Part shown: positions 1-64,000 of the stretch, piece after piece | Position numbering within the stretch: the first letter of the stretch is position 1 | Layout: each line of letters starts with the position of its first letter | DNA from: Achromobacter dolens | Lineage (GTDB): Bacteria > Pseudomonadota > Gammaproteobacteria > Burkholderiales > Burkholderiaceae_B | Direction of reading: 5' to 3' | NCBI RefSeq assembly: GCF_902859745.1 | Contig: NZ_CADIJW010000026.1 | Coordinates: forward strand, 1-64,000 | DNA: 64,000 nucleotides | Notes under the pieces: model-generated | The model's database searches: none | What the model saw: the letters and a program-made list of their open reading frames with translations, nothing else | Told to the model about the DNA's origin: nothing | Position numbers and translations under genes: made by a program

Positions 1-170
1 GGATACGCTTTTATAACCACCGGCGCCCGCACCAGGCGCTCGGCATGAAGACCCCGGCTGAGGCATTTGCATTAGCCGCTTAAACTGAGCAGGTTCTGCT
101 GGGTCATTACATATACGACAAAGCTCGATAGCCAAACCACAACGAATCTTACGAAAGAAAGAGGGCGAAA

Positions 171-1136
171 GTGAATGATTCATCAGGTGCGCCGTTTGAG
201 AGACTGTTAGATACGATCGACGGTTTGGACAACGTCTTAAAAGAAGTTGATGCCAACCCTCAACTTCACCAGCCGCGCCTGCTGTTCTTGAGAATGCAAG
301 CAGATGAACCCCAAGTTGATGCCTTGGCAGAATTGTTGACTGACTTGCTCGTGGACTATGCAATTCCGTTGAAAAAACGACGAAAAGCTAATGAAATTGG
401 CAATGCCTCAACAACCGGGGGCAGCACAGCGATGCATATGCGTCTCTATCGTGAAGCTAAGCGTTTGCTCATCGAATATGAGAAGGCCAATCAAGGACGC
501 TATGGGGAGCTTGGAGAGTTATTGTCTTACGCCATCGCCGTTCGCTACCTAGGTGCAGCGCAAATTGGGTCAAAAATGGCCCTCAAAACTGCTCAAGGCA
601 TGCCTGTCCATGGTGCAGATGGTCTTCATGCAAGAGCCAATTCCGACGGAACAGTTACATTTTTCGTGCTTGAGTCAAAGGTCATGCCAGACGCAACTGA
701 TGCGTCCAGAGATATGGTTGCTTCGATTGCAGAATATCGAGCCGACCGGTCTAAAAAACTCAATGAACTCAGACTAATCAATGACCTTTCAAATCTGGAT
801 GCCCTTGTTGGAGAGCAGCGCGACGCAGCCAAGTCTTTCTTCAATGCATACGAGGGTAGTGGAGAGCATCTTAGACGCAGAGATGTCCATGTGGGCAGTT
901 TGGTTTTCAGCGAAATAGCTTATCAAGACCGGCTACCTATAGATCATCAAAAGCCGATATCTATCCACGAAGATAATTTCGCAAAAAATTACACGGCAAA
1001 ACATCCCCGATTCAAAGCCAACCTTGAACGGCAGGCTAGCGCTAAGAACCTTGACCTTGGCCACTGTATCGTCTTTCTTATTGCCGTACCGGATATAAAC
1101 GAGCTCAAGCGGATCTTTTCGGAACTAAATAAATGA
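171..1136 (+). CDS. hamA: HamA-like nuclease subunit of a Hachiman defence system (DUF1837)
   Basis: Predicted effector nuclease of the two-gene Hachiman anti-phage system. The 321-residue protein has the DUF1837 pattern of a PD-(D/E)XK-type fold: acidic residues in the GELGEL segment (about 112-117), an Asp in GADGLH (148-153) and an E-x-K triad end (ESK, 168-170) on a hydrophobic strand. In studied HamAB systems HamA is a DNase held in check by the HamB helicase. The start is a GTG at 171 with an AGAGGG ribosome site just upstream. The stop overlaps the next gene's ATG (ATGA, 1133-1136), so the two are translationally coupled. G+C is visibly lower than in the rest of the window, as expected for an acquired island gene. 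Family assignment is from motifs and pairing, not from a search. Confidence 0.82.
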   Translation: MNDSSGAPFERLLDTIDGLDNVLKEVDANPQLHQPRLLFLRMQADEPQVDALAELLTDLLVDYAIPLKKRRKANEIGNASTTGGSTAMHMRLYREAKRLLIEYEKANQGRYGELGELLSYAIAVRYLGAAQIGSKMALKTAQGMPVHGADGLHARANSDGTVTFFVLESKVMPDATDASRDMVASIAEYRADRSKKLNELRLINDLSNLDALVGEQRDAAKSFFNAYEGSGEHLRRRDVHVGSLVFSEIAYQDRLPIDHQKPISIHEDNFAKNYTAKHPRFKANLERQASAKNLDLGHCIVFLIAVPDINELKRIFSELNK

Positions 1137-3778
1137 TAAGCTTTGCATCAGAGCTCTCTAATGACATTCGTCTAAATTCCTCATTTTGGAAAGATCTAGC
1201 CTCACTTCGAGCTGTAGGTATACGTACCACCCTCCTCGCTGAAAATTCTAAAGACTTAATCGTTGTGGAGCCGAGAGTAAATGGTCCTCTCCTAGAGCGT
1301 GAAGCCTTGGTTAGACTGCTGAACTCTGCAAGTATATTTGCGCAAGCTGAGGACGAGGTGAGCCACGATCTTGCACAGCAAATCGCGGTTTTTGCCTCTC
1401 TTGCTTCCGACGAAACAGATGTTCATGATGCTGCGGTACACATCCTTACTGGCCTAGGAAATTTTCCTGGTTTATCAAAAATTGACAGTGCAATCTCAGA
1501 AAGCCCTAGACTCCAAACACGCATACGCAATGCTCTATTACGCGAACTGAATTCAGTAGAAATGGCGGGGAAGCGGGTTGCTTTGACCGAGTTTCAGCTT
1601 GATGTGTGGGAAAGTCTGCGATCTCAGCTTTCAACAGCAGTATCGGCCCCTACATCCGCTGGCAAATCTTTTGTCGTGATGGAATACCTCTGCGAGAGTG
1701 CTATCGCTGCAGATTCTTATACGGCACTCTACATTGCTCCTACGCGCGCTTTACTGGCGGAAATCCAGGGAAAACTTGAGAAGCGCTTGGCATCTGTTAG
1801 CGCCAAGCTCCGGGTTACAACTGTTCCAGTACTTGATCCTGAAAGACGGCCGAAGCAAATATATGTGCTGACCCAAGAGCGAGCACAACTATTGCTTTCT
1901 ACTGTAGACGTCAGTGGGCTCATAAACCTGGTAATTATCGACGAGGCTCAAGCCATTGGCGAGGACAGCCGCGGAATGATTCTCCAGGATGCGGTGGAAA
2001 AAATTCGAACAGCGAATCCAAACGCACGCTTCCTATTTCTCGCTCCAGGAGCAAGCGGCTTTGAGCTTGTCGGAAATAGTGTCGGTATTTCTGACCTCCA
2101 AATTAAGGAGACCGGACTGTCGCCGGTTGTCCAGAATCGTATCAGCGTACGCTTCCCTATCGAAAACGAGCACTTGGTAGAACTTAATCTGGTGACCCCG
2201 GAAAATTTTGACCACATTGGCTCTTATACATTCGACCGTGGTTTTGCCCTTTCAAATGACGCGAAGCTTGCAGCCGTTGCCGAAGAGTTTGGCGCTTCTG
2301 GTAGGTCGCTCGTATATGCCACGGGTGCCAAAAACGCCGAAGACTTGACATCACTAATTGCTCTAAACCGAAACGACAAGGATTCCGCGTCCCTGAAGGA
2401 ACTAGCAAAATTTGTAGAAAAGCATATCCACAAGCAGTATTCACTGTCGCAATTCATACGGCGTGGAGTTGCTTTTCACTATGGCAATATGCCCAGTCTT
2501 CTACGAGAAGGAATTGAAGCCAGTTTTCGTGAAGGTGAACTTGACTATCTATGCTGCACAACGACACTTTTCCAAGGCGTCAATTTGCCGGCAAGAAATG
2601 TTTTTATTGACACACCTACCCGAGGAAATAGGGGTGAACCTCTTGATGAAGCTGCGCTTTGGAACTTTGCAGGGCGTGCCGGCCGGCTAGGCGAAGAGGT
2701 CGTCGGAAACGTCTTCCTAGTCAACTACGAAAACTGGGATACACAGCCCTTAACCACGCGTAGACCGTTCAAAATGAAGGTTGCGTTTAAGGATGCCATA
2801 GAAGAAGGCTTCGATGAAGTTGTTGATGTTCTAGAAGCAGCAAGCCAATCAAGCATTAGCGAAGATCGGAATGGAGCAGATGACCGCATTACAGCAGCAG
2901 CTGGCCTCGTACTATTTCGGACAGCTCAAGGAAGCCTAGACTCGCTTTTAGACAGAGCCGACTTAAATCTCACCCAGGTACAAAAAACACACCTTACAGA
3001 AAGAGCTGATCGCGCGCTCTCACACCTTGGCTTACCTCTCGAGGTTCTGAATAGTAGCTGGATGATTGATCCTGTCGCGTTAGCAAGCTTATTGAAAAGA
3101 CAGAGAGAGTTGATCCGCAAGAGCGAGTTCAGTAAGCTCCTGCCTGTAAATCCATCAAATGATTCATATGCCGTATATAACAGCATATTTCGACGCATGT
3201 ACAAGCACCTTGGCGGCCTTACTCTCAGCGGGGATGAAGGTAAGCGGTCACGTAGCTTTGTCAACCATGTTACCGTTACCGCGATTAAATGGATGCGGGG
3301 CGAGCCTCTTACCCAGTTAGTTCATGAGGCAGTCAAATATAAACTGTCAGTTGCCAAAAAGTCACCTAGGTCAAAGCCTGAGCAAGCTATTGTGGACTCT
3401 GCCATCCGCGACATGTTCACTCTTATTGAGCAGACCATTAGGTTTAGGCTCGTTCAATGGGCAAAGGCTTATGTAGACCTCCTCAAATTCGCACTTGCTG
3501 CTGAGGGCCGTTCCGACATGGTGCCCGGGGTTTATGATTTTGCGCTTGCCTTGGAACTTGGAGTTTCAACTACAACAGGCAGGTCTCTCGTCGAATTCGG
3601 GCTATCACGAATTACAGCATCGGCGATTGCGAGCTTGATTACTGATTCATCTCTCCCACCCGAAAAAGTCAAGGCGTGGATTCGCGCTCAACCTGAGGAG
3701 TTACTATCTCAGTTGTCAGAACTAATAATTTCCGAGCTACGGGCCAAGGACTTACTTCCTACAAGTACTGTTAATTAA
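1133..3778 (+). CDS. hamB: HamB-like superfamily 2 helicase of a Hachiman defence system
   Basis: An 881-residue SF2 helicase. Visible motifs are a Q-like FQLDVWE segment (about 154-160), motif I APTSAGKS (172-179), motif Ia IAPTRALLAE (201-210), motif II DEAQ (270-273), a PGAS motif III (about 305-308), motif V in TTTLFQGVNLPAR (about 476-488) and motif VI AGRAGR (about 512-517). The motif V/VI style is that of Ski2/Hel308-like helicases. The C-terminal 330 residues are helical with no recognised domain. In known HamAB systems HamB senses foreign or damaged DNA and controls the HamA nuclease. It overlaps hamA by 4 bp. Low G+C and AT-rich codon use mark it as island cargo. A generic DNA-repair helicase is possible, but the adjacent DUF1837 gene makes Hachiman much more likely. 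Confidence 0.83.
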   Translation: MISFASELSNDIRLNSSFWKDLASLRAVGIRTTLLAENSKDLIVVEPRVNGPLLEREALVRLLNSASIFAQAEDEVSHDLAQQIAVFASLASDETDVHDAAVHILTGLGNFPGLSKIDSAISESPRLQTRIRNALLRELNSVEMAGKRVALTEFQLDVWESLRSQLSTAVSAPTSAGKSFVVMEYLCESAIAADSYTALYIAPTRALLAEIQGKLEKRLASVSAKLRVTTVPVLDPERRPKQIYVLTQERAQLLLSTVDVSGLINLVIIDEAQAIGEDSRGMILQDAVEKIRTANPNARFLFLAPGASGFELVGNSVGISDLQIKETGLSPVVQNRISVRFPIENEHLVELNLVTPENFDHIGSYTFDRGFALSNDAKLAAVAEEFGASGRSLVYATGAKNAEDLTSLIALNRNDKDSASLKELAKFVEKHIHKQYSLSQFIRRGVAFHYGNMPSLLREGIEASFREGELDYLCCTTTLFQGVNLPARNVFIDTPTRGNRGEPLDEAALWNFAGRAGRLGEEVVGNVFLVNYENWDTQPLTTRRPFKMKVAFKDAIEEGFDEVVDVLEAASQSSISEDRNGADDRITAAAGLVLFRTAQGSLDSLLDRADLNLTQVQKTHLTERADRALSHLGLPLEVLNSSWMIDPVALASLLKRQRELIRKSEFSKLLPVNPSNDSYAVYNSIFRRMYKHLGGLTLSGDEGKRSRSFVNHVTVTAIKWMRGEPLTQLVHEAVKYKLSVAKKSPRSKPEQAIVDSAIRDMFTLIEQTIRFRLVQWAKAYVDLLKFALAAEGRSDMVPGVYDFALALELGVSTTTGRSLVEFGLSRITASAIASLITDSSLPPEKVKAWIRAQPEELLSQLSELIISELRAKDLLPTSTVN

Positions 3779-3804
3779 TATAAATAGCTCTCTCCTGTAT
3801 TGTG

Positions 3805-3832
3805 CCGAAATTTCGGTACAGTACAGGTACAG
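3805..3832. repeat. Palindrome and tandem GTACAG repeats near the island end
   Basis: A perfect 12-bp palindrome CCGAAATTTCGG (3805-3816) is followed at once by three closely spaced GTACA(G) units (to 3832). It sits between the hamB stop and the tRNA-derived attachment site. It could be a weak terminator without a T-tract or an arm-type recombinase binding site. The function is not determined; only the repeats are seen. The rest of 3779-3951 shows no gene. Confidence 0.5.
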
Positions 3833-3951
3833 CGCCCAGTTTTCACCAATTCAGTTAAAATACGCTAACCTACTGATTTTAAACTGATCGTACCTATTTC
3901 AACCTTCACTAGATTTCGCCCCATTTCTCTGTAGAAGCACTGTAAAACACC

Positions 3952-4006
3952 GACTCAAAATCCCCCGCCGCAAGGCGTGCCGGTTCGATTCCGGCCCCGG
4001 GCACCA
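3952..4006 (+). repeat. Partial tRNA-Leu(CAA) 3' half: probable attR of a genomic island
   Basis: These 55 bases match the 3' half of a bacterial tRNA-Leu: anticodon loop CTCAAAA (anticodon CAA), 3' anticodon strand TCCCC, a long class-II variable arm (CCGCCGCAAGGCG), a complete T-arm around GGTTCGATTCC, the 3' acceptor strand CCCGGGC, discriminator A and encoded CCA. The 5' half is missing: the bases before it do not pair with the anticodon stem. This is the signature left by integration into the 3' end of a tRNA gene. The intact tRNA and integrase should lie left of the window, and everything from there to 4006, including the Hachiman genes, is the island. Confidence 0.85.
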
Positions 4007-4011
4007 GATTG

Positions 4012-4045
4012 AAAAAGCCGCTCCTGCTACGCAGAGCGGCTTTTT
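4012..4045 (+). terminator. Rho-independent terminator, probably the native tRNA terminator
   Basis: The arms AAAAAGCCGCTC and GAGCGGCTTTTT flank a 10-nt loop. The hairpin starts 5 bases after the tRNA CCA and has T-runs on both strands, so it can also stop the leftward toxin-antitoxin transcript that ends at 4058. Confidence 0.85.
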
Positions 4046-4057
4046 GTTTGCGCGGCG

Positions 4058-4360
4058 CTATGCGTGCGCGGTGTCCTTGCCCTTGGCGACGGCGGTGAGC
4101 GATACGCCCAATGCATCCATGACCCGGCGCAGCGTCAGGTAGCTTGGGTTGGCGCCCGGCGCGAGCACGCGGTAAAGGTTCGTGCGCGCCAGGCCGGTCT
4201 CCTTCGCAATGGCCCCGATACCGCGCGCGCGGGCAACATCGCCAAGCGCCTGGAGAAAAGCGTCCGGATCGGGATCGGCCGCCGCGTCCGCCAGGTAATG
4301 CGCAATGGTCTCGTCATCGGCCAGATAATTCGCCGGATCGAAATCACGCAACTGGGTCAT
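4058..4360 (-). CDS. HigA-like XRE-family antitoxin
   Basis: A 100-residue antidote protein of the addiction-module type. The C-terminal half is a helix-turn-helix (around IGAIAKETGLARTNLYRVL) and the N-terminal MTQLRDFDPANYL segment is typical of the TIGR02684-like group. It should neutralise the toxin encoded just upstream and repress the operon. The start at 4360 was chosen because its ATG overlaps the toxin stop (ATGA, 4357-4360) and the recognisable domain begins there. The toxin-first order matches higBA-type modules. It lies immediately outside the island attachment site. Confidence 0.85.
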   Translation of the reverse strand: MTQLRDFDPANYLADDETIAHYLADAAADPDPDAFLQALGDVARARGIGAIAKETGLARTNLYRVLAPGANPSYLTLRRVMDALGVSLTAVAKGKDTAHA

Positions 4361-4665
4361 TTGAATGCCTTCCCTTTGAGTTCGGCCCATAGCCGCTTCG
4401 CGGTCGCAATGTCGCGCGCCTGGGACTTCTTGTCGCCACCGCACAGCAGCAAGTACAGGTCCTGCCCCTGGCGGCGGTAATAGACCCGATAACCAGCGCC
4501 CGCGTCGATCCGCATTTCACTGATGCCGTCACCAACGGGCGCTATATCGCCGAAATGCCCGGCCATTGCACGGGCCAGCCGACGCAAGATCAGCGCCTTG
4601 GCCCGCATGTCCCGCAACCCCAAGATCCATCTTGAAAAAACGTCGGTTTCGCGGAACCTCAACAT
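4357..4665 (-). CDS. HigB/RelE-superfamily toxin
   Basis: A 102-residue protein of the RelE/ParE-fold killer family (TIGR02683-like): basic, with the features LRDMRAKALILRRL, GDGISEMRIDAGAGYRVYY and LLLCGGDKKSQ, ending in AKRLWAELK. Such toxins are ribosome-dependent mRNA interferases. A longer in-frame start at 4752 exists, but the family begins at the Met at 4665. It is co-transcribed with the antitoxin (4-bp overlap). Confidence 0.83.
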   Translation of the reverse strand: MLRFRETDVFSRWILGLRDMRAKALILRRLARAMAGHFGDIAPVGDGISEMRIDAGAGYRVYYRRQGQDLYLLLCGGDKKSQARDIATAKRLWAELKGKAFK

Positions 4666-4811
4666 TTCAGCATTGTCGCTCAAAAGGGATAAAAGCCCAA
4701 CTGCATATGGCGCAAAGACGCGCAGCGCGCCATCCGCGACAGGAAAGCGCATGAGCCGCCCGGGCCATCAACTTGCAGAGTAAGCTCCCCGACAAGCACG
4801 GAGACCTCGAC

Positions 4812-5104
4812 ATGGACATTTACGAGCGCCCTTTCGATTGGGTGTCCGCGACCGAAGGGAGAGCCCGATTCGCCGGGGGCATCCGCAGCTGGGACGAACG
4901 CGGACACGACATCTATGCGGCCGATGTGGATGGCAAGGTCATGTATGGCGAGATCGCCAGGACCTTTCTTCCCAACCAGGACGACTTCAACATATCCAGA
5001 TCGTGTCGTTCGGCTATGGCGTGCGCGAACACGTCGGCATGCCGCGGCCGGCCGGCGCGCCGGCGCGAGCGATCATGATCCGCGCGGAGCTTCCCTCCGC
5101 CTGA
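4812..5104 (+). pseudogene. Small conserved-looking ORF broken by a single-base deletion
   Basis: An ORF starts at the ATG at 4812 (GGAGA 7 bases upstream) with MDIYERPFDWV and runs in frame to about 4990. A sensible continuation (HIQIVSFGYGVREHVGMP, ending RAELPSA) then lies in the -1 register and stops at 5104. Restoring one C at 4990/4991 (AACCAT instead of AACAT) joins the two into one protein of about 97 residues. The family is not recognised. Either the gene is inactivated in this strain or the base is a sequencing error. Programmed frameshifting is unlikely because no slippery heptamer is present. Confidence 0.6.
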
Positions 5105-5135
5105 GCGTGATCATTGCTTCACGCCAGGCGCGATC

Positions 5136-5459
5136 TCAATACCGCCCCCAACGCCCCTCGTAATACACCCAATGCCCATGCCGCTGGCGCCACTCGGGAC
5201 GGTGATACACATAGCCCGGCCGCGCCGGTAACCAGGCGCCCTCGATCCAGGCATGGCGGCCGCCGACCCATTCCCAATGGCCCGGCGCCCACACATAGCC
5301 CACGCGCGGCGGCGGCACGACTTCCACCCGGGGCGGCGGCGGCGCCACGTCGATGCTGATGGCCACGCCGGCCTGCGCGACGCCGGGCACGGCGAGCGCC
5401 CCCAGGGACAGGACCGCCGCGGCACCCGCGGTCATGGCGGCTTTGACTAGACTCTTCAT
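5136..5459 (-). CDS. Exported YXWGXW-repeat protein
   Basis: A 107-residue protein with a clear Sec signal peptide (MKSLVKAAMT, Ala-rich core, cleavage near AQAG), a proline-rich linker (APPPPRVEVVPPPRVG), then three aromatic repeats of the YxWxxGxW type (YVWAPGHWEW, HAWIEGAWL, HWVYYEGRWGRY). It should reside in the periplasm or envelope. The molecular role of the family is unknown. The start at 5459 follows a GGGAG ribosome site. It is transcribed alone. The 290 bp between it and the next gene show nothing else clear. Confidence 0.8.
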   Translation of the reverse strand: MKSLVKAAMTAGAAAVLSLGALAVPGVAQAGVAISIDVAPPPPRVEVVPPPRVGYVWAPGHWEWVGGRHAWIEGAWLPARPGYVYHRPEWRQRHGHWVYYEGRWGRY

Positions 5460-5752
5460 GATGCATCTCCCTCGCAATCGCGTCAGCCGATGCGGACGCG
5501 GTGAGGGCAGTGTGCGCGGAAGGAATTATCGAAATGGTTACGCGTCGGGGGCAGACGGTTTCAGTGGATTTCCGCAGTAGCGCTCCTCACGCCAGCGGCC
5601 CGCGCCGGCGCCATCCGGCCCCGTAAATTCCGCCCAGTGGATTTAACGGGAATTCCCTGATTCTCCGCCCCAGGCCCGGCCGATACCATTCGCCGCATTT
5701 CCGCCTGTCGGCGGACATAGACCCATAAGTTGCGCGCCCGCGCGGAGACACC

Positions 5753-6769
5753 ATGAAAGCACTGACTACCGTCGCGGCAGGCGCCGCGCTTCTTCTCTCG
5801 TCGTGGGGCGCCAGCGCGGGCGCGACGTTCGAGAACGTCAAGAACAAAGGCTTCGTGCAGTGCGGCGTGTCCACCGGCGTGGCCGGCTTCTCGGTCAACG
5901 ACAGCAAGGGCGGCTGGACGGGCCTGGACGTGGACCTGTGCCGCGCGCTGGCCGTGACCATGTTCGGCGATGCCTCCAAGTCGAAGATCATGGCCGTCAG
6001 CGCGGTGCAGCGCTTCACCGCGCTGCAGTCCGGCGAAGTCGACGTCCTGCCGCGCAACACCACCCTGGTCATGACGCGCGACACCACGTTGGGCCTGATC
6101 GGCGTGGGCGTGAACTACTACGACAGCCAGGGCATCATGGTGAACAAGTCGCTGAACGTGAAAAGCGCCAAGGAGCTGGACGGCGCCACCGTCTGCGTGC
6201 AGCCCGGCACCACCACCGAACTGAATCTGTCCGACTGGTTCCGCTCGCAGAACATCGCCTTCAAGCCGGTGGTGGTCGAGCGCATGGATGAAATCGTCCG
6301 CGCCTTCGCGGTGGGCCGCTGCGACGCCTTCACCGGCGACAAGTCGCAACTGGCCGCGGCCCGCACCAATCTCGAAAACCCCGAGAAATACGACATCCTG
6401 CCGGAGAACTTCTCCAAGGAACCGCTGGGCCCCATGGTGCGCCAGGGCGACGAGCAATGGTTCAACGTGGTCCGCTGGACCCTGTTCGCGATGCTGGAAG
6501 CCGAGGAGTACGGCGTCACCTCGAAGAACGTGGACGAGATGCTCAAGAGCACTAACCCCAACGTGCAACGCCTGCTGGGCGTGACGCCGGGAATGGGCAA
6601 GAACCTGGGCGTGGACGACAAGTGGGCCTACAACGTCATCAAGCAGATCGGCAATTATGGCGAGAGCTTCGAGAAGAATCTGGGCGCCAGCAGCCCGCTG
6701 GAGCTGGCGCGGGGGTTGAACGCGTCGTATCGGAATGGCGGGTTGATGTATGGGTGGCCGGTGCGGTAA
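5753..6769 (+). CDS. Periplasmic general L-amino-acid binding protein, AapJ-like
   Basis: A 338-residue ABC-transporter binding protein of SBP family 3. It has an N-terminal signal peptide (cleavage near GASAG) and the typical segments RGFVQCGV-like KGFVQCGVS, GLDVDLCRALA, GEVDVLPRNTT and GATVCVQPGTTTE. Closest in style to AapJ/BztA, which bind a broad range of L-amino acids. The start is supported by GGAGA 5 bases upstream. No permease or ATPase genes accompany it, so it probably feeds a transporter encoded elsewhere. A terminator follows. Confidence 0.85.
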   Translation: MKALTTVAAGAALLLSSWGASAGATFENVKNKGFVQCGVSTGVAGFSVNDSKGGWTGLDVDLCRALAVTMFGDASKSKIMAVSAVQRFTALQSGEVDVLPRNTTLVMTRDTTLGLIGVGVNYYDSQGIMVNKSLNVKSAKELDGATVCVQPGTTTELNLSDWFRSQNIAFKPVVVERMDEIVRAFAVGRCDAFTGDKSQLAAARTNLENPEKYDILPENFSKEPLGPMVRQGDEQWFNVVRWTLFAMLEAEEYGVTSKNVDEMLKSTNPNVQRLLGVTPGMGKNLGVDDKWAYNVIKQIGNYGESFEKNLGASSPLELARGLNASYRNGGLMYGWPVR

Positions 6770-6790
6770 GACGGCTATCCGACAGGACGA

Positions 6791-6815
6791 GCGGGCGCGC
6801 AGAGCGCCCGTTTTC
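6791..6815 (+). terminator. Rho-independent terminator after the amino-acid binding protein
   Basis: Arms CGGGCGC (6792-6798) and GCGCCCG (6804-6810) form a short-loop hairpin followed by TTTTC, 22 bases after the stop at 6769. Confidence 0.8.
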
Positions 6816-6966
6816 TTGGGCGCCCTGCTGCCATCCATTCCAAGATGTAAGCACAGCCCACCAAGCGCCGGCCGCGTCCTGAACCCCGTTTATGATGGCG
6901 TCGTAGCGAGTCCGCCCAAATGCGTTACTCTCCCCACCCCAATCATTCCCCCGCAAGGAGCCCAAC

Positions 6967-7248
6967 ATGGCACAAGCCTCCGCCCGCCACATCCTGGTTT
7001 CGACCGAAGCCAAGGCCAACGAACTGAAGACCGCCATCGAAAACGGCGCCGACTTCGCCCAACTGGCCAAGGAAAACTCGAGCTGCCCGTCGAGCCGCGA
7101 CGGCGGCAACCTGGGCACGTTCGGCCCGGGCCAGATGGTCAAGGAATTCGACACCGTGGTGTTCAGCGCCCCGGTCGGCGAAGTCCAGGGCCCGGTGAAG
7201 ACCCAGTTCGGTTACCACCTGGTCGAAGTGACCAGCCGCAAGGACTGA
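6967..7248 (+). CDS. Parvulin-type peptidyl-prolyl cis-trans isomerase (PpiC family)
   Basis: A 93-residue stand-alone parvulin domain with no signal peptide, so cytoplasmic. It shows the hallmark segments ARHILVST, GADFAQLAKENS, SRDGGNLGTFGPGQMV, FDTVVFS and TQFGYHLVEV. It catalyses prolyl isomerisation in substrate proteins. AAGGAG lies 6 bases before the ATG. It has its own terminator, so it is monocistronic. Length and sequence match E. coli PpiC (93 residues). Confidence 0.9.
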   Translation: MAQASARHILVSTEAKANELKTAIENGADFAQLAKENSSCPSSRDGGNLGTFGPGQMVKEFDTVVFSAPVGEVQGPVKTQFGYHLVEVTSRKD

Positions 7249-7273
7249 GTCCTCGCCTGAGCAGGCCAAGAGT

Positions 7274-7308
7274 CCGTCGCCGGCGCATCGCCGGCGGCGG
7301 TTTTTTTT
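7274..7308 (+). terminator. Strong rho-independent terminator after ppiC
   Basis: A long GC-rich inverted repeat (arms around CGCCGGCG and CGCCGGCGGCGG) is followed by eight T residues (7301-7308). Confidence 0.9.
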
Positions 7309-7354
7309 GGAGCGGCAAAACGGCCCGCGGCGCAGCCGCAAGCCTGCCCACCCC

Positions 7355-8506
7355 CTACAGCAGATACAACCGGAACGGATACGCGTAGTAGATCTGCTCG
7401 GTGCGATTCACCTTGCCCTCGAACTCCTGGTAGATCCGCTTGCGAGCGCGATACAGCGCTTCCATGGGCGCCTCGCCCTGGCGCGCGCCGCCGAAGAAGT
7501 AGCGCAGCATCAGGGTCGAGGAATGGCCCGCCTCGTTGCTGATGATGGGAGCCAGGTAGTGCCGGGCGCCGCACCGGCGCGCGGCGTCGATGAAAGCCTT
7601 GCTCATGCCCAGTTGGCTCGCGTCGAGATAGACCAGATCGAAAGCGGCGCCCTGCAGGTCCTTGGGGTACATGTCGTCCTCGCCCAGGCCGATGGCATCG
7701 TTCTCGTCTTTTTCCGGCCGCCCCCAGGTGGGGCTGACGACGCCTTCGCCGCTGATCAGCAGGAAATCATAGCGGCTGCGCGCGAACATGTCGGGCGTGG
7801 CGGTCGTGGTGAGCTGGAAGGCCGAGCCGGGGTAGAGGCGGCGCACGTCGCCGGTGCCGTCGTCGGGATCGGTCTGCGGGTCCCTCAGGATCAAGCCCCG
7901 AGCCTCGGGACCGAAGGCGACGGCGCGCGGACGCGCGCCGGCAATCGCGGGCGCGGCGGGTGACAGGCGGGATCCGGGCGCGGCGCTGTCCTCTGACATT
8001 CCGGCCGTCGCCAGGAATCGGAACGCGACCGGCTTCTGGACAAACAACGGCGTGCCGTCAACCGGCAGCAGATCGAGCGCGAAGTGCATCGAAGTCGGCT
8101 GGATCTCGAAGATGACGCACGGCGCCTTGCGCAGCGCGGGCAGCAGGGGTCCCAGCAGTTCATGCGACAAGACCGCCATGCGCGCGTCAAACCGGCCGTC
8201 GAGGCGCCGGTTTTCTTCCAGCATGTCGTAGACGCGGCGGAACTCCTTGGACAGGAGCGCGGCCGACCGCTCGGGGACGACGGTCTGCGTGGTCGCGTCG
8301 TAATCCGATTGCAGCGTCAGGCGGTCGTCCTGCTGTTGCAACACGATACGCATGCAACGGGCCGGTGAAACAGCGGCGCCCGCCGTCATCGCGGCGGCGG
8401 CGCCCGGCAGCGCCAGGGCGCAGGTCAGCAGCAAGACGCCCGCGGCACGTGAGCGCAGCGGGCGTCGAGGCGGGCGGCCGACACGAAAGACGGCGTAGGG
8501 AGTCAT
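7355..8506 (-). CDS. Exported CHAT-fold-like protein lacking the catalytic dyad
   Basis: A 383-residue protein with an N-terminal signal or anchor (about residues 22-40). Residues 244-362 follow the layout of a CHAT (caspase-like) domain: YDFLLISGEG at the place of the His loop, FDLVYLDASQLG at the place of the Cys loop, then KAFIDAARRCGARHYLAPIISNEAG, a long helix and the closing EALYRARKRIY helix. The usual HG is EG (Glu254) and the usual LSAC Cys is Ser297, so it should not be an active protease. The fold call is from pattern similarity only. The role is unknown. It is transcribed alone, with the ppiC terminator at its 3' side. Confidence 0.55.
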   Translation of the reverse strand: MTPYAVFRVGRPPRRPLRSRAAGVLLLTCALALPGAAAAMTAGAAVSPARCMRIVLQQQDDRLTLQSDYDATTQTVVPERSAALLSKEFRRVYDMLEENRRLDGRFDARMAVLSHELLGPLLPALRKAPCVIFEIQPTSMHFALDLLPVDGTPLFVQKPVAFRFLATAGMSEDSAAPGSRLSPAAPAIAGARPRAVAFGPEARGLILRDPQTDPDDGTGDVRRLYPGSAFQLTTTATPDMFARSRYDFLLISGEGVVSPTWGRPEKDENDAIGLGEDDMYPKDLQGAAFDLVYLDASQLGMSKAFIDAARRCGARHYLAPIISNEAGHSSTLMLRYFFGGARQGEAPMEALYRARKRIYQEFEGKVNRTEQIYYAYPFRLYLL

Positions 8507-8601
8507 TGATGCGGCATTCGGGAACGAGATACGCCAATGCTACGCAGGATCCGTGTGAAGGTCTGTGAAGTTTGCTCCTGACTTTGTCCGCGCCCGGACG
8601 G

Positions 8602-9372
8602 TCAGGCCTTGCCCGTCATCACCATGTGCGCCAGCGCGTCGGCGTCCAGCCCCGCCACGTCGCGCTCCACGACCTTGACGCCGCTCTTGAGAATCGCGAC
8701 GCGGTCGGCCAGCGCGACCACGTCCGCCATGTTGTGGCTGATCAGGATGACGGTGCGCCCTTCCTCGCGCAGCTTGCGCACCAGGTTCAGGACCAGCGCG
8801 GTTTCCTTGACGCCGAGCGCGGCGGTGGGCTCGTCCATGATGACGACGCGCGCATCCCAGCGCAGCGCCCGCGCGATGGCCACGGCCTGACGCTGGCCGC
8901 CCGACATGCGTTCGACGGGGCGGTCCATGTCGTCGATCGGCACCGACAGGCGTTGCAGGTAGCCGCGCGCCTCCTGCGCCATGCGGCGCTTGTCGAGCAC
9001 GCGCAGCGGGCCGATGCGGCGCACCAGTTCGGCGCCCATGAAGACGTTTTCCCAGATGGACAGGCGCGGCGCCAGCGCCAGGTCCTGGTAGATGGTGGCG
9101 ATGCCCTGCGCCAGCGCGTCATGCGGCGAGCCGAACACCACCGGCTTGCCATCCAGGCTCAACTCGCCGCCCGTGGGCGCCTGGGCGCCCGAAATGATGC
9201 GGATCAGCGTGGACTTGCCGGCGCCGTTGTCGCCGCAGATGGCCATGACGCGGCCCGCCGGCACCTCCAGGTCGACGCCCTTCAGGGCCGCGACGGCGCC
9301 GTAGGACTTGCGGACTTGGCGAAGCGATAGCGCGGCGGGCGGAGCGGCGGTCATGGTGGCGGAAGCGGACAT
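8602..9372 (-). CDS. Sugar ABC transporter ATP-binding protein
   Basis: A 256-residue single ABC domain. Walker A is GDNGAGKST, the signature MSGGQRQAVAIARAL, Walker B VVIMDEPTAALG, and the switch is ILISHNM. The GDNGAGKST/TAALG style and one-domain length match FrcA-type monosaccharide importers, not the double-domain RbsA type. Last gene of the leftward operon kinase-permease-binding protein-ATPase. A second possible start is the Met at 9354. The substrate sugar cannot be read from the sequence. Confidence 0.88.
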   Translation of the reverse strand: MSASATMTAAPPAALSLRQVRKSYGAVAALKGVDLEVPAGRVMAICGDNGAGKSTLIRIISGAQAPTGGELSLDGKPVVFGSPHDALAQGIATIYQDLALAPRLSIWENVFMGAELVRRIGPLRVLDKRRMAQEARGYLQRLSVPIDDMDRPVERMSGGQRQAVAIARALRWDARVVIMDEPTAALGVKETALVLNLVRKLREEGRTVILISHNMADVVALADRVAILKSGVKVVERDVAGLDADALAHMVMTGKA

Positions 9373-9417
9373 GAATGATACGGCGGCGGGCGGCGCGGCA
9401 CGCCGCCTGCCGTGGGC

Positions 9418-10377
9418 CTATTTGGCGGGGGTCAGGAATTTCTGCACGTTGCTGGCATCGACCAGCACCGAGTCCATGAACAGGTAGGGGCCGGACGCGA
9501 TCTTGTCCTTGGGTTCCTTCTTGACGACGATGCGGTCAATCGCGTCGACGGCGGTGACGCCCAACTGCTCGAACGGAATCATCATGGTGGCGGTGATGAG
9601 GCTGTTGGGATCGGCGATGCGGCGATAGGTCTCCGGGCCGCCGTCGACCGACACCAGCGTGATGTCGCCCTTCTTCATGCCTTGCGCCTGCAGCAGGTCG
9701 TCAATCACGTAGGCCTGGCCGTCGAACGAGGCCCAGACGCCCTTGAACTGCCCCTGGTTGCGCAGGAACAGCGCCTGCATGCCGTTGCGCACGTCGTCGC
9801 GCCAGCTTTGCGTGCGCGCCATGCTGAACTTGGCCAGGTCCTTGACGGCGGTGTTTTCCGACAGCACCGCGTCGAGCATCTTGCCGCGGATGCGGGTGCC
9901 GGAATTGCCGTCGAAGCGGGCCGACAGGATGTTGCCCTGGTAGCCCATCTTGCCCAGCAGGTACAGCACCGATTGCGCGCCGGTGGCGTATTCATTGACC
10001 TCGACGTCGAACAGCATGTGCGGGCTGGCGCCGGACATGACGCCGACGACGGCGATGCCTTTTTCCTTGGCGGCCTGCAACTGGGCGTCGGTCTCGACCG
10101 GCTTGCCCATGGCGATGACGATGGCGTCGACCTTCTTGTTGACCAGCGTGTCGAGCTGCTCGGCCAGCTTGGGCAGCGAGCCTTCGGCGTTCAACTGCGT
10201 CACGGTCCAGCCCTTGGCGTGGGCGGCCTCGGCGGCGGCGTTGGCGGCGCGCGCATGGGTCTCCGAGGACATCTGGAAGGCCACCACGCCGACGTCGAAG
10301 GCGTGCGCGGCGCTGGCCGCCAGCGCCTGCGCGGCAAACGCGCCCAGCAGCAACGTGCGCTTGATGAATCGGTTCAT
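9418..10377 (-). CDS. Sugar ABC transporter periplasmic binding protein
   Basis: A 319-residue periplasmic binding protein of the ribose/galactose (Peripla_BP_4) group with a signal peptide ending near SAAHA. Typical features are GVVAFQMSSETHARAANAAAE, VDAIVIAMGKPVE, GIAVVGVMSG and VSVDGGPE. It would capture the sugar and deliver it to the permease encoded 14 bp upstream. It lies between permease and ATPase in one operon. Confidence 0.87.
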   Translation of the reverse strand: MNRFIKRTLLLGAFAAQALAASAAHAFDVGVVAFQMSSETHARAANAAAEAAHAKGWTVTQLNAEGSLPKLAEQLDTLVNKKVDAIVIAMGKPVETDAQLQAAKEKGIAVVGVMSGASPHMLFDVEVNEYATGAQSVLYLLGKMGYQGNILSARFDGNSGTRIRGKMLDAVLSENTAVKDLAKFSMARTQSWRDDVRNGMQALFLRNQGQFKGVWASFDGQAYVIDDLLQAQGMKKGDITLVSVDGGPETYRRIADPNSLITATMMIPFEQLGVTAVDAIDRIVVKKEPKDKIASGPYLFMDSVLVDASNVQKFLTPAK

Positions 10378-10391
10378 GCTGTTTCCCCTTC

Positions 10392-11336
10392 CTATCCGAA
10401 TTTGAAGGCCGCTTTCTTGAGCACGGCCGATGACACCGCGACGGACGCGACGATGATGAAGCCCAGGACGATGTCCTGCACGTAATAGGCTGCGCCCATC
10501 AGCACCAGGCCGTTGCCCAGGACCTTGAGGATCAGCGCGGCGACCAGCGTGCCGGGAATGTTGGCATGGCCGGGATTGAACATGGTCATGCCCAGCAGCA
10601 CGGCGGCGATGGCGTACAGGAAATAGTCGCCGGCCATGTTGGGCGCGGCGGACGACAGGCTGGAGGTCAGCAGCACGGCGGCCAGGCCGGCGCACAGGCC
10701 CGACAGCGCCAGGCCGATGCTCTTCATGGCGCGGATGTTGATGCCCGCCAGGCGGGCGGACTCGCCGGCCTCGCCGGTGGCGGTCATGCGGGCGCCGGTG
10801 CGGGTCCACTTGACCAGGAAGAAGGCGAGCAGCACCGCGCCCGCCATCCACAGCACCAACGCGGGAATGCCGAAAGGCTTGCCGCGCGCCAGGTCGGTGA
10901 ACGCGGCGGGCCAGCGGCCCACGTACGAGACGCCGTCCGTCAGCATGAAGGCGAAGCCGCGCGCCATGGCGGCCATGCCGAGCGTGGCGATCAGGGAGGG
11001 CACCCGCAGCCGGGTGACGGCAAAGCCATTGAAGAGGCCGCAGAAGAGGCCGACGCCCAGGCCGGCGGCAATCGCCAGCAGCACGGGTTGGCCGGTATGC
11101 ACCAGGGCGCCGGTGACCACGGCGGCCAGGCTGGCCACGTCGGCCACGGACAGGTCCAGTTCCGCGGTCACCAGCGCCAGCGTGAAGCCGATGGCGATGA
11201 TGGCCAGGAAGCTGGTTTCCTTGGCGATGTTCAGCAGGTTGCCGGGCGCGGCGAAATTCGGGGCGGCTATCGCGAAAAAGCCCACCAGGACCAATCCCGC
11301 GATTGCCGTACCGTACTTTTCCAGGATGCCGCGCAT
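10392..11336 (-). CDS. Sugar ABC transporter permease (BPD_transp_2 family)
   Basis: A 314-residue inner-membrane permease with about 8-10 hydrophobic segments and the family motif TAELDLSVADVASLAAVV, as in RbsC/XylH-type permeases (the usual form is GGIDLSVG). The ATG at 11336 with AGGGCGAG upstream is chosen over an upstream in-frame start because homologues begin there (MRGILEKYG). The 14-bp gap to the binding protein supports co-transcription. Confidence 0.88.
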   Translation of the reverse strand: MRGILEKYGTAIAGLVLVGFFAIAAPNFAAPGNLLNIAKETSFLAIIAIGFTLALVTAELDLSVADVASLAAVVTGALVHTGQPVLLAIAAGLGVGLFCGLFNGFAVTRLRVPSLIATLGMAAMARGFAFMLTDGVSYVGRWPAAFTDLARGKPFGIPALVLWMAGAVLLAFFLVKWTRTGARMTATGEAGESARLAGINIRAMKSIGLALSGLCAGLAAVLLTSSLSSAAPNMAGDYFLYAIAAVLLGMTMFNPGHANIPGTLVAALILKVLGNGLVLMGAAYYVQDIVLGFIIVASVAVSSAVLKKAAFKFG

Positions 11337-11483
11337 CGACTCGCCCTTGCTGCATGTGATTGATGGCGGGGCGTCCACCATGCCGCGCCCGCCGGCCGGA
11401 TCGTGGTCCGGGCCTGTGGCGTCGTAGTGTATACCCGGCACACGCGCGCCGGCAGCGCGGCGCGCCGGATCGCGCCTAGGGTT

Positions 11484-13055
11484 TTACCCCAGCCGCAGCG
11501 CCGTCAATGCATGCGACACGGGCGCCAGCGCGGCTTCGGCGGCGCGGAACTGGGCATATAGGGCCCGATAATCGGCGAGCCGATCGGCGCGAGGCGCGTA
11601 GCGCCGGGCGACGCGCGCCAGCGCATCCTGCGCCGCCGCGAAGCTGGCGTAACGCCCCACCCCGGTCCAGGCCGTGGCCGCCGCGCCAAGAATGCCGGGC
11701 TGGTCGGCCTGGCCGACGATGACGGGACGCTCGCAGATGTCTGCCTTGGCCTGGCACCACCGCGGATTGGACGCGGCGCCGCCGCCGAAACGGATTTCGG
11801 CCACGGGCTGGCCCAGCGCCGCCTCGGCGCGCTCCAGCACGATGCGGTTCAGGAACGCCACGCCTTCCAGCACGGCCCAGGCCAGGTCGCCCGGGCCATG
11901 GCGCCGGTTCAGGCCGACAAAGGCGCCGCGCAGATGCGGATCCCAGTACGGCACGCGCTCGCCCTGCAGGTACGGCAGGAACAGCGCCGGCTGCGGATCG
12001 CGCGGCGCGCCCAGCAGGGCATCCATCGCCGGGCCGACGCCGGCCATGCCTTCAGCGCCCAGGCGGCCCAGCAAAGGCAACAGCCAGGCAATGGTGTCGG
12101 CGCCATTCTGGCCCGGCCCGCCGACCTGGTGATGGCCGCCGCCCCAATCCACGGTCATCAGGCCCTCGGCATGCACCGGCTCGGCGCCCACCGCGCCGAA
12201 CACTTCGGTGGTGCCCGAGATGTTGTAGGCATACCCCGGGCGCAACGCGCCCAGGCCGGCGACGGCGGCCCAGGTGTCGTTGGCGCAGGCAATCACGGGA
12301 CGGCCTGCCAGGCGGGCCAGCGCGCCCGGCAGGCCGGACCGCACCGGGCCGACGGTGTCCAGGGGATCGAGCAGGTCGGGCACCCAGGCGGGGTCGGCGC
12401 CAATGGCGGTGAGCAGGTCGGTGGCGGGCGCCGCCGGAGCCGGCACCTCCGCAACAGCCGGGGACGCCGGCCCGGCGTATATCGGAACAGGGGACGCCGC
12501 AGCCGCCAGGCGAGCCAGCGAAACCGTGTCGCTGGCCACACGGCCGGTCAGGCGCAGATTGAGGTAATCCTTGGGATCCAGCACCGCCCGCACGCGGGCC
12601 GCGTGCGCCGGTTCCCTGCGCAGCAACCAGGCGATGCGCGCCCAGGGATGAAAGGCGTTGATCTGTCCGATTTCCGGATGGCCGGCCGGCAGCGACGACA
12701 ACCATTCGGGCAGGTCCGCCGCCGCCCGCGTATCGCGCCAGGTGATGGCGGGCCGGATGGCCACGCCGTGCGCGTCCACGAACACCTGCGTGCGCGTGAC
12801 ACCGCAGATGGCAATGGCCCGGACCGCGTCGAAAGCCGCCGCGCCGGCCTGCGCCGCCAGGGTGTCCGCCAGCGCCTGCAGGCCGCGCCACCAGGCGTCG
12901 GCGTCGATCTCGTCGCAACCGGGCTGAAGCGCGACTCCCGCCGGGCTGTCGATGAAGCAGGAATGGGCGATGCCGCCCTCCCCGTCGACCAGCGCCGCGC
13001 GAAAGCGCGTGCCGCCCAGGTCCACCGCGAGGACGTAGTTCACAGGAGCATTCAT
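11484..13055 (-). CDS. FGGY-family carbohydrate kinase
   Basis: A 523-residue sugar kinase. The N-terminal FGGY fold starts with LAVDLGGTRFRAALVD (phosphate 1 motif), and the C-terminal signature is LPYLQGERVPYWD followed by RGAFVGLNRRH and FGGGAASNPRWCQ. It phosphorylates a sugar or polyol, probably the one imported by the three genes downstream in the same operon. It is xylulokinase-like, but the exact substrate is unknown. The ATG at 13055 is used; a TTG 21 bases upstream is possible. First gene of the operon, reading from the divergent region at 13056-13322. Confidence 0.85.
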   Translation of the reverse strand: MNAPVNYVLAVDLGGTRFRAALVDGEGGIAHSCFIDSPAGVALQPGCDEIDADAWWRGLQALADTLAAQAGAAAFDAVRAIAICGVTRTQVFVDAHGVAIRPAITWRDTRAAADLPEWLSSLPAGHPEIGQINAFHPWARIAWLLRREPAHAARVRAVLDPKDYLNLRLTGRVASDTVSLARLAAAASPVPIYAGPASPAVAEVPAPAAPATDLLTAIGADPAWVPDLLDPLDTVGPVRSGLPGALARLAGRPVIACANDTWAAVAGLGALRPGYAYNISGTTEVFGAVGAEPVHAEGLMTVDWGGGHHQVGGPGQNGADTIAWLLPLLGRLGAEGMAGVGPAMDALLGAPRDPQPALFLPYLQGERVPYWDPHLRGAFVGLNRRHGPGDLAWAVLEGVAFLNRIVLERAEAALGQPVAEIRFGGGAASNPRWCQAKADICERPVIVGQADQPGILGAAATAWTGVGRYASFAAAQDALARVARRYAPRADRLADYRALYAQFRAAEAALAPVSHALTALRLG

Positions 13056-13214
13056 GACATCGATCGAAAAGGGCAAGGGGACGGGCGCGCCGGAACCGGC
13101 ATATTACGAAAACGCCCCTTCCGGCGCATCAATGGAAGCGATGGCACGCCCCCCCAGATCCCGCACTTCCCCGTCGACGGCCCGCCCTACGCTGCGCCGC
13201 AGCACCGGATTCCC

Positions 13215-13226
13215 TATCAATTGATA
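13215..13226. promoter_or_regulatory. Palindromic operator candidate in the kinase/BKACE divergent region
   Basis: TATCAATTGATA is a perfect 12-bp palindrome lying in an AT-rich pocket of an otherwise GC-rich 266-bp divergent region. It has the T-N10/11-A form of LysR-type sites. It could serve the LysR regulator encoded at 16420-17349 or a sugar-operon regulator. Only the palindrome is seen; the protein that binds it is inferred. Confidence 0.45.
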
Positions 13227-13322
13227 ATTTCTGTTCAGGTGACAGCGGCCGGCGGCGTGCGACAGAATGGCCTGCGCCTGGCGGGAGACAGCCGGGCCTT
13301 CACATCCAAGAGGTCCAGGCCC

Positions 13323-14258
13323 ATGAAGCCATCCAGGAACAAGGTCATCATCACCTGCGCCATCACCGGCTCGGTCCACACGCCGTCGATGTCGCCCCAC
13401 CTGCCCGTGACGCCCGACGAAATCGCCCGCTCCGCCATCGAGGCAGCCGAGGCGGGCGCGGCCATCGTGCACTTGCACGCGCGCCGGCCGGACACCGGCC
13501 AGCCGACGCAGGACCCGGCGCTGTATGCGCAGTTCCTGCCGCGCATCAAAGCCGCGTCCGATGTGGTGATCAACATCACCACAGGCGGTTCGCCGGTGCT
13601 GCCGCTGGCCGACCGCATGGCGCCGGCGCTGCGCTTCAAGCCGGAAGTCGCGTCACTAAACATGGGCTCGATGAACTTCGGCATGTACGAACTGCTGGAG
13701 CGCTTCAAGACGTTCTCGCACACTTGGGAACGCCCCTACCTGGAAGGCAGCAACGACCTGATCTTCAAGAACACCTTCAAGGACATCGAGCACATCCTGA
13801 CATCCTGCGGCGACAACGGCACGCGCTTCGAGATCGAGTGCTACGACATCGGCCACCTGTACACCGCGGCCCATTTCGTCGACCGCAAGCTGCTCAAGCC
13901 GCCTTTCCTGATCCAGTCCGTGTTCGGCATCCGGGGCGGCATCGGCACCCACCCCGAGGACGTGATGATGATGAAGCGCACCGCCGACCGCCTGTTTGGC
14001 GCCGACTACACCTGGTCGGTGCTGGCGGCCGGACGCAAGCAGACACCGCTGGCCACCATGGCCGCGACGATGGGCGGCAACGTGCGCGTGGGACTGGAAG
14101 ATTCGCTGTGGGACGGGCCGGGAGAACTGGCGCGGTCCAACGCCGACCAGGTGCGGCGCATCCGCCGCATCCTGGAAGACCTGTCGCTGCAGATCGCCAC
14201 GCCCGACGAAGCGCGCGCGACCCTGCAACTGAAAGGTGGCCAGGACGTTGCCTTCTGA
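13323..14258 (+). CDS. BKACE-family beta-keto acid cleavage enzyme (DUF849)
   Basis: A 311-residue TIM-barrel enzyme of the 3-keto-5-aminohexanoate cleavage (BKACE) family, which condenses a beta-keto acid with acetyl-CoA to give acetoacetate and a new CoA ester. Diagnostic features are the ITCAITGSVHTPSMSPHLPVTP start, the zinc-binding HLHARRPDTG pair, NITTGGS, EIECYDIGHLY, FGIRGGIGTHPEDV and VRVGLEDSLW near the end. The substrate differs between members and cannot be told here. First gene of a rightward operon with a binding protein and an SDR enzyme. Confidence 0.88.
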   Translation: MKPSRNKVIITCAITGSVHTPSMSPHLPVTPDEIARSAIEAAEAGAAIVHLHARRPDTGQPTQDPALYAQFLPRIKAASDVVINITTGGSPVLPLADRMAPALRFKPEVASLNMGSMNFGMYELLERFKTFSHTWERPYLEGSNDLIFKNTFKDIEHILTSCGDNGTRFEIECYDIGHLYTAAHFVDRKLLKPPFLIQSVFGIRGGIGTHPEDVMMMKRTADRLFGADYTWSVLAAGRKQTPLATMAATMGGNVRVGLEDSLWDGPGELARSNADQVRRIRRILEDLSLQIATPDEARATLQLKGGQDVAF

Positions 14259-14314
14259 ACCAAGGCGGCGAGGCCATCCACCACAACGAGATCCGCGGGA
14301 TCGAGGAGACACAC

Positions 14315-15514
14315 ATGAAAAAGACACTGTGCGCGGCCGCGCTGGCCGCCGTGCTGGGATGGACGGGCGCGGCCCGGGCCGATGAGGGCGTGATCCGCAT
14401 CGGCTTCATCACCGACATGTCGGGCCTGTCGGCGGACGCCGATGGTCCCGGCGGCGCCGAGGCCATCAAGATGGCAGTGGCGGACCTGGGCGGCGTGGTG
14501 GCGGGCAAGAAGGTCGAGGTGCTGGTGGCCGACCACCAGAACCGCGCCGACATCGCCTCCTCGCGGGCCCGCGAATGGCTCGACCAGAAAGGCGTGAACA
14601 TGCTGATCGCCGGCGCCAACTCGGCTGCCGCGCTGGCCATGGCCAAGGTGGCCGAAGAGAAGAAGACGCCGTTCTTCGTGGTGAGCGCGGGCGCCTCGGA
14701 GCTGACCAATTCGCAATGCACGCCCTACACCGTGCACTATGTCTACGACACCGTGTCGCTGGCGCGCGGCACGGCGCGGGCGATGCTCAAGGAGGGCAAC
14801 AAGGACTGGTTCTTCCTGACGGTGGACCACGCTTTCGGCCAGGCGCTCGAACGCGATGCCTCGACCGTGGTGCAGGCCGAGGGCGGAACAGTCAAGGGGC
14901 GCGTGCGCCATCCGCTGAACACGGCGGACTTCTCGTCCTTCATCCTGCAGGCGCAGGCGTCGGGCGCCTCGGTGCTGGGGCTGGCCAACTCCGCCAGCGA
15001 CACCAGCAACGCGGTCAAGGCGGCCGCCGAATTCGGGTTGACGCCGAAGATGAAGATCGCCGGCCTGCTGGTGCTGATCACCGACATCCACGCGCTCGGC
15101 CTGCCGGCGGCGCAGGGCATGTACCTGACCACGGCGTGGTATTGGGACCAGGACGACGCGTCGCGCCAGTGGGCGGCGCGCTTCGAGGAGAAGATGAAGA
15201 AGAAGCCGTCGATGCTGCAGGCCGGCGACTACTCGGCCACCACCACCTACCTGAAGGCCGTGGCCGCCACCGGCAGCACCGATGGCGACACGGTGATGAA
15301 GTGGCTGAAGGCCAATCCGGTGAACGACTTCTTCGTGAAAGACGGCAGGATCCGCGCCGACGGCCTGATGGTGCACGACATGTTCCTGATGCAGGTGAAA
15401 GCGCCCGCGGAATCGAAGGGGCCTTGGGATTACTACAAACTGGTGGCGCGCGCGCCGGGCGACCAGATCTATACCTCGCCGGCCGAATCGACCTGCCGCC
15501 TGATGAAACCCTGA
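14315..15514 (+). CDS. Branched-chain-type ABC transporter binding protein (Peripla_BP_6)
   Basis: A 399-residue periplasmic binding protein with a Sec signal (MKKTLCAAALA..., cleavage near ARADE). The sequence IRIGFITDMSG, the EVLVADHQNRADIA segment and GANSAAALAMAKVAEE are typical of LivK-like proteins that bind amino acids, amides or aromatic acids. GGAG precedes the ATG. No permease or ATPase genes are nearby, so it must work with a transporter elsewhere or act as a sensor. Co-transcribed with BKACE, whose substrate or precursor it may bind. Confidence 0.85.
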   Translation: MKKTLCAAALAAVLGWTGAARADEGVIRIGFITDMSGLSADADGPGGAEAIKMAVADLGGVVAGKKVEVLVADHQNRADIASSRAREWLDQKGVNMLIAGANSAAALAMAKVAEEKKTPFFVVSAGASELTNSQCTPYTVHYVYDTVSLARGTARAMLKEGNKDWFFLTVDHAFGQALERDASTVVQAEGGTVKGRVRHPLNTADFSSFILQAQASGASVLGLANSASDTSNAVKAAAEFGLTPKMKIAGLLVLITDIHALGLPAAQGMYLTTAWYWDQDDASRQWAARFEEKMKKKPSMLQAGDYSATTTYLKAVAATGSTDGDTVMKWLKANPVNDFFVKDGRIRADGLMVHDMFLMQVKAPAESKGPWDYYKLVARAPGDQIYTSPAESTCRLMKP

Positions 15515-15545
15515 TCCCGCGCGGGTCATCCCTGGAGGAACGAGC

Positions 15546-16364
15546 ATGACTGTGAAGAACCCCGTCCCGGCGGACATCGGCGCCCTGCCCGTGGACCTGT
15601 CGGGAAAACGCGTCATCGTCACGGCGGGCGCGGCCGGCATCGGCGCGGCCATCGCCAGCGCATTCGCGGCGCGCGGCGCGCGGGTGCATGTGTGCGATGT
15701 GGACGAACAGGCGCTCGCGGCCTGCCCGCATCCCCATTCGCGCGCCGACGTGAGCCGGCGCGATGAGATCGAGCGCTACATGGGCGAGGCGCTGTCGCAC
15801 CTGGGCGGACTCGACGTGCTGGTGAACAACGCCGGCATCGCCGGGCCGACCGCCGGCATCGGCGACATCGCCCCGCAGGACCTGGACGCGACGCTGGACA
15901 TCAACCTGGCCGCGCAGTTCCATACCGTGCGGCATGCGCTGCCGGCGCTGCGCGAGGCGGGCGGCGGCAGCATTATCAATATCAGCTCGGTCGCCGGCCG
16001 CATGGGCGTGCCGATGCGCACGCCCTACGCCGCCACCAAGTGGGGCGTGGTCGGCCTGACCCGTTCGCTGGCGGTGGAACTGGGCGGCTACGGCATCCGC
16101 GTCAACGCGCTGCTGCCGGGCCTGGTGGCGGGGCCGCGCATCGACCGCGTGATCGCGGCCCGCGCCCGCAACATGGGCGTGACGGTGGCCGAGGAAACCC
16201 GGCTCGAACTGGCCGGCGTCAGCCTGGGGCAGTTCGTGCGCGCCGCTGACATCGCCAACATGGCGCTGTTCCTGGCGAGTCCCTTCGGCGCGATGGTCAG
16301 CGGACAGGCCATCAGCATCGACGGCGACCTGCAATCGCTGCCGTGGCAACCGCCCGCGGACTGA
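15546..16364 (+). CDS. Short-chain dehydrogenase/reductase
   Basis: A 272-residue NAD(P)-dependent SDR. The cofactor motif is TAGAAGIG (usual TGxxxGIG), with NNAG, the catalytic Ser in NISSVAGR and YAATK. The C-terminal VSGQAISIDGD is the usual SDR end. It probably oxidises a hydroxyl to the keto group acted on by the BKACE enzyme of the same operon; this link is inferred. GGAGG precedes the start by 6 bases. Confidence 0.88.
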   Translation: MTVKNPVPADIGALPVDLSGKRVIVTAGAAGIGAAIASAFAARGARVHVCDVDEQALAACPHPHSRADVSRRDEIERYMGEALSHLGGLDVLVNNAGIAGPTAGIGDIAPQDLDATLDINLAAQFHTVRHALPALREAGGGSIINISSVAGRMGVPMRTPYAATKWGVVGLTRSLAVELGGYGIRVNALLPGLVAGPRIDRVIAARARNMGVTVAEETRLELAGVSLGQFVRAADIANMALFLASPFGAMVSGQAISIDGDLQSLPWQPPAD

Positions 16365-16419
16365 AGGTCTTCCCCTGCCGCACCGGGGCGCGCGGCCACC
16401 GGCGCTCGGCGCCCGGCGC

Positions 16420-17349
16420 CTAAGCGAGCAACTGGATCGTTTGCTCGTACACCCCGCGTTGCCGTTCGCGGGCGGCCGCGTGCAGCGCCTCGACCAGGCG
16501 CTCGCTCGGCTCCTGGCTGGCCGCCTCGTTGCGCGCGATCAACACGAAATCGAACCACTGGCGCGAAGCCAACGGCAGCGCCACCAATTCCGGGTAGGCT
16601 GTCGCGATGTCGGCCGCCGACAGCGCGTTGACCATGCTGACACCGCGCACCGCGCATACGGTGCCCGCCAGCAGCGACATATGGGCCCGCATGCCGGAAC
16701 GCAACTGCATCGACTCGGCGATGTCGCCCTGGGGCATGACGTAGTCGGACCACAAGGGCTGCACGTAGCTATCGGGGCGGATGTCGCCGACCCTCACGAC
16801 ATCGCCACGCGCAAGGCAATGCTCGCGATGCACGATGGCCATGACCTCGGTGCGCAGGAAGGGCCGGAACGCCAGCCGCGCGCTCTGCTGCGACACCGCC
16901 CCCAGCCCGAAATCGGCGCGCATGGTGTCGACGGCACTGATCGCCTGCACCGATGACTCCAGATCGAGCGAGAACGGCCTCGTGCCATTGGCTTTAAGGT
17001 AGCGGCGCACCGCGTCGGGCGCGTAGGAAAGCGCCAGCGCGGGCGAACAGGCAATGCGCAGCCCGCGGCCACCGAACTGCTCGATGCTGTGCAGCGCCTC
17101 GTCGATGCGCACCAATTCATCCAGCACGAACTTGGCCTCGCCGTACAGGTACTGGCCGGCCTCGGTGGGCCGCAGCGTCTTGTGGGAGCGGTCGAACAAC
17201 TGCACGCCGGTCGACTGTTCGAGCCGCGAGATGGCGTGGCTGACCGCCGGCTGCGTGAGGTGCATGGCCTGCGCGGCCTGCCGGGTGGATCCGGTCATGA
17301 CCACGGTGTAGAAGATGCGCAGGTCGTGGATGTTGAAATTGCGTTTCAT
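16420..17349 (-). CDS. LysR-family transcriptional regulator
   Basis: A 309-residue LTTR: an N-terminal helix-turn-helix (DLRIFYTVVMTGSTRQAAQAMHLTQPAVSHAISRLE in pattern, residues 8-43) and a two-lobed effector domain. It converges on the BKACE operon and most likely controls it, in response to an operon metabolite. The start at 17349 fits the family N-terminus (MKRNFNIHDL). Its promoter would lie in 17350-17472, at the 3' end of the phage tail operon. Confidence 0.85.
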   Translation of the reverse strand: MKRNFNIHDLRIFYTVVMTGSTRQAAQAMHLTQPAVSHAISRLEQSTGVQLFDRSHKTLRPTEAGQYLYGEAKFVLDELVRIDEALHSIEQFGGRGLRIACSPALALSYAPDAVRRYLKANGTRPFSLDLESSVQAISAVDTMRADFGLGAVSQQSARLAFRPFLRTEVMAIVHREHCLARGDVVRVGDIRPDSYVQPLWSDYVMPQGDIAESMQLRSGMRAHMSLLAGTVCAVRGVSMVNALSAADIATAYPELVALPLASRQWFDFVLIARNEAASQEPSERLVEALHAAARERQRGVYEQTIQLLA

Positions 17350-17418
17350 GCGGCGTCGCGGCTCCACTGTTGGCGCGGAGGCTCGCTCCGCCCGATGCCT
17401 GATTCTAGGTCGAGAAGA

Positions 17419-17456
17419 CCGCCAAGGGCTGGCGGGCCGGACGGGCAACCGTCCGG
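17419..17456 (-). terminator. Tandem hairpins at the 3' end of the tail operon
   Basis: Two adjacent GC-rich hairpins: CCGCCA/TGGCGG (17419-17435) and CCGGACGG-GCAA-CCGTCCGG (17437-17456). No T-run follows, so they may slow or protect the tail transcript end and need not be a simple terminator. Confidence 0.4.
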
Positions 17457-17472
17457 TATCCGCGAATCGCCG

Positions 17473-18069
17473 TCACACCTGGTCTTCGGAGTAGATGCCC
17501 GCCGAGATGGTGGCGCTGCCCACGAACATCTCGCCATACAGCACCGGCACGGGATTGCCCTGCGCCGTGGTGTTGACCGGGCCGTTGAAGTTGTACGACG
17601 CGCCGTTATTGGGCCCGTCCTTGACGCTCAGGGCGCGCTGCTGCGGCGTGAGCAACTGCACCACGCCGCCCAGCGTCATGGCCAGGCCCATGGTCATCAG
17701 CGAAGTGCTGGCGCCCGCCCACAACGCGACGTTGATGCCGGGGATGAAGGACGCGACGATCATCGCCACGCCCACCACCACCTGCATCAGGCCGCCACGC
17801 TTGGCGCCGGTGGGCATGGGCGCGATGCGGATGTCTTCACGGCCCGCCGGCCGCGCCAGTTCGCTTTCCTCCAGGTTGCGGCGGCCGAGGAAGCAGGCGT
17901 AGCGCACGCCCCGGGATTCGCTGTCGAGCAGGCGGGCCTCGAAGCCGGGCAGCAATACGCACAGTGCGCGTACCGCCTCGGCGGTGCTGGAGACGGCCAG
18001 CCGGTGCAGCCGGCCGAACTCCGCGCCCAGCCGGCCGTAGAGGCGGACGGTTGTGAGGGGTTGAGTCAT
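17473..18069 (-). CDS. Second gpI-like tail assembly protein (paralogue)
   Basis: A 198-residue protein of the lambda gpI family, paralogous to the gene at 22232-22837. Both share VRLYG-LGA-FGR at the start, AEAVRALC-LLPGFE, RGVR-ACF-GRRNL, and a nearly identical last 44 residues (from NGASYNFNGPV to IYSEDQV). The hydrophobic glycine/alanine segment around residues 95-135 differs most. In lambda there is one gpI, needed for the tail tip. Here this extra copy closes the operon after J. Its ATG overlaps the preceding stop (ATGA, 18066-18069). Confidence 0.85.
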   Translation of the reverse strand: MTQPLTTVRLYGRLGAEFGRLHRLAVSSTAEAVRALCVLLPGFEARLLDSESRGVRYACFLGRRNLEESELARPAGREDIRIAPMPTGAKRGGLMQVVVGVAMIVASFIPGINVALWAGASTSLMTMGLAMTLGGVVQLLTPQQRALSVKDGPNNGASYNFNGPVNTTAQGNPVPVLYGEMFVGSATISAGIYSEDQV

Positions 18070-18281
18070 GGCGTGTCCCCCTCTGCGTCGATGACCGGCT
18101 TCGGATAGCGTTGCTTGACGCCCTGGCATTGCGCCACCCATTGCGTCACCTCGGCGGGCAGCGCCTGGCCCGACGCCTGCAGGTGCGCGGCGAACTTCAT
18201 GATGGCGTCGAGCTGGTCGCCGATGGCGGGATAGGTGCGGGCGCGCAGCGGCGCGTAGGGTTCATAGTGGCGGATTTTCAA
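18066..18281 (-). CDS. Small phage tail protein, XkdW-like
   Basis: A 71-residue protein starting at a TTG (18281) with AAGGAG 7 bases upstream. The segment YAPLRARTYPAIGDQLDAIMK and the WVAQCQGVKQRYPKP end are typical of small proteins found after tail-tip or fibre genes in many phages (XkdW-like). The precise role is unknown, perhaps tip or fibre assembly. It overlaps the upstream ORF end by 20 bases and the downstream gpI paralogue by 4. Confidence 0.65.
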   Translation of the reverse strand: MKIRHYEPYAPLRARTYPAIGDQLDAIMKFAAHLQASGQALPAEVTQWVAQCQGVKQRYPKPVIDAEGDTP

Positions 18282-18633
18282 TTTCGAACTCCTTGTCCAT
18301 TTGTGGCCAGGCTCGGACGGTGACGCGGTATCTGCCAGGCTGGTCAAACACCAACTCGACATGCGTTTCATCGCAGGGATATTCACCGTCATTGATAATG
18401 ATCGAGCAGGGGACCGTCAGGCCGGAAAGGGTTCTTCCGTCCAGGGAGGCCCTACTCAATGGGCGCGGCATCACCCTTCCATTCTCGATGTACTGGGTTT
18501 GCGCATCGGCGGCGCCTTCGACACATCCAACGGCGCCATTCGACGCGAGCATGGTTTCCAAGAGGTCGTCCTGTTGCAACGAAAGTACGCTGAAAACGCG
18601 ACCATTAACGTCATAAAGAGAATAAATACTCAT
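18262..18633 (-). CDS. Hypothetical tail-tip-associated protein
   Basis: A 123-residue protein of no recognised family. The C-terminal half (VPCSIIINDGEYPCDETHVELVFDQPGRYRV in outline) looks like a small beta-sandwich. Its ATG overlaps the J stop (ATGA, 18630-18633), so it is translated with J. G+C is lower than in the neighbouring tail genes, as is the 3' end of J, suggesting that the two were acquired together as a receptor-binding tip module. Confidence 0.6.
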   Translation of the reverse strand: MSIYSLYDVNGRVFSVLSLQQDDLLETMLASNGAVGCVEGAADAQTQYIENGRVMPRPLSRASLDGRTLSGLTVPCSIIINDGEYPCDETHVELVFDQPGRYRVTVRAWPQMDKEFEIENPPL

Positions 18634-21600
18634 CGCAACAACCCCATCAGTGCCATGCTCCCGGACGCACGTGCGCGACCGTCGAACGGTCTCGGGAAAG
18701 TGATAGTCATAGAATAGATTCCCGGATTCAGGACCTCACTCAGGTAAACGCCGTTGAAGTTACCGACGCCAAAATTCGTTGTCAGCGTCGGATCTGGGGG
18801 GGCAGATCCGCCCCAGCTTCCGCCATTGAAATCGTAGTTCTGCACCAGCATGAGACGGGCGGGAACGTTCAGGTTGATGGCCACCGACGCAGTATTGATA
18901 TCCGACGTCCTGCCCCACTCCAGGTTGAACGAAACCGAGTTATTGATCACCACCGCGCCGCTGGCAATCCGCAACGTATCGACCTGTGCCACACCGATGT
19001 GTGCGGTCTTTATGTAGGCGGAGTCGAAATTCGCCAGCTTCGCGAACAAGGAGGCGCTTTCGATGCGATCCGCGATCATCAAACCCGTCTTGATCTTCCC
19101 GGCGTCCAGGCTCTGGATCATTGCGTTCGTGATCTTCGCGGTGCCGATCAAAGCCTCGTTGATGAATGTCTGCCCGTTCTCGATCACGAATGGCGTGGTC
19201 GTCGCGCCATTCGCCTGGTTCAACAGCGCCAACCGATCCGCGAGGAAATACACCGCTGTCTGCATGCTCCCGTCGGGCTGGGAATAGGCGCCTGCCGACA
19301 TGCCGGCAGCGTAGATCTTGCCGTCCTTCGCAACCTGGGCTTTGATGCTCCAGGTGGCCTTGAGCTTGCCATCCACGTCCACCAGCGCATTGCGCGTCTC
19401 CTCGACACCCGCGGCCGCGCCGTTGGCGGTCGCCATCACCGTGTCGACGCGCGAGGACAACGCCCCATCGGCATCGGCCCGCTTGGTCTCCTCCGCCGTG
19501 ATCGCTGCGCGGGTCTCGTCCAGGCCGGTGGTCAGGCCATCGATGGTGCCGGTCAGCTCCTGGGCCAGTTCGTCGCGGCTGATCTTGCCGTTCAGGTATT
19601 CCAGGATCTCGCTGGCTTCCCAACTGGACTCGCCCATCACGCCCTGGTCGCCCGGATACCAGGCGCCGATCTCGCCGTTCAGGGCAACGATTCGGCCCCA
19701 GAAGTAGAAGCGCTTGCCGGCCGCCAGCCCCATCAGGGTATGGGCGCTTTGCGGGAAGGCGAAGTCGCCCAGCTTGACGGCGCTGGCGCGGTCGTCGGAC
19801 GCGCTGTACCAGATCTCGGTGCGCTGGGCGGTGAAACGCCCTTCCGGAAAGGCCCAGCTCAGGTCGATGCCGAATACCAGCGGTTTGGCGGCCAGCAGCG
19901 CCAACGCCGGCGGCGGCGCGATGTCGCCTTGCAGCATTGTCTCGGTGGAGTTGACCCACACCGACGAGATGTCCGACACGTTGATCGCCCGCACCCGCAC
20001 CACGTAGGCGCCGGCGCGGATATCCGGCAATTCCAGCGTCAGCGCGCCGGTGCGGCCCGCTTCGACCCAGTCGGAATTGTCGCGCCGCCACTGCACCTGG
20101 TACGCCACGGCCGACGGCGCCGCGTCCCAGCTAATGACGCCGACGTGCCGCGCCAGGCCCTGGTCGATCACCGAGCGCGAGGCCAGGCGGATGTTCACAG
20201 GGGCCGGTTGCACCGACGGCGGCACGACGGTGATCGGCTTGGGATCGAGTCGCGTGCCGAAATCGACGTTGTCGAACTTGCCGGGTTCGTGCTGCACGGC
20301 GGCGATCTCGGCCACCAGGCCTTCCTTGCGCTTGACGCTCAACACGCGGAACGTCTGCGCCGACAGGGCCTCGGACTCCAGCGTCCACACGCACTCGGCC
20401 TGCGGCGCCTGCGAGAACGGCGTGGTGACCGTGATGTGCAGCACCGTGCCGGGCAGGCCGACCAGGTCGGCGGTCAGCTCGGTCGAGTCCACCGTGAAGA
20501 CGGTGTTGTCCACGGTCAGGCCGGTGCCCACCGCGGTCGCCACCACGCGGGTCTCCGACAGGCCGTTGGGCAGGTTGACGGTCAGGCGGTCGCCCGGCCG
20601 CACGCCGAGTTCGGCGTCAACCGTGACCTGCGTCGCCGAGCCTTCGCGGATGCGGCCGCCGATGCGGCGGCCCGCCAGATGCTGGTCGGCCACGCGAATG
20701 ACGCTGCCCGGCCGCACACGGCAGGCGTCCAGGCCCACCGAGAACGTGACCGAGCGCGTCTCCAGGTTGGAGGTCAGCAGCATCCACTTGCCGATCCGGT
20801 GCGCCTGGCCGCGCGAGGTGCAGCCGAACCCGGTCACTTCCACCTGCTGAATGCCGTAACGCGCAATGCCCTCGCGGTTCTCGACATACTCGACCTTCTG
20901 GCGGCCCATCTCGGACATGTCGTTCCAGGACACCAGCGCCACCGTATAGCGCGTGGTCAGCGCCGAGCCGACGTAGTTGAAGCGCCCATCGACCACGTTG
21001 GCCGACGAGAAGGTGTAGACCGGATCGCCCGGCATGTCGGCCGAGGCGAACACGGCGGCGTTGGCCCAATAGGCCATGCCGCGAAAGATCGAGGCGAAGT
21101 CCTGCACTACCCGGTAGGCATCGGCCGCTTGTTGCAGGTAGACGTTGCAGGTAAAGCGCGGCTCCTTGCCGCCGAAGCCGTCATCGACCATCTCGTCGCA
21201 GTAGCGGCCTATCTGGTACAGGCCCCACTTGTCGAGCCAGCCCGCCGGCACGCGCGTGCCCAGGCCGTAGCGGTCGTTGCTGATGAGGTCGTAGAACACC
21301 CACGCCGGATTGTTGGTCCAGGCCAGCTTGAAGGTGCCGTCCCACACGCCGTCATAGCGGCGCAGGTCCGGGTGATAGTTGGACGGCACCCGGATGATGC
21401 GGCCGCGCACGTGATACGCGCGGGTGGGAATGCTCTGGAACTGCGACGCGTCGATCTTGATGCCCACCAGCGCCGACATCGGATAGCGCAGCTTGGCGTC
21501 GACGATCTCGGTGACCGTGTCCACCACGGTGCGGTCCGAGATGGTGTTGCTGTTGGCGTTGGGCGTCACGCGGCGCACGCGCACGGTCCAGCCCTGGCGC

Positions 21601-22235
21601 GCGCGCGGCAGCTCGATGCGATGCGAGCGCGTATAGCGCTGGGTGGTCTTGCCGTCGAACGCGGTCGACAGCACCGTCTGGTAGCCGGCGCCGTCGGTGT
21701 TCAGCTCGATCACGTATTCGACGCGGTAGCCGTTGATGTCGCCGTTCTTGGTATCCGCGCGGCTCAGGCCTTCGACCGCCAGCGTGACGCGCACGGCCGA
21801 GGCCTGCAGGTTGGTGAACAGACGCGTCCACGGCTGGCTCGACTTGAGCTCGGCGTTGATGCCGATGGTGTTTTCCGACGCGGGAAAGCCGGGCAGCGGC
21901 TCCTGCAACTGCGTGCCGGTGCGAAAGTCGATCGACGCGCCGGTGAAGTTCAGCGAGCCGTCCTCGTTGGCCACGGGCGTGCCGTTCAGGTAGACATCGC
22001 GCAGCGCGTTGTCCATGCCGTGCACGGGGCCGTAGATCTCGCCTTCGCCCAGCAGGTCGATGACGCGCGCGTAGGCGGTGCTGTGCAGGCTGTCGGGCGA
22101 TTCCACCGGCGTGCGGCCGCCGCCGCCGCCCTTGCCCTTGTGGCCGACAAGGCCCCGGCCCTCGGCCAGCGGCTTGCCGCCAAAAGAAAAGGCGCCCGCG
22201 GGCGCCCTGTTCCTGATGCGATGTCGTTGTTTCAT
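18630..22235 (-). CDS. Tail tip / host-specificity protein J (lambda gpJ-like)
   Basis: A 1201-residue central tip protein that should contact the target-cell receptor. It begins after a basic N-terminus with a Gly-rich stretch and the conserved SLHSTAYARVIDLLGEGEIYGPVHG; the body holds the gpJ core (DLRRYDGVWDGTFKLAWTNNPAWVFYDL...RYGLG), two fibronectin-III-like domains (about 640-840), a DUF1983-like region with helical linkers (about 880-1080) and a C-terminal beta-rich tip. The ATG at 22235 overlaps the gpI stop. Length is close to lambda gpJ (1132). The last 250 codons have lower G+C than the rest, suggesting exchange of the receptor-binding end. Confidence 0.9.
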   Translation of the reverse strand: MKQRHRIRNRAPAGAFSFGGKPLAEGRGLVGHKGKGGGGGRTPVESPDSLHSTAYARVIDLLGEGEIYGPVHGMDNALRDVYLNGTPVANEDGSLNFTGASIDFRTGTQLQEPLPGFPASENTIGINAELKSSQPWTRLFTNLQASAVRVTLAVEGLSRADTKNGDINGYRVEYVIELNTDGAGYQTVLSTAFDGKTTQRYTRSHRIELPRARQGWTVRVRRVTPNANSNTISDRTVVDTVTEIVDAKLRYPMSALVGIKIDASQFQSIPTRAYHVRGRIIRVPSNYHPDLRRYDGVWDGTFKLAWTNNPAWVFYDLISNDRYGLGTRVPAGWLDKWGLYQIGRYCDEMVDDGFGGKEPRFTCNVYLQQAADAYRVVQDFASIFRGMAYWANAAVFASADMPGDPVYTFSSANVVDGRFNYVGSALTTRYTVALVSWNDMSEMGRQKVEYVENREGIARYGIQQVEVTGFGCTSRGQAHRIGKWMLLTSNLETRSVTFSVGLDACRVRPGSVIRVADQHLAGRRIGGRIREGSATQVTVDAELGVRPGDRLTVNLPNGLSETRVVATAVGTGLTVDNTVFTVDSTELTADLVGLPGTVLHITVTTPFSQAPQAECVWTLESEALSAQTFRVLSVKRKEGLVAEIAAVQHEPGKFDNVDFGTRLDPKPITVVPPSVQPAPVNIRLASRSVIDQGLARHVGVISWDAAPSAVAYQVQWRRDNSDWVEAGRTGALTLELPDIRAGAYVVRVRAINVSDISSVWVNSTETMLQGDIAPPPALALLAAKPLVFGIDLSWAFPEGRFTAQRTEIWYSASDDRASAVKLGDFAFPQSAHTLMGLAAGKRFYFWGRIVALNGEIGAWYPGDQGVMGESSWEASEILEYLNGKISRDELAQELTGTIDGLTTGLDETRAAITAEETKRADADGALSSRVDTVMATANGAAAGVEETRNALVDVDGKLKATWSIKAQVAKDGKIYAAGMSAGAYSQPDGSMQTAVYFLADRLALLNQANGATTTPFVIENGQTFINEALIGTAKITNAMIQSLDAGKIKTGLMIADRIESASLFAKLANFDSAYIKTAHIGVAQVDTLRIASGAVVINNSVSFNLEWGRTSDINTASVAINLNVPARLMLVQNYDFNGGSWGGSAPPDPTLTTNFGVGNFNGVYLSEVLNPGIYSMTITFPRPFDGRARASGSMALMGLLR

Positions 22236-22837
22236 ACCTGGTCTTCCGAATAGATGCCTGCGGAGATCGTGGCGCTGCCGACGAACATTTCCCCGTACAA
22301 CAGCGGCACGGGATTGCCCTGTGCCGTCGTGTTGACGGGTCCGTTGAAGTTGTAGGAGGCGCCGTTCTCCGGCCGATCCCTGGCGCTGAGCAGCCGCTGC
22401 TGCGGCGACAGCAGTTGCGCGACGCCGCCCAGCATCATCGACAGGCCCAGCGTGGCCGTGGCCTGAATCATGCCCCCCGCCGTGAACGCCGCCGTCAGGC
22501 CGCCGCTGTAGAACGCCGCCGCGGCGATCAACGCCGCCCCCAGCACCGTCTGGAACAGGCCGCCGTTCTTGGCGCCCGCCAGCACCGGCGCGATGCGGAT
22601 GGCATCCGCGCCCACTGGATGCCCCAATTCGTCTTCCGACAGATTGCGGCGGCCGGCAAAGCAGGCAAAGCGCACGCCCCGTTGCTCGCTGTTCGCGAGC
22701 GCGCGTTCGAAGCCCGGCAACAGCGCGCACAGCGCCCGCACCGCCTCGGCCGGACTGGCCACGACCAGACGGTGCTCGCGGCCGAAGCGCGCGCCCAGCC
22801 AGCCGTAGAGTCGCACCACTCGTGTCCTGTCGTTCAT
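22232..22837 (-). CDS. Tail assembly protein I (lambda gpI-like)
   Basis: A 201-residue gpI homologue: a ubiquitin-like N-terminal part (VVRLYGWLGARFGREHR) and a glycine/alanine-rich hydrophobic middle (about 95-140), with the SYNFNGPVNTTAQGNPVP end. It is needed for tail-tip assembly in lambda. Its start overlaps the end of K by 4 bp and its stop overlaps J by 4 bp. A second, diverged copy lies at 17473-18069. Confidence 0.88.
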   Translation of the reverse strand: MNDRTRVVRLYGWLGARFGREHRLVVASPAEAVRALCALLPGFERALANSEQRGVRFACFAGRRNLSEDELGHPVGADAIRIAPVLAGAKNGGLFQTVLGAALIAAAAFYSGGLTAAFTAGGMIQATATLGLSMMLGGVAQLLSPQQRLLSARDRPENGASYNFNGPVNTTAQGNPVPLLYGEMFVGSATISAGIYSEDQV

Positions 22838-23613
22838 GTCTTTTCTCCATGGCGCAGCACCACCCGGGTGGCTTCACGCCAGAATCCACCGTACACGACT
22901 CGCTCGGAGTCGCGCCCATACAGGTGATGCAGCATCGCGTCGGGCAGCGGAAACAGGTCCGGCGCTTCGCTCAACGGCTGCGCGCCGAGGAAGACGCCGG
23001 CATGGTTGGCGCGGTCCGAACGCACCTGCATCACCACCACGTCGCCCGGCGCCAGCGCTTCATGCGGCTGCAGCGGGCGAAAGCCCGCCTCGGCGTAGTG
23101 ATCCATGTACAGATCGCCGGCGCGGCCAGGTTCCCACCAGCCATCCTCGCGCGGGAAGTCCGGCAGGGTGATGCCGCGTTCGCGCGCATACCAGTCGCGC
23201 ACCAGCGAATAGCAATCGAGCACGCCGTGGGCGAACTGGCGCCCCAGCAGCGGCGCCTGGAAGCCCTCCGGCGTGAAGCCGCGGATCTCGCCGGCCTTGA
23301 CCTTGCCGTCCAGATCCTTGGCCACGGCAACGATGTACCAGGGCAGGCCGGAGGCCTCGCAGGCCACCCGGTCGGCTTCGCTGGGCAGCGCCGCCGCATC
23401 CGGGTGCGAGTGCACCACGGCCGTGATCCGGCCGCTTTCCTCGGCCGCCGCGTAGTCCTGCGCCGACATGACGAAGTGCTCTTCGCTGGCGGCGGTATTG
23501 CGGCACGGCACATACCATTCGCGTCGGCCCGCCTTGACCACCAGCCCGCAGCATTCCTGCGGATACGTCGCCACGCCATGGGCGCGGATGGCCTGCATCG
23601 TGCGTTTGAGCAT
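22834..23613 (-). CDS. Tail tip protease/peptidoglycan hydrolase K (lambda gpK-like)
   Basis: A 259-residue two-domain protein. The N-terminal JAB/MPN metalloprotease carries Glu20 and the HSHP...SEAD motif (His68, His70, Ser78, Asp81). The C-terminal NlpC/P60 domain carries Cys134 (VLDCYSLVRDWY) and His204 (NHAGVFLG). In lambda-like tails it processes the tip and cuts peptidoglycan. All catalytic residues expected for both domains are present. It is the only cell-wall hydrolase visible in the cluster. Confidence 0.9.
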   Translation of the reverse strand: MLKRTMQAIRAHGVATYPQECCGLVVKAGRREWYVPCRNTAASEEHFVMSAQDYAAAEESGRITAVVHSHPDAAALPSEADRVACEASGLPWYIVAVAKDLDGKVKAGEIRGFTPEGFQAPLLGRQFAHGVLDCYSLVRDWYARERGITLPDFPREDGWWEPGRAGDLYMDHYAEAGFRPLQPHEALAPGDVVVMQVRSDRANHAGVFLGAQPLSEAPDLFPLPDAMLHHLYGRDSERVVYGGFWREATRVVLRHGEKT

Positions 23614-23615
23614 GG

Positions 23616-24344
23616 CTATCCCCTGACCAGGTCGGCGGACGGAAAGCCGCCGAAGTTGATGACTTCGTATTCGCCGAAGCGCTTCTTGCAGTCGGACATC
23701 AGGCCCGAACAGCGGTCCAGCGTCGGATCGCTGACCGGCTTGCCATCCAGGTCGAACATGCGGCTGCCGGTGTAACCGCAGTAGGGACCGCGATAACCGC
23801 CCTTGCGCAGCCACGAGCACACGCCGGCGATGATCGGCCGGTCGGGAAGCTTCTGGCCGTTGAAATCCAGCGCGCTGGACAGCGAGAATTCGACCACCTC
23901 GGCGGTTTCGGCGGTCTTTTGCTGCACCAGCCAGACTTCCTGCGGCAACTCTTCCTGCGGATCGGCGGTGGGATTGCCCTGCGGGAAATTGACCGCATCC
24001 AGATACTTCCCGAGCGTGCGACGCACCACCACGCGCGCGCCCACCAGGTCGTCCAGGTGGACGCAAAGCGCCGAGATCACGCCCACCACCGGCTTACCCT
24101 TGTCGTCCTGCCCAATGTTGCCCACGGACAGCGTCGGCGAGGGCTGCTGGCCCTCTCCCACCAGTTCGAACCCTTCGGCGCGGATGGCCCACGGATCGTA
24201 CTGCTGCCCCTGCCACCAGATGGGTCCCACTTGCGTGTAGCCATGGAAACGCAGGACCTGGCCGCCGATGGCCGTCGCATCCAGCTCGAACAGCTCGACC
24301 AATGCGCCGACTTCCAGCTTTTGAACGTCTGAATAAATACCCAT
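23616..24344 (-). CDS. Minor tail protein L (lambda gpL-like)
   Basis: A 242-residue tail-tip protein of the gpL family. The C-terminal third has the Cys cluster (GVCSWLRKGGYRGPYCGYTG...DRCSGLMSDCKKRFG) that binds an iron-sulfur cluster in lambda gpL. The start is 2 bp from the fibre gene's stop and the stop 2 bp from K. In lambda gene L follows M directly; here an 880-codon fibre gene separates them. Confidence 0.9.
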   Translation of the reverse strand: MGIYSDVQKLEVGALVELFELDATAIGGQVLRFHGYTQVGPIWWQGQQYDPWAIRAEGFELVGEGQQPSPTLSVGNIGQDDKGKPVVGVISALCVHLDDLVGARVVVRRTLGKYLDAVNFPQGNPTADPQEELPQEVWLVQQKTAETAEVVEFSLSSALDFNGQKLPDRPIIAGVCSWLRKGGYRGPYCGYTGSRMFDLDGKPVSDPTLDRCSGLMSDCKKRFGEYEVINFGGFPSADLVRG

Positions 24345-24346
24345 TG

Positions 24347-26989
24347 CTATTCCTCTTCAGCCTGCCGTGGCGGTTGTCCGGACTCGCCGTCCCCGCCACG
24401 CAGGCGCTCGACCTGCCTGGTCAGTTCCTCGATACGCCGGTGCATTTCCTGCATGGCGCAGACCATGCGCGCGACCAGCTTGGAGCTGTCGACGCCTTGC
24501 AGCTTCATGCGTGGCGCGGCGCCGTGGACATCGGTCATGACCGCGTCCTTTTCGCCCGACACGGCCAGCGGCGCCACTTCCTGCAGTTCATGCGCGATGA
24601 AGCCATCCTGCGCGCTGTCGTCCATCACCATCCGGAACGTGCGTGGTCGCATGCGCAGCACGGACCGCAAGGCCCAGGCGCCGTCCATATCCTCGATGTC
24701 GTACTTCACGCGGTAGTCCGACGTGGTGTTGTACGAGGTTGCCGCCGGCGAGGTCTGGATGGTGCCCACCAGCCCGCCTGCGGCGTTGGTGAATACGATG
24801 GGCGACGTGTTGTCCGCCTGCGGGCTATACAGCGTGCCGAAGCGGCTGCCGCCGCCTTCGAAGTTGATGGCCTGCCGCACCAGGTAATTGCGGCTGTATT
24901 CCGCGCCCAGGACCCAGGTGGCGGCGGTGTTGATGCGTCCGCAGTCATAGCCGATGACTTCGAATATCAGCGGCTGGTAGGCGCCCGTCCCGGTTCTGCC
25001 GCAGGTGATGTACGAGCCCGACGGAAAGCATTGCAAGGACAGCACGCTGGCGTTGGCGCCGCTGTCCTGCCACACGTTCACGCGGCTGCCCGCGGCGGCG
25101 GTGCCGGGTGCGACATTCAGGTTGCCCGTGCCCGACAGGCTCTGGAAAACCCCGCCCGCATTGGGACCAAAGCCCATCGCGCCGCGGACTTTCCAGGCGG
25201 CGGAATCAAACACCAGGTCCTGCGCCACGCTCGGATCGTATTTCGCGTAGGCCGTTCCATTCCAGCGGTGCCAGCCCGCGCCGTCGACGTAGATGTCGCC
25301 ACAATCCGCGGTCGGCATCTGCAGCGCATTGCTCCAGCTACCCACGGCGCGCCACGGTTGCCAGCCGCCGTTGGTGGTGTTGCCGTGGCGCACATAGCGG
25401 CGCGGCTTCTGGCCGGTGAAGAGCACCGACACTTCCTGGCAAACGATCCCCGCCGACAACCAATAGACATTCATGTAGCCGGCATTGACGGCGGCGCTGG
25501 GCGGCCAGTTCGATCCGGCCGACATGGGCGTCGCCGCTCCCCAGGTGTAGAACGTGTTGTCCGAGACCAGCGTGTTGGCGTCCGTCGCGGCGGTCAGGTA
25601 GACATGCGTCATCGCCTGATCGGCGCGGGCCTGTTCGAACCACGGCCCCCAGGTGGCGACGCCCGCGCTCTGGAAACGGTTGCGGATGAACTTGCGCGGA
25701 TTGGCCAGCGTATAGGTGGTGTACTCCTGGTACACCGCGTTGTTGCTGCCGGTACCGAATTTCACCGACAGCAGGCCGGCCAGCGGCGCGGGATAGTTCG
25801 CCCCGGCCGCCGCGGCCGCATTGGTGTTCTGGCTGTAGTCGCCCGGCGTAGCATAGGTATCCAAGTCATCCGCAGCGCCCAACGGCCGCGCGTTGACGCC
25901 CGGGATCTGCGCCTGCGGCACCTTGCCGGCAGCGTCCAGTGTGGCAATGCCGCCCGGCGCCGCCAGTTGCCCTGAATCGACGCTGGCCACCCAGGGCGAC
26001 CAGGTTCCGGTGATCAGCGAACGGTTATATACCTTGTTGCCATTGCCGGCGTAATACACCTGGCACACCCCGGAGGTAACGCTGGCGCCGCCCTGGGGCG
26101 AGGCAGACATGACCAGCAGGTAGCCCGACTGTCCGACCGGGAAATTGCTGCCCCCGGCCGCGATCGCCGACGAGGCGACGGCCCACAGGCCCCGTTGCGT
26201 ATAGCTGTTCAGATCCTGCGCGGCCGCCATCGATCCGGCATAGGACACCACGGTCGAGACGTCGGTCAGTTCCTTCCAGGCGGACCAGGCGGTCGCCGAC
26301 ACCCGCACGCGCCAGAAGCGCTGCATGGCGGCCGCGACATTGGTGCGGGTGGTGTAGACCTGCGCCACCGGCGTGCCGGTGGCCGTGACTTCAAGAAAGC
26401 CGACGTTGGCCACCGGATAATTGGCGCCCGCCGTGGCCCCGGCGATGGCGGACTGATAGAACGAACCCGGCGTGGCGTAGTCATTCAGATCGTGCGCGGT
26501 CGTCGGCAGGACGGCCGCAAACGCGCTCGGGATCTGCGCCACGGGCACCTTGCCATTCGCATCCAGCGTGGCCAGACCATTGGCGGCCCCTTTCTGCGAC
26601 AGCGCCGGCAGCTCCTGCCAGGCGGCCCAGATGCCACCATAGAACGAACGCCAGAAACGACGCGAATAGGCGCCCGACCGGTACTGGGTGTATTCCTGGT
26701 ATACGAACAGCCCGTCCGCGGAAGCCGCCACTTCCAGCAGGCCGGCGTTCGCGATCGGATAGTTGCTGCCCGTCAACGCGTTGGCGTTGGCGCCCTGGTG
26801 ATAGCGTCCGGGGTTGGTCAGCGTGTTCAGGTCCACTGTCGCGCCAAGCGTCGACGCATTCCACAGGCCAGCCAGTCCGGACTGCACGTCGGCGAAGTTC
26901 GCGTTCACCTTCTGCATGGCCACGCGCAGCGGATCGCCCGCCTGGTCGTTGTCGGTCTTGCCGACATTGATCGCTTGTAGGGTTGCCAT
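24347..26989 (-). CDS. Tail fibre with five knob repeats and a C-terminal S74 chaperone
   Basis: An 880-residue fibre. Five degenerate repeats of about 75 residues (53-127, 167-241, 259-335, 375-452, 470-548) follow the pattern DLN-Y--PG-Y, GANYP, GxLxV, VYQxYT, RxFxR and W--W-EL, as in the pyocin knob domains of tailocin and phage fibres. Collagen-like linkers (GLATLDANGKVPVAQIP) join the knobs. Residues from about 757 (SDYRVKYDI...GFIAHELQEVAP) form an intramolecular S74 chaperone with a terminal coiled coil, which folds the trimer and then cleaves itself. The position between M and L is unusual: fibres normally follow J. It is the likely receptor-binding side fibre. Confidence 0.88.
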   Translation of the reverse strand: MATLQAINVGKTDNDQAGDPLRVAMQKVNANFADVQSGLAGLWNASTLGATVDLNTLTNPGRYHQGANANALTGSNYPIANAGLLEVAASADGLFVYQEYTQYRSGAYSRRFWRSFYGGIWAAWQELPALSQKGAANGLATLDANGKVPVAQIPSAFAAVLPTTAHDLNDYATPGSFYQSAIAGATAGANYPVANVGFLEVTATGTPVAQVYTTRTNVAAAMQRFWRVRVSATAWSAWKELTDVSTVVSYAGSMAAAQDLNSYTQRGLWAVASSAIAAGGSNFPVGQSGYLLVMSASPQGGASVTSGVCQVYYAGNGNKVYNRSLITGTWSPWVASVDSGQLAAPGGIATLDAAGKVPQAQIPGVNARPLGAADDLDTYATPGDYSQNTNAAAAAGANYPAPLAGLLSVKFGTGSNNAVYQEYTTYTLANPRKFIRNRFQSAGVATWGPWFEQARADQAMTHVYLTAATDANTLVSDNTFYTWGAATPMSAGSNWPPSAAVNAGYMNVYWLSAGIVCQEVSVLFTGQKPRRYVRHGNTTNGGWQPWRAVGSWSNALQMPTADCGDIYVDGAGWHRWNGTAYAKYDPSVAQDLVFDSAAWKVRGAMGFGPNAGGVFQSLSGTGNLNVAPGTAAAGSRVNVWQDSGANASVLSLQCFPSGSYITCGRTGTGAYQPLIFEVIGYDCGRINTAATWVLGAEYSRNYLVRQAINFEGGGSRFGTLYSPQADNTSPIVFTNAAGGLVGTIQTSPAATSYNTTSDYRVKYDIEDMDGAWALRSVLRMRPRTFRMVMDDSAQDGFIAHELQEVAPLAVSGEKDAVMTDVHGAAPRMKLQGVDSSKLVARMVCAMQEMHRRIEELTRQVERLRGGDGESGQPPRQAEEE

Positions 26990-26993
26990 GGTG

Positions 26994-27332
26994 TCAGGGC
27001 CTGAAGACTTGTTGGAAGGTCACGGCCAGCGAGTACATCTCGCCGCCCATCGCGGTCAGGTCGTAATCCGTCGCGGTGTAGTAGCCCGGCTCGCCCAGCG
27101 GCGGTTGCCACTGGAAGGCCCGATACCCCTGGTGCCGGTCCAGGAATGCCACGATCGGCCCGACCTGCGCTCCCGAGCCGGAGAACTGCAGCGGCCACGA
27201 GGCCACTTTGTTGTTGATGCCGTCGGCCGCGGTCTGGCGGTAGCCATCGCCGAACTGCGCGCTCAGCACGCGAAACTTGGTCCGCCCTTGCGGATTGACG
27301 CGCGGCGACCAGGTGAAGGTTTCGATTGCCAT
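26994..27332 (-). CDS. Minor tail protein M (lambda gpM-like)
   Basis: A 112-residue tail-tip protein: the FRVLSAQFGDGYRQTAADGINN and FQWQPPLGEPGYYTATDYDL segments are diagnostic of the gpM family. The start at 27332 has GGGGG at 7 bases; an ATG two codons earlier (27338) overlaps the tape-measure stop (ATGA) and is also possible. Confidence 0.88.
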   Translation of the reverse strand: MAIETFTWSPRVNPQGRTKFRVLSAQFGDGYRQTAADGINNKVASWPLQFSGSGAQVGPIVAFLDRHQGYRAFQWQPPLGEPGYYTATDYDLTAMGGEMYSLAVTFQQVFRP

Positions 27333-27334
27333 GA

Positions 27335-28618
27335 TCATGCCCCCGCTAAACGGTTGTTGTTGGCTTGCCAGGCCAGGCCGCCCTGGCGATACGATTGCGT
27401 CATGCGGCGGTCCACAAGCTGGGTGACGTATTCGCCGATCTGCTGGCCGAACTGCTGCCAGCCGCCCTCGCCCGATTCGCTCGAGGAACTGACGTTGCCG
27501 TCCTGCACGTAGACATTGACGGATACCCCGCCGGCGGTCTGGCCCGTGTCACCGCCCATATTCGGGAAGGCGGCACGGATGCCGAGCGAGCCGTCGGCGC
27601 CGCGATGCAGCGGCATGATGGCCTCGGGACCGGCTTCGCCCATGACGCCCATGGGGAAGGCGACGGGGCTGGCGGTCATACCGTTGGTGAAGGCGCCGCC
27701 TTTGGCGAACTGGACGGGAAACGCCTGGGCCACCGATGGCACGATGGCGCTGGCGGTACTTGCGCCACCCGAACCGAACAACCCAGCGATGAAGCCGCCC
27801 GCCTGGCCAATCCAGCCCCCCAGGCCGCCCGAACCCGACATGAATTCCTTGCCCAGCAACGTCTCCATGAGCTGGGCGGAGGCGGCCGACGTCACCATCT
27901 TGGCCACGTTGTCCAGGAACGACAGCCCCATCTTGTCGAATTTCTCGGAGACGAAGTCGTACATCTTGGTGCCCAGGATGTCCTGGATCTTGCCCGCACC
28001 GTTGCGCGCCGATTCGAGCAGCTTGTCGTTCACCTTCGCCATGAAGTCGCCGTCTTTCTCGACGAGCCCGAGATTGCGCCGTTCCTTGTCGTACTTGTCC
28101 TGGCTGAGCGTGCCATCTCGCAGCGCGTCGTCGAGCGCCCATTGCTTCTGAGTCCTCTCGCGTCTGGATTCCGCATCGGGATCCGCGAGATTCTCGATAT
28201 AGGCGCGCATCTTCGTCTGGTCGCGCAGCCTGTCGAGATCCCACGCGGCGGTCGTCAGGCTGTACTTGTCGCTGGGACTCTCACCCGCGAACCGGCCGGC
28301 CTCGGTTTCGTACTCCATCTTCGCGGTTTCGGATGAACGGCCCAGCATCGCGCCGGCCTTCTTCATTTCCGCCAGCGCCTGCTCGACCGCCTCGGACCGG
28401 ATCGCCTGGGCATGCTTGTTCAGCGCGTCCGTCGACTTTTTCTTGCCGTCGGTGCCCTTGTCGGTGGTGTCGTTGCTTTTCTGGCACACGGTCGCGGCCC
28501 GCGCAACGGCGCTCTCCCATGCCCGCCGGGCCGCCGCATTGCGATTGAGCTCGAGGGTGTTCTGTCTGAGCGCCCTGTTTTCCGCCTCGATATTCGCGGC
28601 GTTATTGTTGTTTGCCAT
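27335..28618 (-). CDS. Short tape-measure protein (C-terminal lambda gpH-like)
   Basis: A 427-residue protein. The N-terminal 170 residues are charged and coiled-coil (ENRALRQNTLELNRNAAARRAWE). The rest matches the conserved C-terminal part of lambda-family tape measures: FDKMGLSFLDNVAKMV, the Gly-rich AGGFIAGLFGSGG, FAKGGAFTNG and GVMGEAGPEAIMPLHRGADGSLGI. The usual length is 800-1200 residues, so about half is missing. The start at 28618 follows GAGG; a GTG at 28633 is possible. As tape-measure length sets tail length, either the tail is very short or the gene has lost its N-terminal part. Confidence 0.85.
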   Translation of the reverse strand: MANNNNAANIEAENRALRQNTLELNRNAAARRAWESAVARAATVCQKSNDTTDKGTDGKKKSTDALNKHAQAIRSEAVEQALAEMKKAGAMLGRSSETAKMEYETEAGRFAGESPSDKYSLTTAAWDLDRLRDQTKMRAYIENLADPDAESRRERTQKQWALDDALRDGTLSQDKYDKERRNLGLVEKDGDFMAKVNDKLLESARNGAGKIQDILGTKMYDFVSEKFDKMGLSFLDNVAKMVTSAASAQLMETLLGKEFMSGSGGLGGWIGQAGGFIAGLFGSGGASTASAIVPSVAQAFPVQFAKGGAFTNGMTASPVAFPMGVMGEAGPEAIMPLHRGADGSLGIRAAFPNMGGDTGQTAGGVSVNVYVQDGNVSSSSESGEGGWQQFGQQIGEYVTQLVDRRMTQSYRQGGLAWQANNNRLAGA

Positions 28619-28675
28619 GGTCCTATACCTCACATAGATCCGCCTCCGGCCCGCTTGCGCGGGCCGGACACGTCG

Positions 28676-28966
28676 TCAAGACCCCTTCTTGACCTTCGAC
28701 ATCAGGAACGCCTTCAACGCGTCCGCCCCCGCTTCGGCGGGAGGTTCCTCGTCTTGCGCGCCCCAGCGCACCAGCATGTCGGCGGCGCGCACCTTGCCCC
28801 CCGCCGCGCGCGCCACCGTGGCGGCCAGGCTGGCCGTGAGCACGTCGGCCCGGTCGTCGCCCAACGGAGACGTGCGGTCCCACTCGCGCCACAGCGACAC
28901 TTCATGGGTGTCGATGGTGTCCATCAACTCGCCCAGCGTGCGTCCCAGTCGAAGTGCCAGGACCAT
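28676..28966 (-). CDS. Tail assembly chaperone T frame (gpT part of G-T fusion)
   Basis: A 96-codon frame of the DUF4035/tail-assembly-T type (LALRLGRTLGELMDTIDTHEVSLWREWDR). In lambda this frame is made only as the G-T fusion by -1 frameshifting. Here the A AAA AAG site at 28999-29005 sits in G, and the -1 frame stays open into this ORF, giving a G-T protein of about 254 residues (29439 to 28676). An ATG at 28966 overlapping the G stop (TGATG) could also allow re-initiation. Confidence 0.82.
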   Translation of the reverse strand: MVLALRLGRTLGELMDTIDTHEVSLWREWDRTSPLGDDRADVLTASLAATVARAAGGKVRAADMLVRWGAQDEEPPAEAGADALKAFLMSKVKKGS

Positions 28967-29439
28967 CAGGAAACGGAGGTCTGGCGTTTCCTGGAGGGCT
29001 TTTTTGCGCGCTCCTGCGCCCCCTCCCCGAGGTTGCCCAGCTCGATCGCCTTGGCCACCAGCGTGGCGTGCGCCAGCCCGTAGGCCGCGGCCACGACGTC
29101 AACGTCTTCGTCGTCGAAGACGCGGCGCGGCCCCTGCTCGGTCTGCTCGAACAGCGTGCGCACCAGCAGGCTGGCCGAGGCGCGGGTGTAGTCCACGCCC
29201 GGCGCGTCCAGCTTGGCGCGCACCACCTCGTTGTCCTCGCCCGGCACCACGCCCGCGGCCGCCCAGATCGCGCGGATATGGAACAGGTGATCGCCGGCGC
29301 TGGGCGCGCGCACGATGACGCGGGCGTCCTGCCATTGCGGCACGGTCAGGGTTTCGTGGGCGAAGCCGGCCAGCGGATCGACCGCCAGGCCGCGCAGGCC
29401 AGCCGCGCGCGCGGAGGATTTGATCGACGTGTCCGTCAT
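28966..29439 (-). CDS. Tail assembly chaperone G (gpG-like)
   Basis: A 157-residue chaperone which should coat the tape measure during tail assembly. It has the DPLAGFAHETLTVPQW start typical of this group and an acidic middle (VFDDEDVDVVAAAYGLA). It ends after a basic tail (AKKPSRKRQTSVS) encoded just past the slippery site. It begins 5 bp after the tail-tube stop. Confidence 0.8.
   Translation of the reverse strand: MTDTSIKSSARAAGLRGLAVDPLAGFAHETLTVPQWQDARVIVRAPSAGDHLFHIRAIWAAAGVVPGEDNEVVRAKLDAPGVDYTRASASLLVRTLFEQTEQGPRRVFDDEDVDVVAAAYGLAHATLVAKAIELGNLGEGAQERAKKPSRKRQTSVS
28999..29005 (-). promoter_or_regulatory. Programmed -1 ribosomal frameshift site (A AAA AAG)
   Basis: Read on the minus strand, codons GCA AAA AAG of G form the canonical slippery heptamer A AAA AAG, the same as in E. 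coli dnaX. A -1 slip continues through ALQETPDLRFLMVLAL without a stop into the T frame. Frame arithmetic (G codon phase 0, T phase 1 on this strand) agrees with exactly -1. Confidence 0.88.
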
Positions 29440-29444
29440 GGCGT

Positions 29445-29912
29445 TCAGCCCCCGTTGGCGGGCGCATCGGTCAGCTTGACGGCGCCGGTGACACGCACGT
29501 TGAACGTGGCGGACACGACGTTGTCCAACTGGCCTTGCCACTGGTATTGCGTCACCAGGCCGAGGAACTCGAACTTGGCGCCGTCGGCGAAGGTCACGCG
29601 GAAGGCGCGGGTCTTCTTGTCGCTGCGTGCGGCCACCAGCGCCTTCTGGGCGGGATCGCCAGCCTTCCAGTTGCCGGCCATGCTGAAGGTGCCGCTGTCG
29701 TCCAGGCCCAGGGCGTATTCCTTGGCGGTGGACTTGAGCACGGTGACGTCGATCTCGGTGGTCTGGCCGCCCTGGAAGTTCGGGTCCTTGATGGTGATGG
29801 CCAGATCGGCATACGTCAGGCCGGCGGCGCCCAGGTCTTCGGTAGCCGTGGTCGACACTTCCAGTTGGGTGCCCTGCGTTTGAACGAATTGCGAAACGGT
29901 AGTACCTGCCAT
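29445..29912 (-). CDS. Major tail tube protein (lambda gpV-like)
   Basis: A 155-residue tube-forming protein (MAGTTVSQFVQTQGTQLEVS; TIKDPNFQGGQTTEIDVTVLKSTAKEYALGL in outline; FEFLGLVTQYQWQGQLDNVVSATF), as in lambda-like flexible tails. It lacks the C-terminal Ig-like domain of lambda gpV. It is the first gene of the tail operon; GGAG lies between the ATG and the T-tract of a strong terminator, so transcription must read through to express any tail gene. gpZ and gpU homologues, expected just upstream, are absent. Confidence 0.82.
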   Translation of the reverse strand: MAGTTVSQFVQTQGTQLEVSTTATEDLGAAGLTYADLAITIKDPNFQGGQTTEIDVTVLKSTAKEYALGLDDSGTFSMAGNWKAGDPAQKALVAARSDKKTRAFRVTFADGAKFEFLGLVTQYQWQGQLDNVVSATFNVRVTGAVKLTDAPANGG

Positions 29913-29922
29913 TGCAGACTCC

Positions 29923-29949
29923 AAAAAAAAAAGCCCGCCAGAGGCGGGC
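29923..29949 (-). terminator. Terminator abutting the tail-tube ribosome site
   Basis: On the minus strand a perfect 7-bp stem GCCCGCC-TCT-GGCGGGC is followed by ten T (29932-29923), ending only 10 bases before the tail-tube ATG. It lies inside the 5' leader of the tail operon. Confidence 0.92.
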
Positions 29950-29984
29950 AATAGTGGCGTTTCCGGGAATCCGGAGCGGCCATG

Positions 29985-30015
29985 AAAAAGCCCCGCGGCG
30001 ATTGCCGAGGGGCTT
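29985..30015 (-). terminator. Second terminator upstream of the tail operon
   Basis: On the minus strand AAGCCCC...GGGGCTT with an inner CGGC/GCCG stem is followed by TTTTT. It lies 50 bases after the stop of the phage gene at 30066 and 35 bases before the first tail-operon terminator, making a tandem block. Confidence 0.85.
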
Positions 30016-30065
30016 GGTCGATACGTTCAGATTTTCTTCGGGCGCAACTTGGCCCGACGACTCAA

Positions 30066-30656
30066 TTATGCGGACGTGGTCCGCGCACCGCAAGCCTTTG
30101 CGCGATCGGCGTGTCGCACCTGCGGCGCCGTCACTAGCCCGCGCCGGCGCAACGCCGGCAGCAACGCGACCTTGGCTTCCTGATAGGCGGCGTGCTGCTG
30201 CTCGGGCGTCAGGCGCGGATTGCTGAAGACGCGGGCGCCGGCCGCGCGGTTGCCGGCGTGCACGCCGATGGCCGAGCGCTGCTGCCACGGCAGCTCGTCG
30301 ATACACAACTCCGTCTGCTCGCCGCGCGCGGCGGCCAGGCGGGCGTCGACGTCCTCGTCGTCATAGGCCTCGTCGGCCGTCATGCCGCGCGCGAATGCCG
30401 ATACCCGGCCCACGCCCAGCTTGGGCCGGTAGCCGCGGCTCCATTGGTACCACTCCATGATCAGCGCTTCGACCTGATCCGATTCTTCCCGCGTCATGTT
30501 CTGCCCCTTCAGATTCTGGCCCTGCGCCGCTTGCGACCGGCCGGCCCGCTCCGCCGGCCGCGGCGCAAAGGAGCGCGCGATGGCGGCGCCCGCCTGCGAT
30601 GCCGCCGCGACCCAGCCCTGCGGGGCCTGCAATGCCATGTTTCCTGCCTGATTCAT
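30066..30656 (-). CDS. Phage regulatory-type protein, possibly antiterminator (Q/DUF1133-like)
   Basis: A 196-residue protein that I do not firmly recognise. A variable 50-residue N-terminus is followed by a conserved-looking core: EALIMEWYQWSRGYRP, GRVSAFARGM, an acidic EAYDDEDVDARL stretch, then ELCIDELPWQQRSAIGVHAGNRA and a helical end. It resembles small phage proteins found where lambdoid late antiterminators (Q, DUF1133) sit. Its position supports this: it alone lies between the repressor-controlled promoter and the two terminators in front of the tail operon. AAGGAG precedes the ATG at 30656; an alternative start at 30497 (MTREES) has AAGGGG. Confidence 0.5.
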   Translation of the reverse strand: MNQAGNMALQAPQGWVAAASQAGAAIARSFAPRPAERAGRSQAAQGQNLKGQNMTREESDQVEALIMEWYQWSRGYRPKLGVGRVSAFARGMTADEAYDDEDVDARLAAARGEQTELCIDELPWQQRSAIGVHAGNRAAGARVFSNPRLTPEQQHAAYQEAKVALLPALRRRGLVTAPQVRHADRAKACGARTTSA

Positions 30657-30855
30657 TCGCCGCTCCTTGCCGTTGAGTTCGATGCCGGCGTCCGTCGCTG
30701 GCGGACCCTGCCGGGTTGGCGCCACCCGGGCGCCGGGGTTGCGGACCGCCGCTGCGGGGGTCCGTATGGATGAGGAAGAGAAGCCCTTCGGTAGCGATAC
30801 GCTACCCACGCTTCCGTCTGATAACAGCACACATTTTGGGTGATCCATGACTGGA

Positions 30856-30884
30856 ATTCTACAAGTGTATAATCTCGATTTCAA
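30856..30884 (-). promoter_or_regulatory. PR-like leftward promoter
   Basis: On the minus strand TTGAAA (30884-30879), a 17-bp spacer and TAGAAT (30861-30856) make a good sigma-70 promoter, reading toward the gene at 30656 and the tail operon. The inverted-repeat operator covers both elements. An ATG at 30848 lies at the predicted transcript start and opens in frame with the 30656 gene, so a leaderless longer product is possible but unlikely. 30657-30845 holds no other gene and no cro homologue. Confidence 0.6.
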
Positions 30885-30891
30885 CACTTGT
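30861..30891. promoter_or_regulatory. Operator candidate: ACAAGTGT inverted repeat between divergent genes
   Basis: Perfect 8-bp arms ACAAGTGT (30861-30868) and ACACTTGT (30884-30891) are separated by 15 bp. They overlap both the leftward PR-like promoter and the consensus TATAAT (30868-30873) facing the repressor gene, so one repressor could control both directions. The 23-bp centre-to-centre spacing fits two dimer sites or one looped pair. Confidence 0.6.
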
Positions 30892-30929
30892 TGTTGCACA
30901 ATTTTCCACAACTGTTTAGCGTCGACACC

Positions 30930-31631
30930 ATGGCTCTCGGAAAACAAATCAGGCGCTATCGCGCCGCTCTCGGTCTCACCCTGGAACAGCTCGAAGCGCG
31001 CACCGGCGTGGGCGTGGGCACCATCGCCGCGCTCGAGGGGCGCGACAGCGAACGCTCGAAGTACGCGGCCCGCCTGGCGGCGGGCTTGGGGCTGTCACTC
31101 GAGCAACTGCTGGACGAGTCGGCGCAGTATCCGCCGGACATCGTGCTGGCCGATGCCGGCGGCGGCGATGCGCCGCCCGTGGATGTCGGCGCGAGCGACG
31201 ATCTGCGCATCCCGCGCTTCGATACCGGCGGCGCCATGGGCGCGGGCGTGGAGCTGCGCGACCAGCCCGGCGTGATCCAGAGCCTGCGCGTCAGCCAGGA
31301 ATGGCTGCACAAGAACCTGCGCCACTACACCGCGGCCGCCAACCTGTGCGTGGTGACGGGTTTCGGCGACAGCATGCGGCCCATGTACAACCCGGGCGAT
31401 CCGCTGCTGGTGGACCTGGGCGTGGTCAAGGCGGACGTTGACGGCGTGTTCTTCTTTCGCGTCGGCAACGAGGGCTTCATCAAGCGCCTGCAGCGCATTC
31501 CCAGCGCCAACGGCCTGCTGATCCGCGCCAAGTCCGAGAACACCAAGTACGACGCCTGGGACATCACCGAAGACATGGACCTGCAGATTTTCGGACGCGT
31601 GTTGAAGGTGTGGCGCAGCGAGGATCTCTGA
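30930..31631 (+). CDS. CI/LexA-type phage repressor with S24 peptidase domain
   Basis: A 233-residue repressor: an XRE helix-turn-helix (about 5-60, LTLEQLEARTGVGVGTIAALE) and a C-terminal S24 domain with Ser148 (GFGDSMRPMYNPGD) and Lys185 (GFIKRLQRI). An Ala105-Gly106 bond in the linker is a possible RecA-stimulated self-cleavage site, so tail expression may follow DNA damage. The ATG at 30930 was chosen over an upstream in-frame Met because the HTH starts there. Faces away from the tail operon. An 8-bp GC hairpin without T-run follows its stop (31630-31648). Confidence 0.88.
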   Translation: MALGKQIRRYRAALGLTLEQLEARTGVGVGTIAALEGRDSERSKYAARLAAGLGLSLEQLLDESAQYPPDIVLADAGGGDAPPVDVGASDDLRIPRFDTGGAMGAGVELRDQPGVIQSLRVSQEWLHKNLRHYTAAANLCVVTGFGDSMRPMYNPGDPLLVDLGVVKADVDGVFFFRVGNEGFIKRLQRIPSANGLLIRAKSENTKYDAWDITEDMDLQIFGRVLKVWRSEDL

Positions 31632-31715
31632 CGCCGCCCGGCGGCGTCAAGCCGGCGGGCGGCGCGCGGCGGCAAGATGGAAGCGGCCGCGCACGCCACC
31701 GCCCGGGCGTGTGCG

Positions 31716-33137
31716 CTACAGTCCGGCGCGCCGCGGTTGCGGCGATTGCCAGCTTCCGTCCAGCAAGGCCGGTTTGGGCCAGTAGTAACGCAGCGTGATC
31801 GTGAAAGGCCCCGCCGGCGCAGACAGCCAGTTGGCCTCGCTGCCCTTGCCGGGCGACTGAGGCTGGATGTGCAGCGTCAGCCCGCCGTCGCGATCACGCT
31901 TGAGCGCGGGCAGCATCGCCGAATCGACCCGCGTGCGCCGGGCGGTGTGAGGCGCCTGCGCGGCCCCGGCCGTGCGCTGCAGCGTCACCGACCAGAACGC
32001 GTTGACCGGCGGCAAGGCGCGCGGCGCGAACCGCAGCACATACGGCTGGGCGCCATCCAGCGGCTGGCCCGTGGCGTCGGTGGCCAGCACCGCCGTGATC
32101 GATTCTTCGCGGCTGTCCGTGCCCAGGCCGACCTGCGCGCCGGTGGCGCGCGCCAGATAGTCGTTGCCCAGCGTGCGGCGGTCGCCGAACAGCGTATCAG
32201 CCTTGCCGTCCAGCGCCAGGCGGCGCTTGTCGATCTCGTTCTGGCCATCGTGCATGCCTTCCTGCATGACCTGGCGCAGGCGCGGATTGCTGCCGTCCGT
32301 GACCGCCGGCGCGCCCGGCCGGATGCGCATGCTGTCGAGCCGCTTGCGCAGCGACTTCTCGCTGTGCGCCACCGGCGCGAACTGCAGCAGGAATCCCAGC
32401 TCGTTGTAGAACTCGAGCGAGGTACGCATCTGCGCTGGCGCTTCAGGCGCCAGCCAGTCGACCGCGGCCGCCGTGGGCGGCGCCTTCTTCAGATAGGCCG
32501 AGAGCGGCTGGATGCGGTAGCCGGCCTCGATGCGCCTGACGCTGGCCTGGTCCGCGGACGAAAAACGCTGGATGCGTCCCGAAAGGCTCACCAGCTCGGT
32601 CTCGGCGCGCAGCACCGCGGCCATCCCCTTGGGCGCGGCGCCGCTCCAGCGTGGCCCCGCCACCAGATACCTGCCGCCGCCATTGCCCGTCGCGCGGCTG
32701 CCGATGTAGGCGAAGTTGAAGCCATACAGGTCGGTCAACCGCAACGCGTGGTAGCGCCTCGCTTCCATCGGCGGCACGCTGATGACGACGGGCTCGGCGC
32801 GCAGATCCAGCACGGCCGAAAACTGCGGCGTGTCATCCGGCGACGGCTCGGCGCGCACAAGTGTGTTGAACGGCCCCCGGTAGCGGGGATTGCCCCGATC
32901 GATGCTGGCGGCATGCATGGCCTGATAGCTGGCCACCATGGGATAGCCGTAGACATAGGCTTCCTTGGCGATGCGGCGCGCCTCGGGCGCCGACACCCCG
33001 TCGATGCCAACGTACTGCGCCCCCGTCGCCGCGTCGGGCGAGGTGAAACTGCAGCCGGCCGCGACGATGCACAACATCATGACAAACAGGCCGCGAACAG
33101 AGCGGCTCGATCCAACGCCTGCGGGGCGTATGCGCAT
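31716..33137 (-). CDS. DUF1254/DUF1214 lipoprotein
   Basis: A 473-residue protein with a lipoprotein signal (hydrophobic core then VAAGC at the lipobox). The N-terminal half (AKEAYVYGYPMVASYQAMH; DTPQFSAVLDLRAEPVVISVP; YHALRLTDLYGFNFAYIG) is DUF1254 and the C-terminal end (NAFWSVTL; PFTITLRYYWPKPALLDGSW) is DUF1214. The biochemical role of the family is unknown. The ATG at 33137 (GGAG 6 bases upstream) fits the signal peptide. It is transcribed alone, outside the phage cluster. Confidence 0.85.
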   Translation of the reverse strand: MRIRPAGVGSSRSVRGLFVMMLCIVAAGCSFTSPDAATGAQYVGIDGVSAPEARRIAKEAYVYGYPMVASYQAMHAASIDRGNPRYRGPFNTLVRAEPSPDDTPQFSAVLDLRAEPVVISVPPMEARRYHALRLTDLYGFNFAYIGSRATGNGGGRYLVAGPRWSGAAPKGMAAVLRAETELVSLSGRIQRFSSADQASVRRIEAGYRIQPLSAYLKKAPPTAAAVDWLAPEAPAQMRTSLEFYNELGFLLQFAPVAHSEKSLRKRLDSMRIRPGAPAVTDGSNPRLRQVMQEGMHDGQNEIDKRRLALDGKADTLFGDRRTLGNDYLARATGAQVGLGTDSREESITAVLATDATGQPLDGAQPYVLRFAPRALPPVNAFWSVTLQRTAGAAQAPHTARRTRVDSAMLPALKRDRDGGLTLHIQPQSPGKGSEANWLSAPAGPFTITLRYYWPKPALLDGSWQSPQPRRAGL

Positions 33138-33321
33138 TCCATGCTCCAACACGGGAAGTGGTTGGCAACGCCCGGATGGCGGCAGCGTCGCGACCGAAAA
33201 AACAGTCGCGCAAATTCTGGCACATTTCGCCACGCTCGGGATAGCGCGCGCCGATGACGGCACGACTTTGCGCACCCCGCGCAGGCGCGGGGCGCTTGGC
33301 TCGCAACGCGAATTCGGTGAA

Positions 33322-33870
33322 TCAGTCCGGCAAACGCAGGGCTTCCAACTGCCGCGGCGGAATCGGCGTGATCGCGCTTTCGGTGGCGGAGGCGTCGGTG
33401 GTCAGGTGCTGGATCAGGTCGAGCGTGGTCGAGCGGCGGGTCAGCATCAGGCAGGTGACTTCCGCGTCGGCCACGCGCGTGGCGTGCCAACAGCCGGGAC
33501 GCATGCAGACGCCCTGCCCGGGATCGACGCGGAATGCCGCCAGCGTGTCCAGGTCGGGGCTGCCGTCGGCCGCGCTGCGGGCCACCACCTGGACAATGGC
33601 GCCGGTCAACGGCACGATCGCCTGCTGCGTCAGCAGGTGCTTTTCCAGGCTGGCGACATCGGGCGAAGCGCTGCGGTAGTTCACCCACAGCACCTCCGCG
33701 TCGCCGCCGGCCCCGGTATTGAAGACGTGCTCCTGCCAGAAGTCGGTGGCGTCGTTGCTGAACAGCGGCACGCCATTGCCCTGCGGGATCGGCTTGCCAA
33801 GCATCCAGCCATAGGATGCGAAGGCTTCGGCGGTCAGATCGTAGATGGGCAATGCGGCAACGCGGGTCAT
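33322..33870 (-). CDS. Ureidoglycolate lyase (AllA family)
   Basis: A 182-residue enzyme of the AllA fold that splits ureidoglycolate into glyoxylate and urea in purine/allantoin breakdown. Family features are the LTAEAFASYGWMLGKP start, VNYRS, LEKHLLTQQAIVPL, and AFRVDPGQGVCMRPGCWHATR. Homologous proteins in some loci act on other substrates. Its ATG overlaps the stop of the small integrase-arm ORF upstream (ATGA, 33867-33870). No other allantoin genes are in the window. Confidence 0.82.
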   Translation of the reverse strand: MTRVAALPIYDLTAEAFASYGWMLGKPIPQGNGVPLFSNDATDFWQEHVFNTGAGGDAEVLWVNYRSASPDVASLEKHLLTQQAIVPLTGAIVQVVARSAADGSPDLDTLAAFRVDPGQGVCMRPGCWHATRVADAEVTCLMLTRRSTTLDLIQHLTTDASATESAITPIPPRQLEALRLPD

Positions 33871-34106
33871 GGCTCGTCCTTGGCGGAAGGGGCAGGGGTG
33901 GTGCGCTTGGGAAATTCGGCGGCGTAGTCGAAATCGCCGCGCGCGATCGCCGCCAGGATGGCGGTGCGCCGTTCGGCGGCGCGCTTGAGGTTGGCGGCGG
34001 TCGGCTTGACGCGGATGCGCTCCACGCAATGGCGGCCCTGGTAGAAGAAACCGATCTCGATGGACGATTCGGATGCCGGCCGGACGCCGTCGAATCCCTT
34101 GCTCAT
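33867..34106 (-). CDS. Stand-alone integrase arm-type DNA-binding domain (DUF3596-like)
   Basis: A 79-residue protein matching the N-terminal arm-site-binding domain of DUF3596 tyrosine recombinases: SSIEIGFFYQGRHCVERI, KPTAANLKRAAERRTAILAAIARGDFDYAAEFPK. Full integrases continue for another 300 residues; here the chain stops after a short tail. It is either a remnant of an integrase or a retained small DNA-binding protein. It is translationally coupled to the AllA gene, which is odd for a decayed fragment. The 303 bp between it and the cupin gene (34107-34409) show no supportable gene. Confidence 0.7.
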   Translation of the reverse strand: MSKGFDGVRPASESSIEIGFFYQGRHCVERIRVKPTAANLKRAAERRTAILAAIARGDFDYAAEFPKRTTPAPSAKDEP

Positions 34107-34409
34107 GCCGACACCTACGCCGGATGCGAGCCGGCGCCCCCTGGAAAGACCCGGATTATCGCAGTTTTTCGAGTATTCCAGCCGCGTCGCCGCCCTTGTC
34201 GTGCACGGCCTGGCCGGTCGGCGCACCAGACCGCGCTGCGCGGCATCGGGTAGCGCGGGCGCTCGTCGGGCTGCAGGATCAGGATGCGCGGGTCGATGGT
34301 GCCGCGATCGGTGGTGCGCTGGCGCATATGGGCCACGTCCGCCGCGCCTTCCGTGGAGGCGGCCTTCGGCGCTGTTATAACGCCTATTGCCCTCACTCTG
34401 GAGACCGCC

Positions 34410-34790
34410 ATGCCCACCGACCTGTCGTCGCAGTACGTCTTCCTGGACGCCGCCGGCCACGCCACCGCGCTGGCGGGCGGCGACGCCTTCTGGTCGCAAC
34501 CGAAGGAGGACCTGGCGCGCTACGGCCGCGGCTGGCTGGTGTCCGAATACGCCTGCGCCCGCGACTGGCCGCAATGGGAGATGCATCCACAAGCCGACGA
34601 GATCGTGCGCCTGATGGCCGGCGCGGCCGATCTGCACCTGGAGGGCCCCGCCGGCGCGCAGGTCGTCCGGCTGCGGGCAGGCGATGCCTATGTGGTGCCG
34701 CGCGGCGCCTGGCATACGCTCAAGGTGGTGGAGTCCTGTCGCATCCTGCACATCACCATGGGCGCGGGCACGCAGCACCGGCCGGTCTGA
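34410..34790 (+). CDS. Cupin-domain protein
   Basis: A 126-residue single cupin. The motifs are WEMHPQADEIVRLMAGAADLHLE (cupin 1, with the usual metal-binding His and Glu) and GDAYVVPRGAWHTLKV (cupin 2, His in GAWHT). Small cupins of this type bind a metal and act as isomerases, dioxygenases or sensors; the reaction is unknown. The ATG at 34410 has GGAG 6 bases upstream. It is transcribed alone. Confidence 0.8.
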   Translation: MPTDLSSQYVFLDAAGHATALAGGDAFWSQPKEDLARYGRGWLVSEYACARDWPQWEMHPQADEIVRLMAGAADLHLEGPAGAQVVRLRAGDAYVVPRGAWHTLKVVESCRILHITMGAGTQHRPV

Positions 34791-34836
34791 AGCCCGCGCG
34801 GCCGCGTAGCGCCCCCGGGCGGCGTCCCGGCGCGGA

Positions 34837-36096
34837 TCAGCCCGCCGCGACGGCGGCGCGGATGCGCGGTAGCTCGCGGTCGTCGATCGGCCAGTGCAGC
34901 GCCGCCGACAGCACGCCCAGCGCCATCGCGCCGATCCAGATCAGGTCGTACGAATGCGTCGCCTCGTACACCACCCCGCCCAGCCAGACGCCGAGGAACG
35001 AACCCACCTGGTGGCCGAAGAAGACGAAGCCGAACAGCGTGGTGATGTATCGCACGCCGAACACCTGCGAGATCAGGCCGTTGGTCAGCGGCACCGTGCC
35101 CAGCCAGACGAAGCCCATGACCGCGGCGAACACGTACACCGACGCGGGCGACAGCGGCAGCAGGAAGAACAGCGCCATCGCGGCGGTGCGCAACAGGTAG
35201 ATGCCGGCCAGCAGATACTTGCGGCGATGGTGCGCGCCCAGGATGCCGCAGACATAGGTGCCGGCGACATTGGCGAGCGCGATGATGGCCAGCGCCGCGA
35301 CGGCGTCCGCCGCCCGCAGGCCCTTGTCCATCAGGTAGGCCGGCAGGTGCGTGCCGATGAAGGCGAGCTGGAAGCCGCAGGCCAGGAAGCCCAGGTTCAG
35401 CAGCCAGAAGCCGGGCTGCGTGAAGGCCTCGCGGATCGCCGCGCCCAATGGCTGCTCCGGCGCCGCCGCGGCGCCAGCAACCCGCCGCGACGTCTCTTTC
35501 AATGGCCAGGCCAGCGGCATCACCACCGCCAGCACCGCCGCGAAGATCATCAGCGCGCCGACCCAGCCCGTGCCGCCGATCAGCCACTGCGCCGCCGGCA
35601 CCATGGTGAACTGCCCCAGCCCGCCGACCGCCCCGGCCACGCCCAGGGCCCAGCCGCGCCGCTCGGGCGGCACCAGGCGGCTGAGCGCGCCATAGATGAC
35701 GGCGAACGCCGTGCCGGAAAGCGCGACGCCGATGCAGATGCCGGCGGTCCACATGAAGGCGGCGGGCGTAGCGGCGTGCGCCATGCCGGCCAGCCCCACC
35801 GCGTAGAACACGAGTCCACCCAGGATCACCTTGGCCGAACCGAAACGGTCGGCGATCATGCCGGTGAACGGCTGCACCACGCCCCAGGTCAGGTTCTGCA
35901 CCGCCAGCGCCATGGCGAAGGTTTCGCGTGACCAGCCCCTGTCCATGGTGACCGGCAGCAGGAACAGGCCCTGCACGTGGCGCACGCCCAGCGCCAGGCC
36001 CATGACGATGCCGCCCGCCAGCACCATGAGCCAGAGGTTGCGGGGCGCGGCGGCGCGAGCAGGCGGGGAGGCGACGGACGATGCGGCGACGGACAT
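34837..36096 (-). CDS. MFS transporter, oxalate/formate-antiporter-like
   Basis: A 419-residue permease with 12 hydrophobic segments. The loop 2-3 motif GMIADRFGSAKVILGG and the matching ERRGWALGVAGAVGGLG region are typical of the MFS; the overall style (LMVLAGGIVMGLALGVRHVQGLFLLPVT start) matches the OFA/MCT-like group which moves organic acids. The substrate is unknown. The N-terminal 20 residues are Ala-rich and of uncertain start; the Met at 36096 is used. Confidence 0.82.
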   Translation of the reverse strand: MSVAASSVASPPARAAAPRNLWLMVLAGGIVMGLALGVRHVQGLFLLPVTMDRGWSRETFAMALAVQNLTWGVVQPFTGMIADRFGSAKVILGGLVFYAVGLAGMAHAATPAAFMWTAGICIGVALSGTAFAVIYGALSRLVPPERRGWALGVAGAVGGLGQFTMVPAAQWLIGGTGWVGALMIFAAVLAVVMPLAWPLKETSRRVAGAAAAPEQPLGAAIREAFTQPGFWLLNLGFLACGFQLAFIGTHLPAYLMDKGLRAADAVAALAIIALANVAGTYVCGILGAHHRRKYLLAGIYLLRTAAMALFFLLPLSPASVYVFAAVMGFVWLGTVPLTNGLISQVFGVRYITTLFGFVFFGHQVGSFLGVWLGGVVYEATHSYDLIWIGAMALGVLSAALHWPIDDRELPRIRAAVAAG

Positions 36097-36181
36097 GGCG
36101 AACCTCGGGCGTGGGACGTCGATCCCGTGCGGATGGATGGATGACGCTATTACAGGGGCGCCGGGGCCGCGCTTCAACTGA

Positions 36182-37588
36182 TTATTTTTCGTCGGCTGCA
36201 TGCGCGCCGGGAATGCCAAGCGGCAGCCACAGCGAGAACACTGACCCCTTGCCGGTCACCGAGCGCAGCGAGATGTCGCCATGCAGCAGGTCCGCCAAGC
36301 GGCGCACAATGGCCAACCCCAGGCCGAGCCCCTCGTCCCCCCGAGACGCCGCCGGCGCGCCGGCGCCGCGCGTGAACTCGGTGAAAACGGCTTCCCGCAG
36401 TTCAGGCGCGATGCCCACGCCGGTATCCCAGACCTGGAGCAACACCCCGCCCCGCCGCCTGCGCGCCGACAACAGCACCCAGCCCGCAGGCGTGTACGAC
36501 AAGGCGTTGCCCAGCAGATTGTCGAGGATGCGGCGCAGCAATGCCGGATCGGTCTCCAGCGTCAGCGAGGTCGGCGCCACCACCAGGCGCAGGCCCCGGG
36601 CCCGCGCCTGCGGCTCATAGTCCAGCCGGACGTCGTCGAACAGGGCGTCGAGCGCGACGACGCGGCGCTCGGTGCGAACCAGGTGCGCATCCAGGCGCGA
36701 CACATCCAGCAGGCCGTCCAGCAGGCGGTTCAGCCCGTCCAGCACGCCCTGCTGGCGCCGCGCCACATGCAACGCATCCTGCGGCGTGACGCTACCCTGC
36801 TCCGCACGGCTGGCCAGGATGTCGGTGAACATGCCGAGCGCGTGCACCGGCTGGCGCAGGTCGTGCCCGGCGGCGGCCAGGAAGCGCGTCTTGGCGCGGT
36901 CGGCCGCGGCCACGCGGTCGCGTTCGTGTTCCAGGCTGCGGATCAAGGCGCTGTTCTCGAAGCGCAGCGCCACGGTGGTCCTGAGGCTGCGATAAGTGAC
37001 CGCGCTGAAATACAGGTTCACCGCCAGCAGGCAGACGCCGAAGGCCGCGTACACCAGGTGCAGCCCGTCAGCCGAGACCAGGCAGGCGGCGATGAACGGC
37101 GCCACCATGCCCAGCGCCGACCCAACATAGGCGGGCGGACAGGCCGACAGCGACGGCACCGCGCCACTGCACATGCCGGCCAGCATCACGCAGCCGAACG
37201 CCAGCAGCAGGTCCTGTCCCGACATCACCGCCAGCAGCCCCGCCAGTCCCCACAGCAGGCCCGAGGTCCACGACAGCAGGCAGAAGCCGCGCACCCAGGG
37301 CCGCACGGGCCCGGCCGCGCGCCGCACGAACCGGCGGCAGACGACCACGCGCGCCAGCGTCAGCAGATACACGGCGCCGAGCCAAGCCGCCAGCACCCCG
37401 GCGGGCGCGGCGTCGCGCATGACGTACAGCACCGGCAGCGCGACGGCGAAATTGGCGAACAGGACGCCATAGGATTGCTTGTAGAGCAGCGTGGCCAACT
37501 CGGTCGCGACGGCGTCGGCGACGGGGGCCGCGTGCGTCGCGGAGGCGTCCGGCGGTTGGGGCGGGGATAGCGCGGCAGGGGCGGTCAT
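36182..37588 (-). CDS. Membrane sensor histidine kinase
   Basis: A 468-residue kinase. Residues 35-195 hold about six membrane segments; a coiled linker (205-232) leads to the H-box FLAAAGHDLRQPVHALG with His242, the N-box LDNLLGNALSYTP (about 355), the G1 motif DTGVGIAPE and G2 GLGLGLAIV. It autophosphorylates and should signal to the LuxR-type regulator encoded divergently. An ATG 12 codons upstream (37624) is possible. Stimulus unknown. Confidence 0.87.
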   Translation of the reverse strand: MTAPAALSPPQPPDASATHAAPVADAVATELATLLYKQSYGVLFANFAVALPVLYVMRDAAPAGVLAAWLGAVYLLTLARVVVCRRFVRRAAGPVRPWVRGFCLLSWTSGLLWGLAGLLAVMSGQDLLLAFGCVMLAGMCSGAVPSLSACPPAYVGSALGMVAPFIAACLVSADGLHLVYAAFGVCLLAVNLYFSAVTYRSLRTTVALRFENSALIRSLEHERDRVAAADRAKTRFLAAAGHDLRQPVHALGMFTDILASRAEQGSVTPQDALHVARRQQGVLDGLNRLLDGLLDVSRLDAHLVRTERRVVALDALFDDVRLDYEPQARARGLRLVVAPTSLTLETDPALLRRILDNLLGNALSYTPAGWVLLSARRRRGGVLLQVWDTGVGIAPELREAVFTEFTRGAGAPAASRGDEGLGLGLAIVRRLADLLHGDISLRSVTGKGSVFSLWLPLGIPGAHAADEK

Positions 37589-37605
37589 GCGCCTGGATCG
37601 GTCCC

Positions 37606-37611
37606 TATAAT
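37606..37611 (+). promoter_or_regulatory. -10 element for the response regulator gene
   Basis: TATAAT lies 44 bases before the regulator ATG at 37655, in the 66-bp region between the divergent kinase and regulator genes. No good -35 is seen 17 bp upstream, suggesting activator help. Confidence 0.4.
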
Positions 37612-37654
37612 GGTGCATCATTCTGACACAAGCCGCGGCCCCCTCACCGCCTTC

Positions 37655-38293
37655 ATGACTCCGACCTCCCCGCCTCCCCTGCTGCGCGTCCTGCTGGCCG
37701 ATGACCATGGCATCGTGCGCGAGGGCCTGAAAATGGTGCTGAGCCAGGCGGGCGCGATGATCGGTTCGATCGACGAAGCGGCCACCGGCGAGCAGGTGCT
37801 GGCGCTGCTGGCCGCGCACGGCGCCGACGTGCTGGTGCTGGACCTGGGCATGCCCGGTGTGGCTGGGTCGGGCTGGGTGCGCGCGCTGCGCGTGCGCCAT
37901 CCCGCCCTGCACATCATGGTGCTGACCGCCAATACCGACGCCCGCAGCCGCCAGGCGATCCTGGAGGCCGGCGCCGACGAATACCTGGCCAAGACCGGCA
38001 ACTCGCGCGAACTGATGGCGGCGATCCAGCGCCTGCATGACGGCCGGGCCGGACGCCCGGCCCAGCCGCGGTCCACGCACGCGCCGGCGCCGGCCGAAAC
38101 CCTGACGCGGCGCGAGCAGCAGGTGCTGGCGCTGGCTGCGCAGGGCGCCACCGCCGCGCAGATCGGCGAGGCCCTGCACATCAGCCCGCTGACCGCGCGC
38201 AAGCATCGCGAGAACCTGATGCGCAAGCTCGCGCTGCACAGCACTGCCGAGCTGGTCGCCTACGCGGTGCGCCTGGGCCTGCCCTGCGCCTGA
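37655..38293 (+). CDS. NarL/FixJ-family response regulator
   Basis: A 212-residue regulator: a receiver domain (LLADDHG, phospho-acceptor Asp63 in LVLDLGMPG, Lys in YLAKTG) and a C-terminal LuxR helix-turn-helix (LTRREQQVLALAAQGATAAQIGEALHISPLTARKH in outline). It pairs with the divergent kinase. Targets are unknown; the ECF sigma gene 275 bp downstream on the same strand is a candidate. Confidence 0.9.
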   Translation: MTPTSPPPLLRVLLADDHGIVREGLKMVLSQAGAMIGSIDEAATGEQVLALLAAHGADVLVLDLGMPGVAGSGWVRALRVRHPALHIMVLTANTDARSRQAILEAGADEYLAKTGNSRELMAAIQRLHDGRAGRPAQPRSTHAPAPAETLTRREQQVLALAAQGATAAQIGEALHISPLTARKHRENLMRKLALHSTAELVAYAVRLGLPCA

Positions 38294-38336
38294 TCCGCCC
38301 GGCGCCTGCCTGAGCGCGGCCTCGCCGCGCTCGCCA

Positions 38337-38358
38337 AAATACGGCACGCGCCGTATTT
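38337..38358. repeat. AAATACGGC inverted repeat upstream of the ECF sigma gene
   Basis: Perfect 9-bp arms AAATACGGC (38337-38345) and GCCGTATTT (38350-38358) are separated by 4 bp. It lies 44 bp after the response-regulator stop. It could be the regulator's terminator (weak T-run) or an operator for the ECF gene. The remaining 38359-38567 shows nothing clear. Confidence 0.45.
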
Positions 38359-38567
38359 GCTACCGAATCTTCCAAACGTAGACTGGTTTCGCAGCATCCG
38401 CTTTCTCTTTCCGACAGGGCCATGGGAGATCGCGGGGCTGCACCGCACTCCTCCACGCCACTTTCCGCGCGGACCCGCCCGGGCCGCGCAGGACAGGTGC
38501 GCGCCCGCGCCAGGCGCCCGCCGCGGCGCTGCGGGCGCTCCCGTCCACGACCCGCTGCGCCGCCACC

Positions 38568-39131
38568 ATGCCCCCTGCTTCCTGTCCGTCCGCCGTCATC
38601 CCGTCCTCGCCGCACGCCGATCCGGTCAGCCAGTTGGTGCGGGACGAGTCCGAACGCCTGCGCCGCTTCGTGCTGCGCCAGGTGGGCAACAGTTCCGACG
38701 CGGAGGAAATCACGCAGCAGGCCTTCGTCGAAATGACATCGTGCTACGACCGCTTCCGAGGCGAGAGCAAGCCGTCGACCTGGCTGTTCGGCATTGCTCG
38801 CAACCTCATCCGCAACCACCTGTCGCGCGCCCCCGAACGGCGCTATGCGTTCGTGAGCGAGGACGCCCTGGCCGAGGAACACGATCGCCGCTCGGACCCC
38901 GCCGCCCGCACCGAACTGCTGCAGACGCTGCGCATCATGGACCGGTCCTTGGCCGCCCTGCCGCCCGACCTGGGCGACGTGGTGATGCTGATCTGCGCCG
39001 ACGGCATGTCGTACGAGGAAGCGGCGACGCAACTGGATCTGCCGATCGGTACGGTGCGCAGCCGCCTGTCGCGCGCGCGGTCGCTGCTGCGCTCGCGCAT
39101 GCGCCAGCAAGGCGCCTGGCTCGACAACTGA
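38568..39131 (+). CDS. ECF-type RNA polymerase sigma factor
   Basis: A 187-residue sigma-70 family factor with regions 2 (LVRDESERLRRFVLRQVGNSSDAEEITQQAFVEM; STWLFGIARNLIRNHL) and 4 (LPPDLGDVVMLICADGMSYEEAATQLDLPIGTVRSRLSRAR). It redirects RNA polymerase to a small regulon. No anti-sigma gene is adjacent, so control may be transcriptional, perhaps by the two-component system upstream. Two WG-repeat genes follow at 185 bp on the same strand and are the obvious first targets. No clear ribosome site precedes the ATG. Confidence 0.88.
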   Translation: MPPASCPSAVIPSSPHADPVSQLVRDESERLRRFVLRQVGNSSDAEEITQQAFVEMTSCYDRFRGESKPSTWLFGIARNLIRNHLSRAPERRYAFVSEDALAEEHDRRSDPAARTELLQTLRIMDRSLAALPPDLGDVVMLICADGMSYEEAATQLDLPIGTVRSRLSRARSLLRSRMRQQGAWLDN

Positions 39132-39315
39132 AGCGTTTGCGGACGCGTTGTTAACGGTTCGTTTTCTATAGTTACATTTGCCGCTTCTTTACCTGCTACT
39201 GCTGGTTACAGTGCTGCCTTCGTTCCTCTTTGGCAGGCATCACCACCATGCGGCACGTCCGGCTTCGCTTGATTCCCCTCACAGCCCTCCCGTGCGCCGC
39301 CGCGCGGACCGCGTC

Positions 39316-42300
39316 ATGAGGCGCGCCGTCATGTGGCGGCCGCTGGCCCTGGCCCTGGCCGCGGCGCTGGCCGGCCTGCATGCCGGCAGCGTCCGGGCGG
39401 AAGAGGCGTTCGCCGACTGGCAATACGATTGCGTCGGCCGCACCTATGCCATCACCCCGGACGTCTCCTGCAACCGCGACTATGCCGAAGGCCTGGCGGC
39501 GGTGTTGACGGGCAAGGCGAGCGATGCGGCCGGCACCTGGGGCTATATCGACAAGCAGGGCCGGATGGTCATCACGCCGGCCTACCAGGACGCCGAGTCG
39601 TTCCAGAACGGGCTGGCCGCGGTGCGGCAGGATGGCCTGTGGGGCTACATCGATACGCGCGGCGCCTGGGTGATCAAGCCGCGCTTCGCGCGCGCCTCGG
39701 GCTTCAACGCCGCGGGCACCGCGCTGGTCGAGGACAATGAGCGCGACGTGCTCATCAATCGCCAGGGCCAGGTCGTCAAGACCTTCGAACTGGGCACGCG
39801 ATCCTGGGGGTTCGAGCCGGGCCAGAAACTGGCGGCGATGGAAGTGCCGCAGGCGCCGCGCCTGTTCAACACCGCGACCGGCCGCGCCCTGACGCTGCCG
39901 GCCGACGTGATGCGGCTGGAGCGGCCGGTCGCCGACACGCTGCCGGCGCAGCGCCGCAGCACCCGCTACGGCGGCCTGTGGGGCCTGCTGGATGCCGACG
40001 GCAAATGGGCCATCGCGCCCGAGGTGCTGGGCTCGGATCAGCCGCCGCTGCGCGACGGCGACACGCTCGCCGTGCACCGCGACGAGGCCTGGGCATTCGT
40101 GCGGCCCGACGGCTCGCCGCTGACGGCGGGCCGCTATGAAAGCGTGGTCCGGCCCGGCGCGGGCCTGTGGCTGGTCAAGCCCCGCGACACGGCGCAGTAC
40201 GTGCTGCTGGATGCCAACCTGCGGCCGATGCGCACCTTCACGAACCCCTATGTGGGCGTGGAGGAAAGCGGCGGCTGGAAGGTGCTGACCGACGTCGACG
40301 CGGTCGTGATGATCGCCCCGGGCGGCAATATCGTGGTGACGCCGGCCGCCTTCGGCCGTGTCACGGTCAGTGACGATGGCCTGGCCTGGCTGTACGCCCA
40401 GGGCCCCGGCGACGCGTTCGCGAGCGACGCGGCCAAGCCTGCCTCGGAGACGGACCACGCCGACGCCGCCGCGGCGCCGGCCGAAGCGGGCGCCGGCCCC
40501 GCCGATCCCCCGCCACCGACGGCGCCGGCCATCATCGAATCCGCGCCGACGCCAACGACTGCCGACGCCAGCGGTCCGGCGACCGATGCCGCGGCGGTCG
40601 ACATCGCGGGCCCGACGGTCGATGCCGCGGTCGACAACGCGGTCCCCGCTGCCGTCGAAGCCGCGGCCGATGCCGCCACCAGCGTCGCGGTGGCCGGCAC
40701 CGACAGCGAAGCCACGCTGCGCCAGATCTACCGCGCCGACGGCACGGCGCTGCTCGACAGCGATACCGCCGAACGCCTGGGCCAATATCGCGTGCTGCCC
40801 TTCTCCCCCCGGCGCGCCAACGACAGATCGCGCGAGGCCGGGCCCGACGCCGACCAATTGCCGCTGGCCCTGCTGCGGCCGAACGACTACCAGCAGCCCA
40901 CCGGCATCCTGACGCGCTCGGGCAGGATCGTCACCAATCCCGACTGGGACGACATGAGCACCTACGACGCCGCCGCGCCGTTGCTGGTGAAGACGCGCAA
41001 GCGCACCGTCGGCGCGATCGACGCCGAGGGCAACTGGATCCTGCCGCCCACCTACGCCGGCATCGGCGGCTTCAAGGGCGCCTACAGTTGGGCGCGCACG
41101 CCGGGCATGAGCCGCGACGAGGCCGTGCTGATCGACACACGGGGCAACGCGCAGAAGCTGCCGGCCTACGTAGAAGTCAACGGCGAGAAGATCGACGGCG
41201 ACCTGCTCTACTTCTATAAGCAGGACGAGCGCCGCAACCGCCGCTGGGGACTGTGGAACATCCGCAGCGCCAGCGTCGCCGTGGCGCCGACGCTGGGCCG
41301 GATCGAGGATTTCCAGGACAACTGGGCCAAGGCGCAGGACCGCGACCGCTGGGGCATCATCGACCGCCATGGCAAGTGGGTCGTGCCTGCCACCTACACC
41401 GGCAGCTACGACCTGGACTACCTCGGCAACGGCTACCTGCTGGTGCGCGAGCCCAAAGGCAAGAATGACTCGGGCTACCGCGACGACTACCGCCTGATCC
41501 ATTTGCCCAGCGGCAAGCGCAGCGCGGTGCTGCACGAGAAACCGCAGGACCTGAAACACGGCCGCTACCTGGGACAGGGCAAGGACGGCGGCACGCTGCT
41601 GTTCGACGCAGGCGGCGGCATGACCCGCCTGTTCGACGGCGTGCCCGAGCGCCAGGATCAGTTCGGCGACTGGATCTACGTGCAATACCGTTCGCGCAAC
41701 GGCGCGATCGACGCGCGCGGCAACCTCAAGGTCTCCGCCAGCAACGGCGAGTTCAACCCCTTCTTCGTCCAGCCCGAGGGCCTGGCGCGCGTCTACGACG
41801 GCCAGCGCTACCGCCTGATGGACGAAAACGGCAAGGCCCTGCTCGAAAAACTCGGCGACGGCACGCCGCTGGCCTCCATGCAGCGGGTGATCTTCCGCGA
41901 CCGCGACACGGCGGAAAGCGTCATGACCGATCTCCAGGGTCGCGAAATCACGCGATTCAAGGGCGAGTTCGCGGTTGAAGAGGACACCGCCAGCGAGGGC
42001 GTGGTGGCCTATCGCGGCAACGGCGACCGCTACGGTTTCGTCAATGCATCCGGCAAGCGCATCGTCGGCCCCTACTTCAACAAGCTCGGCCCGCTGCGCG
42101 ACGGGCTGGCGCTGGCGCGGCGCGACCAACGCAGCGGCAAGCTGCTCGGCTACATCGACCTGAGCGGGCGCTACGTGATCCCGCCCGAGTTCGGCTGGGC
42201 CGGCGACTTCAAGGAGGGGCGCGCACTGGTGCGCCGCGATCGCCTGCTGGAATTCATCGACACCCGCGGCAAGACCACCGCCATCTTCGGCCTGCTGTGC

Positions 42301-42426
42301 GGCCAGATCATCGTGATGGACGGGCAGGAACGCGTGACCTGGCCGCGCGAGGAGCTGACCTGCCCCGACGCCGTCGGGACCGAAGGCGTGCCCGTCCCCG
42401 AATCCACCAAAGCAGAACAATCATGA
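39316..42426 (+). CDS. Large exported WG-repeat protein 1
   Basis: A 1036-residue protein with a Sec signal peptide (MRRAVMWRPLALALAAAL, cleavage near VRAEE). It is built of many WG (KWG-type) beta repeats such as WGYIDKQGRMVITPAY, WGYIDTRGAWVIKP and WGIIDRHGKWVVPATY at both ends, split by a Pro/Ala/Asp-rich linker (about 371-465). WG repeats form propeller-like scaffolds of unknown ligand. It overlaps the second WG gene by 4 bp (ATGA). The Met at 39316 is chosen as it opens the signal peptide. No clear promoter is recognised in 39132-39315. Confidence 0.82.
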   Translation: MRRAVMWRPLALALAAALAGLHAGSVRAEEAFADWQYDCVGRTYAITPDVSCNRDYAEGLAAVLTGKASDAAGTWGYIDKQGRMVITPAYQDAESFQNGLAAVRQDGLWGYIDTRGAWVIKPRFARASGFNAAGTALVEDNERDVLINRQGQVVKTFELGTRSWGFEPGQKLAAMEVPQAPRLFNTATGRALTLPADVMRLERPVADTLPAQRRSTRYGGLWGLLDADGKWAIAPEVLGSDQPPLRDGDTLAVHRDEAWAFVRPDGSPLTAGRYESVVRPGAGLWLVKPRDTAQYVLLDANLRPMRTFTNPYVGVEESGGWKVLTDVDAVVMIAPGGNIVVTPAAFGRVTVSDDGLAWLYAQGPGDAFASDAAKPASETDHADAAAAPAEAGAGPADPPPPTAPAIIESAPTPTTADASGPATDAAAVDIAGPTVDAAVDNAVPAAVEAAADAATSVAVAGTDSEATLRQIYRADGTALLDSDTAERLGQYRVLPFSPRRANDRSREAGPDADQLPLALLRPNDYQQPTGILTRSGRIVTNPDWDDMSTYDAAAPLLVKTRKRTVGAIDAEGNWILPPTYAGIGGFKGAYSWARTPGMSRDEAVLIDTRGNAQKLPAYVEVNGEKIDGDLLYFYKQDERRNRRWGLWNIRSASVAVAPTLGRIEDFQDNWAKAQDRDRWGIIDRHGKWVVPATYTGSYDLDYLGNGYLLVREPKGKNDSGYRDDYRLIHLPSGKRSAVLHEKPQDLKHGRYLGQGKDGGTLLFDAGGGMTRLFDGVPERQDQFGDWIYVQYRSRNGAIDARGNLKVSASNGEFNPFFVQPEGLARVYDGQRYRLMDENGKALLEKLGDGTPLASMQRVIFRDRDTAESVMTDLQGREITRFKGEFAVEEDTASEGVVAYRGNGDRYGFVNASGKRIVGPYFNKLGPLRDGLALARRDQRSGKLLGYIDLSGRYVIPPEFGWAGDFKEGRALVRRDRLLEFIDTRGKTTAIFGLLCGQIIVMDGQERVTWPREELTCPDAVGTEGVPVPESTKAEQS

Positions 42427-45311
42427 CCACGCGCGCGTTTCACGCTACCCGTATCGCCTGCGCCGTCGCCGCGCTAGGCCTGTCGCTGTCCGCACACGCC
42501 CAATACCGCCAGAACGGCATCCCCTGCGTCGACGGCCTGATGGATCCGGCCGCGACCAGCCGCGACATCCAGGCCTACCAGGGCCCCACTGGCTGCATCG
42601 GGCCGCTGTCGGACAACCGCGCCGCCGTGCTGCTGCCGTCCTCGCTCGAGGAAATCGACCGCGTGCCGACCGACCAGTCGCTGCGCCGGCATGCCTGGGG
42701 CTTCATCGATGGCAACGGCAAGCTGGTGGTCCCGCCGCAGTTCGAGCGCGTCGGCAGCTTCCACCATGGCCTGGCCGCGGTGCGCTGGAAGGGCAAGTGG
42801 GGCTATATCGACGCTAGGGGCAGGATGGCGGTGCCGCCGCGCTATGACAGCGTCGGCGACTTCGTCGAGGCCGGGCTGGCGGTAGTGACGCTGGACGGCC
42901 AGCGCCAGTTGATCGACCGCAGCGGCAAGGCCGTGGGCGATGCGCTCGATGCCAGCGTCGAAAACGTGATCCTGGGCGAGGGCCGGCCCGCGCAACTGTC
43001 CGTCACCTATCGCGAGGAATACCGCTCCCCCGACGGCGAACGCCGCTACGCCAAGGATGGCCTGCGGGTGGTGTCGAGCTTCGGCAAGGACCTGTTCATC
43101 GGCATCGACAACCATGGCATGTACGGCCTGCTCGACGCCGACTGGAACTGGCGCGTGGAACCGAAGTTCAGCGACATCACGCGGCAGAAGGACGCTCCGC
43201 TGGCGCTCGGCATCGGCGACGAAGAGGTGGTGCTGATCGACGAGCAGGGCGCACTGATTGGCGAAGGCAAGCGCTACCAGCGCCTTGGCCGCGTCGGCAA
43301 GGCCTTCTGGAGCGCGCAACTGCCCACCAAGGGCTACGCGCTGCTGGACGCGCGCGGCCGCTCCATTGCCACGCTCACCAACGAGGAAGCGAACGCCTCG
43401 GACATCTACGACAACACGCTGGTCTACGTCTCGGGCGACAGGCTCAAGGCCTACGTGCCCGGACGCCCCGAGGCCCTGACGCTGGGCAGCCGCGACCTCA
43501 AGCCCGAGGAGAACGAAGGCGGCTATCTGCTGTTGCGCGACAAGGCCGGCAACGTGGCCGGCCTGCTGACGCCCAAAGGCGTCTGGCTGCAGGGCGAGAG
43601 CGCGCCGCCCTGGCTGGCGCAGGCCGGCCGGCTGGCGGTGCGCCAGGGCAAGCTGTGGGTCTCCAGCCAGGACGGCCAGTTGCTCAACGCGATCGACGCC
43701 GATGGCCGCGCGGTGCTGCAGCCCGAGGCGGTCGAAGCGGCGCAAGGCTCGCAACTGCGCGACTTGCCGCTGGACGTGCCGGATGGCCCGCTCGGCGTGC
43801 TGGGACAGGGCTATTGCCACTGCACGGAAGGCGGCGCCGGGCTGCTGTTGGCCGACGGCAGCGTCGCCACCCGCAAGGACTGGAGCGAGATCGTGCCGCT
43901 GGACGGCCCGCGCGACGACGACACGGCGCAGGACGACGCCGAGGCCGAACCGCTGACCGCCGACCAGTTGCGCTTCGCCGCGCAGAGCGACGCGGGCATG
44001 CAACTGCTCGACGGCCGCGGCAAGCCGATGGACCTGCCGCTGCAACAGCACATCGGCGCCTTCCGCCATGGTTACGCGCTGATCTACGCCAAGGGCGAGA
44101 CGCGCCTGGTCGACCGCGCCGGCAAGACCTACGACCTGCCCGACTACTTCGAGGCCGAAGTGGTCGCGCCGGGACTGGTACGCTACCTGAAGACCGCGGC
44201 CGAAGGCGATCCGTGGGGCCTGTACGACTTCATCGCCGGCAAGGAAGTGTCGGCCCCGGCCTTCCAGTACATCGGCGCGTTCCACGACGGCCGCGCCATC
44301 GCCGCGCTCGGCAAGGACAAGGTGGGCGTGATCGATCCGCAGGGCAAGTGGATCGTGCCGCCGCGCCACAACGACGCCCGCCGCGTCAACGACAAGCTGT
44401 GGCTGATGTACCAGGCGGGCTCGAAGGAAGAGGACTACCGCCGCCCGGCCGCGCTGTTCAATCGCGAGGGACGCGCCCTGACCCGCTTTCAGCCGGCGCT
44501 GGAAGTGTCGCGCGACGGCAGCGGCGCCTATCTGGCCTACAGCCAGAAGAACCGCTGGATCATCGCGCCCGACGCCTCCGACGCGCTCGACCTGCAGGAC
44601 GCGAACTACACACCCATGGGCACCTGGCTCGCCATCCGCCGCGCCGACCGCCACGGCTACGTGGATGGCCAGGGCCGCTGGCAGATCGCGCCGGGCGCGG
44701 TGGCCGGCACGCCATTCCAGGGCACGCCGCCACGCGCGCTGGTCAGCGGCGAAGACGGCGCCCGCCTGATCGACGAACACGGCAAGACCGTGGCCAGCCT
44801 GCCTGCCGGCGACTGGTACTGGCCGGCAGGCTCGGCCTGGTTGCTGCGTTCGGACACCGACGCCGAGGGCAACCCGGTCACCGTTTACACCGACACCACG
44901 GGCAAGACCCGCATGACCCTGCCGGGCACCGCGACCTCGTTCTCCGAAGGCCAGGCAGCCATGGTGCTGCCCAACGGCAACATGCGCGCGGTCAACGACA
45001 AGGGCGTGGCGACCGGGCCGACGTTCGACCACATCGGCCCGCGCCGCGATGGCCTGGCGCCGGTCCTGGTTGGCGACCGCTACGGCTACGCCGACGGCCA
45101 GGGCCGGCTGGCGATCACCCCGGTGTATCTGTGGGCCTCGACGTTTGCCAACCAGCGCGCCGTGGTGTCGACGCGGGACATCTCGATGATCGTGGACGAG
45201 CGCGGCACGATGGTGGCGCGCGTCACCATGGAATGCGGCATCCGCACGCTCCGCGGCAGCTACAACCAGCGGCTGTGGCCGCTGTCGATGCCGCAGCGCT
45301 GCCGCCAGTGA
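42423..45311 (+). CDS. Large exported WG-repeat protein 2
   Basis: A 962-residue partner of the preceding protein, also with a Sec signal (ending LSAHAQ). Repeats include WGFIDGNGKLVVPPQF, WGYIDARGRMAVPPRY and VGVIDPQGKWIVPPRH; a Cys pair occurs near the start (IPCVDG, TGCIG) and end (MECGI, PQRCRQ). The shared architecture and 4-bp overlap suggest duplication followed by joint function in the periplasm or at the surface. A strong hairpin follows the stop. Confidence 0.82.
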   Translation: MTTRAFHATRIACAVAALGLSLSAHAQYRQNGIPCVDGLMDPAATSRDIQAYQGPTGCIGPLSDNRAAVLLPSSLEEIDRVPTDQSLRRHAWGFIDGNGKLVVPPQFERVGSFHHGLAAVRWKGKWGYIDARGRMAVPPRYDSVGDFVEAGLAVVTLDGQRQLIDRSGKAVGDALDASVENVILGEGRPAQLSVTYREEYRSPDGERRYAKDGLRVVSSFGKDLFIGIDNHGMYGLLDADWNWRVEPKFSDITRQKDAPLALGIGDEEVVLIDEQGALIGEGKRYQRLGRVGKAFWSAQLPTKGYALLDARGRSIATLTNEEANASDIYDNTLVYVSGDRLKAYVPGRPEALTLGSRDLKPEENEGGYLLLRDKAGNVAGLLTPKGVWLQGESAPPWLAQAGRLAVRQGKLWVSSQDGQLLNAIDADGRAVLQPEAVEAAQGSQLRDLPLDVPDGPLGVLGQGYCHCTEGGAGLLLADGSVATRKDWSEIVPLDGPRDDDTAQDDAEAEPLTADQLRFAAQSDAGMQLLDGRGKPMDLPLQQHIGAFRHGYALIYAKGETRLVDRAGKTYDLPDYFEAEVVAPGLVRYLKTAAEGDPWGLYDFIAGKEVSAPAFQYIGAFHDGRAIAALGKDKVGVIDPQGKWIVPPRHNDARRVNDKLWLMYQAGSKEEDYRRPAALFNREGRALTRFQPALEVSRDGSGAYLAYSQKNRWIIAPDASDALDLQDANYTPMGTWLAIRRADRHGYVDGQGRWQIAPGAVAGTPFQGTPPRALVSGEDGARLIDEHGKTVASLPAGDWYWPAGSAWLLRSDTDAEGNPVTVYTDTTGKTRMTLPGTATSFSEGQAAMVLPNGNMRAVNDKGVATGPTFDHIGPRRDGLAPVLVGDRYGYADGQGRLAITPVYLWASTFANQRAVVSTRDISMIVDERGTMVARVTMECGIRTLRGSYNQRLWPLSMPQRCRQ

Positions 45312-45312
45312 G

Positions 45313-45338
45313 GCCGGCTCGCGCCGGCGCGAGCCGGC
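45313..45338. terminator. 12-bp perfect hairpin between convergent genes
   Basis: GCCGGCTCGCGC-CG-GCGCGAGCCGGC lies two bases after the WG-protein stop and 20 bases from the convergent enzyme gene. No T-run, so a bidirectional stalling or RNA-stabilising hairpin is likely. Confidence 0.55.
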
Positions 45339-45357
45339 GCGCCGCATCCGCGCCCCG

Positions 45358-46218
45358 CTACTGCGCGTCCAGCGCCAGGTAACGACGGGTCTGCACGATC
45401 TCCTCGCGTTCCTTGAAACTGGTCAGGCGCTCGGCCAGCGCGCTGCTGTCGCCAGTCTCGCGGATCGCCGCCAGCGTGGCCTGCATCGCGTGGATGGCGG
45501 CGCGCTGCAGGTCCGATGGAATGATCGCCAGGCGATAGCCCATCGCGGCCAGGTCGGGCAGCGGCACCAGCGGGGTCTTGCCGCCATAGAACATGTTGAT
45601 CAGCTTCAGGCCCGGCAGCCGGTCGGCAATGGCGCGGATCTGCTCCAGCGTTTCCGGGGCCTCGACGAACACCATGTCGGCGCCGGCCTTCACATAGCGC
45701 TCGGCGCGCGCGATGGCCGCATCGAAGCCTTCCACCGCGATGGCGTCGGTGCGCGCGATCACCATCGTGTCGGCGTCGGCAAGCGTCTGGCGGGCGATGT
45801 GGACCTTGCGGCACATTTCCTCCGCGTCCACCAGGCTCTTGTCGTCCAGGTGGCCGCAGCGCTTGGGAAACGACTGGTCCTCGATGTGGAAGGCCGCGAC
45901 CCCGGCCCGTTCCATGATGCGCACGGTGCGCTCGACGTTGGCCGAGCCGCCGAAGCCGGTGTCGGCGTCGGCCACCACCGGCAGGCCGCTGGCGTCGACG
46001 ATCTTCTCGACCCGGTCCATGACCTCGGTGAAGCTCAACAGGCCGATGTCGGGGTAGCCCGCGGCGCGCGCGATGGCGCCGCCGCTGGCGTAGACGGCAT
46101 TGAAGCCGGCCGCCGCCACCAGGCGGGCCGACATGCCATCGTAGGCGCCGGGCGCTACCACGATGTCCTGGGCCAGATGGCGGCGCAGCAGCGCGCCGGG
46201 AGTGGGAGTCGAAGCCAT
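45358..46218 (-). CDS. Isocitrate lyase/PEP mutase family enzyme
   Basis: A 286-residue alpha/beta-barrel enzyme of the PEP mutase/isocitrate lyase superfamily. Features are VAPGAYDGMSARLVAAAGFNAVYASGG, PVVADADTGFGG (Mg site), FHIEDQSFPKRCGH (active loop) and VIARTDA. Substrates in this group include methylisocitrate, oxaloacetate and carboxyphosphonoenolpyruvate; which one applies here cannot be told. The SFPKRCGH loop is the type of methylisocitrate lyase and oxaloacetate decarboxylases. AAAGGA sits 6 bases before the ATG at 46218. It is divergent from a LysR gene. Confidence 0.82.
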   Translation of the reverse strand: MASTPTPGALLRRHLAQDIVVAPGAYDGMSARLVAAAGFNAVYASGGAIARAAGYPDIGLLSFTEVMDRVEKIVDASGLPVVADADTGFGGSANVERTVRIMERAGVAAFHIEDQSFPKRCGHLDDKSLVDAEEMCRKVHIARQTLADADTMVIARTDAIAVEGFDAAIARAERYVKAGADMVFVEAPETLEQIRAIADRLPGLKLINMFYGGKTPLVPLPDLAAMGYRLAIIPSDLQRAAIHAMQATLAAIRETGDSSALAERLTSFKEREEIVQTRRYLALDAQ

Positions 46219-46280
46219 GCGCATTCCTTTGGAAGACGAAGAGGGGGATATCCGCATCATCGTGCCGCCACACTAGAATG

Positions 46281-46293
46281 TCCAATATATGGA
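46281..46293. promoter_or_regulatory. LysR-type operator candidate
   Basis: TCCAATATATGGA is an inverted repeat (TCCA-N5-TGGA) in the AT-rich 107-bp region between divergent enzyme and LysR genes, where such regulators normally bind. Confidence 0.5.
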
Positions 46294-46325
46294 AAATTGA
46301 TAACCGGTACTTTTTGGATACCAAT

Positions 46326-47204
46326 ATGGAACTGCGCCACCTGCGCTATTTCGTGGCCACCGCCGAGGCCCAGCACTTCACCCGCGCGGCCGAGCAGTTG
46401 GGCATGGCGCAGCCGCCGCTGTCGCAGCAGATCCGACAACTGGAAGCGGAGATCGGCACGCCGCTGTTCGAGCGGCGCGGCCGCGGCGTCAGCCTGAACG
46501 ATGCCGGCCGCGCCTTCCTTGCCTGCGCACAGGACATCCTGCAGCGCGCGCAGGACGCGGCGCGGACGGCGCAACGCGCGGCGCGCGGCGAGGTCGGTGA
46601 ACTGTCGTTGGGCTTCACCGAATCGGCGTCGTTCCATCCGGTGGTGACCGAATTGATCCGGCTCTACCGGCAGCAATACCCCGATGTGGAAATGACGCTG
46701 TCGCAGGATGACAGCGAAACGCTGGTGGCGCGGCTGCGCGACGGGCTGATCGACGCCGCCTTCGTGCGGCCGCCGTTCGCGATGGAGGGCGGCCTGCGCT
46801 TCATGCAGTTGACGGAAGAGCCGCTGGTGGTGGCGCTGCCGCTGGGCCACGCGCTGGCGCGGCGCAAGCGGTTGGCGCCGGCCGACCTGGCGCAGGAGCG
46901 CTTCATTCAGTATTCACGCAAGTCGGGATACGGCCTGAGCGCGGACATCATGGCGGCGTGCCGCCAGCATGGGCTGAACCCGCTGCCGGGCCAGCGCGCG
47001 CCGCAGTTGTCATCGGCGGTGAACCTGGTGGCGGCGGGCATGGGCGTGGCGATCGTGCCGGCGTCGCTGCGCCACCTGCGTCCGGACGGCGTGGTCTACC
47101 GTCCCTTCGCGCTGGACTGGCCGCGCGCGGTGCTGGGGCTGGCGGTGCGCGACGACGCGCCCGGCGGACGGGTGGCCAACCTGCTGGCGCTGGCGCAGGG
47201 GTAG
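46326..47204 (+). CDS. LysR-family transcriptional regulator
   Basis: A 292-residue LTTR with the classical N-terminus MELRHLRYFVATAEAQHFTRAAEQLGMAQPPLSQQIRQLE (in outline) and an effector domain similar in length to BenM/CatM types. It is divergent from, and so probably controls, the isocitrate-lyase-family enzyme. An upstream in-frame start at 46278 exists, but the HTH begins at 46326. Confidence 0.87.
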   Translation: MELRHLRYFVATAEAQHFTRAAEQLGMAQPPLSQQIRQLEAEIGTPLFERRGRGVSLNDAGRAFLACAQDILQRAQDAARTAQRAARGEVGELSLGFTESASFHPVVTELIRLYRQQYPDVEMTLSQDDSETLVARLRDGLIDAAFVRPPFAMEGGLRFMQLTEEPLVVALPLGHALARRKRLAPADLAQERFIQYSRKSGYGLSADIMAACRQHGLNPLPGQRAPQLSSAVNLVAAGMGVAIVPASLRHLRPDGVVYRPFALDWPRAVLGLAVRDDAPGGRVANLLALAQG

Positions 47205-47218
47205 CGGCGCGCGCGACG

Positions 47219-48034
47219 TCAATCGTCGTGCGATTCGTGCACGGCGATGGCGCCGCGCTTCCAGTAGCTGGCGGCGCGGATGCGGCGCTTGTCGACGCCG
47301 TGCTGCGCGACCATGATTTCACGCACCGCCTTGGCCACGGCCGACTCGGCCGCGATCCAGGTGTAGCCCTCGCCGGATGGCAACGCCAGCTCACGCGCGG
47401 CTTCCAGCAGCAGCGTGCTGTAGCCGGCCGCGGTGCCGTCGCGGTGCAGCCAGCGCACGGTGGCCTGCGCTTGGGTCGGCAGCGGGATCTCGTTGGCGGC
47501 GGCCGGCACTTCGACCAGCACCAGGGCCTGCGCGGTCGCGGGCAGTTCCTCCAGGCGGCGGGCGATGGCGGGCAGCGCGGTCTCGTCGCCGATCAACACG
47601 TGCCAATCGAAGCCCTTGGGCACCACGAACGAACCGCGCGGTCCGCCGATGCCCAGGCGCTGGCCAGCCTCGGCCTGCTCGGCCCAGGTCGAGGCCGGGC
47701 CGTCGCCATGCAGCACGAAGTCGATATCCAGCTCCTCGCGCGCGGCGTCGTAGCGGCGCGGCGTGTAGTCGCGCGCGGCCGGGCGCGGCGCGCCGTCGGG
47801 GAATTTGATGCCGTCGGGACCGACCTCGGGCAACAGCAGCGGTTGCGACGGATCGGCGGGAAAAAACAGCTTCACGTGGTCGTCGAAGGACGCGGACACG
47901 AAGTCGCGCAGGTCTTCGCCGGTGAAGGTGACGCGGGCCAGCAGGCCGGCGATGCGCTCGACGCGCGCCACGGTCAGGATGCGCATCTTCAGGGGATGGC
48001 GCACGCGTTCGACAGTCAGGTCGCTACGGGTCAT
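47219..48034 (-). CDS. yqjH: Siderophore-interacting ferric-chelate reductase, YqjH-like
   Basis: A 271-residue FAD-binding SIP-family reductase. The FAD motif is ARDYTPRRYD, with FVLHGDGPASTWAEQA and GGPRGSFVVP typical of YqjH/ViuB, and a C-terminal AAESAVAKAVREIM NAD(P)H-binding end. It reduces ferric siderophores in the cytoplasm to release iron. It lies 25 bp downstream of a His-rich PadR regulator, as a leftward operon. In E. coli the same pair (yqjH/yqjI) is divergent. GGAG sits 6 bases upstream of the start. Confidence 0.85.
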   Translation of the reverse strand: MTRSDLTVERVRHPLKMRILTVARVERIAGLLARVTFTGEDLRDFVSASFDDHVKLFFPADPSQPLLLPEVGPDGIKFPDGAPRPAARDYTPRRYDAAREELDIDFVLHGDGPASTWAEQAEAGQRLGIGGPRGSFVVPKGFDWHVLIGDETALPAIARRLEELPATAQALVLVEVPAAANEIPLPTQAQATVRWLHRDGTAAGYSTLLLEAARELALPSGEGYTWIAAESAVAKAVREIMVAQHGVDKRRIRAASYWKRGAIAVHESHDD

Positions 48035-48059
48035 GGGGTCTCCAATGGGATAGGCGGAA

Positions 48060-48899
48060 TCAGTCACAGCTCTTGCCGGTGATTTCCGCGGTCGCGCGAC
48101 GCAGGATGGCGGCGATGCGACGTTGCTCGGCGGGCGAGGCCTCGGTGCGTTGCAGCAGCGCGTGGCGGATCTCCTGGCGGGCGTGCACGAACTCGTCGAT
48201 CCAGCCGCTGGCGTCTTCCTCGGCGGCAGCGCGCGGCTCGCCGCTCCAGGCCTGGCGCATCCAGTCCATCTTGCGGGCCACGTGCTTGAGCTTGTTGAAC
48301 ATCACCGACAGGCGCTCGCGGTTGGCTTCCAGGTGTTCGCGGCCCGGGTCCGCCAGGTGGTAGCGCTTCTTGCTGCCCTCCTGCTCGACGGTGGCGTAGC
48401 CCAGTTCTTCGAGATAGGTCAGCGCCGGATACACCATGCCCGGGCTGGGCGTGTAGAAGCCGTTGGACATCGCGCCCAGCGCCTTGATCAGCTCGTAGCC
48501 GTGGCTGGGGTTCTGTTCCAGCAGGCCGAGCAACATCAGTTGCAGGTCGTCGGCGGTGACCTTGCGGCCGCGCGCCCAGTGACGGCCATCGCCGCCGAAG
48601 CTGTCGTCGGCATCGCCGCCGCGGCCATTGCCGCCCCAGGGACCGCCGAACCAGCCGCGACCGCCGCCGGCGTGGCGGCCATGGCGGCCGCGGCCGCCGT
48701 GCAAGCCGTCCGCGTCATGGCCGGCGTGGCCATGGCGTTCGTGACGGCCGTGGTGATCGTGATGATCGTGGAACTCGTGGCGGCCATGATGGCCGTGGTG
48801 ATCGTGGGATTCGTGATGGCCATGGTGGCCATGGTGGCGCTCGTGCAACGCATGGCGCGAGCCACGGGCGAAAGCGGTCAGGAAATGAAAGTGGCGCAT
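48060..48899 (-). CDS. yqjI: His-rich PadR-family metal-responsive regulator, YqjI-like
   Basis: A 279-residue repressor. The first 75 residues contain 28 His in HHGHH/HDHH runs, followed by a Gly-rich linker and a PadR winged helix (LLGLLEQNPSHGYELIKAL; PSPGMVYPALTYLEELGYATVE) and a C-terminal dimerisation helix pair. E. coli YqjI is a PadR repressor whose His-rich N-terminus binds nickel and controls yqjH; the same job is likely here. It is the first gene of the operon with the ferric reductase, with a repeated operator just upstream. Confidence 0.85.
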   Translation of the reverse strand: MRHFHFLTAFARGSRHALHERHHGHHGHHESHDHHGHHGRHEFHDHHDHHGRHERHGHAGHDADGLHGGRGRHGRHAGGGRGWFGGPWGGNGRGGDADDSFGGDGRHWARGRKVTADDLQLMLLGLLEQNPSHGYELIKALGAMSNGFYTPSPGMVYPALTYLEELGYATVEQEGSKKRYHLADPGREHLEANRERLSVMFNKLKHVARKMDWMRQAWSGEPRAAAEEDASGWIDEFVHARQEIRHALLQRTEASPAEQRRIAAILRRATAEITGKSCD

Positions 48900-48927
48900 G
48901 GGGGCCTCGCTGGTGTCTGACGTATTA

Positions 48928-48961
48928 CTTACGATGTATCTTAAGATATAGGTCTTACGAT
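48928..48961. promoter_or_regulatory. Three CTTA(C/A)GAT repeats: YqjI-type operator candidate
   Basis: CTTACGAT (48928-48935), CTTAAGAT (48940-48947) and CTTACGAT (48954-48961) recur at 12 and 14 bp; the middle one is the core of the perfect palindrome TATCTTAAGATA. They lie 29-62 bp upstream of the PadR gene start in an AT-rich pocket, as expected for an autoregulatory operator. Confidence 0.6.
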
Positions 48962-49007
48962 ACACATACACGATTCCGGCCGTCAAGCCCCTTCTTGATT
49001 CCCGCCG

Positions 49008-49904
49008 CTATCGGCGCTCGTTGTCCAGCACGCCGGCGGCGATGCCGGCCACGATCAGCGCCATGCCCAGCAACAGCGGCGCACTCAGCGGCTCATGCAG
49101 CAGCGCCGCCGAGCACAGCAGGCCCACCACCGGCACGCCCAGCAGGCCGATCGCGGTGACGCCCGCGGGCAGGGACCGGTTCACGTTCACCGCCGCCCAA
49201 TAGGCCACGGCGATGCCAAACACCCCGCCGTAGCCCAGCAGCCAGGCCAGGTCCGCATGCCATAGCACGCGCGGCGCGCCCTCCGCCGCCCAGGCCACCG
49301 CGGCCAGCACGCCGGAGGCCAGCAGCGCCTGCCAGAACGCCAACTCGAACGGCGGCGTGACCCAGCGATGCGCGCGCACGTAGACGATATTGGCGGCCCA
49401 GCACAGCGCCGCGAGCAGCACCAGGCCGTTGCCAAACACCGCCTCGTGATTGCCCCAGTCGAACGCCAACGGATTGAAAATGACGGCCAGCCCGAGCACG
49501 CCCAGCGCCAGCCCCAGTTGCCGTCCGCGTCCGATCGGCTCGCCCAGGAACACGCGGGCGGCGGGAATGACCCACAGCGGCGTGGTGTAGGCCAGCACCA
49601 CCGAGCGGCCGGCCGGCACGTATTGCAGTCCGAGGCTGACGAGCGCGGCGAACGCGCCCATGTGCAGCAGGCCCACGCTCAGGATCACCGGAATGTCGGC
49701 CTTGACCGGCCACGCCACGCGCCGCAGCGCCAGGCCCAGCGCCAGCAACGCGGCGGTGCCGACGACGCTGCGCGCGGCCACCGCCCAGATCGGGGTCATG
49801 TATTGCAGCAGCAGTTTGCTGACGACCCAGGTGAGCCCCCAGGCCAGCACCACCACGATGAGCAGCGACAAGGCCTGGCGGCGAGGCAGGATTTCAGTGG
49901 ACAT
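49008..49904 (-). CDS. EamA/DMT-superfamily transporter
   Basis: A 298-residue permease with ten membrane segments in two EamA halves: LLIVVVLAWGLTWVVSK start, the PIWAVAARSVVGTAALL helix, GRSVVLAYTTPLWVIPAA and the second-half mirror RSLPAGVTAIGLLGVPVVGLL. Such carriers export amino acids or other metabolites. Substrate unknown. Transcribed alone. Confidence 0.83.
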   Translation of the reverse strand: MSTEILPRRQALSLLIVVVLAWGLTWVVSKLLLQYMTPIWAVAARSVVGTAALLALGLALRRVAWPVKADIPVILSVGLLHMGAFAALVSLGLQYVPAGRSVVLAYTTPLWVIPAARVFLGEPIGRGRQLGLALGVLGLAVIFNPLAFDWGNHEAVFGNGLVLLAALCWAANIVYVRAHRWVTPPFELAFWQALLASGVLAAVAWAAEGAPRVLWHADLAWLLGYGGVFGIAVAYWAAVNVNRSLPAGVTAIGLLGVPVVGLLCSAALLHEPLSAPLLLGMALIVAGIAAGVLDNERR

Positions 49905-49977
49905 GGCGTGGGCGGAAGTGGCGGATCGCCCCGACTATAGAAGCGCGCCGCGCCCCCGCCGTAGAACCACGCGGCGC

Positions 49978-50904
49978 CTAATCTCTGGAGCCACGCACGG
50001 CCGCGCGCGGCTTGCGCGCCAGCCAGCGCGCGAAGGCCATGGCCTGCGGCTCGTCCGGCGCGGGCGCGTACACCACCAGGCGCAGGTGGCGGCTTTCATC
50101 GACCGACAGGGTGGAATGCTCGAACGCCACCTCTCCCAGCGTCGGCAGGCGCAGGCTGCGCACGCCCATGCAGGCGCCGTGCACGTCGTGCTCGCGCCAC
50201 CAGGCCTTGAACTCGGGCGCGACGCGCTCCAGTTCGTCGACCAGTTCGGTGATGTCCGGCGCGCCCGAGGCCGAGGCGAAATCGCGCCGGAAGGTGGACA
50301 GCATGGCCGGCGCCTGAGCCGGCCAATCGACGAACAGTTCGCGCATCGCCGGATCCACGAACAGCATCCACAGCAGGTTGCGCCGCCCCGTCGGCTGCGC
50401 GCCGAAACCGAACACGCGTTCGGCGGCGGCATTCCACACCACCACGTCCCAGCGCAGGTTGAGGATGTAGGCGGGACGCGCGGGCAGGTCGTCCATCAGG
50501 CGCCGCACCTGCGGCGGCACGGTGCACCAGGTGCGCCCCGGTTCCGCCGGCGGACGCTGGTGCGCCAGCAGGTACAGGTGGCGTCGTTCCGCCGCGTCCA
50601 GCCGCAGCACGCGCGCCAGGCTCTCCAGGAAGGTGGCCGACACGCTGATATTGCGGCCCTGCTCGAACCAGGTGTACCAGGCCAGGCCGACGCCGGCCAG
50701 CGCCGCCACTTCCTCGCGCCGCAGGCCAGGGGTGCGCCGGCGGCCGCCGGCGGGCAGGCCCAGCGCGGCCGGACTCAGGCGCTCGCGGCGCAGCCGCAGG
50801 AATTCGGCGAGGTCGGCGCGCGTACGGTCCAGGCGCTGCGCGCCCGTGTCGAGCGCGCCGGTGCGCGGCGCGGGCGCGGCGTCATGCGAAGGGGAACGGG
50901 GCAT
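49978..50904 (-). CDS. XRE regulator with MmyB-like ligand-binding domain
   Basis: A 308-residue regulator: a helix-turn-helix (about 28-105, LRLRRERLSPAALGLP...RRTPGLRREEVAALAGVGLAWYTWFEQGR in outline) and a C-terminal MmyB-type PAS-like domain (YILNLRWDVVVWNAAAERVFG). This family binds fatty-acid-like ligands and often represses a divergent exporter. Here a DHA2 exporter is divergent with a shared 95-bp region. Confidence 0.85.
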   Translation of the reverse strand: MPRSPSHDAAPAPRTGALDTGAQRLDRTRADLAEFLRLRRERLSPAALGLPAGGRRRTPGLRREEVAALAGVGLAWYTWFEQGRNISVSATFLESLARVLRLDAAERRHLYLLAHQRPPAEPGRTWCTVPPQVRRLMDDLPARPAYILNLRWDVVVWNAAAERVFGFGAQPTGRRNLLWMLFVDPAMRELFVDWPAQAPAMLSTFRRDFASASGAPDITELVDELERVAPEFKAWWREHDVHGACMGVRSLRLPTLGEVAFEHSTLSVDESRHLRLVVYAPAPDEPQAMAFARWLARKPRAAVRGSRD

Positions 50905-50906
50905 AG

Positions 50907-50927
50907 GCTATTGCCTTCAGTAATAGC
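50907..50927. promoter_or_regulatory. GCTATT-N9-AATAGC operator candidate
   Basis: A perfect 6-bp inverted repeat with 9-bp spacer next to the XRE start; a TATAAG -10 (50944-50949) faces the exporter gene. Suits control of both divergent genes by the XRE protein. Confidence 0.5.
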
Positions 50928-50999
50928 ATAAACGGCTAAATTGTATAAGTCTGGAACAGCCCACAGAATAGCGCCAATCCCCACTCCCGCGGCCTGTCC

Positions 51000-52445
51000 A
51001 TGCCCTGCGCCACCCTGCCCTCGCCCTGCCCCGACACCTCCGCCCGCCCCGCCACGCCGGGCCCGCTCGGCCTGGCCGTGCTGCTGTCCGGCGGCTTCAT
51101 CACGATCTTCGACCTGTTCGTGGTCAACGTCGCCATCCCCAGCATGCAGCACACGCTGTCGGCCAGCTTCGCACAGATCAATTTCATCATCGTCGCCTAC
51201 GAGCTGGCCTATGGCGTGCTGCTGATCGCCGGCAGCCGGCTCGGCGACCGCCATGGCCGCCGGCGCCTGTTCATGCTGGGCATGGCCGGCTTCGCGCTGG
51301 CCTCGGCGCTGTGCGGGCTGGCGCCCGATGCCAACACGCTGATCGGCGCGCGCGTGCTGCAGGGCGTGGCGGCGGCCATGCTGTTCCCGCAGGTCTACGC
51401 GCTGATCCGCGTCAGCTACGACGGCCACGCGCGCCGCCGCGCCTTCGGCCTGCTCGGCATGACGCTGGGGCTGGCGGCCATCGCCGGCCAGGTGCTGGGC
51501 GGCTGGATCGTGCACGCCGACCTGTTCGGCCTGGCGTGGCGCACGATCTTCCTGGTGAACGTGCCGCTTGGCGTGCTGGCCTGGCGGCTGGCGCGCCACA
51601 TCCCCGAATCGCGCGACGCCGCCGGCGCGCCGATGGACTGGGGCGGCTCGGCGCTGGTCGGCGCGGGACTGGGCCTGTTGCTGCTGGCGCTGGTCGAAGG
51701 CCCGGCGCGCCATTGGCCCGTGTGGACGCTGGCCTGCGGCGCGGCGGCGGTCGCGTTGCTGGCGCTGTTCGTGTGGACGCAGCGCCGTGCCGGCGCCGCC
51801 GGGCGCGTGCCACTGGTCGATACGGCGCTGCTGGCGCAACCGCGATTCGCGGCAGGCTGCCTGCTGGTGACGCTGGTGTTCTCCACCGCCAGCGCGATGT
51901 TCCTGTGCTACGCCCTGCTGTTGCAGACCGGGCTGGGCGTGGACGCGCTGACGGCGGGCGCGGTGTTCGCGCCCGCCAGCGTCGGCTTCGTGGCGGGCTC
52001 GATGGCCGCGCCGCGACTCGTGGCGCGCTTCGGCACGCGCGCCATCATGGTGGCCGCGATGCTGTACGGCGGCGCCACGGCCGCGTTGATGTGGCAGGTG
52101 GACGCGGCCGGCGCCCTGCTCGCGCCTTGGTCGCTGGTGCCGGCGCTGATCTGGCTGGGCGCCGCGCAGGGCGCGGTCAATACACCGCTGGTCAACCTCG
52201 CGCTGGGGTTGGTGCAGGACCATCACGCGGGCATGGCCGCCGGCGTGGTCTCGACGCTGCAACAGGTCGGCGCGGCGCTGGGCGTGTCCGCCGCCGGCAT
52301 GCTGTTCAGCGGCGCGCTGGACGCGCACGCCGACGCGGCGCTCGGCGATCGCTATGCGCGCGCGTTCGCCAGCGCCATGCAGTTCAACGTGGCGGCGATC
52401 GCCGCGTCGGTATTGCTGCTGTGGTGGCTGGGTCGGCGGCGCTGA
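51000..52445 (+). CDS. DHA2-family MFS drug exporter (14 TM)
   Basis: A 481-residue permease with about 14 hydrophobic segments. The LSGGFITIFDLFVVNVAIPSM start, motif A GSRLGDRHGRRRLFMLG, and motif C-like GMTLGLAAIAGQVLGGWI mark the DHA2 (EmrB/QacA) group of proton-driven multidrug exporters. Regulated most likely by the divergent XRE protein. The exported compound is unknown. Confidence 0.86.
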   Translation: MPCATLPSPCPDTSARPATPGPLGLAVLLSGGFITIFDLFVVNVAIPSMQHTLSASFAQINFIIVAYELAYGVLLIAGSRLGDRHGRRRLFMLGMAGFALASALCGLAPDANTLIGARVLQGVAAAMLFPQVYALIRVSYDGHARRRAFGLLGMTLGLAAIAGQVLGGWIVHADLFGLAWRTIFLVNVPLGVLAWRLARHIPESRDAAGAPMDWGGSALVGAGLGLLLLALVEGPARHWPVWTLACGAAAVALLALFVWTQRRAGAAGRVPLVDTALLAQPRFAAGCLLVTLVFSTASAMFLCYALLLQTGLGVDALTAGAVFAPASVGFVAGSMAAPRLVARFGTRAIMVAAMLYGGATAALMWQVDAAGALLAPWSLVPALIWLGAAQGAVNTPLVNLALGLVQDHHAGMAAGVVSTLQQVGAALGVSAAGMLFSGALDAHADAALGDRYARAFASAMQFNVAAIAASVLLLWWLGRRR

Positions 52446-52446
52446 C

Positions 52447-53253
52447 CTAGCCCGCCGACAATTCGCGCGCGCGTTGCTCGGCCTTGAGCGCCGCCTCGGT
52501 AATGGCGGGCGCCACGCCCGCCTCGCGCAGATGCGCCAGCGCGGCGTAGGTGGTGCCGCCCTTTGAGGTCACGCGTTCCTGCAGTTCGACCAGGGGCGCT
52601 TCGTCGCGCGCGGCCAGCTCGGCCGCGCCGCGAAACGCCGCCACCGACAGGCGACGCGCATCGACCGCGCCAAAGCCCAGCGCCAGCGCCGCCTTTTCCA
52701 GCGCCGCCATGAAATGGAACACATAGCCCGGACCGCTGCCGGTCACGGCGGTGACCGCGTCGATCAGGGTTTCGCGATCGACCCAGATGCGCTCGCCCAC
52801 GGCGGCGAACAACGCGTCCACCTGCTCGCGCTGCGCCGCGCCGCAGGCCTGGCTGGCGTACAGGCCCGTCATGCCCAGCCCGACCTTGGCCGGCGTGTTG
52901 GGCATGGCGCGCACGATACGGGCATGGCCGTCCAGCCATTGCGACAGCGCGCTGAGATTGACCCCCGCCGCGATGCTGACCACCGTCGTCTGCGCGCGTA
53001 GATGCGCCTGGACTTGCCCGCACGCCTCGCGCAACACCTGCGGCTTGGTCGCCAGCACGCACAGCGCCGCGTCGGCGATCTCGGCGCCGACGCTCTCGCG
53101 GCAGTTCACGCCGCGCGCGAGCAGGCCGGCGCGGGTGGGCTCGAAGGGTTCGATCACCAGGAAATCCGCCAACTGGCGGCCCTGTTCGAGCAATCCTTCG
53201 ATGATGGCGCTAGCCATGTTGCCGCCGCCGATGAAGACGATTTTTTCTTGCAT
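52447..53253 (-). CDS. proC: Pyrroline-5-carboxylate reductase
   Basis: A 268-residue ProC: NAD(P) motif IVFIGGGNMASAIIEGL, AMPNTPAKVGLG and the C-terminal signature VTSKGGTTYAALAHLREAG. It catalyses the last step of proline synthesis (pyrroline-5-carboxylate to proline). It sits 17 bp downstream of the FMN dehydrogenase on the same strand and may be co-transcribed with it, which is not its usual context. Confidence 0.93.
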   Translation of the reverse strand: MQEKIVFIGGGNMASAIIEGLLEQGRQLADFLVIEPFEPTRAGLLARGVNCRESVGAEIADAALCVLATKPQVLREACGQVQAHLRAQTTVVSIAAGVNLSALSQWLDGHARIVRAMPNTPAKVGLGMTGLYASQACGAAQREQVDALFAAVGERIWVDRETLIDAVTAVTGSGPGYVFHFMAALEKAALALGFGAVDARRLSVAAFRGAAELAARDEAPLVELQERVTSKGGTTYAALAHLREAGVAPAITEAALKAEQRARELSAG

Positions 53254-53270
53254 GATCCTGATTCCTTTCC

Positions 53271-54419
53271 TCAATCGAAAATGGCCCGGCGCCTGCGCAC
53301 CGCCGTGGCGTCCAGCGCGCCAATGCGCGTGCGTCCCAGCAACCGCAATGTGTTTTCCAGCTCGGCGCGCAGGATCGCCAGCACCTCGCCCGCGCCGCGC
53401 GGCCCGCGGCCCGCCAGCCCATACAGCGGCGCGCGGCCCAGCAGCACCGCGCGCGCGCCCAGCGCCGCCGCCTTGGCGATATCGCTGCCGCGCCGCACCC
53501 CGCCATCCACCAGCACTTCGAGCGACTGCCCCAGTTCGGCCGCGACCTCCGGCAGGACTTCGAGCGGGCAGGGAGCGCATTCCAACTGCCTGCCGCCATG
53601 GTTGGACAGCACGATGCCGTCCACGCCGCGCGCCTTGGCCCGGCGCGCATCGGCCAGCGTCTGGATGCCCTTGATGACGATGCGGCCGCGCCACCGCCGG
53701 CGCAGCCAGTCGATGTCATCCCAGGTCAAGGCCAGGTCCATCTGCCGGCTCAGGGCGGACGCCTGTTCGGAGATGTTCTCCCGCGCGTTGGAACTGACGG
53801 CCAGGTTCTTCAGTTGCGGCCCGCCACCGCGCAGCATGCGCCAGCACCAGCCCGGATGCGCCGCCAGGTCCAGCAGCAAGCGGCCGGAAGGACGCAGCGG
53901 CAGTTGGAAGCCGTTGCGCTTGTCATGGTCGCGATTGCCATGCACCGGCACGTCGACCGTCAGGAACAGCGCCGTGTAGCCGCTGCCCCAGGCCCGGTCC
54001 ATCAGGTGTTCGGCGATGCGGCGGTCGCGCTGCACGTACAACTGCAACCACAGCTCGCCCGCGCCCGCCGCGCGCACTTCTTCCAGCAGCGAGGTCGATG
54101 CGGTGGACAGCACGAACGGCAGCCCCGCTCGATGCGCGGCGCGCGCCAGGTGCACGTCCGCGTCGGGCCAGAACAGCCCGTTCAGGCCCGTCGGCCCGAC
54201 GATCGCGGGCATGGCCGCGGCCGCGCCCAGGACGGTGGTTTGCAGATGGCAGTCGGTGACGTCCGCCAGCACCTCGGGCACGAATTCCAGCGCGCCGAAG
54301 GCGGCCACGTTGCGCCGCAACGAGGCGCCGTCCTCTGCGCCCCCGTCCAGATAATCGAAGGCCAGCCGCGGCAGTCGCTTGCGCGCCTGCGCCCGGTAAT
54401 CCATCACGCTGGGCAGCAT
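53271..54419 (-). CDS. FMN-dependent alpha-hydroxy-acid dehydrogenase
   Basis: A 382-residue flavoenzyme of the L-lactate/mandelate dehydrogenase group: FDYLDGGAEDGASLRRN start, PAIVGPTGLNGLFWPDAD, LTVDVPVHGNRDHDKRNGF, the Lys in VIKGIQTLADA and the catalytic His in LSNHGGRQLE, ending VDGGVRRGSDIAKAAALGA. It oxidises an S-2-hydroxy acid to the 2-oxo acid. It is divergent from an FAD dehydrogenase that typically takes the R-form, so the locus may handle both enantiomers of one compound. Confidence 0.87.
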   Translation of the reverse strand: MLPSVMDYRAQARKRLPRLAFDYLDGGAEDGASLRRNVAAFGALEFVPEVLADVTDCHLQTTVLGAAAAMPAIVGPTGLNGLFWPDADVHLARAAHRAGLPFVLSTASTSLLEEVRAAGAGELWLQLYVQRDRRIAEHLMDRAWGSGYTALFLTVDVPVHGNRDHDKRNGFQLPLRPSGRLLLDLAAHPGWCWRMLRGGGPQLKNLAVSSNARENISEQASALSRQMDLALTWDDIDWLRRRWRGRIVIKGIQTLADARRAKARGVDGIVLSNHGGRQLECAPCPLEVLPEVAAELGQSLEVLVDGGVRRGSDIAKAAALGARAVLLGRAPLYGLAGRGPRGAGEVLAILRAELENTLRLLGRTRIGALDATAVRRRRAIFD

Positions 54420-54543
54420 TTCTCTTCCTTGTTGCCGGGAATCCGATTAAATTACATATCGAACGTATCGATTGTATTTCGATTGTTTTTTAGACGATTG
54501 CCCGGATGTTCCGCCCTAGGACATACCCTCAATTCAATCGTTA

Positions 54544-54582
54544 TACGATTACTTAAATCGAAAAGCGATTTAAGTAATCGTA
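54544..54582. promoter_or_regulatory. 17-bp perfect palindrome in the divergent catabolic promoter region
   Basis: Arms TACGATTACTTAAATCG (54544-54560) and CGATTTAAGTAATCGTA (54566-54582) flank AAAAG. It lies 56 bp before the FAD dehydrogenase start in a 219-bp AT-rich divergent region that also has repeated ATCGA/CGATTG motifs (54455-54495). A strong operator, most likely for the IclR protein of this locus; it would also form a stable RNA hairpin. Confidence 0.65.
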
Positions 54583-54638
54583 TGCTGTGTCTCAACGTGA
54601 TCGGCTTTTCTACCCCCGATCTCCATGGGACGACAGAC

Positions 54639-56066
54639 ATGACCACAGGCACCTCCCTGCTCGATGCGCTCATCCAGGCCTTGGGCGACAGCGCGATCCT
54701 GCGCACCGACACCGACATGGCCGGCTACACCGAAGACTGGCGCGGCCGCTACAAGGGCGCGGCGCTCTGCGTGGCCCTGCCGAATTCCACGCAGCAGGTC
54801 GCCGACATCGTGCGCCTGTGCAACGCCCACGCCACCCCCGTGCTGCCGCAAGGCGGCAACACCAGCCTGTGCGGCGGCGCGGTGCCGGACGAAGCGGGCC
54901 CGCCCCCCGTCATCGTCAATCTCTCCCGCCTGCGCCAGATCCGCCGCGTGGACCCGGCCAACAACTCGATGGAAGTCGAAGCCGGCTGCGTGCTGGCCGC
55001 CGTGCAGCAGGCCGCCGCGGAACAAGGCCGCCTGTATCCCATCAGCCTGGGCGCGGAAGGTTCATGCCAGATCGGCGGCACCATCGCCACCAACGCCGGC
55101 GGCACCGGCGTGCTGCGCTACGGCAATACGCGCGACAACATCCTGGGCCTGGAGGTCGTGCTGCCCGACGGCTCCATCTGGAACGGCCTGACCGCCCTGC
55201 GCAAGAACAATACGGGTTTCGACCTGAAGCACCTGTTCATCGGCGCCGAAGGCACCTTGGGCATCGTGACCGCGGCCGTGCTGAAGCTGCACCCGCTGCC
55301 CACCCGCCACGCCATCGCCTGGCTGGCGCCCACCGATCCGCAGGCCGCGCTCGATATCCTGGGCCTGTTCCAGCAGCAGTGCGGCTCGCGCCTGTCCGCC
55401 TTCGAGATGATCGACAGCAATCAGTTGGACATCGTCATGGCGCACGTGCCCGGCCGCAAGAATCCGCTCAGTGGCGCGCATCCGTGGCATGTGCTGGTGG
55501 AGCTGTCGGACACCGGCAGCGGGACGGAACTGCAGGACGTGCTGCAGCAGATCCTGGAGCAGGCGTCCGAACAGGGCCTGCTGCACGATGCCGTGGTGGC
55601 CAGCAACGACAGCCAGCGCGCCGCGCTCTGGGAAGTCCGCCACAGCGTCTCGGAAGGCAACAAGAAAGCGGGCGTGGGCCTGACCACCGACAGCGCGGTG
55701 CCCGTCTCGAGCGTGCCGCGATTCATCGCCGCCGCCACCGACGCCGTGCGCCGCCTGGTGCCCGACCTGCCCATCCTGATCGTCGCCCACCTGGGCGACG
55801 GCAACGTCCACTTCATTCCGTTTTTCACGTTCGACGCGTGGAACGCGCTGCCCGAGCGCGACGCCATGGCGGCCGCCATCCGCCGCGCCGTCAACGACGT
55901 GGCCGATGCGCTGGGCGGCACCTTCAGCGCCGAGCATGGCGTGGGCCGCACGTCGCTGGCCGAAATGGCGCACTACAAGTCCCCGGTCGAACTGGCCATG
56001 ATGCGCACGCTGAAAGCCAGCTTCGATCCCGCCGCCCTCTTCAATCCCGGTCGCTTGCTGCCCTGA
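54639..56066 (+). CDS. FAD-linked oxidase/dehydrogenase (GlcD/DLD family)
   Basis: A 475-residue flavoprotein of the FAD-binding-4 type, as D-lactate, glycolate and D-2-hydroxyglutarate dehydrogenases. FAD site: LPQGGNTSLCGGAVP, SLGAEGSCQIGGTIATNAGG and RYGNTRDNILGLEVVLPDG; C-terminal HLGDGNVHFIPF and GGTFSAEHGVGR carry the catalytic His residues. It should oxidise an R-2-hydroxy acid. First gene of the rightward operon with transporter and aldolase genes. Confidence 0.87.
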   Translation: MTTGTSLLDALIQALGDSAILRTDTDMAGYTEDWRGRYKGAALCVALPNSTQQVADIVRLCNAHATPVLPQGGNTSLCGGAVPDEAGPPPVIVNLSRLRQIRRVDPANNSMEVEAGCVLAAVQQAAAEQGRLYPISLGAEGSCQIGGTIATNAGGTGVLRYGNTRDNILGLEVVLPDGSIWNGLTALRKNNTGFDLKHLFIGAEGTLGIVTAAVLKLHPLPTRHAIAWLAPTDPQAALDILGLFQQQCGSRLSAFEMIDSNQLDIVMAHVPGRKNPLSGAHPWHVLVELSDTGSGTELQDVLQQILEQASEQGLLHDAVVASNDSQRAALWEVRHSVSEGNKKAGVGLTTDSAVPVSSVPRFIAAATDAVRRLVPDLPILIVAHLGDGNVHFIPFFTFDAWNALPERDAMAAAIRRAVNDVADALGGTFSAEHGVGRTSLAEMAHYKSPVELAMMRTLKASFDPAALFNPGRLLP

Positions 56067-56105
56067 AGCCGCCCTTTCCGTCCGCCGTCCCGCTGGAGCC
56101 CTTCC

Positions 56106-57188
56106 ATGAAATCCACCTCCTACAACGCCTCGCGCCGCCGCGCGCTCAAGACCGCCGCCGCCGGCGTCGCCACCCTGGCCATGCCCATGATCTGGACGCC
56201 GTCGCGCGCGGCCTCCAAGCGCATCGTCGTGCGCGATGACGGCGGCATCTACAGCAAGGCCTATGGCGCGGTGTTCTACAAGCCGTTCACGGACGCCACC
56301 GGCATCCAGGTGGTGGGCGTGCAGGCCAACGCCGAGCCCACCGCGCAGATCCGCAGCATGGTGGACACCGGCAACTACACCTGGGACATGGCCAAGATCA
56401 GCCAGCCCGCCATCCTGATGCTCACCGAAGGCGGCAAGGTCTACCTGGAAAAACATGGCCTGGAATCCGACCCGGTCGTGGCCACCATCCCCAAGCAATA
56501 CATGTCTCCCTATGGCGTGGGCAACAACGTCTACACCACGGTGCTGGCCTATCGCACCGACGCCTTCAAGGGCCGCCGCGCCCCGGCGTCGTGGGCGGAC
56601 TTCTGGGACGTCAAGAACATCCCCGGCCGGCGCGGCCTGCGCAAGCATCCGTTCGACACCATCGAGGAAGCGTTGATGGCCGACGGCGTGCCGACCGACA
56701 AGGTCTACCCCTGCGACATCGACCGCGCCCTGGCCAGCCTGGACAAGATCAAGCCGTCGGTCGATGTGTGGTGGAACACCGGCGCGCAGGTCGAGCAGAT
56801 GCTGGGCTCCGGCGAAGTCGACATGATCGCCACCTGGGTCTCGCGCGCCCAATCGGCCATCGCCAACGGCGCGCCCGTGCAGATCGTGTGGGACCAGAAC
56901 ATCTGGGGCTGCGACAACTGGTCGATCCTGAAGGGCACGCCCAACGCCGACGCCTGCCGCGAATTCATCAAGTTCGCCTCGGACCCCAAGCGCCAGGCCG
57001 CGCTGGTCGAGTTCTTCGCCGCCGGCGTGACCCAACCCGCCGCGTTCGACCACATCAAGCCCGACGTGGCGCGCAATTGCCCCACCCACCCCGACAACAT
57101 CAAGACCGGCCTGCACATCAACGCCGCCTACTGGCTGGACAAGCAGCGCGACGTGCTCGAGCGCTTCAACGGTTGGGTCTTGAAGTAA
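56106..57188 (+). CDS. PotD/F-type ABC transporter binding protein with Tat signal
   Basis: A 360-residue periplasmic binding protein (SBP_bac_8-like) with a twin-arginine signal (SRRRALKTAAAGVATLAMP). Features such as GGIYSKAYGAVFYKPFTDATGIQVV and the DNWSILKGTPNADACREFIKFASDP region match polyamine-type binding proteins, a family that also binds phosphonates, opines and organic acids. It supplies the transporter encoded by the next two genes. Given the enzymes around, a hydroxy-acid-related substrate is more likely than a polyamine. Confidence 0.85.
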   Translation: MKSTSYNASRRRALKTAAAGVATLAMPMIWTPSRAASKRIVVRDDGGIYSKAYGAVFYKPFTDATGIQVVGVQANAEPTAQIRSMVDTGNYTWDMAKISQPAILMLTEGGKVYLEKHGLESDPVVATIPKQYMSPYGVGNNVYTTVLAYRTDAFKGRRAPASWADFWDVKNIPGRRGLRKHPFDTIEEALMADGVPTDKVYPCDIDRALASLDKIKPSVDVWWNTGAQVEQMLGSGEVDMIATWVSRAQSAIANGAPVQIVWDQNIWGCDNWSILKGTPNADACREFIKFASDPKRQAALVEFFAAGVTQPAAFDHIKPDVARNCPTHPDNIKTGLHINAAYWLDKQRDVLERFNGWVLK

Positions 57189-57210
57189 CACCTTGCATAC
57201 GCCGAACACC

Positions 57211-58299
57211 ATGTCTTCTTCCAATCTGCAGATCTCGGGCCTGGGCAAGCGCTACGGCGATTTCGTCGCCCTGGCGCCCACGCACCTGGATGTCGCCCGC
57301 GGCGAATTCCTGACCCTGCTGGGCCCGTCCGGGTCCGGCAAGACCACGCTGCTGAGCCTGATCGCGGGCCTGGCCAGGCCCGACGAAGGCCGCGTGCTGA
57401 TCGACGGCAACGACGTCACCCACGGCGCGCCGTACGAGCGGGACATCGGCATGGTGTTCCAGAACTATGCGCTGTTCCCGCACATGACCATCCTGGAGAA
57501 CATCGCCTTTCCGCTGAAGATGCGCAAGGTGCCGGCGGCCGAGGCGAAGCGGCGCGCGCAGGAAGCGCTGGACATGGTGCGGCTGCCGCAGGTCGGCGCG
57601 CGCCTGCCGCGCGAACTGTCGGGCGGCCAGCAGCAGCGCATCGCGCTGGCGCGCTGCATGGTCTACCGCCCCGCGATCATCCTGATGGACGAACCGCTGG
57701 GCGCGCTGGACAAGAAGCTGCGCGACCAGATGCAACTGGAGATCAAGCGCATCCACCGCGAACTGGGCACCACCATCGTCTACGTGACGCATGACCAGGA
57801 AGAAGCCATGACCATGTCCGACCGCATCTGCCTGATGAATGGCGGCGCGATCGAGCAACTGGGCACGCCAGCCGACCTGTACTTCCGCCCGCGCACCCTG
57901 TTCGTGGCGGACTTCCTGGGCGAATCCAACCTGCTGCAGGGCGAGGTCACGGCCATCGACGGCCCTACCTTGACGGTCAAATTGGCGCAGCAGGGCGTCA
58001 CCGGACAGGCCCTGTCCAACGGCGCCGCGATCAAGGTCGGCCAGAAGGTCACGTTGATGGTGCGGCCACAGAACCTGCAGGCCGGCCCCGCCCGGGAGCA
58101 CGGCCAGGCCCTGACCGGCAGGCTGCTCGACGTGATGGTGACCGGCAGCCTGACCAAGCTCTATCTGGATTCGGGCGCGCCCGACAGCGCCCCGCTCGTG
58201 GTCGCCTACCCGACGCGCCGCCAGGCCGAGCAGTACGCCATCGGCCAGCCGCTGTCGGTGACCTGGCAGGCCGCCGACGCGGTCGCCATCGCGGAGTGA
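57211..58299 (+). CDS. PotA-like ABC transporter ATP-binding protein
   Basis: A 362-residue ATPase: Walker A GPSGSGKTT, Q-loop MVFQNYALFPHMTI, signature LSGGQQQRIALARC, Walker B IILMDEPLGALD, H-loop VTHDQ, and a C-terminal TOBE domain (LMVRPQNLQ). It energises the adjoining permease. The ATG at 57211 is used; a TTG at 57193 is in frame. Confidence 0.9.
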   Translation: MSSSNLQISGLGKRYGDFVALAPTHLDVARGEFLTLLGPSGSGKTTLLSLIAGLARPDEGRVLIDGNDVTHGAPYERDIGMVFQNYALFPHMTILENIAFPLKMRKVPAAEAKRRAQEALDMVRLPQVGARLPRELSGGQQQRIALARCMVYRPAIILMDEPLGALDKKLRDQMQLEIKRIHRELGTTIVYVTHDQEEAMTMSDRICLMNGGAIEQLGTPADLYFRPRTLFVADFLGESNLLQGEVTAIDGPTLTVKLAQQGVTGQALSNGAAIKVGQKVTLMVRPQNLQAGPAREHGQALTGRLLDVMVTGSLTKLYLDSGAPDSAPLVVAYPTRRQAEQYAIGQPLSVTWQAADAVAIAE

Positions 58300-58303
58300 C
58301 CGC

Positions 58304-60079
58304 ATGAGCCCCCTCGCCCCTCCCCGCAAGCGCATGAGCCAGGGCCGCCGCCATTTCCTCATGGCCGCGCCGCTGGCGATCCTGTTGCTGGTGCTGCTGA
58401 TCTATCCGGTGGGCCAGTTGCTGCTGCTGAGCTTCTACGGCGACCAGGGCTTCTCGCTGGCGCAATACCACCGGCTGTTCGAGTCGTCGGTGTACGTCAA
58501 CGTGCTGCTCATCACGCTGAAGATCTCGCTCTGGACGACTTTCTTTGCCGTGGTGGCCGGCTACCCGGTCGCGTACCTGATCTCGAGCCTGTCGGCCCGG
58601 CGCAAGACGTCGCTGCTGTTCTGGGTGTTGCTGTCGTTCTGGACCAGCTTCCTGGTGCGCACCTTCGCGTGGGTCGTGCTGCTGGGCCGCAACGGCGTGG
58701 TCAACCAGATGCTGCAGGCGCTGGGCATTCTGGATGCGCCGGCCAACCTGCTCTACAACTTCGGCAGCGTGCTGGTCGGCATGGTGCATGCGCTGATGCC
58801 GCTGGCGGTGCTGACGATGCTGTCGGTCATGGAGAACATCGACCGCAACCTGCCGCGCGCCGCGTCCACCCTGGGCGCGCGCCCGGGCACCGCGTTCTGG
58901 AAGATCTACTTCCCGCTGTCCATGCCCGGCGTGGCCGCCGCGGCCATCATGGTGTTCGTCACCGCCATCGGCTTTTTCATCACCCCGGCGCTGCTGGGCG
59001 GCCGCAAGGAGACGATGATCACCCAGATCATCATCGACCAGGTGCAGCAGACCATGAACTGGGAATTCGCCGGCGCGGTGTCGGTGCTGCTGCTGGTGGT
59101 GGTGCTGGCCGTGTTCGCGCTGTACGACCGCATATTGGGCCTGTCGACCATGACCGGCGCCGGCGCGTCGCGCCCCCGCGCCTCGGCCAAGCCCGGCCTG
59201 GCGCGCCGCGCGGGCGAGGCCCTGCTGGACCTGCTGGCCGCGCTGTCCGACCGCCTGTTCTCGCTGCTGCCCACGCGCCTGCGCCGTTCGGTGTCGGGCA
59301 CCGGCCAATCGCGCACCCTGTGGTGGATCGTGCTGGCGGTGCTGGCCTTCCTGTCCGCGCCCGCCTTCCTGATGATCCCGCTGTCGTTCGATTCCGGTTC
59401 CGGCCTGACCTGGCCGCCCAAGGGCTTTTCGCTGCAGTGGTACGAGCAGATGTTCACGTCGCCGGTATGGATGCAGGCCATCACGCGCTCGCTGGTCGTG
59501 GGCGTGGGCACCGGCCTGCTGGCCATGCTGATCGGCACGCCGGCCGCCTTCCTGCTGGTGCGCGCCGACATGCGCGGCAAGTCCGCCATGCTGGCCTTCG
59601 TGCTGTCGCCCATCGTGGTGCCGCGCATGATCATCGCGGTGGGCATGTTCTATTTCTTCGCCCGCGTCGGCCTGGTCGGTTCGACCGTCGGCCTGATCCT
59701 GGCGCACACGGTGGTAGCGGTGCCGTACGTGGTGATCACCATGATGGCGGTGCTGCGCAACTACGACACGCGCCTGGACCTGGCGGCGCAGAGCCTGGGC
59801 GCGGGGCCCTGGTCGACGCTGCGCTTCGTGACCTTCCCGATCCTCGGCGCGGGGCTGATGTCATCGTTCCTGTTCGCTTTCGCGACCTCGTTCGACGAGC
59901 TGACGATCGCGCTGTTCGCCTCGGGCGGCCTGAACGCCACCCTGCCCAAGCAGTTCTGGGATGAGGTGACGCTGCAGATCTCCCCGGTGATCGCCGCCGT
60001 GTCCACCTGCCTGTTTATCTTCATCGCCGCGCTGATCTGGCTCGCCGACCGGCTGCGCCGCCGCAGCCTGGCGGGCTGA
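58304..60079 (+). CDS. Fused PotB-PotC-like ABC permease
   Basis: A 591-residue permease made of two complete BPD_transp_1 halves on one chain. Each half has about six membrane segments and its own EAA loop: ASTLGARPGTAFWKIYFPLS near 187 and AQSLGAGPWSTLRFVTFPI near 494. They are joined by a cytoplasmic Ala/Arg-rich linker (about 285-335). Polyamine-type importers normally use two separate proteins; this is a genuine fusion because no stop or frameshift lies between. It starts 4 bp after the ATPase gene. Confidence 0.9.
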   Translation: MSPLAPPRKRMSQGRRHFLMAAPLAILLLVLLIYPVGQLLLLSFYGDQGFSLAQYHRLFESSVYVNVLLITLKISLWTTFFAVVAGYPVAYLISSLSARRKTSLLFWVLLSFWTSFLVRTFAWVVLLGRNGVVNQMLQALGILDAPANLLYNFGSVLVGMVHALMPLAVLTMLSVMENIDRNLPRAASTLGARPGTAFWKIYFPLSMPGVAAAAIMVFVTAIGFFITPALLGGRKETMITQIIIDQVQQTMNWEFAGAVSVLLLVVVLAVFALYDRILGLSTMTGAGASRPRASAKPGLARRAGEALLDLLAALSDRLFSLLPTRLRRSVSGTGQSRTLWWIVLAVLAFLSAPAFLMIPLSFDSGSGLTWPPKGFSLQWYEQMFTSPVWMQAITRSLVVGVGTGLLAMLIGTPAAFLLVRADMRGKSAMLAFVLSPIVVPRMIIAVGMFYFFARVGLVGSTVGLILAHTVVAVPYVVITMMAVLRNYDTRLDLAAQSLGAGPWSTLRFVTFPILGAGLMSSFLFAFATSFDELTIALFASGGLNATLPKQFWDEVTLQISPVIAAVSTCLFIFIAALIWLADRLRRRSLAG

Positions 60080-60115
60080 GGCGCGGCGCCGTTTCCCTTC
60101 CATCAGGATTTTTCC

Positions 60116-61018
60116 ATGTTGAATGCAAGCCACCTGCGCGGCGTGTTTCCCGCGATTCCCACCCCGGTCAACGCCGACGACACTATCAACGCCCCGGCGG
60201 CCCAGGCGCTGATCGCCTACCTGCTCAAGCAGGGCATCGACGGCATCGTGCCGCTGGGCGGCACGGGCGAATACGGTGCTTTGGCGCGGGCCGAACGCAT
60301 CCGCATGTGCAAGCTGACGGTGGATGCCGTGGCCAAGCGCGTGCCGGTGATCCCCGGCGTGCTGGACCCGGGCTTTCACGACGCCCTGCAGGCCGGCCGC
60401 GAGTTCGCCGACGCGGGCGCCGACGCGCTGATGGTGCTGACGCCCTACTACACGACCCCCACCCAGGCCGGCATCCGCGACTATTTCCTGCGCTACGCCG
60501 ACGCATCGCCGCTGCCGGTGATGATCTACGAGATCCCGTATCGCACGCGCATCGCGATCGCGCCGGAAGTGCTGCACGAACTGTCGCGCCACCCGAACAT
60601 CATCGGCATGAAGGCCTGCAACACGGACATGTACCACTTCCTGCGCACGGTGGCCGGCGTGGACGAATCATTCGCCGTGTTCAGCGGCGAGGACACGCTG
60701 CTGCCGGTTCACCTGGCCGCCGGCGCCCAAGGCGGCGTCGTGGTGACGGCGAGCCTGCTGCCCAAGGCCTGGCGCAAGGTCTATGACCTGGCCGCCGAAG
60801 GCCACACGCGCGACGCCATGCTGCTGCACCGCCGCCTGATCCCGCTGATGAACCTTGCGTTCGCCGAGACCAATCCCGGACCGATGAAGTCCGTGATGGA
60901 CCTGATCGGCGTCGATGCGCCGGAAGTCCTGGATCCCCTGGTGCAGCCCGGGGCCGACCTGCAGGCGTCCTTGCGCGCGGTGGTCAAGCCGTTGCTGGCG
61001 GAGTTCGAAGGCGTTTGA
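60116..61018 (+). CDS. Dihydrodipicolinate synthase/N-acetylneuraminate lyase family aldolase
   Basis: A 300-residue class I aldolase: GVFPAIPTPVNADDTIN start, the GGTGEYGAL loop, the Tyr of IYEIPYRT and the Schiff-base Lys in IIGMKACNTD. As the last gene of a catabolic operon it probably cleaves or dehydrates a 2-keto acid made by the flavin dehydrogenases, and is not the lysine-pathway DapA. Exact reaction unknown. Confidence 0.87.
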   Translation: MLNASHLRGVFPAIPTPVNADDTINAPAAQALIAYLLKQGIDGIVPLGGTGEYGALARAERIRMCKLTVDAVAKRVPVIPGVLDPGFHDALQAGREFADAGADALMVLTPYYTTPTQAGIRDYFLRYADASPLPVMIYEIPYRTRIAIAPEVLHELSRHPNIIGMKACNTDMYHFLRTVAGVDESFAVFSGEDTLLPVHLAAGAQGGVVVTASLLPKAWRKVYDLAAEGHTRDAMLLHRRLIPLMNLAFAETNPGPMKSVMDLIGVDAPEVLDPLVQPGADLQASLRAVVKPLLAEFEGV

Positions 61019-61033
61019 GCCAGGCGATTCGGG

Positions 61034-61071
61034 AAGGACTGGGTGCGATCGATCGACGGCGCCCGGTCCTT
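61034..61071. terminator. Imperfect hairpin between convergent aldolase and IclR genes
   Basis: AAGGACTGGG (from 61034) pairs with CCCGGTCCTT (to 61071) with one mismatch, around a 17-nt loop containing a smaller stem. It overlaps the iclR stop. A probable shared terminator. Confidence 0.5.
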
Positions 61072-61897
61072 ACCTCGAATACGCCGAGAACTTGGACTTG
61101 GAGATGGACGTGGCCGCCACCTGCACGTGCTGCGCCAACTCCGCCTCGACCCTGGCAACGGTCCATCGCGTCGTCGGCACGGAAATGTTGATCGCCGCCA
61201 CCGCCAATCCGCGATGATCGATCACCGGCGCCGCCACCGAAATATCTCCCAGCACAGTTTCGTTCACGATGATCGCGTAGCCCTTCTCGGCCACGCGCTG
61301 CGCGCGTTCGAGCAGCTTGTCGGGATTGACTTCCGTGTAGGGCGTGATCGGCTCCAGGCGGGTCTGCGCCAGGATTTCGCGGCGCTGCTCATCCGACAGG
61401 CGTGACAGGATCGCCGTGCCCGACGCGGTGAAAAAGGCCGGCAGGCGGCTGCCCACGGCGATGTCCACGTTGACCAGGTGATGGCCGGGAAAGCGGGCCA
61501 CGAACACGATCTCGTGCCCGTCCAGCTCTTGCAGGTTGGTGGTTTCGCCCAGGGTGCGGCTGATGTCCAGCAGATAGGGCGACGCCTTGTCGATCAACTC
61601 ATTGGCGCGCACGTAGTTGTACGAGAACTGCAGCACCTTCGGCGTCAGTCCGTAATTGCGCGTGTCCGGAATGCGGCGCAGATAACCCAGCATTTCCAGC
61701 GTGTAGACCAGGCGTTGCGTCGCGCTGCGGTCCAGGCCCGACGCGCGCGCGATGTCGGCCAGCGTCATGTGGCGCTTGGGGCCGTCGAAAGCATGCAGCA
61801 CCTGGAAGGCTTTTTCGGTCGAGCCTACAAACAGCGAAGACCGGGTCTCGGTCGCCGCCTGCGTCTTGTCCGTATTGTCGGGCTTGCTTTTGGGCAC
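61070..61897 (-). CDS. IclR-family transcriptional regulator
   Basis: A 275-residue regulator: winged helix (STEKAFQVLHAFDGPKRHMTLADIARASGLDRSATQRLVYTLE in outline, residues 26-68) and the IclR effector domain (ASGTAILSRL; GYAIIVNETVLGDISVAAPV; GLAVAAINISVP). It probably controls the convergent catabolic operon through the palindrome at 54544-54582 and itself through a site at 61989-62007. Confidence 0.88.
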   Translation of the reverse strand: MPKSKPDNTDKTQAATETRSSLFVGSTEKAFQVLHAFDGPKRHMTLADIARASGLDRSATQRLVYTLEMLGYLRRIPDTRNYGLTPKVLQFSYNYVRANELIDKASPYLLDISRTLGETTNLQELDGHEIVFVARFPGHHLVNVDIAVGSRLPAFFTASGTAILSRLSDEQRREILAQTRLEPITPYTEVNPDKLLERAQRVAEKGYAIIVNETVLGDISVAAPVIDHRGLAVAAINISVPTTRWTVARVEAELAQHVQVAATSISKSKFSAYSR

Positions 61898-61988
61898 GGG
61901 AAACAGCCTATTGAGGAAGTAACGTGCGCGCAGGTTGGAGCGCGCGGTTGCCGGCTTGCCGGCGGCAATCGCGCGTATCGCACACCAA

Positions 61989-62007
61989 TTAATTGTAATT
62001 CAATTAT
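61989..62007. promoter_or_regulatory. AT-rich inverted repeat upstream of the IclR gene
   Basis: TTAATTG-TAATT-CAATTAT is a near-perfect inverted repeat (6 of 7 pairs) in the region between the IclR gene start and the dioxygenase stop. Probable autoregulatory site or promoter. Confidence 0.4.
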
Positions 62008-62026
62008 TAATAGCTAATCCCGATTA

Positions 62027-62806
62027 TCAAACGCAACCTGCCGCGGCCAGCGGCACGCCCGGCTGGCTTGCCGAGCGGGTGCCCGCCAGCGGATGGCAGG
62101 ACTGCGGATGATAGGTGTGCACCAGCGACAGCTTGACGCGATCGCTGCGGTTGCCCTGGGCCGCATGCAAAGTGCGGCAATGGAAGAACACCAGGTCGCC
62201 AGCGCGCAGCTCGGGGCAGACGGCGCGCGCGATCCATTCGGCGTTTTCGGGCGCATCGTCGCGGAAGAATTTCTTCTCGTCGAACTGCGCCGGCTGGAAT
62301 GCGGCCGCGTGCGAACCGGGAATGAACGAGAGGCCGCCGTTGTCCCAGGTCTCGTCGCCCAGCGCCAGCCAACAGGACACCAGGTCGGTGTCGGAGAACG
62401 ACCAGTAGCGGATGTCCTGGTGCCAGCCGGTCAGGCTGCCATAGGCCGGATGCTTGGTCATCACACAGTTGTGGTGCACGGTGGACAGCACCGGCGTCTC
62501 GCCGAAATAGCGGGCCAGCGATTGCCCGATGCGCGCATGGGTGGCCCATTGCGCGAACAAAGGATCGCGCCCGTAGGCGCTGAGCAGGCGCCGCACGGTG
62601 AGGCCGCCTTCGGCATTGCGTGACTCGGGCGCGCCGGGATAGCGCAGGTCCGCCTCGTATTCGATGGGCGCGATGTGCTCGCGCAGATGCCGCTCGGCCA
62701 GCGCGCGCAGCGCCGCCACCTCGGCGGGGTCGGCGAACTGCCGCGCGACCACGAAACCCTGCTCGCGCAGGACCGCTAACTCATCTTCTTGCAACGACCC
62801 GGACAT
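62027..62806 (-). CDS. Phytanoyl-CoA dioxygenase (PhyH) family protein
   Basis: A 259-residue Fe(II)/2-oxoglutarate oxygenase. The metal-binding HxD is in TGWHQDIRYWS, the distal His in CRTLHAAQGNRSDRVK with its 2-oxoglutarate-binding Arg; GGLSFIPGSH is the family signature. It hydroxylates a small organic acid or amine. Same strand as and 130 bp upstream of iclR, but probably with its own promoter. 62807-62978 shows nothing clear. Confidence 0.85.
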   Translation of the reverse strand: MSGSLQEDELAVLREQGFVVARQFADPAEVAALRALAERHLREHIAPIEYEADLRYPGAPESRNAEGGLTVRRLLSAYGRDPLFAQWATHARIGQSLARYFGETPVLSTVHHNCVMTKHPAYGSLTGWHQDIRYWSFSDTDLVSCWLALGDETWDNGGLSFIPGSHAAAFQPAQFDEKKFFRDDAPENAEWIARAVCPELRAGDLVFFHCRTLHAAQGNRSDRVKLSLVHTYHPQSCHPLAGTRSASQPGVPLAAAGCV

Positions 62807-62978
62807 GATGAACCTGCCAACCCCTCAGACCCCGCGGCGTAAGCTGCAAAGCGTCTGCGCACAGGGCAGGCGCGTGCCGGACGAGGCGCCGGCGATCGCG
62901 GGAGAGCTAGATTACACCCAAACGCGCGGCCGCTCGGGCGTATTCGCAACAGAACCGGCGGCCAGGGACCCTGGCCCT

Positions 62979-64000
62979 TCAGGCCTGCCCGCCTGTCGGT
63001 GTCTTGTCGGGCAGCGCGCCCGCCTTGATCCGTGCGGTATCCCGTTCGACTTCCTCGTGGTGCACCCACTCGCGCCACACGGCCACCAACAGCGCCATCA
63101 GCACCGGGCCGACGAACAGCCCGACGATGCCCATGGTCTTCACGCCGCCCACCAGGCCGAAGAAGGTCGGCAGGAACGGCAGCTTGACCGGGCCGCCCAC
63201 CAGGCGCGGGCGCAGCGTCTTGTCGACGATGAACAATTCGACGCTGCCCCACACCATCAGCGCGATGCCCGCCACCATGTGGCCGGAACCGACCAGATAC
63301 AGCGACACCAGCGTGAACGACAGCGGCGCGCCGCCGGGGATCAGCGCCATGAAGCCGGTGACCACGCCCAGCAGCACCGGCGACGGCACGCCGGCGACCC
63401 AGTAGGCGATGCCCAGCACCACGCCCTCGCCCAGCGCGATCAGGCCCATGCCGGTGACGGTGGAGTTGATGGTGGCCGGGACCACGCGCGAAAAGCGCTG
63501 CCAGCGCGCCGGCAGGATGCGTTCGCCCAGCACATCCAATTGGGCCACCATGCGCACGCCGTCCTTGTAGACGAAGAACAGCGTGATCAGCATGAACAGC
63601 ACGGTGAGCAGCAGTTGGAACACGTTGCCGGTGGCGGCCAGCACCATGCGGTAGATGTTGCCCAGGTGTTCGCCGCTGACGGCCTCGACCAGCGCGCCCA
63701 GCGCATGCGGCTGGCCGATGTAGGCCTGCCAGTATTCGCCGAGGCGGTCGCCGACCACCGGCATCGAGGTGATCCAATTGGGAACGTCGACCCCATGCCG
63801 GTTGGCGGCGATGGCCCAGGCGAAGAAGGTGCTGGCTTCCTTGATGGCGTACGACAGCGCCAGCGACAGCGGCACGATCAGCACCACGATCACCACCAGC
63901 AGCGCCAGCGACGCGGCCAGCGCGGTGCGGCCGCCGCAGCGCTCGACCAGGCGCTGGTAAAGCGGCCAACTGGCCAGGCCGATGATCAACGCGGCCAGCG
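62979..64000 (-). CDS. AI-2E family transporter (PerM), 5' end beyond the window
   Basis: At least 336 residues of an eight-segment membrane protein of the AI-2E/PerM family, cut at the right edge. Features are IIGLASWPLYQRLVERCGGRT near the N-terminus, LITLFFVYKDG, GVVTGFMALIPGGAPLSFT and VWGSVELFIVDKTLRPRLVGGPVKLP. Members export autoinducer-2 or act as cation antiporters; the substrate here is unknown. The frame is still open at 64000, so the true start lies outside. Confidence 0.87.
   Translation of the reverse strand, partial: LAALIIGLASWPLYQRLVERCGGRTALAASLALLVVIVVLIVPLSLALSYAIKEASTFFAWAIAANRHGVDVPNWITSMPVVGDRLGEYWQAYIGQPHALGALVEAVSGEHLGNIYRMVLAATGNVFQLLLTVLFMLITLFFVYKDGVRMVAQLDVLGERILPARWQRFSRVVPATINSTVTGMGLIALGEGVVLGIAYWVAGVPSPVLLGVVTGFMALIPGGAPLSFTLVSLYLVGSGHMVAGIALMVWGSVELFIVDKTLRPRLVGGPVKLPFLPTFFGLVGGVKTMGIVGLFVGPVLMALLVAVWREWVHHEEVERDTARIKAGALPDKTPTGGQA

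Follow-up and report, generated by a model that had tools for sequence, protein, structure and literature searches.

The window, a stretch of 64,000 nucleotides of Achromobacter dolens, carries a headless lambda-like tail locus that we read, with a probability of about 0.7, as a domesticated and mostly vertically inherited system resembling a short-tailed F-type tailocin under CI-to-Q control. The tailocin identity is one that we infer from genes, and the locus is probably a weapon against related bacteria. A sequence-only reading had proposed a headless lambda-like tail of the F-type tailocin kind, and this proposal appears supported by the conservation of the locus, the single clade of its carriers and a mean dN/dS below 0.4. 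Beyond that proposal, the analysis adds a likely CI-to-Q circuit, a tape measure that is shortened, a second gpI and the finding that no lysis genes are recognised.

The operon runs along the minus strand from 30656 to 17473, in the order Q-like gene, V, G, T, H, M, fibre, L, K, I1, J, two small genes and I2, and a CI-type repressor on the plus strand diverges from it (Table 1). The homologues of V, G/GT, H, M, fibre, L, K, I and J recognised earlier were all identified by PHROGs on the minus strand, and the CI-like repressor was found as claimed. Regarding the "one small phage gene" of the same reading, its presence stands, but it is better read as a probable Q-type regulator. The tight spacing was also confirmed, with ATGA overlaps at I1/J and H/M. 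A long open reading frame had suggested that I was fused to J; this was ruled out, being separate genes with a 4 bp overlap, and the start of J, read from the sequence, is at 22235. T lies in the -1 frame with respect to G, and the frameshift site, CAAAAAAG, is identical in the 9/9 copies compared. I2 was found in all nine genome copies, 76-98% identical to that of the window, with I1-I2 identity of 63-67%; the possibility that it is decaying debris was discarded given this presence and its dN/dS of 0.134. By the L gene, the closest named relatives are Achromobacter insuavis, A. ruhlandii and A. deleyi.

Table 1. Features of the tail locus and its flanks, in window coordinates.
Feature	Position	Strand	Basis or remark
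SDR-like gene, flanking	15546-16364		named by eye
LysR gene, flanking	16420-17349
I2, second gpI paralogue, operon end	17473-18069	-	phrog_32, PF06805
Small gene	18066-18281	-	phrog_2687 family
Hypervariable small protein	18262-18633	-	phrog_18216; covaries with J C-terminus
J, central tail fibre / host specificity	18630-22235	-	phrog_31, PF13550, PF09327, PF24801
I1, gpI	22232-22837	-	phrog_32
K, JAB + NlpC/P60 tail-tip assembly protein	22834-23613	-
L, minor tail protein	23616-24344	-	phrog_18
Tail fibre, C-terminal S74 chaperone domain, 880 aa	24347-26989	-	differs or is missing between species
M, minor tail protein	26994-27338	-	phrog_14
H, shortened tape measure protein, 427 aa	27335-28618	-	PHROGs; C-terminal part
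T part of GT, expected -1 frameshift product	28676-28966	-	phrog_337/14766; slippery site conserved
G, tail assembly chaperone	28966-29439	-	phrog_344/14766
V, tail tube protein	29445-29912	-	phrog_158, PF16460, PF16461
Two terminator-like hairpins with T-runs, Q-V interval	29923-30015	-	one by pattern scan, both by folding
pR'-like promoter TTGCGG-17-CATAAT over Q stop codon, and transcribed hairpin	30038-30094	-
Q-like late antiterminator candidate, 196 aa	30066-30656	-	prophage position; distant link to phrog_79 Q-like protein
Promoter-like TTGAAA-17-TAGAAT with two short overlapping operator-like palindromes (30882-30893, 30859-30872)	30856-30893	-
CI-type repressor, HTH + S24 peptidase domain	30930-31631	+	HTH and S24 parts conserved in 8 carriers and remnant
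Flanking gene, taken by us to be DUF1254	31716-33275

The absence of head genes was assessed with a panel of 31 proteins, 29 of them from head, packaging, integration, replication and lysis functions and the other two, V and J, as positive controls; 18 were taken from Bordetella phage vB_BbrS_PHB09 (V and J included) and 13 from other loci. Regarding HEADLESSNESS and lysis, V and J were the sole panel matches in the window and in the eight other full copies, and the remnant locus of genome G018 (L097) matched none of the 31. Seven prophage loci (L017, L129, L131, L160, L181-L183) gave panel matches to terminase, portal, capsid, neck, adaptor or terminator, and the nine copies gave no head, terminase, neck, terminator (gpU) or lysis homologue. 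In agreement, the sequence-only reading had seen no terminase, portal, capsid, gpZ, gpU, integrase, replication genes, holin or endolysin in the cluster. A complete lambda-like tail module (V, G/T, H, M, L, K, I and J, all open in 9/9 copies) that lacks gpU, with no capsid, portal, terminase or replication genes beside it in any of the nine, is what would be expected of an F-type tailocin; a lysis cassette, usual in these systems and not strictly defining, was not recognised. The eight carriers with the cluster at this site likewise show none of the head, packaging or integration genes of a functional or recently deleted prophage, and in eight of the nine copies the flanks are host genes. Loss of gpU as a rule of headless clusters was ruled out by genome G081, which keeps a terminator-like gene.

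The missing lysis genes and gpU-like terminator had been named as weak points of the tailocin reading; both count against it, and the weakness over lysis is real. None of the eight lysis-region proteins of the panel has a homologue in the nine copies, a result with little independent control, as the hol-like gene of locus L007 was the single one to match any other locus (L008). Genome-wide, Rz (PF03245) occurs in 3/9 carriers (G010, G020, G031) against 15/34 other genomes, and phage lysozyme (PF00959) in 2/9 (G006, G010) against 18/34; five of the nine carriers, the window's genome included, have neither, other lysin families being possible. A GH19 search of 10 genomes found nothing and was uninformative, because 14 controls were equally negative. 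According to the available text of PMC12090994, tailocins are released by cell lysis and the producer pays for it. A selected tail locus without recognised lysis genes raises the question of how its particles would exit, or whether they must. One answer would be a selected tail device other than a classical lytic tailocin, with no programmed lysis, acting in or on its producer (e.g., against the tail assembly of incoming phages) or freed by lysis from an unrelated prophage or stress. We consider it unlikely. The five carriers without both families are consistent with it, as is the absence of a recognised lysis gene here while L007 and L147 have an endolysin; additionally, TerL_ATPase (PF03354, the one terminase family searched) is present in G018, the tenth genome covered, and in 0/9 carrier genomes, which argues against a helper prophage of that terminase type. 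However, the search covered some lysin families only, and the target-specificity modules are swapped as in weapons.

This swapping is seen between close relatives. In the comparison of the window with A. ruhlandii (LysR 97%), J is 99.4% identical over its first 2700 nt and 67% over the remainder, and the small gene after J is at 57%. L089 and L091 (LysR 97%) are 98% identical in J and 99% in the small gene, but 71% in H and 62% in M; L091 has short other frames instead of a fibre between M and L, and carries before I2 a fibre-like gene with 51% identity to the L089 fibre. On these comparisons, sister species have exchanged their fibre and J-tip modules. At synonymous sites, V-G-T have diverged less (0.16-0.22) than the host genes LysR (0.54) and SDR (0.38), and H, M and fibre more (0.67-0.88) than LysR, which points to recombination of some segments between species and counts against the main reading. 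The distances of J, K, I1 and G follow those of LysR (r 0.88-0.90), but the correlation is weak for M (r 0.23) and for the hypervariable gene (r 0.47).

V was found in 9/43 genomes of the genus, with 94-100% identity. LysR passed a strict threshold in 37 of the 43, and these 37 sites, the window's included, were read. The complete cluster lies between the DUF1254-like gene and LysR in eight genus genomes (window included); in 28 the site is empty, both genes being adjacent with no cluster gene between them, and in the remnant genome CI and the Q-like gene alone are left. The six genomes without LysR at the threshold are outside this count, and one of them is G025, the ninth carrier, with a diverged copy elsewhere in its genome. 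There, CI and the Q-like gene are cut off from V by an insertion that carries integrase-like and trb-like genes (by eye), which counts against the main reading; L175, a relative without the interruption, matches either side of it with a 9-bp overlap. In a DNA tree of LysR and SDR, built from these flanking genes and not from whole genomes, the eight carriers and the remnant constitute one clade (support 97/94), and the three site states require 2 changes against a shuffled mean of 8.4. The history of the cluster is one gain and one loss. The sequence-only reading had offered related genomes with full head modules as its refutation; the locus is headless in the eight genus genomes and no head module occurs at the 37 sites read, 28 of them empty, so that a recent head deletion from an active prophage was rejected. 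No DNA match of the cluster to phage records was found. In IMG/VR, ten contigs (L150-L159) carry the Q-like gene at 83-99% identity with V adjacent in all, and seven of them are 13.6-14.3 kb long.

Selection on the locus was analysed in 28 pairs of 8 copies (27 pairs for K and the hypervariable gene, and 10 pairs of 5 copies for the fibre). Mean dN/dS was 0.025 for V, 0.076 for L, 0.089 for K, 0.096 for CI, 0.124 for I1, 0.134 for I2, 0.166 for the Q-like gene, 0.173 for J, 0.174 for the fibre, 0.222 for G, 0.246 for T, 0.307 for M, 0.338 for H, 0.349 for the small gene and 0.386 for the hypervariable gene. Every cluster gene thus stays below 0.4, where the earlier reading had asked for values below 1; the host controls gave 0.145 for LysR, 0.066 for SDR (6 copies, 15 pairs) and 0.308 for DUF1254. 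The core tail genes have near-constant open frames in 9/9 genome copies, and the fibre gene is reduced to a stub in A. ruhlandii. Among 14 distinct IMG/VR contigs, all matched tail genes are open in one frame in 12, over the sequence present per contig, V to I1 at most; the other two are broken, one in H and fibre and one in the fibre, and these breaks may be real or assembly errors in repetitive fibre genes. Frameshifts and stops in sister strains, proposed as a second refutation, are therefore absent from the nine genome copies and present in these two viral-database contigs. Because of low dN/dS, open frames and the single clade, and with the two broken contigs noted against it, the locus is maintained by selection and is not decaying.

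The same data bear on a decaying prophage remnant, that is, a tail operon left by random deletion and with no present function, which we regard as very unlikely. Panel homologues of integrase, head and lysis genes are missing, one relative (L097) has lost its tail genes, the element of G025 separates Q from V, and two IMG/VR contigs are broken, which makes this explanation slightly more likely and the main one slightly less so. Nevertheless, core genes open in all nine genome copies and in 12 of the 14 contigs over the stretches present, low dN/dS, a single gain within a clade, and the conservation of frameshift site, operators, promoter and terminators argue against decay.

The 427 aa of H, the tape measure, align to the C-terminal third of the PHB09 tape measure (1191 aa), and in the nine copies, from aligned start to stop, H spans 403-437 aa; the tape measures of prophages L017 and L181 have 1381 and 1113 aa. 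The lambda tape is 853 aa long, and tail length follows a rule of about 0.15 nm per tape residue. With a lambda tail of 150 nm, as stated in the accessible part of PMC9022992, the shortened tape measure predicts the particle length, which would perhaps be ~65-75 nm at lambda's ratio. A helper module making tails for satellites, defective prophages or gene transfer agents with the capsid elsewhere has in its favour a weak match of the window tape measure to the RcGTA tape model, far below the cut-off, and is highly improbable given that two thirds of the phage tape measure are absent, that no neck or terminator homologue is there to join a head, and that TerL_ATPase (one terminase family searched) is lacking in 9/9 carriers. 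The locus itself does not look like a gene transfer agent either, in that no capsid or packaging gene lies there and PF03354 occurs in 0/9 carriers.

With respect to regulation, repressor control of the SOS type may operate here, CI having an S24 domain and the operator-like sites being conserved. In the interval between CI and the Q-like gene, the palindrome CAACAAGTGTTG is identical in the eight in-site carriers and the remnant, and a second one, TTATACAyTTGTAG, varies at one base among them; both overlap the promoter-like TTGAAA-17-TAGAAT. The promoter scan is weak by itself (3 sites against 1.9 expected).

The small phage gene is probably an antiterminator of the Q type, because of its position in full prophages and of a promoter-hairpin-terminator element common to some of them. 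The Q-like protein had no match in Pfam, NCBIfam or PHROGs models, even at E 5, and a PDB profile search with its family found nothing; in phage records, neither it nor two of its relatives was found. Nine Q-like proteins were combined into a profile, and it aligns (probability 62%, E 8e-5) with the Q-like protein from L147, which in turn matches phrog_79; the predicted structure has a confident helical core (mean pLDDT 66.5). Outside the clusters, homologues occur six times without a stop in five Achromobacter genomes and once with a stop. The prophage context, read for five of the six stop-free homologues and for viral contigs L160 and L161, places the gene after replication- or nuclease-type genes and ~0.6-3.5 kb before HNH, terminase and portal genes, the position between early genes and terminase that a Q would have. 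These neighbours were named by eye, with TerL or portal panel-confirmed in L129, L131 and L160; L130, whose contig ends too soon, is the exception to the downstream context.

The sequence CTTGCGG...CATAAT overlaps the Q stop codon and is followed by a short hairpin, and 2-4 hairpins with T-runs precede V in each of the eight in-site carriers. The same promoter-hairpin layout follows the Q homologues of L129, L130 and L160-L163, and none was seen after the more distant ones of L131, L132 and L133, a point against the main reading, or after the L147 gene. The pattern used to collect the 13 aligned copies of the element was derived from the copies themselves, so that their agreement does not test it independently; in a control, the window gave one occurrence of a similar pattern and the 50 simulated windows gave none. 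All 13 fold into a hairpin, with an energy below all but 1-20 of 300 letter shuffles. The late switch of the lambda type consists of Q, pR' and tR'. Here the order is the same, a Q-like gene, then promoter, early hairpin, terminators and late operon; unlike in lambda, the late operon holds tail genes alone and the Q-like protein is unmatched by the models searched. If true, it would be unusual for a tailocin to be controlled by a CI-to-Q switch.

We infer SOS induction, antitermination activity, particle formation and killing in the following way. CI would hold the promoter shut through two operators. Upon DNA damage, CI would presumably be lost by self-cleavage of the S24/RecA type and the Q-like protein made, which would load at the pR'-like promoter overlapping its own stop codon; the Q-loaded RNA polymerase would then read through the terminators into V-to-I2. 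The products may assemble into a short non-contractile tail, with its target set by the J tip and the fibre. Binding would change the tip, eject the tape measure and puncture the inner membrane, a model that we take from a conference report (PMC12908700), the available portion of which describes that lambda gpK cleaves the ubiquitin-like domain of gpI and that tailocin binding switches the fold of the central fibre, ejects the tape measure and leaves the cell punctured. For release, lysis might depend on genes at another place in the genome or follow from cell death.

As far as the available parts of PMC2647930 and PMC10811719 describe them, F-type pyocins and tailocins (F pyocin-like prophages of Pseudomonas, rhizoviticin of Allorhizobium vitis) share with this cluster headless lambda-like non-contractile tail genes, repressor control and the absence of capsid genes; they differ in carrying lysis genes, none of which was recognised here, and rhizoviticin, with a length of 164 nm, also retains genes related to replication (PMC10811719). 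The window cluster has in turn a CI to Q-like switch, a 427-aa tape measure and a second gpI. In the titles and abstract starts of the literature matches listed, no Achromobacter tailocin appears, and the two nearest papers mention tailocins only briefly or in other contexts. Because people with cystic fibrosis are colonised by Achromobacter, a natural weapon within the genus that discriminates between strains would be of practical interest. More speculatively, and with considerable doubt, this may be a tailocin lineage that dispensed with a lysis cassette of its own, shed the greater part of the tape measure and kept the CI-to-Q switch, a minimal short-tube weapon or intracellular device released without a dedicated suicide-lysis programme and kept at one site through the divergence of eight Achromobacter species-level genomes.

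Related clusters were also found in the family, where a search for V gave 17/268 genomes. PHB09 (MN103401) has the same tail order, V-G-T-H-M-fibre-L-K-I-J-orf-orf, with a few extra small genes and V 71% identical; it differs in being a complete phage, with terminase, portal, capsid, neck, terminator and spanin, the full-length H and one gpI. G081 (V 74%) carries repressor, terminator-like gene, V, G, T, a 337-aa H and M on a 15-kb contig, which holds no other head homologue of the panel. In Bordetella ansorpii (L007) and B. genomosp. 13 (L008), headless clusters lie beside the same flanking gene (by eye); L007 has an endolysin and a hol-like gene, and for L008 a homologue of the latter is the one lysis gene shown. 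In G107 (L147), repressor, Q-like gene, endolysin and spanin come before V-to-J. L007, L008 and L147 share with the window a repressor, V-to-J-type tail genes and the absence of panel head homologues; their H is longer (468-844 aa), and L007 and L147 differ from it by their lysis genes. The endolysin in both of these relatives is a trait of tailocins and speaks for the main reading. The series from full phage to headless relatives with lysis genes and to headless relatives without them may represent possible steps of domestication.

The CI repressor reads PG in L097, the remnant locus of G018 that has lost its tail genes, versus AG in 8/8 genomes carrying the cluster at this site, at a position that we assume could be the one for self-cleavage. 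Both the in-site copies and the remnant have an inverted repeat, with the sequence GGTAGCGTATCGCTACC or one close to it, in the stretch that separates the Q-like gene from the promoter under CI control.

In G025 (L128, L096), whose diverged cluster lies elsewhere, an element is inserted between the Q-like gene and V, close to the first terminator, and carries integrase-like and trb-like genes, named by eye. This element isolates the tail operon from its promoter. Comparison of its junction with L175, the uninterrupted relative, shows a 9-bp overlap.

Frame breaks were found in two IMG/VR contigs, affecting both H and fibre in one of them (L151/L174) and fibre in the other (L153/L173). They may reflect real decay or else assembly error.

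More headless lambda-like tail clusters occur in Bordetella and two other genomes of the same family (L007, L008, L147, L144), and among these, endolysins were identified in L007 and L147. The Bordetella ansorpii cluster (L007) contains two gpI genes, as does the window cluster, although in L007 both precede J.

At the window start, homologues of HamA and HamB are predicted to form a Hachiman-type anti-phage defence system. The stretch holding them has a low GC (0.48) and is perhaps a recent island. An overlapping pair of small genes close by looks, by eye, like a toxin-antitoxin pair.

Coordinates of the features discussed
Feature	Sequence	Position	Strand
HamA and HamB homologues	window	171-3778	
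Small overlapping gene pair	window	4058-4752	minus
Inverted repeat	window	30790-30806	
Two gpI genes	L007	11914-13875
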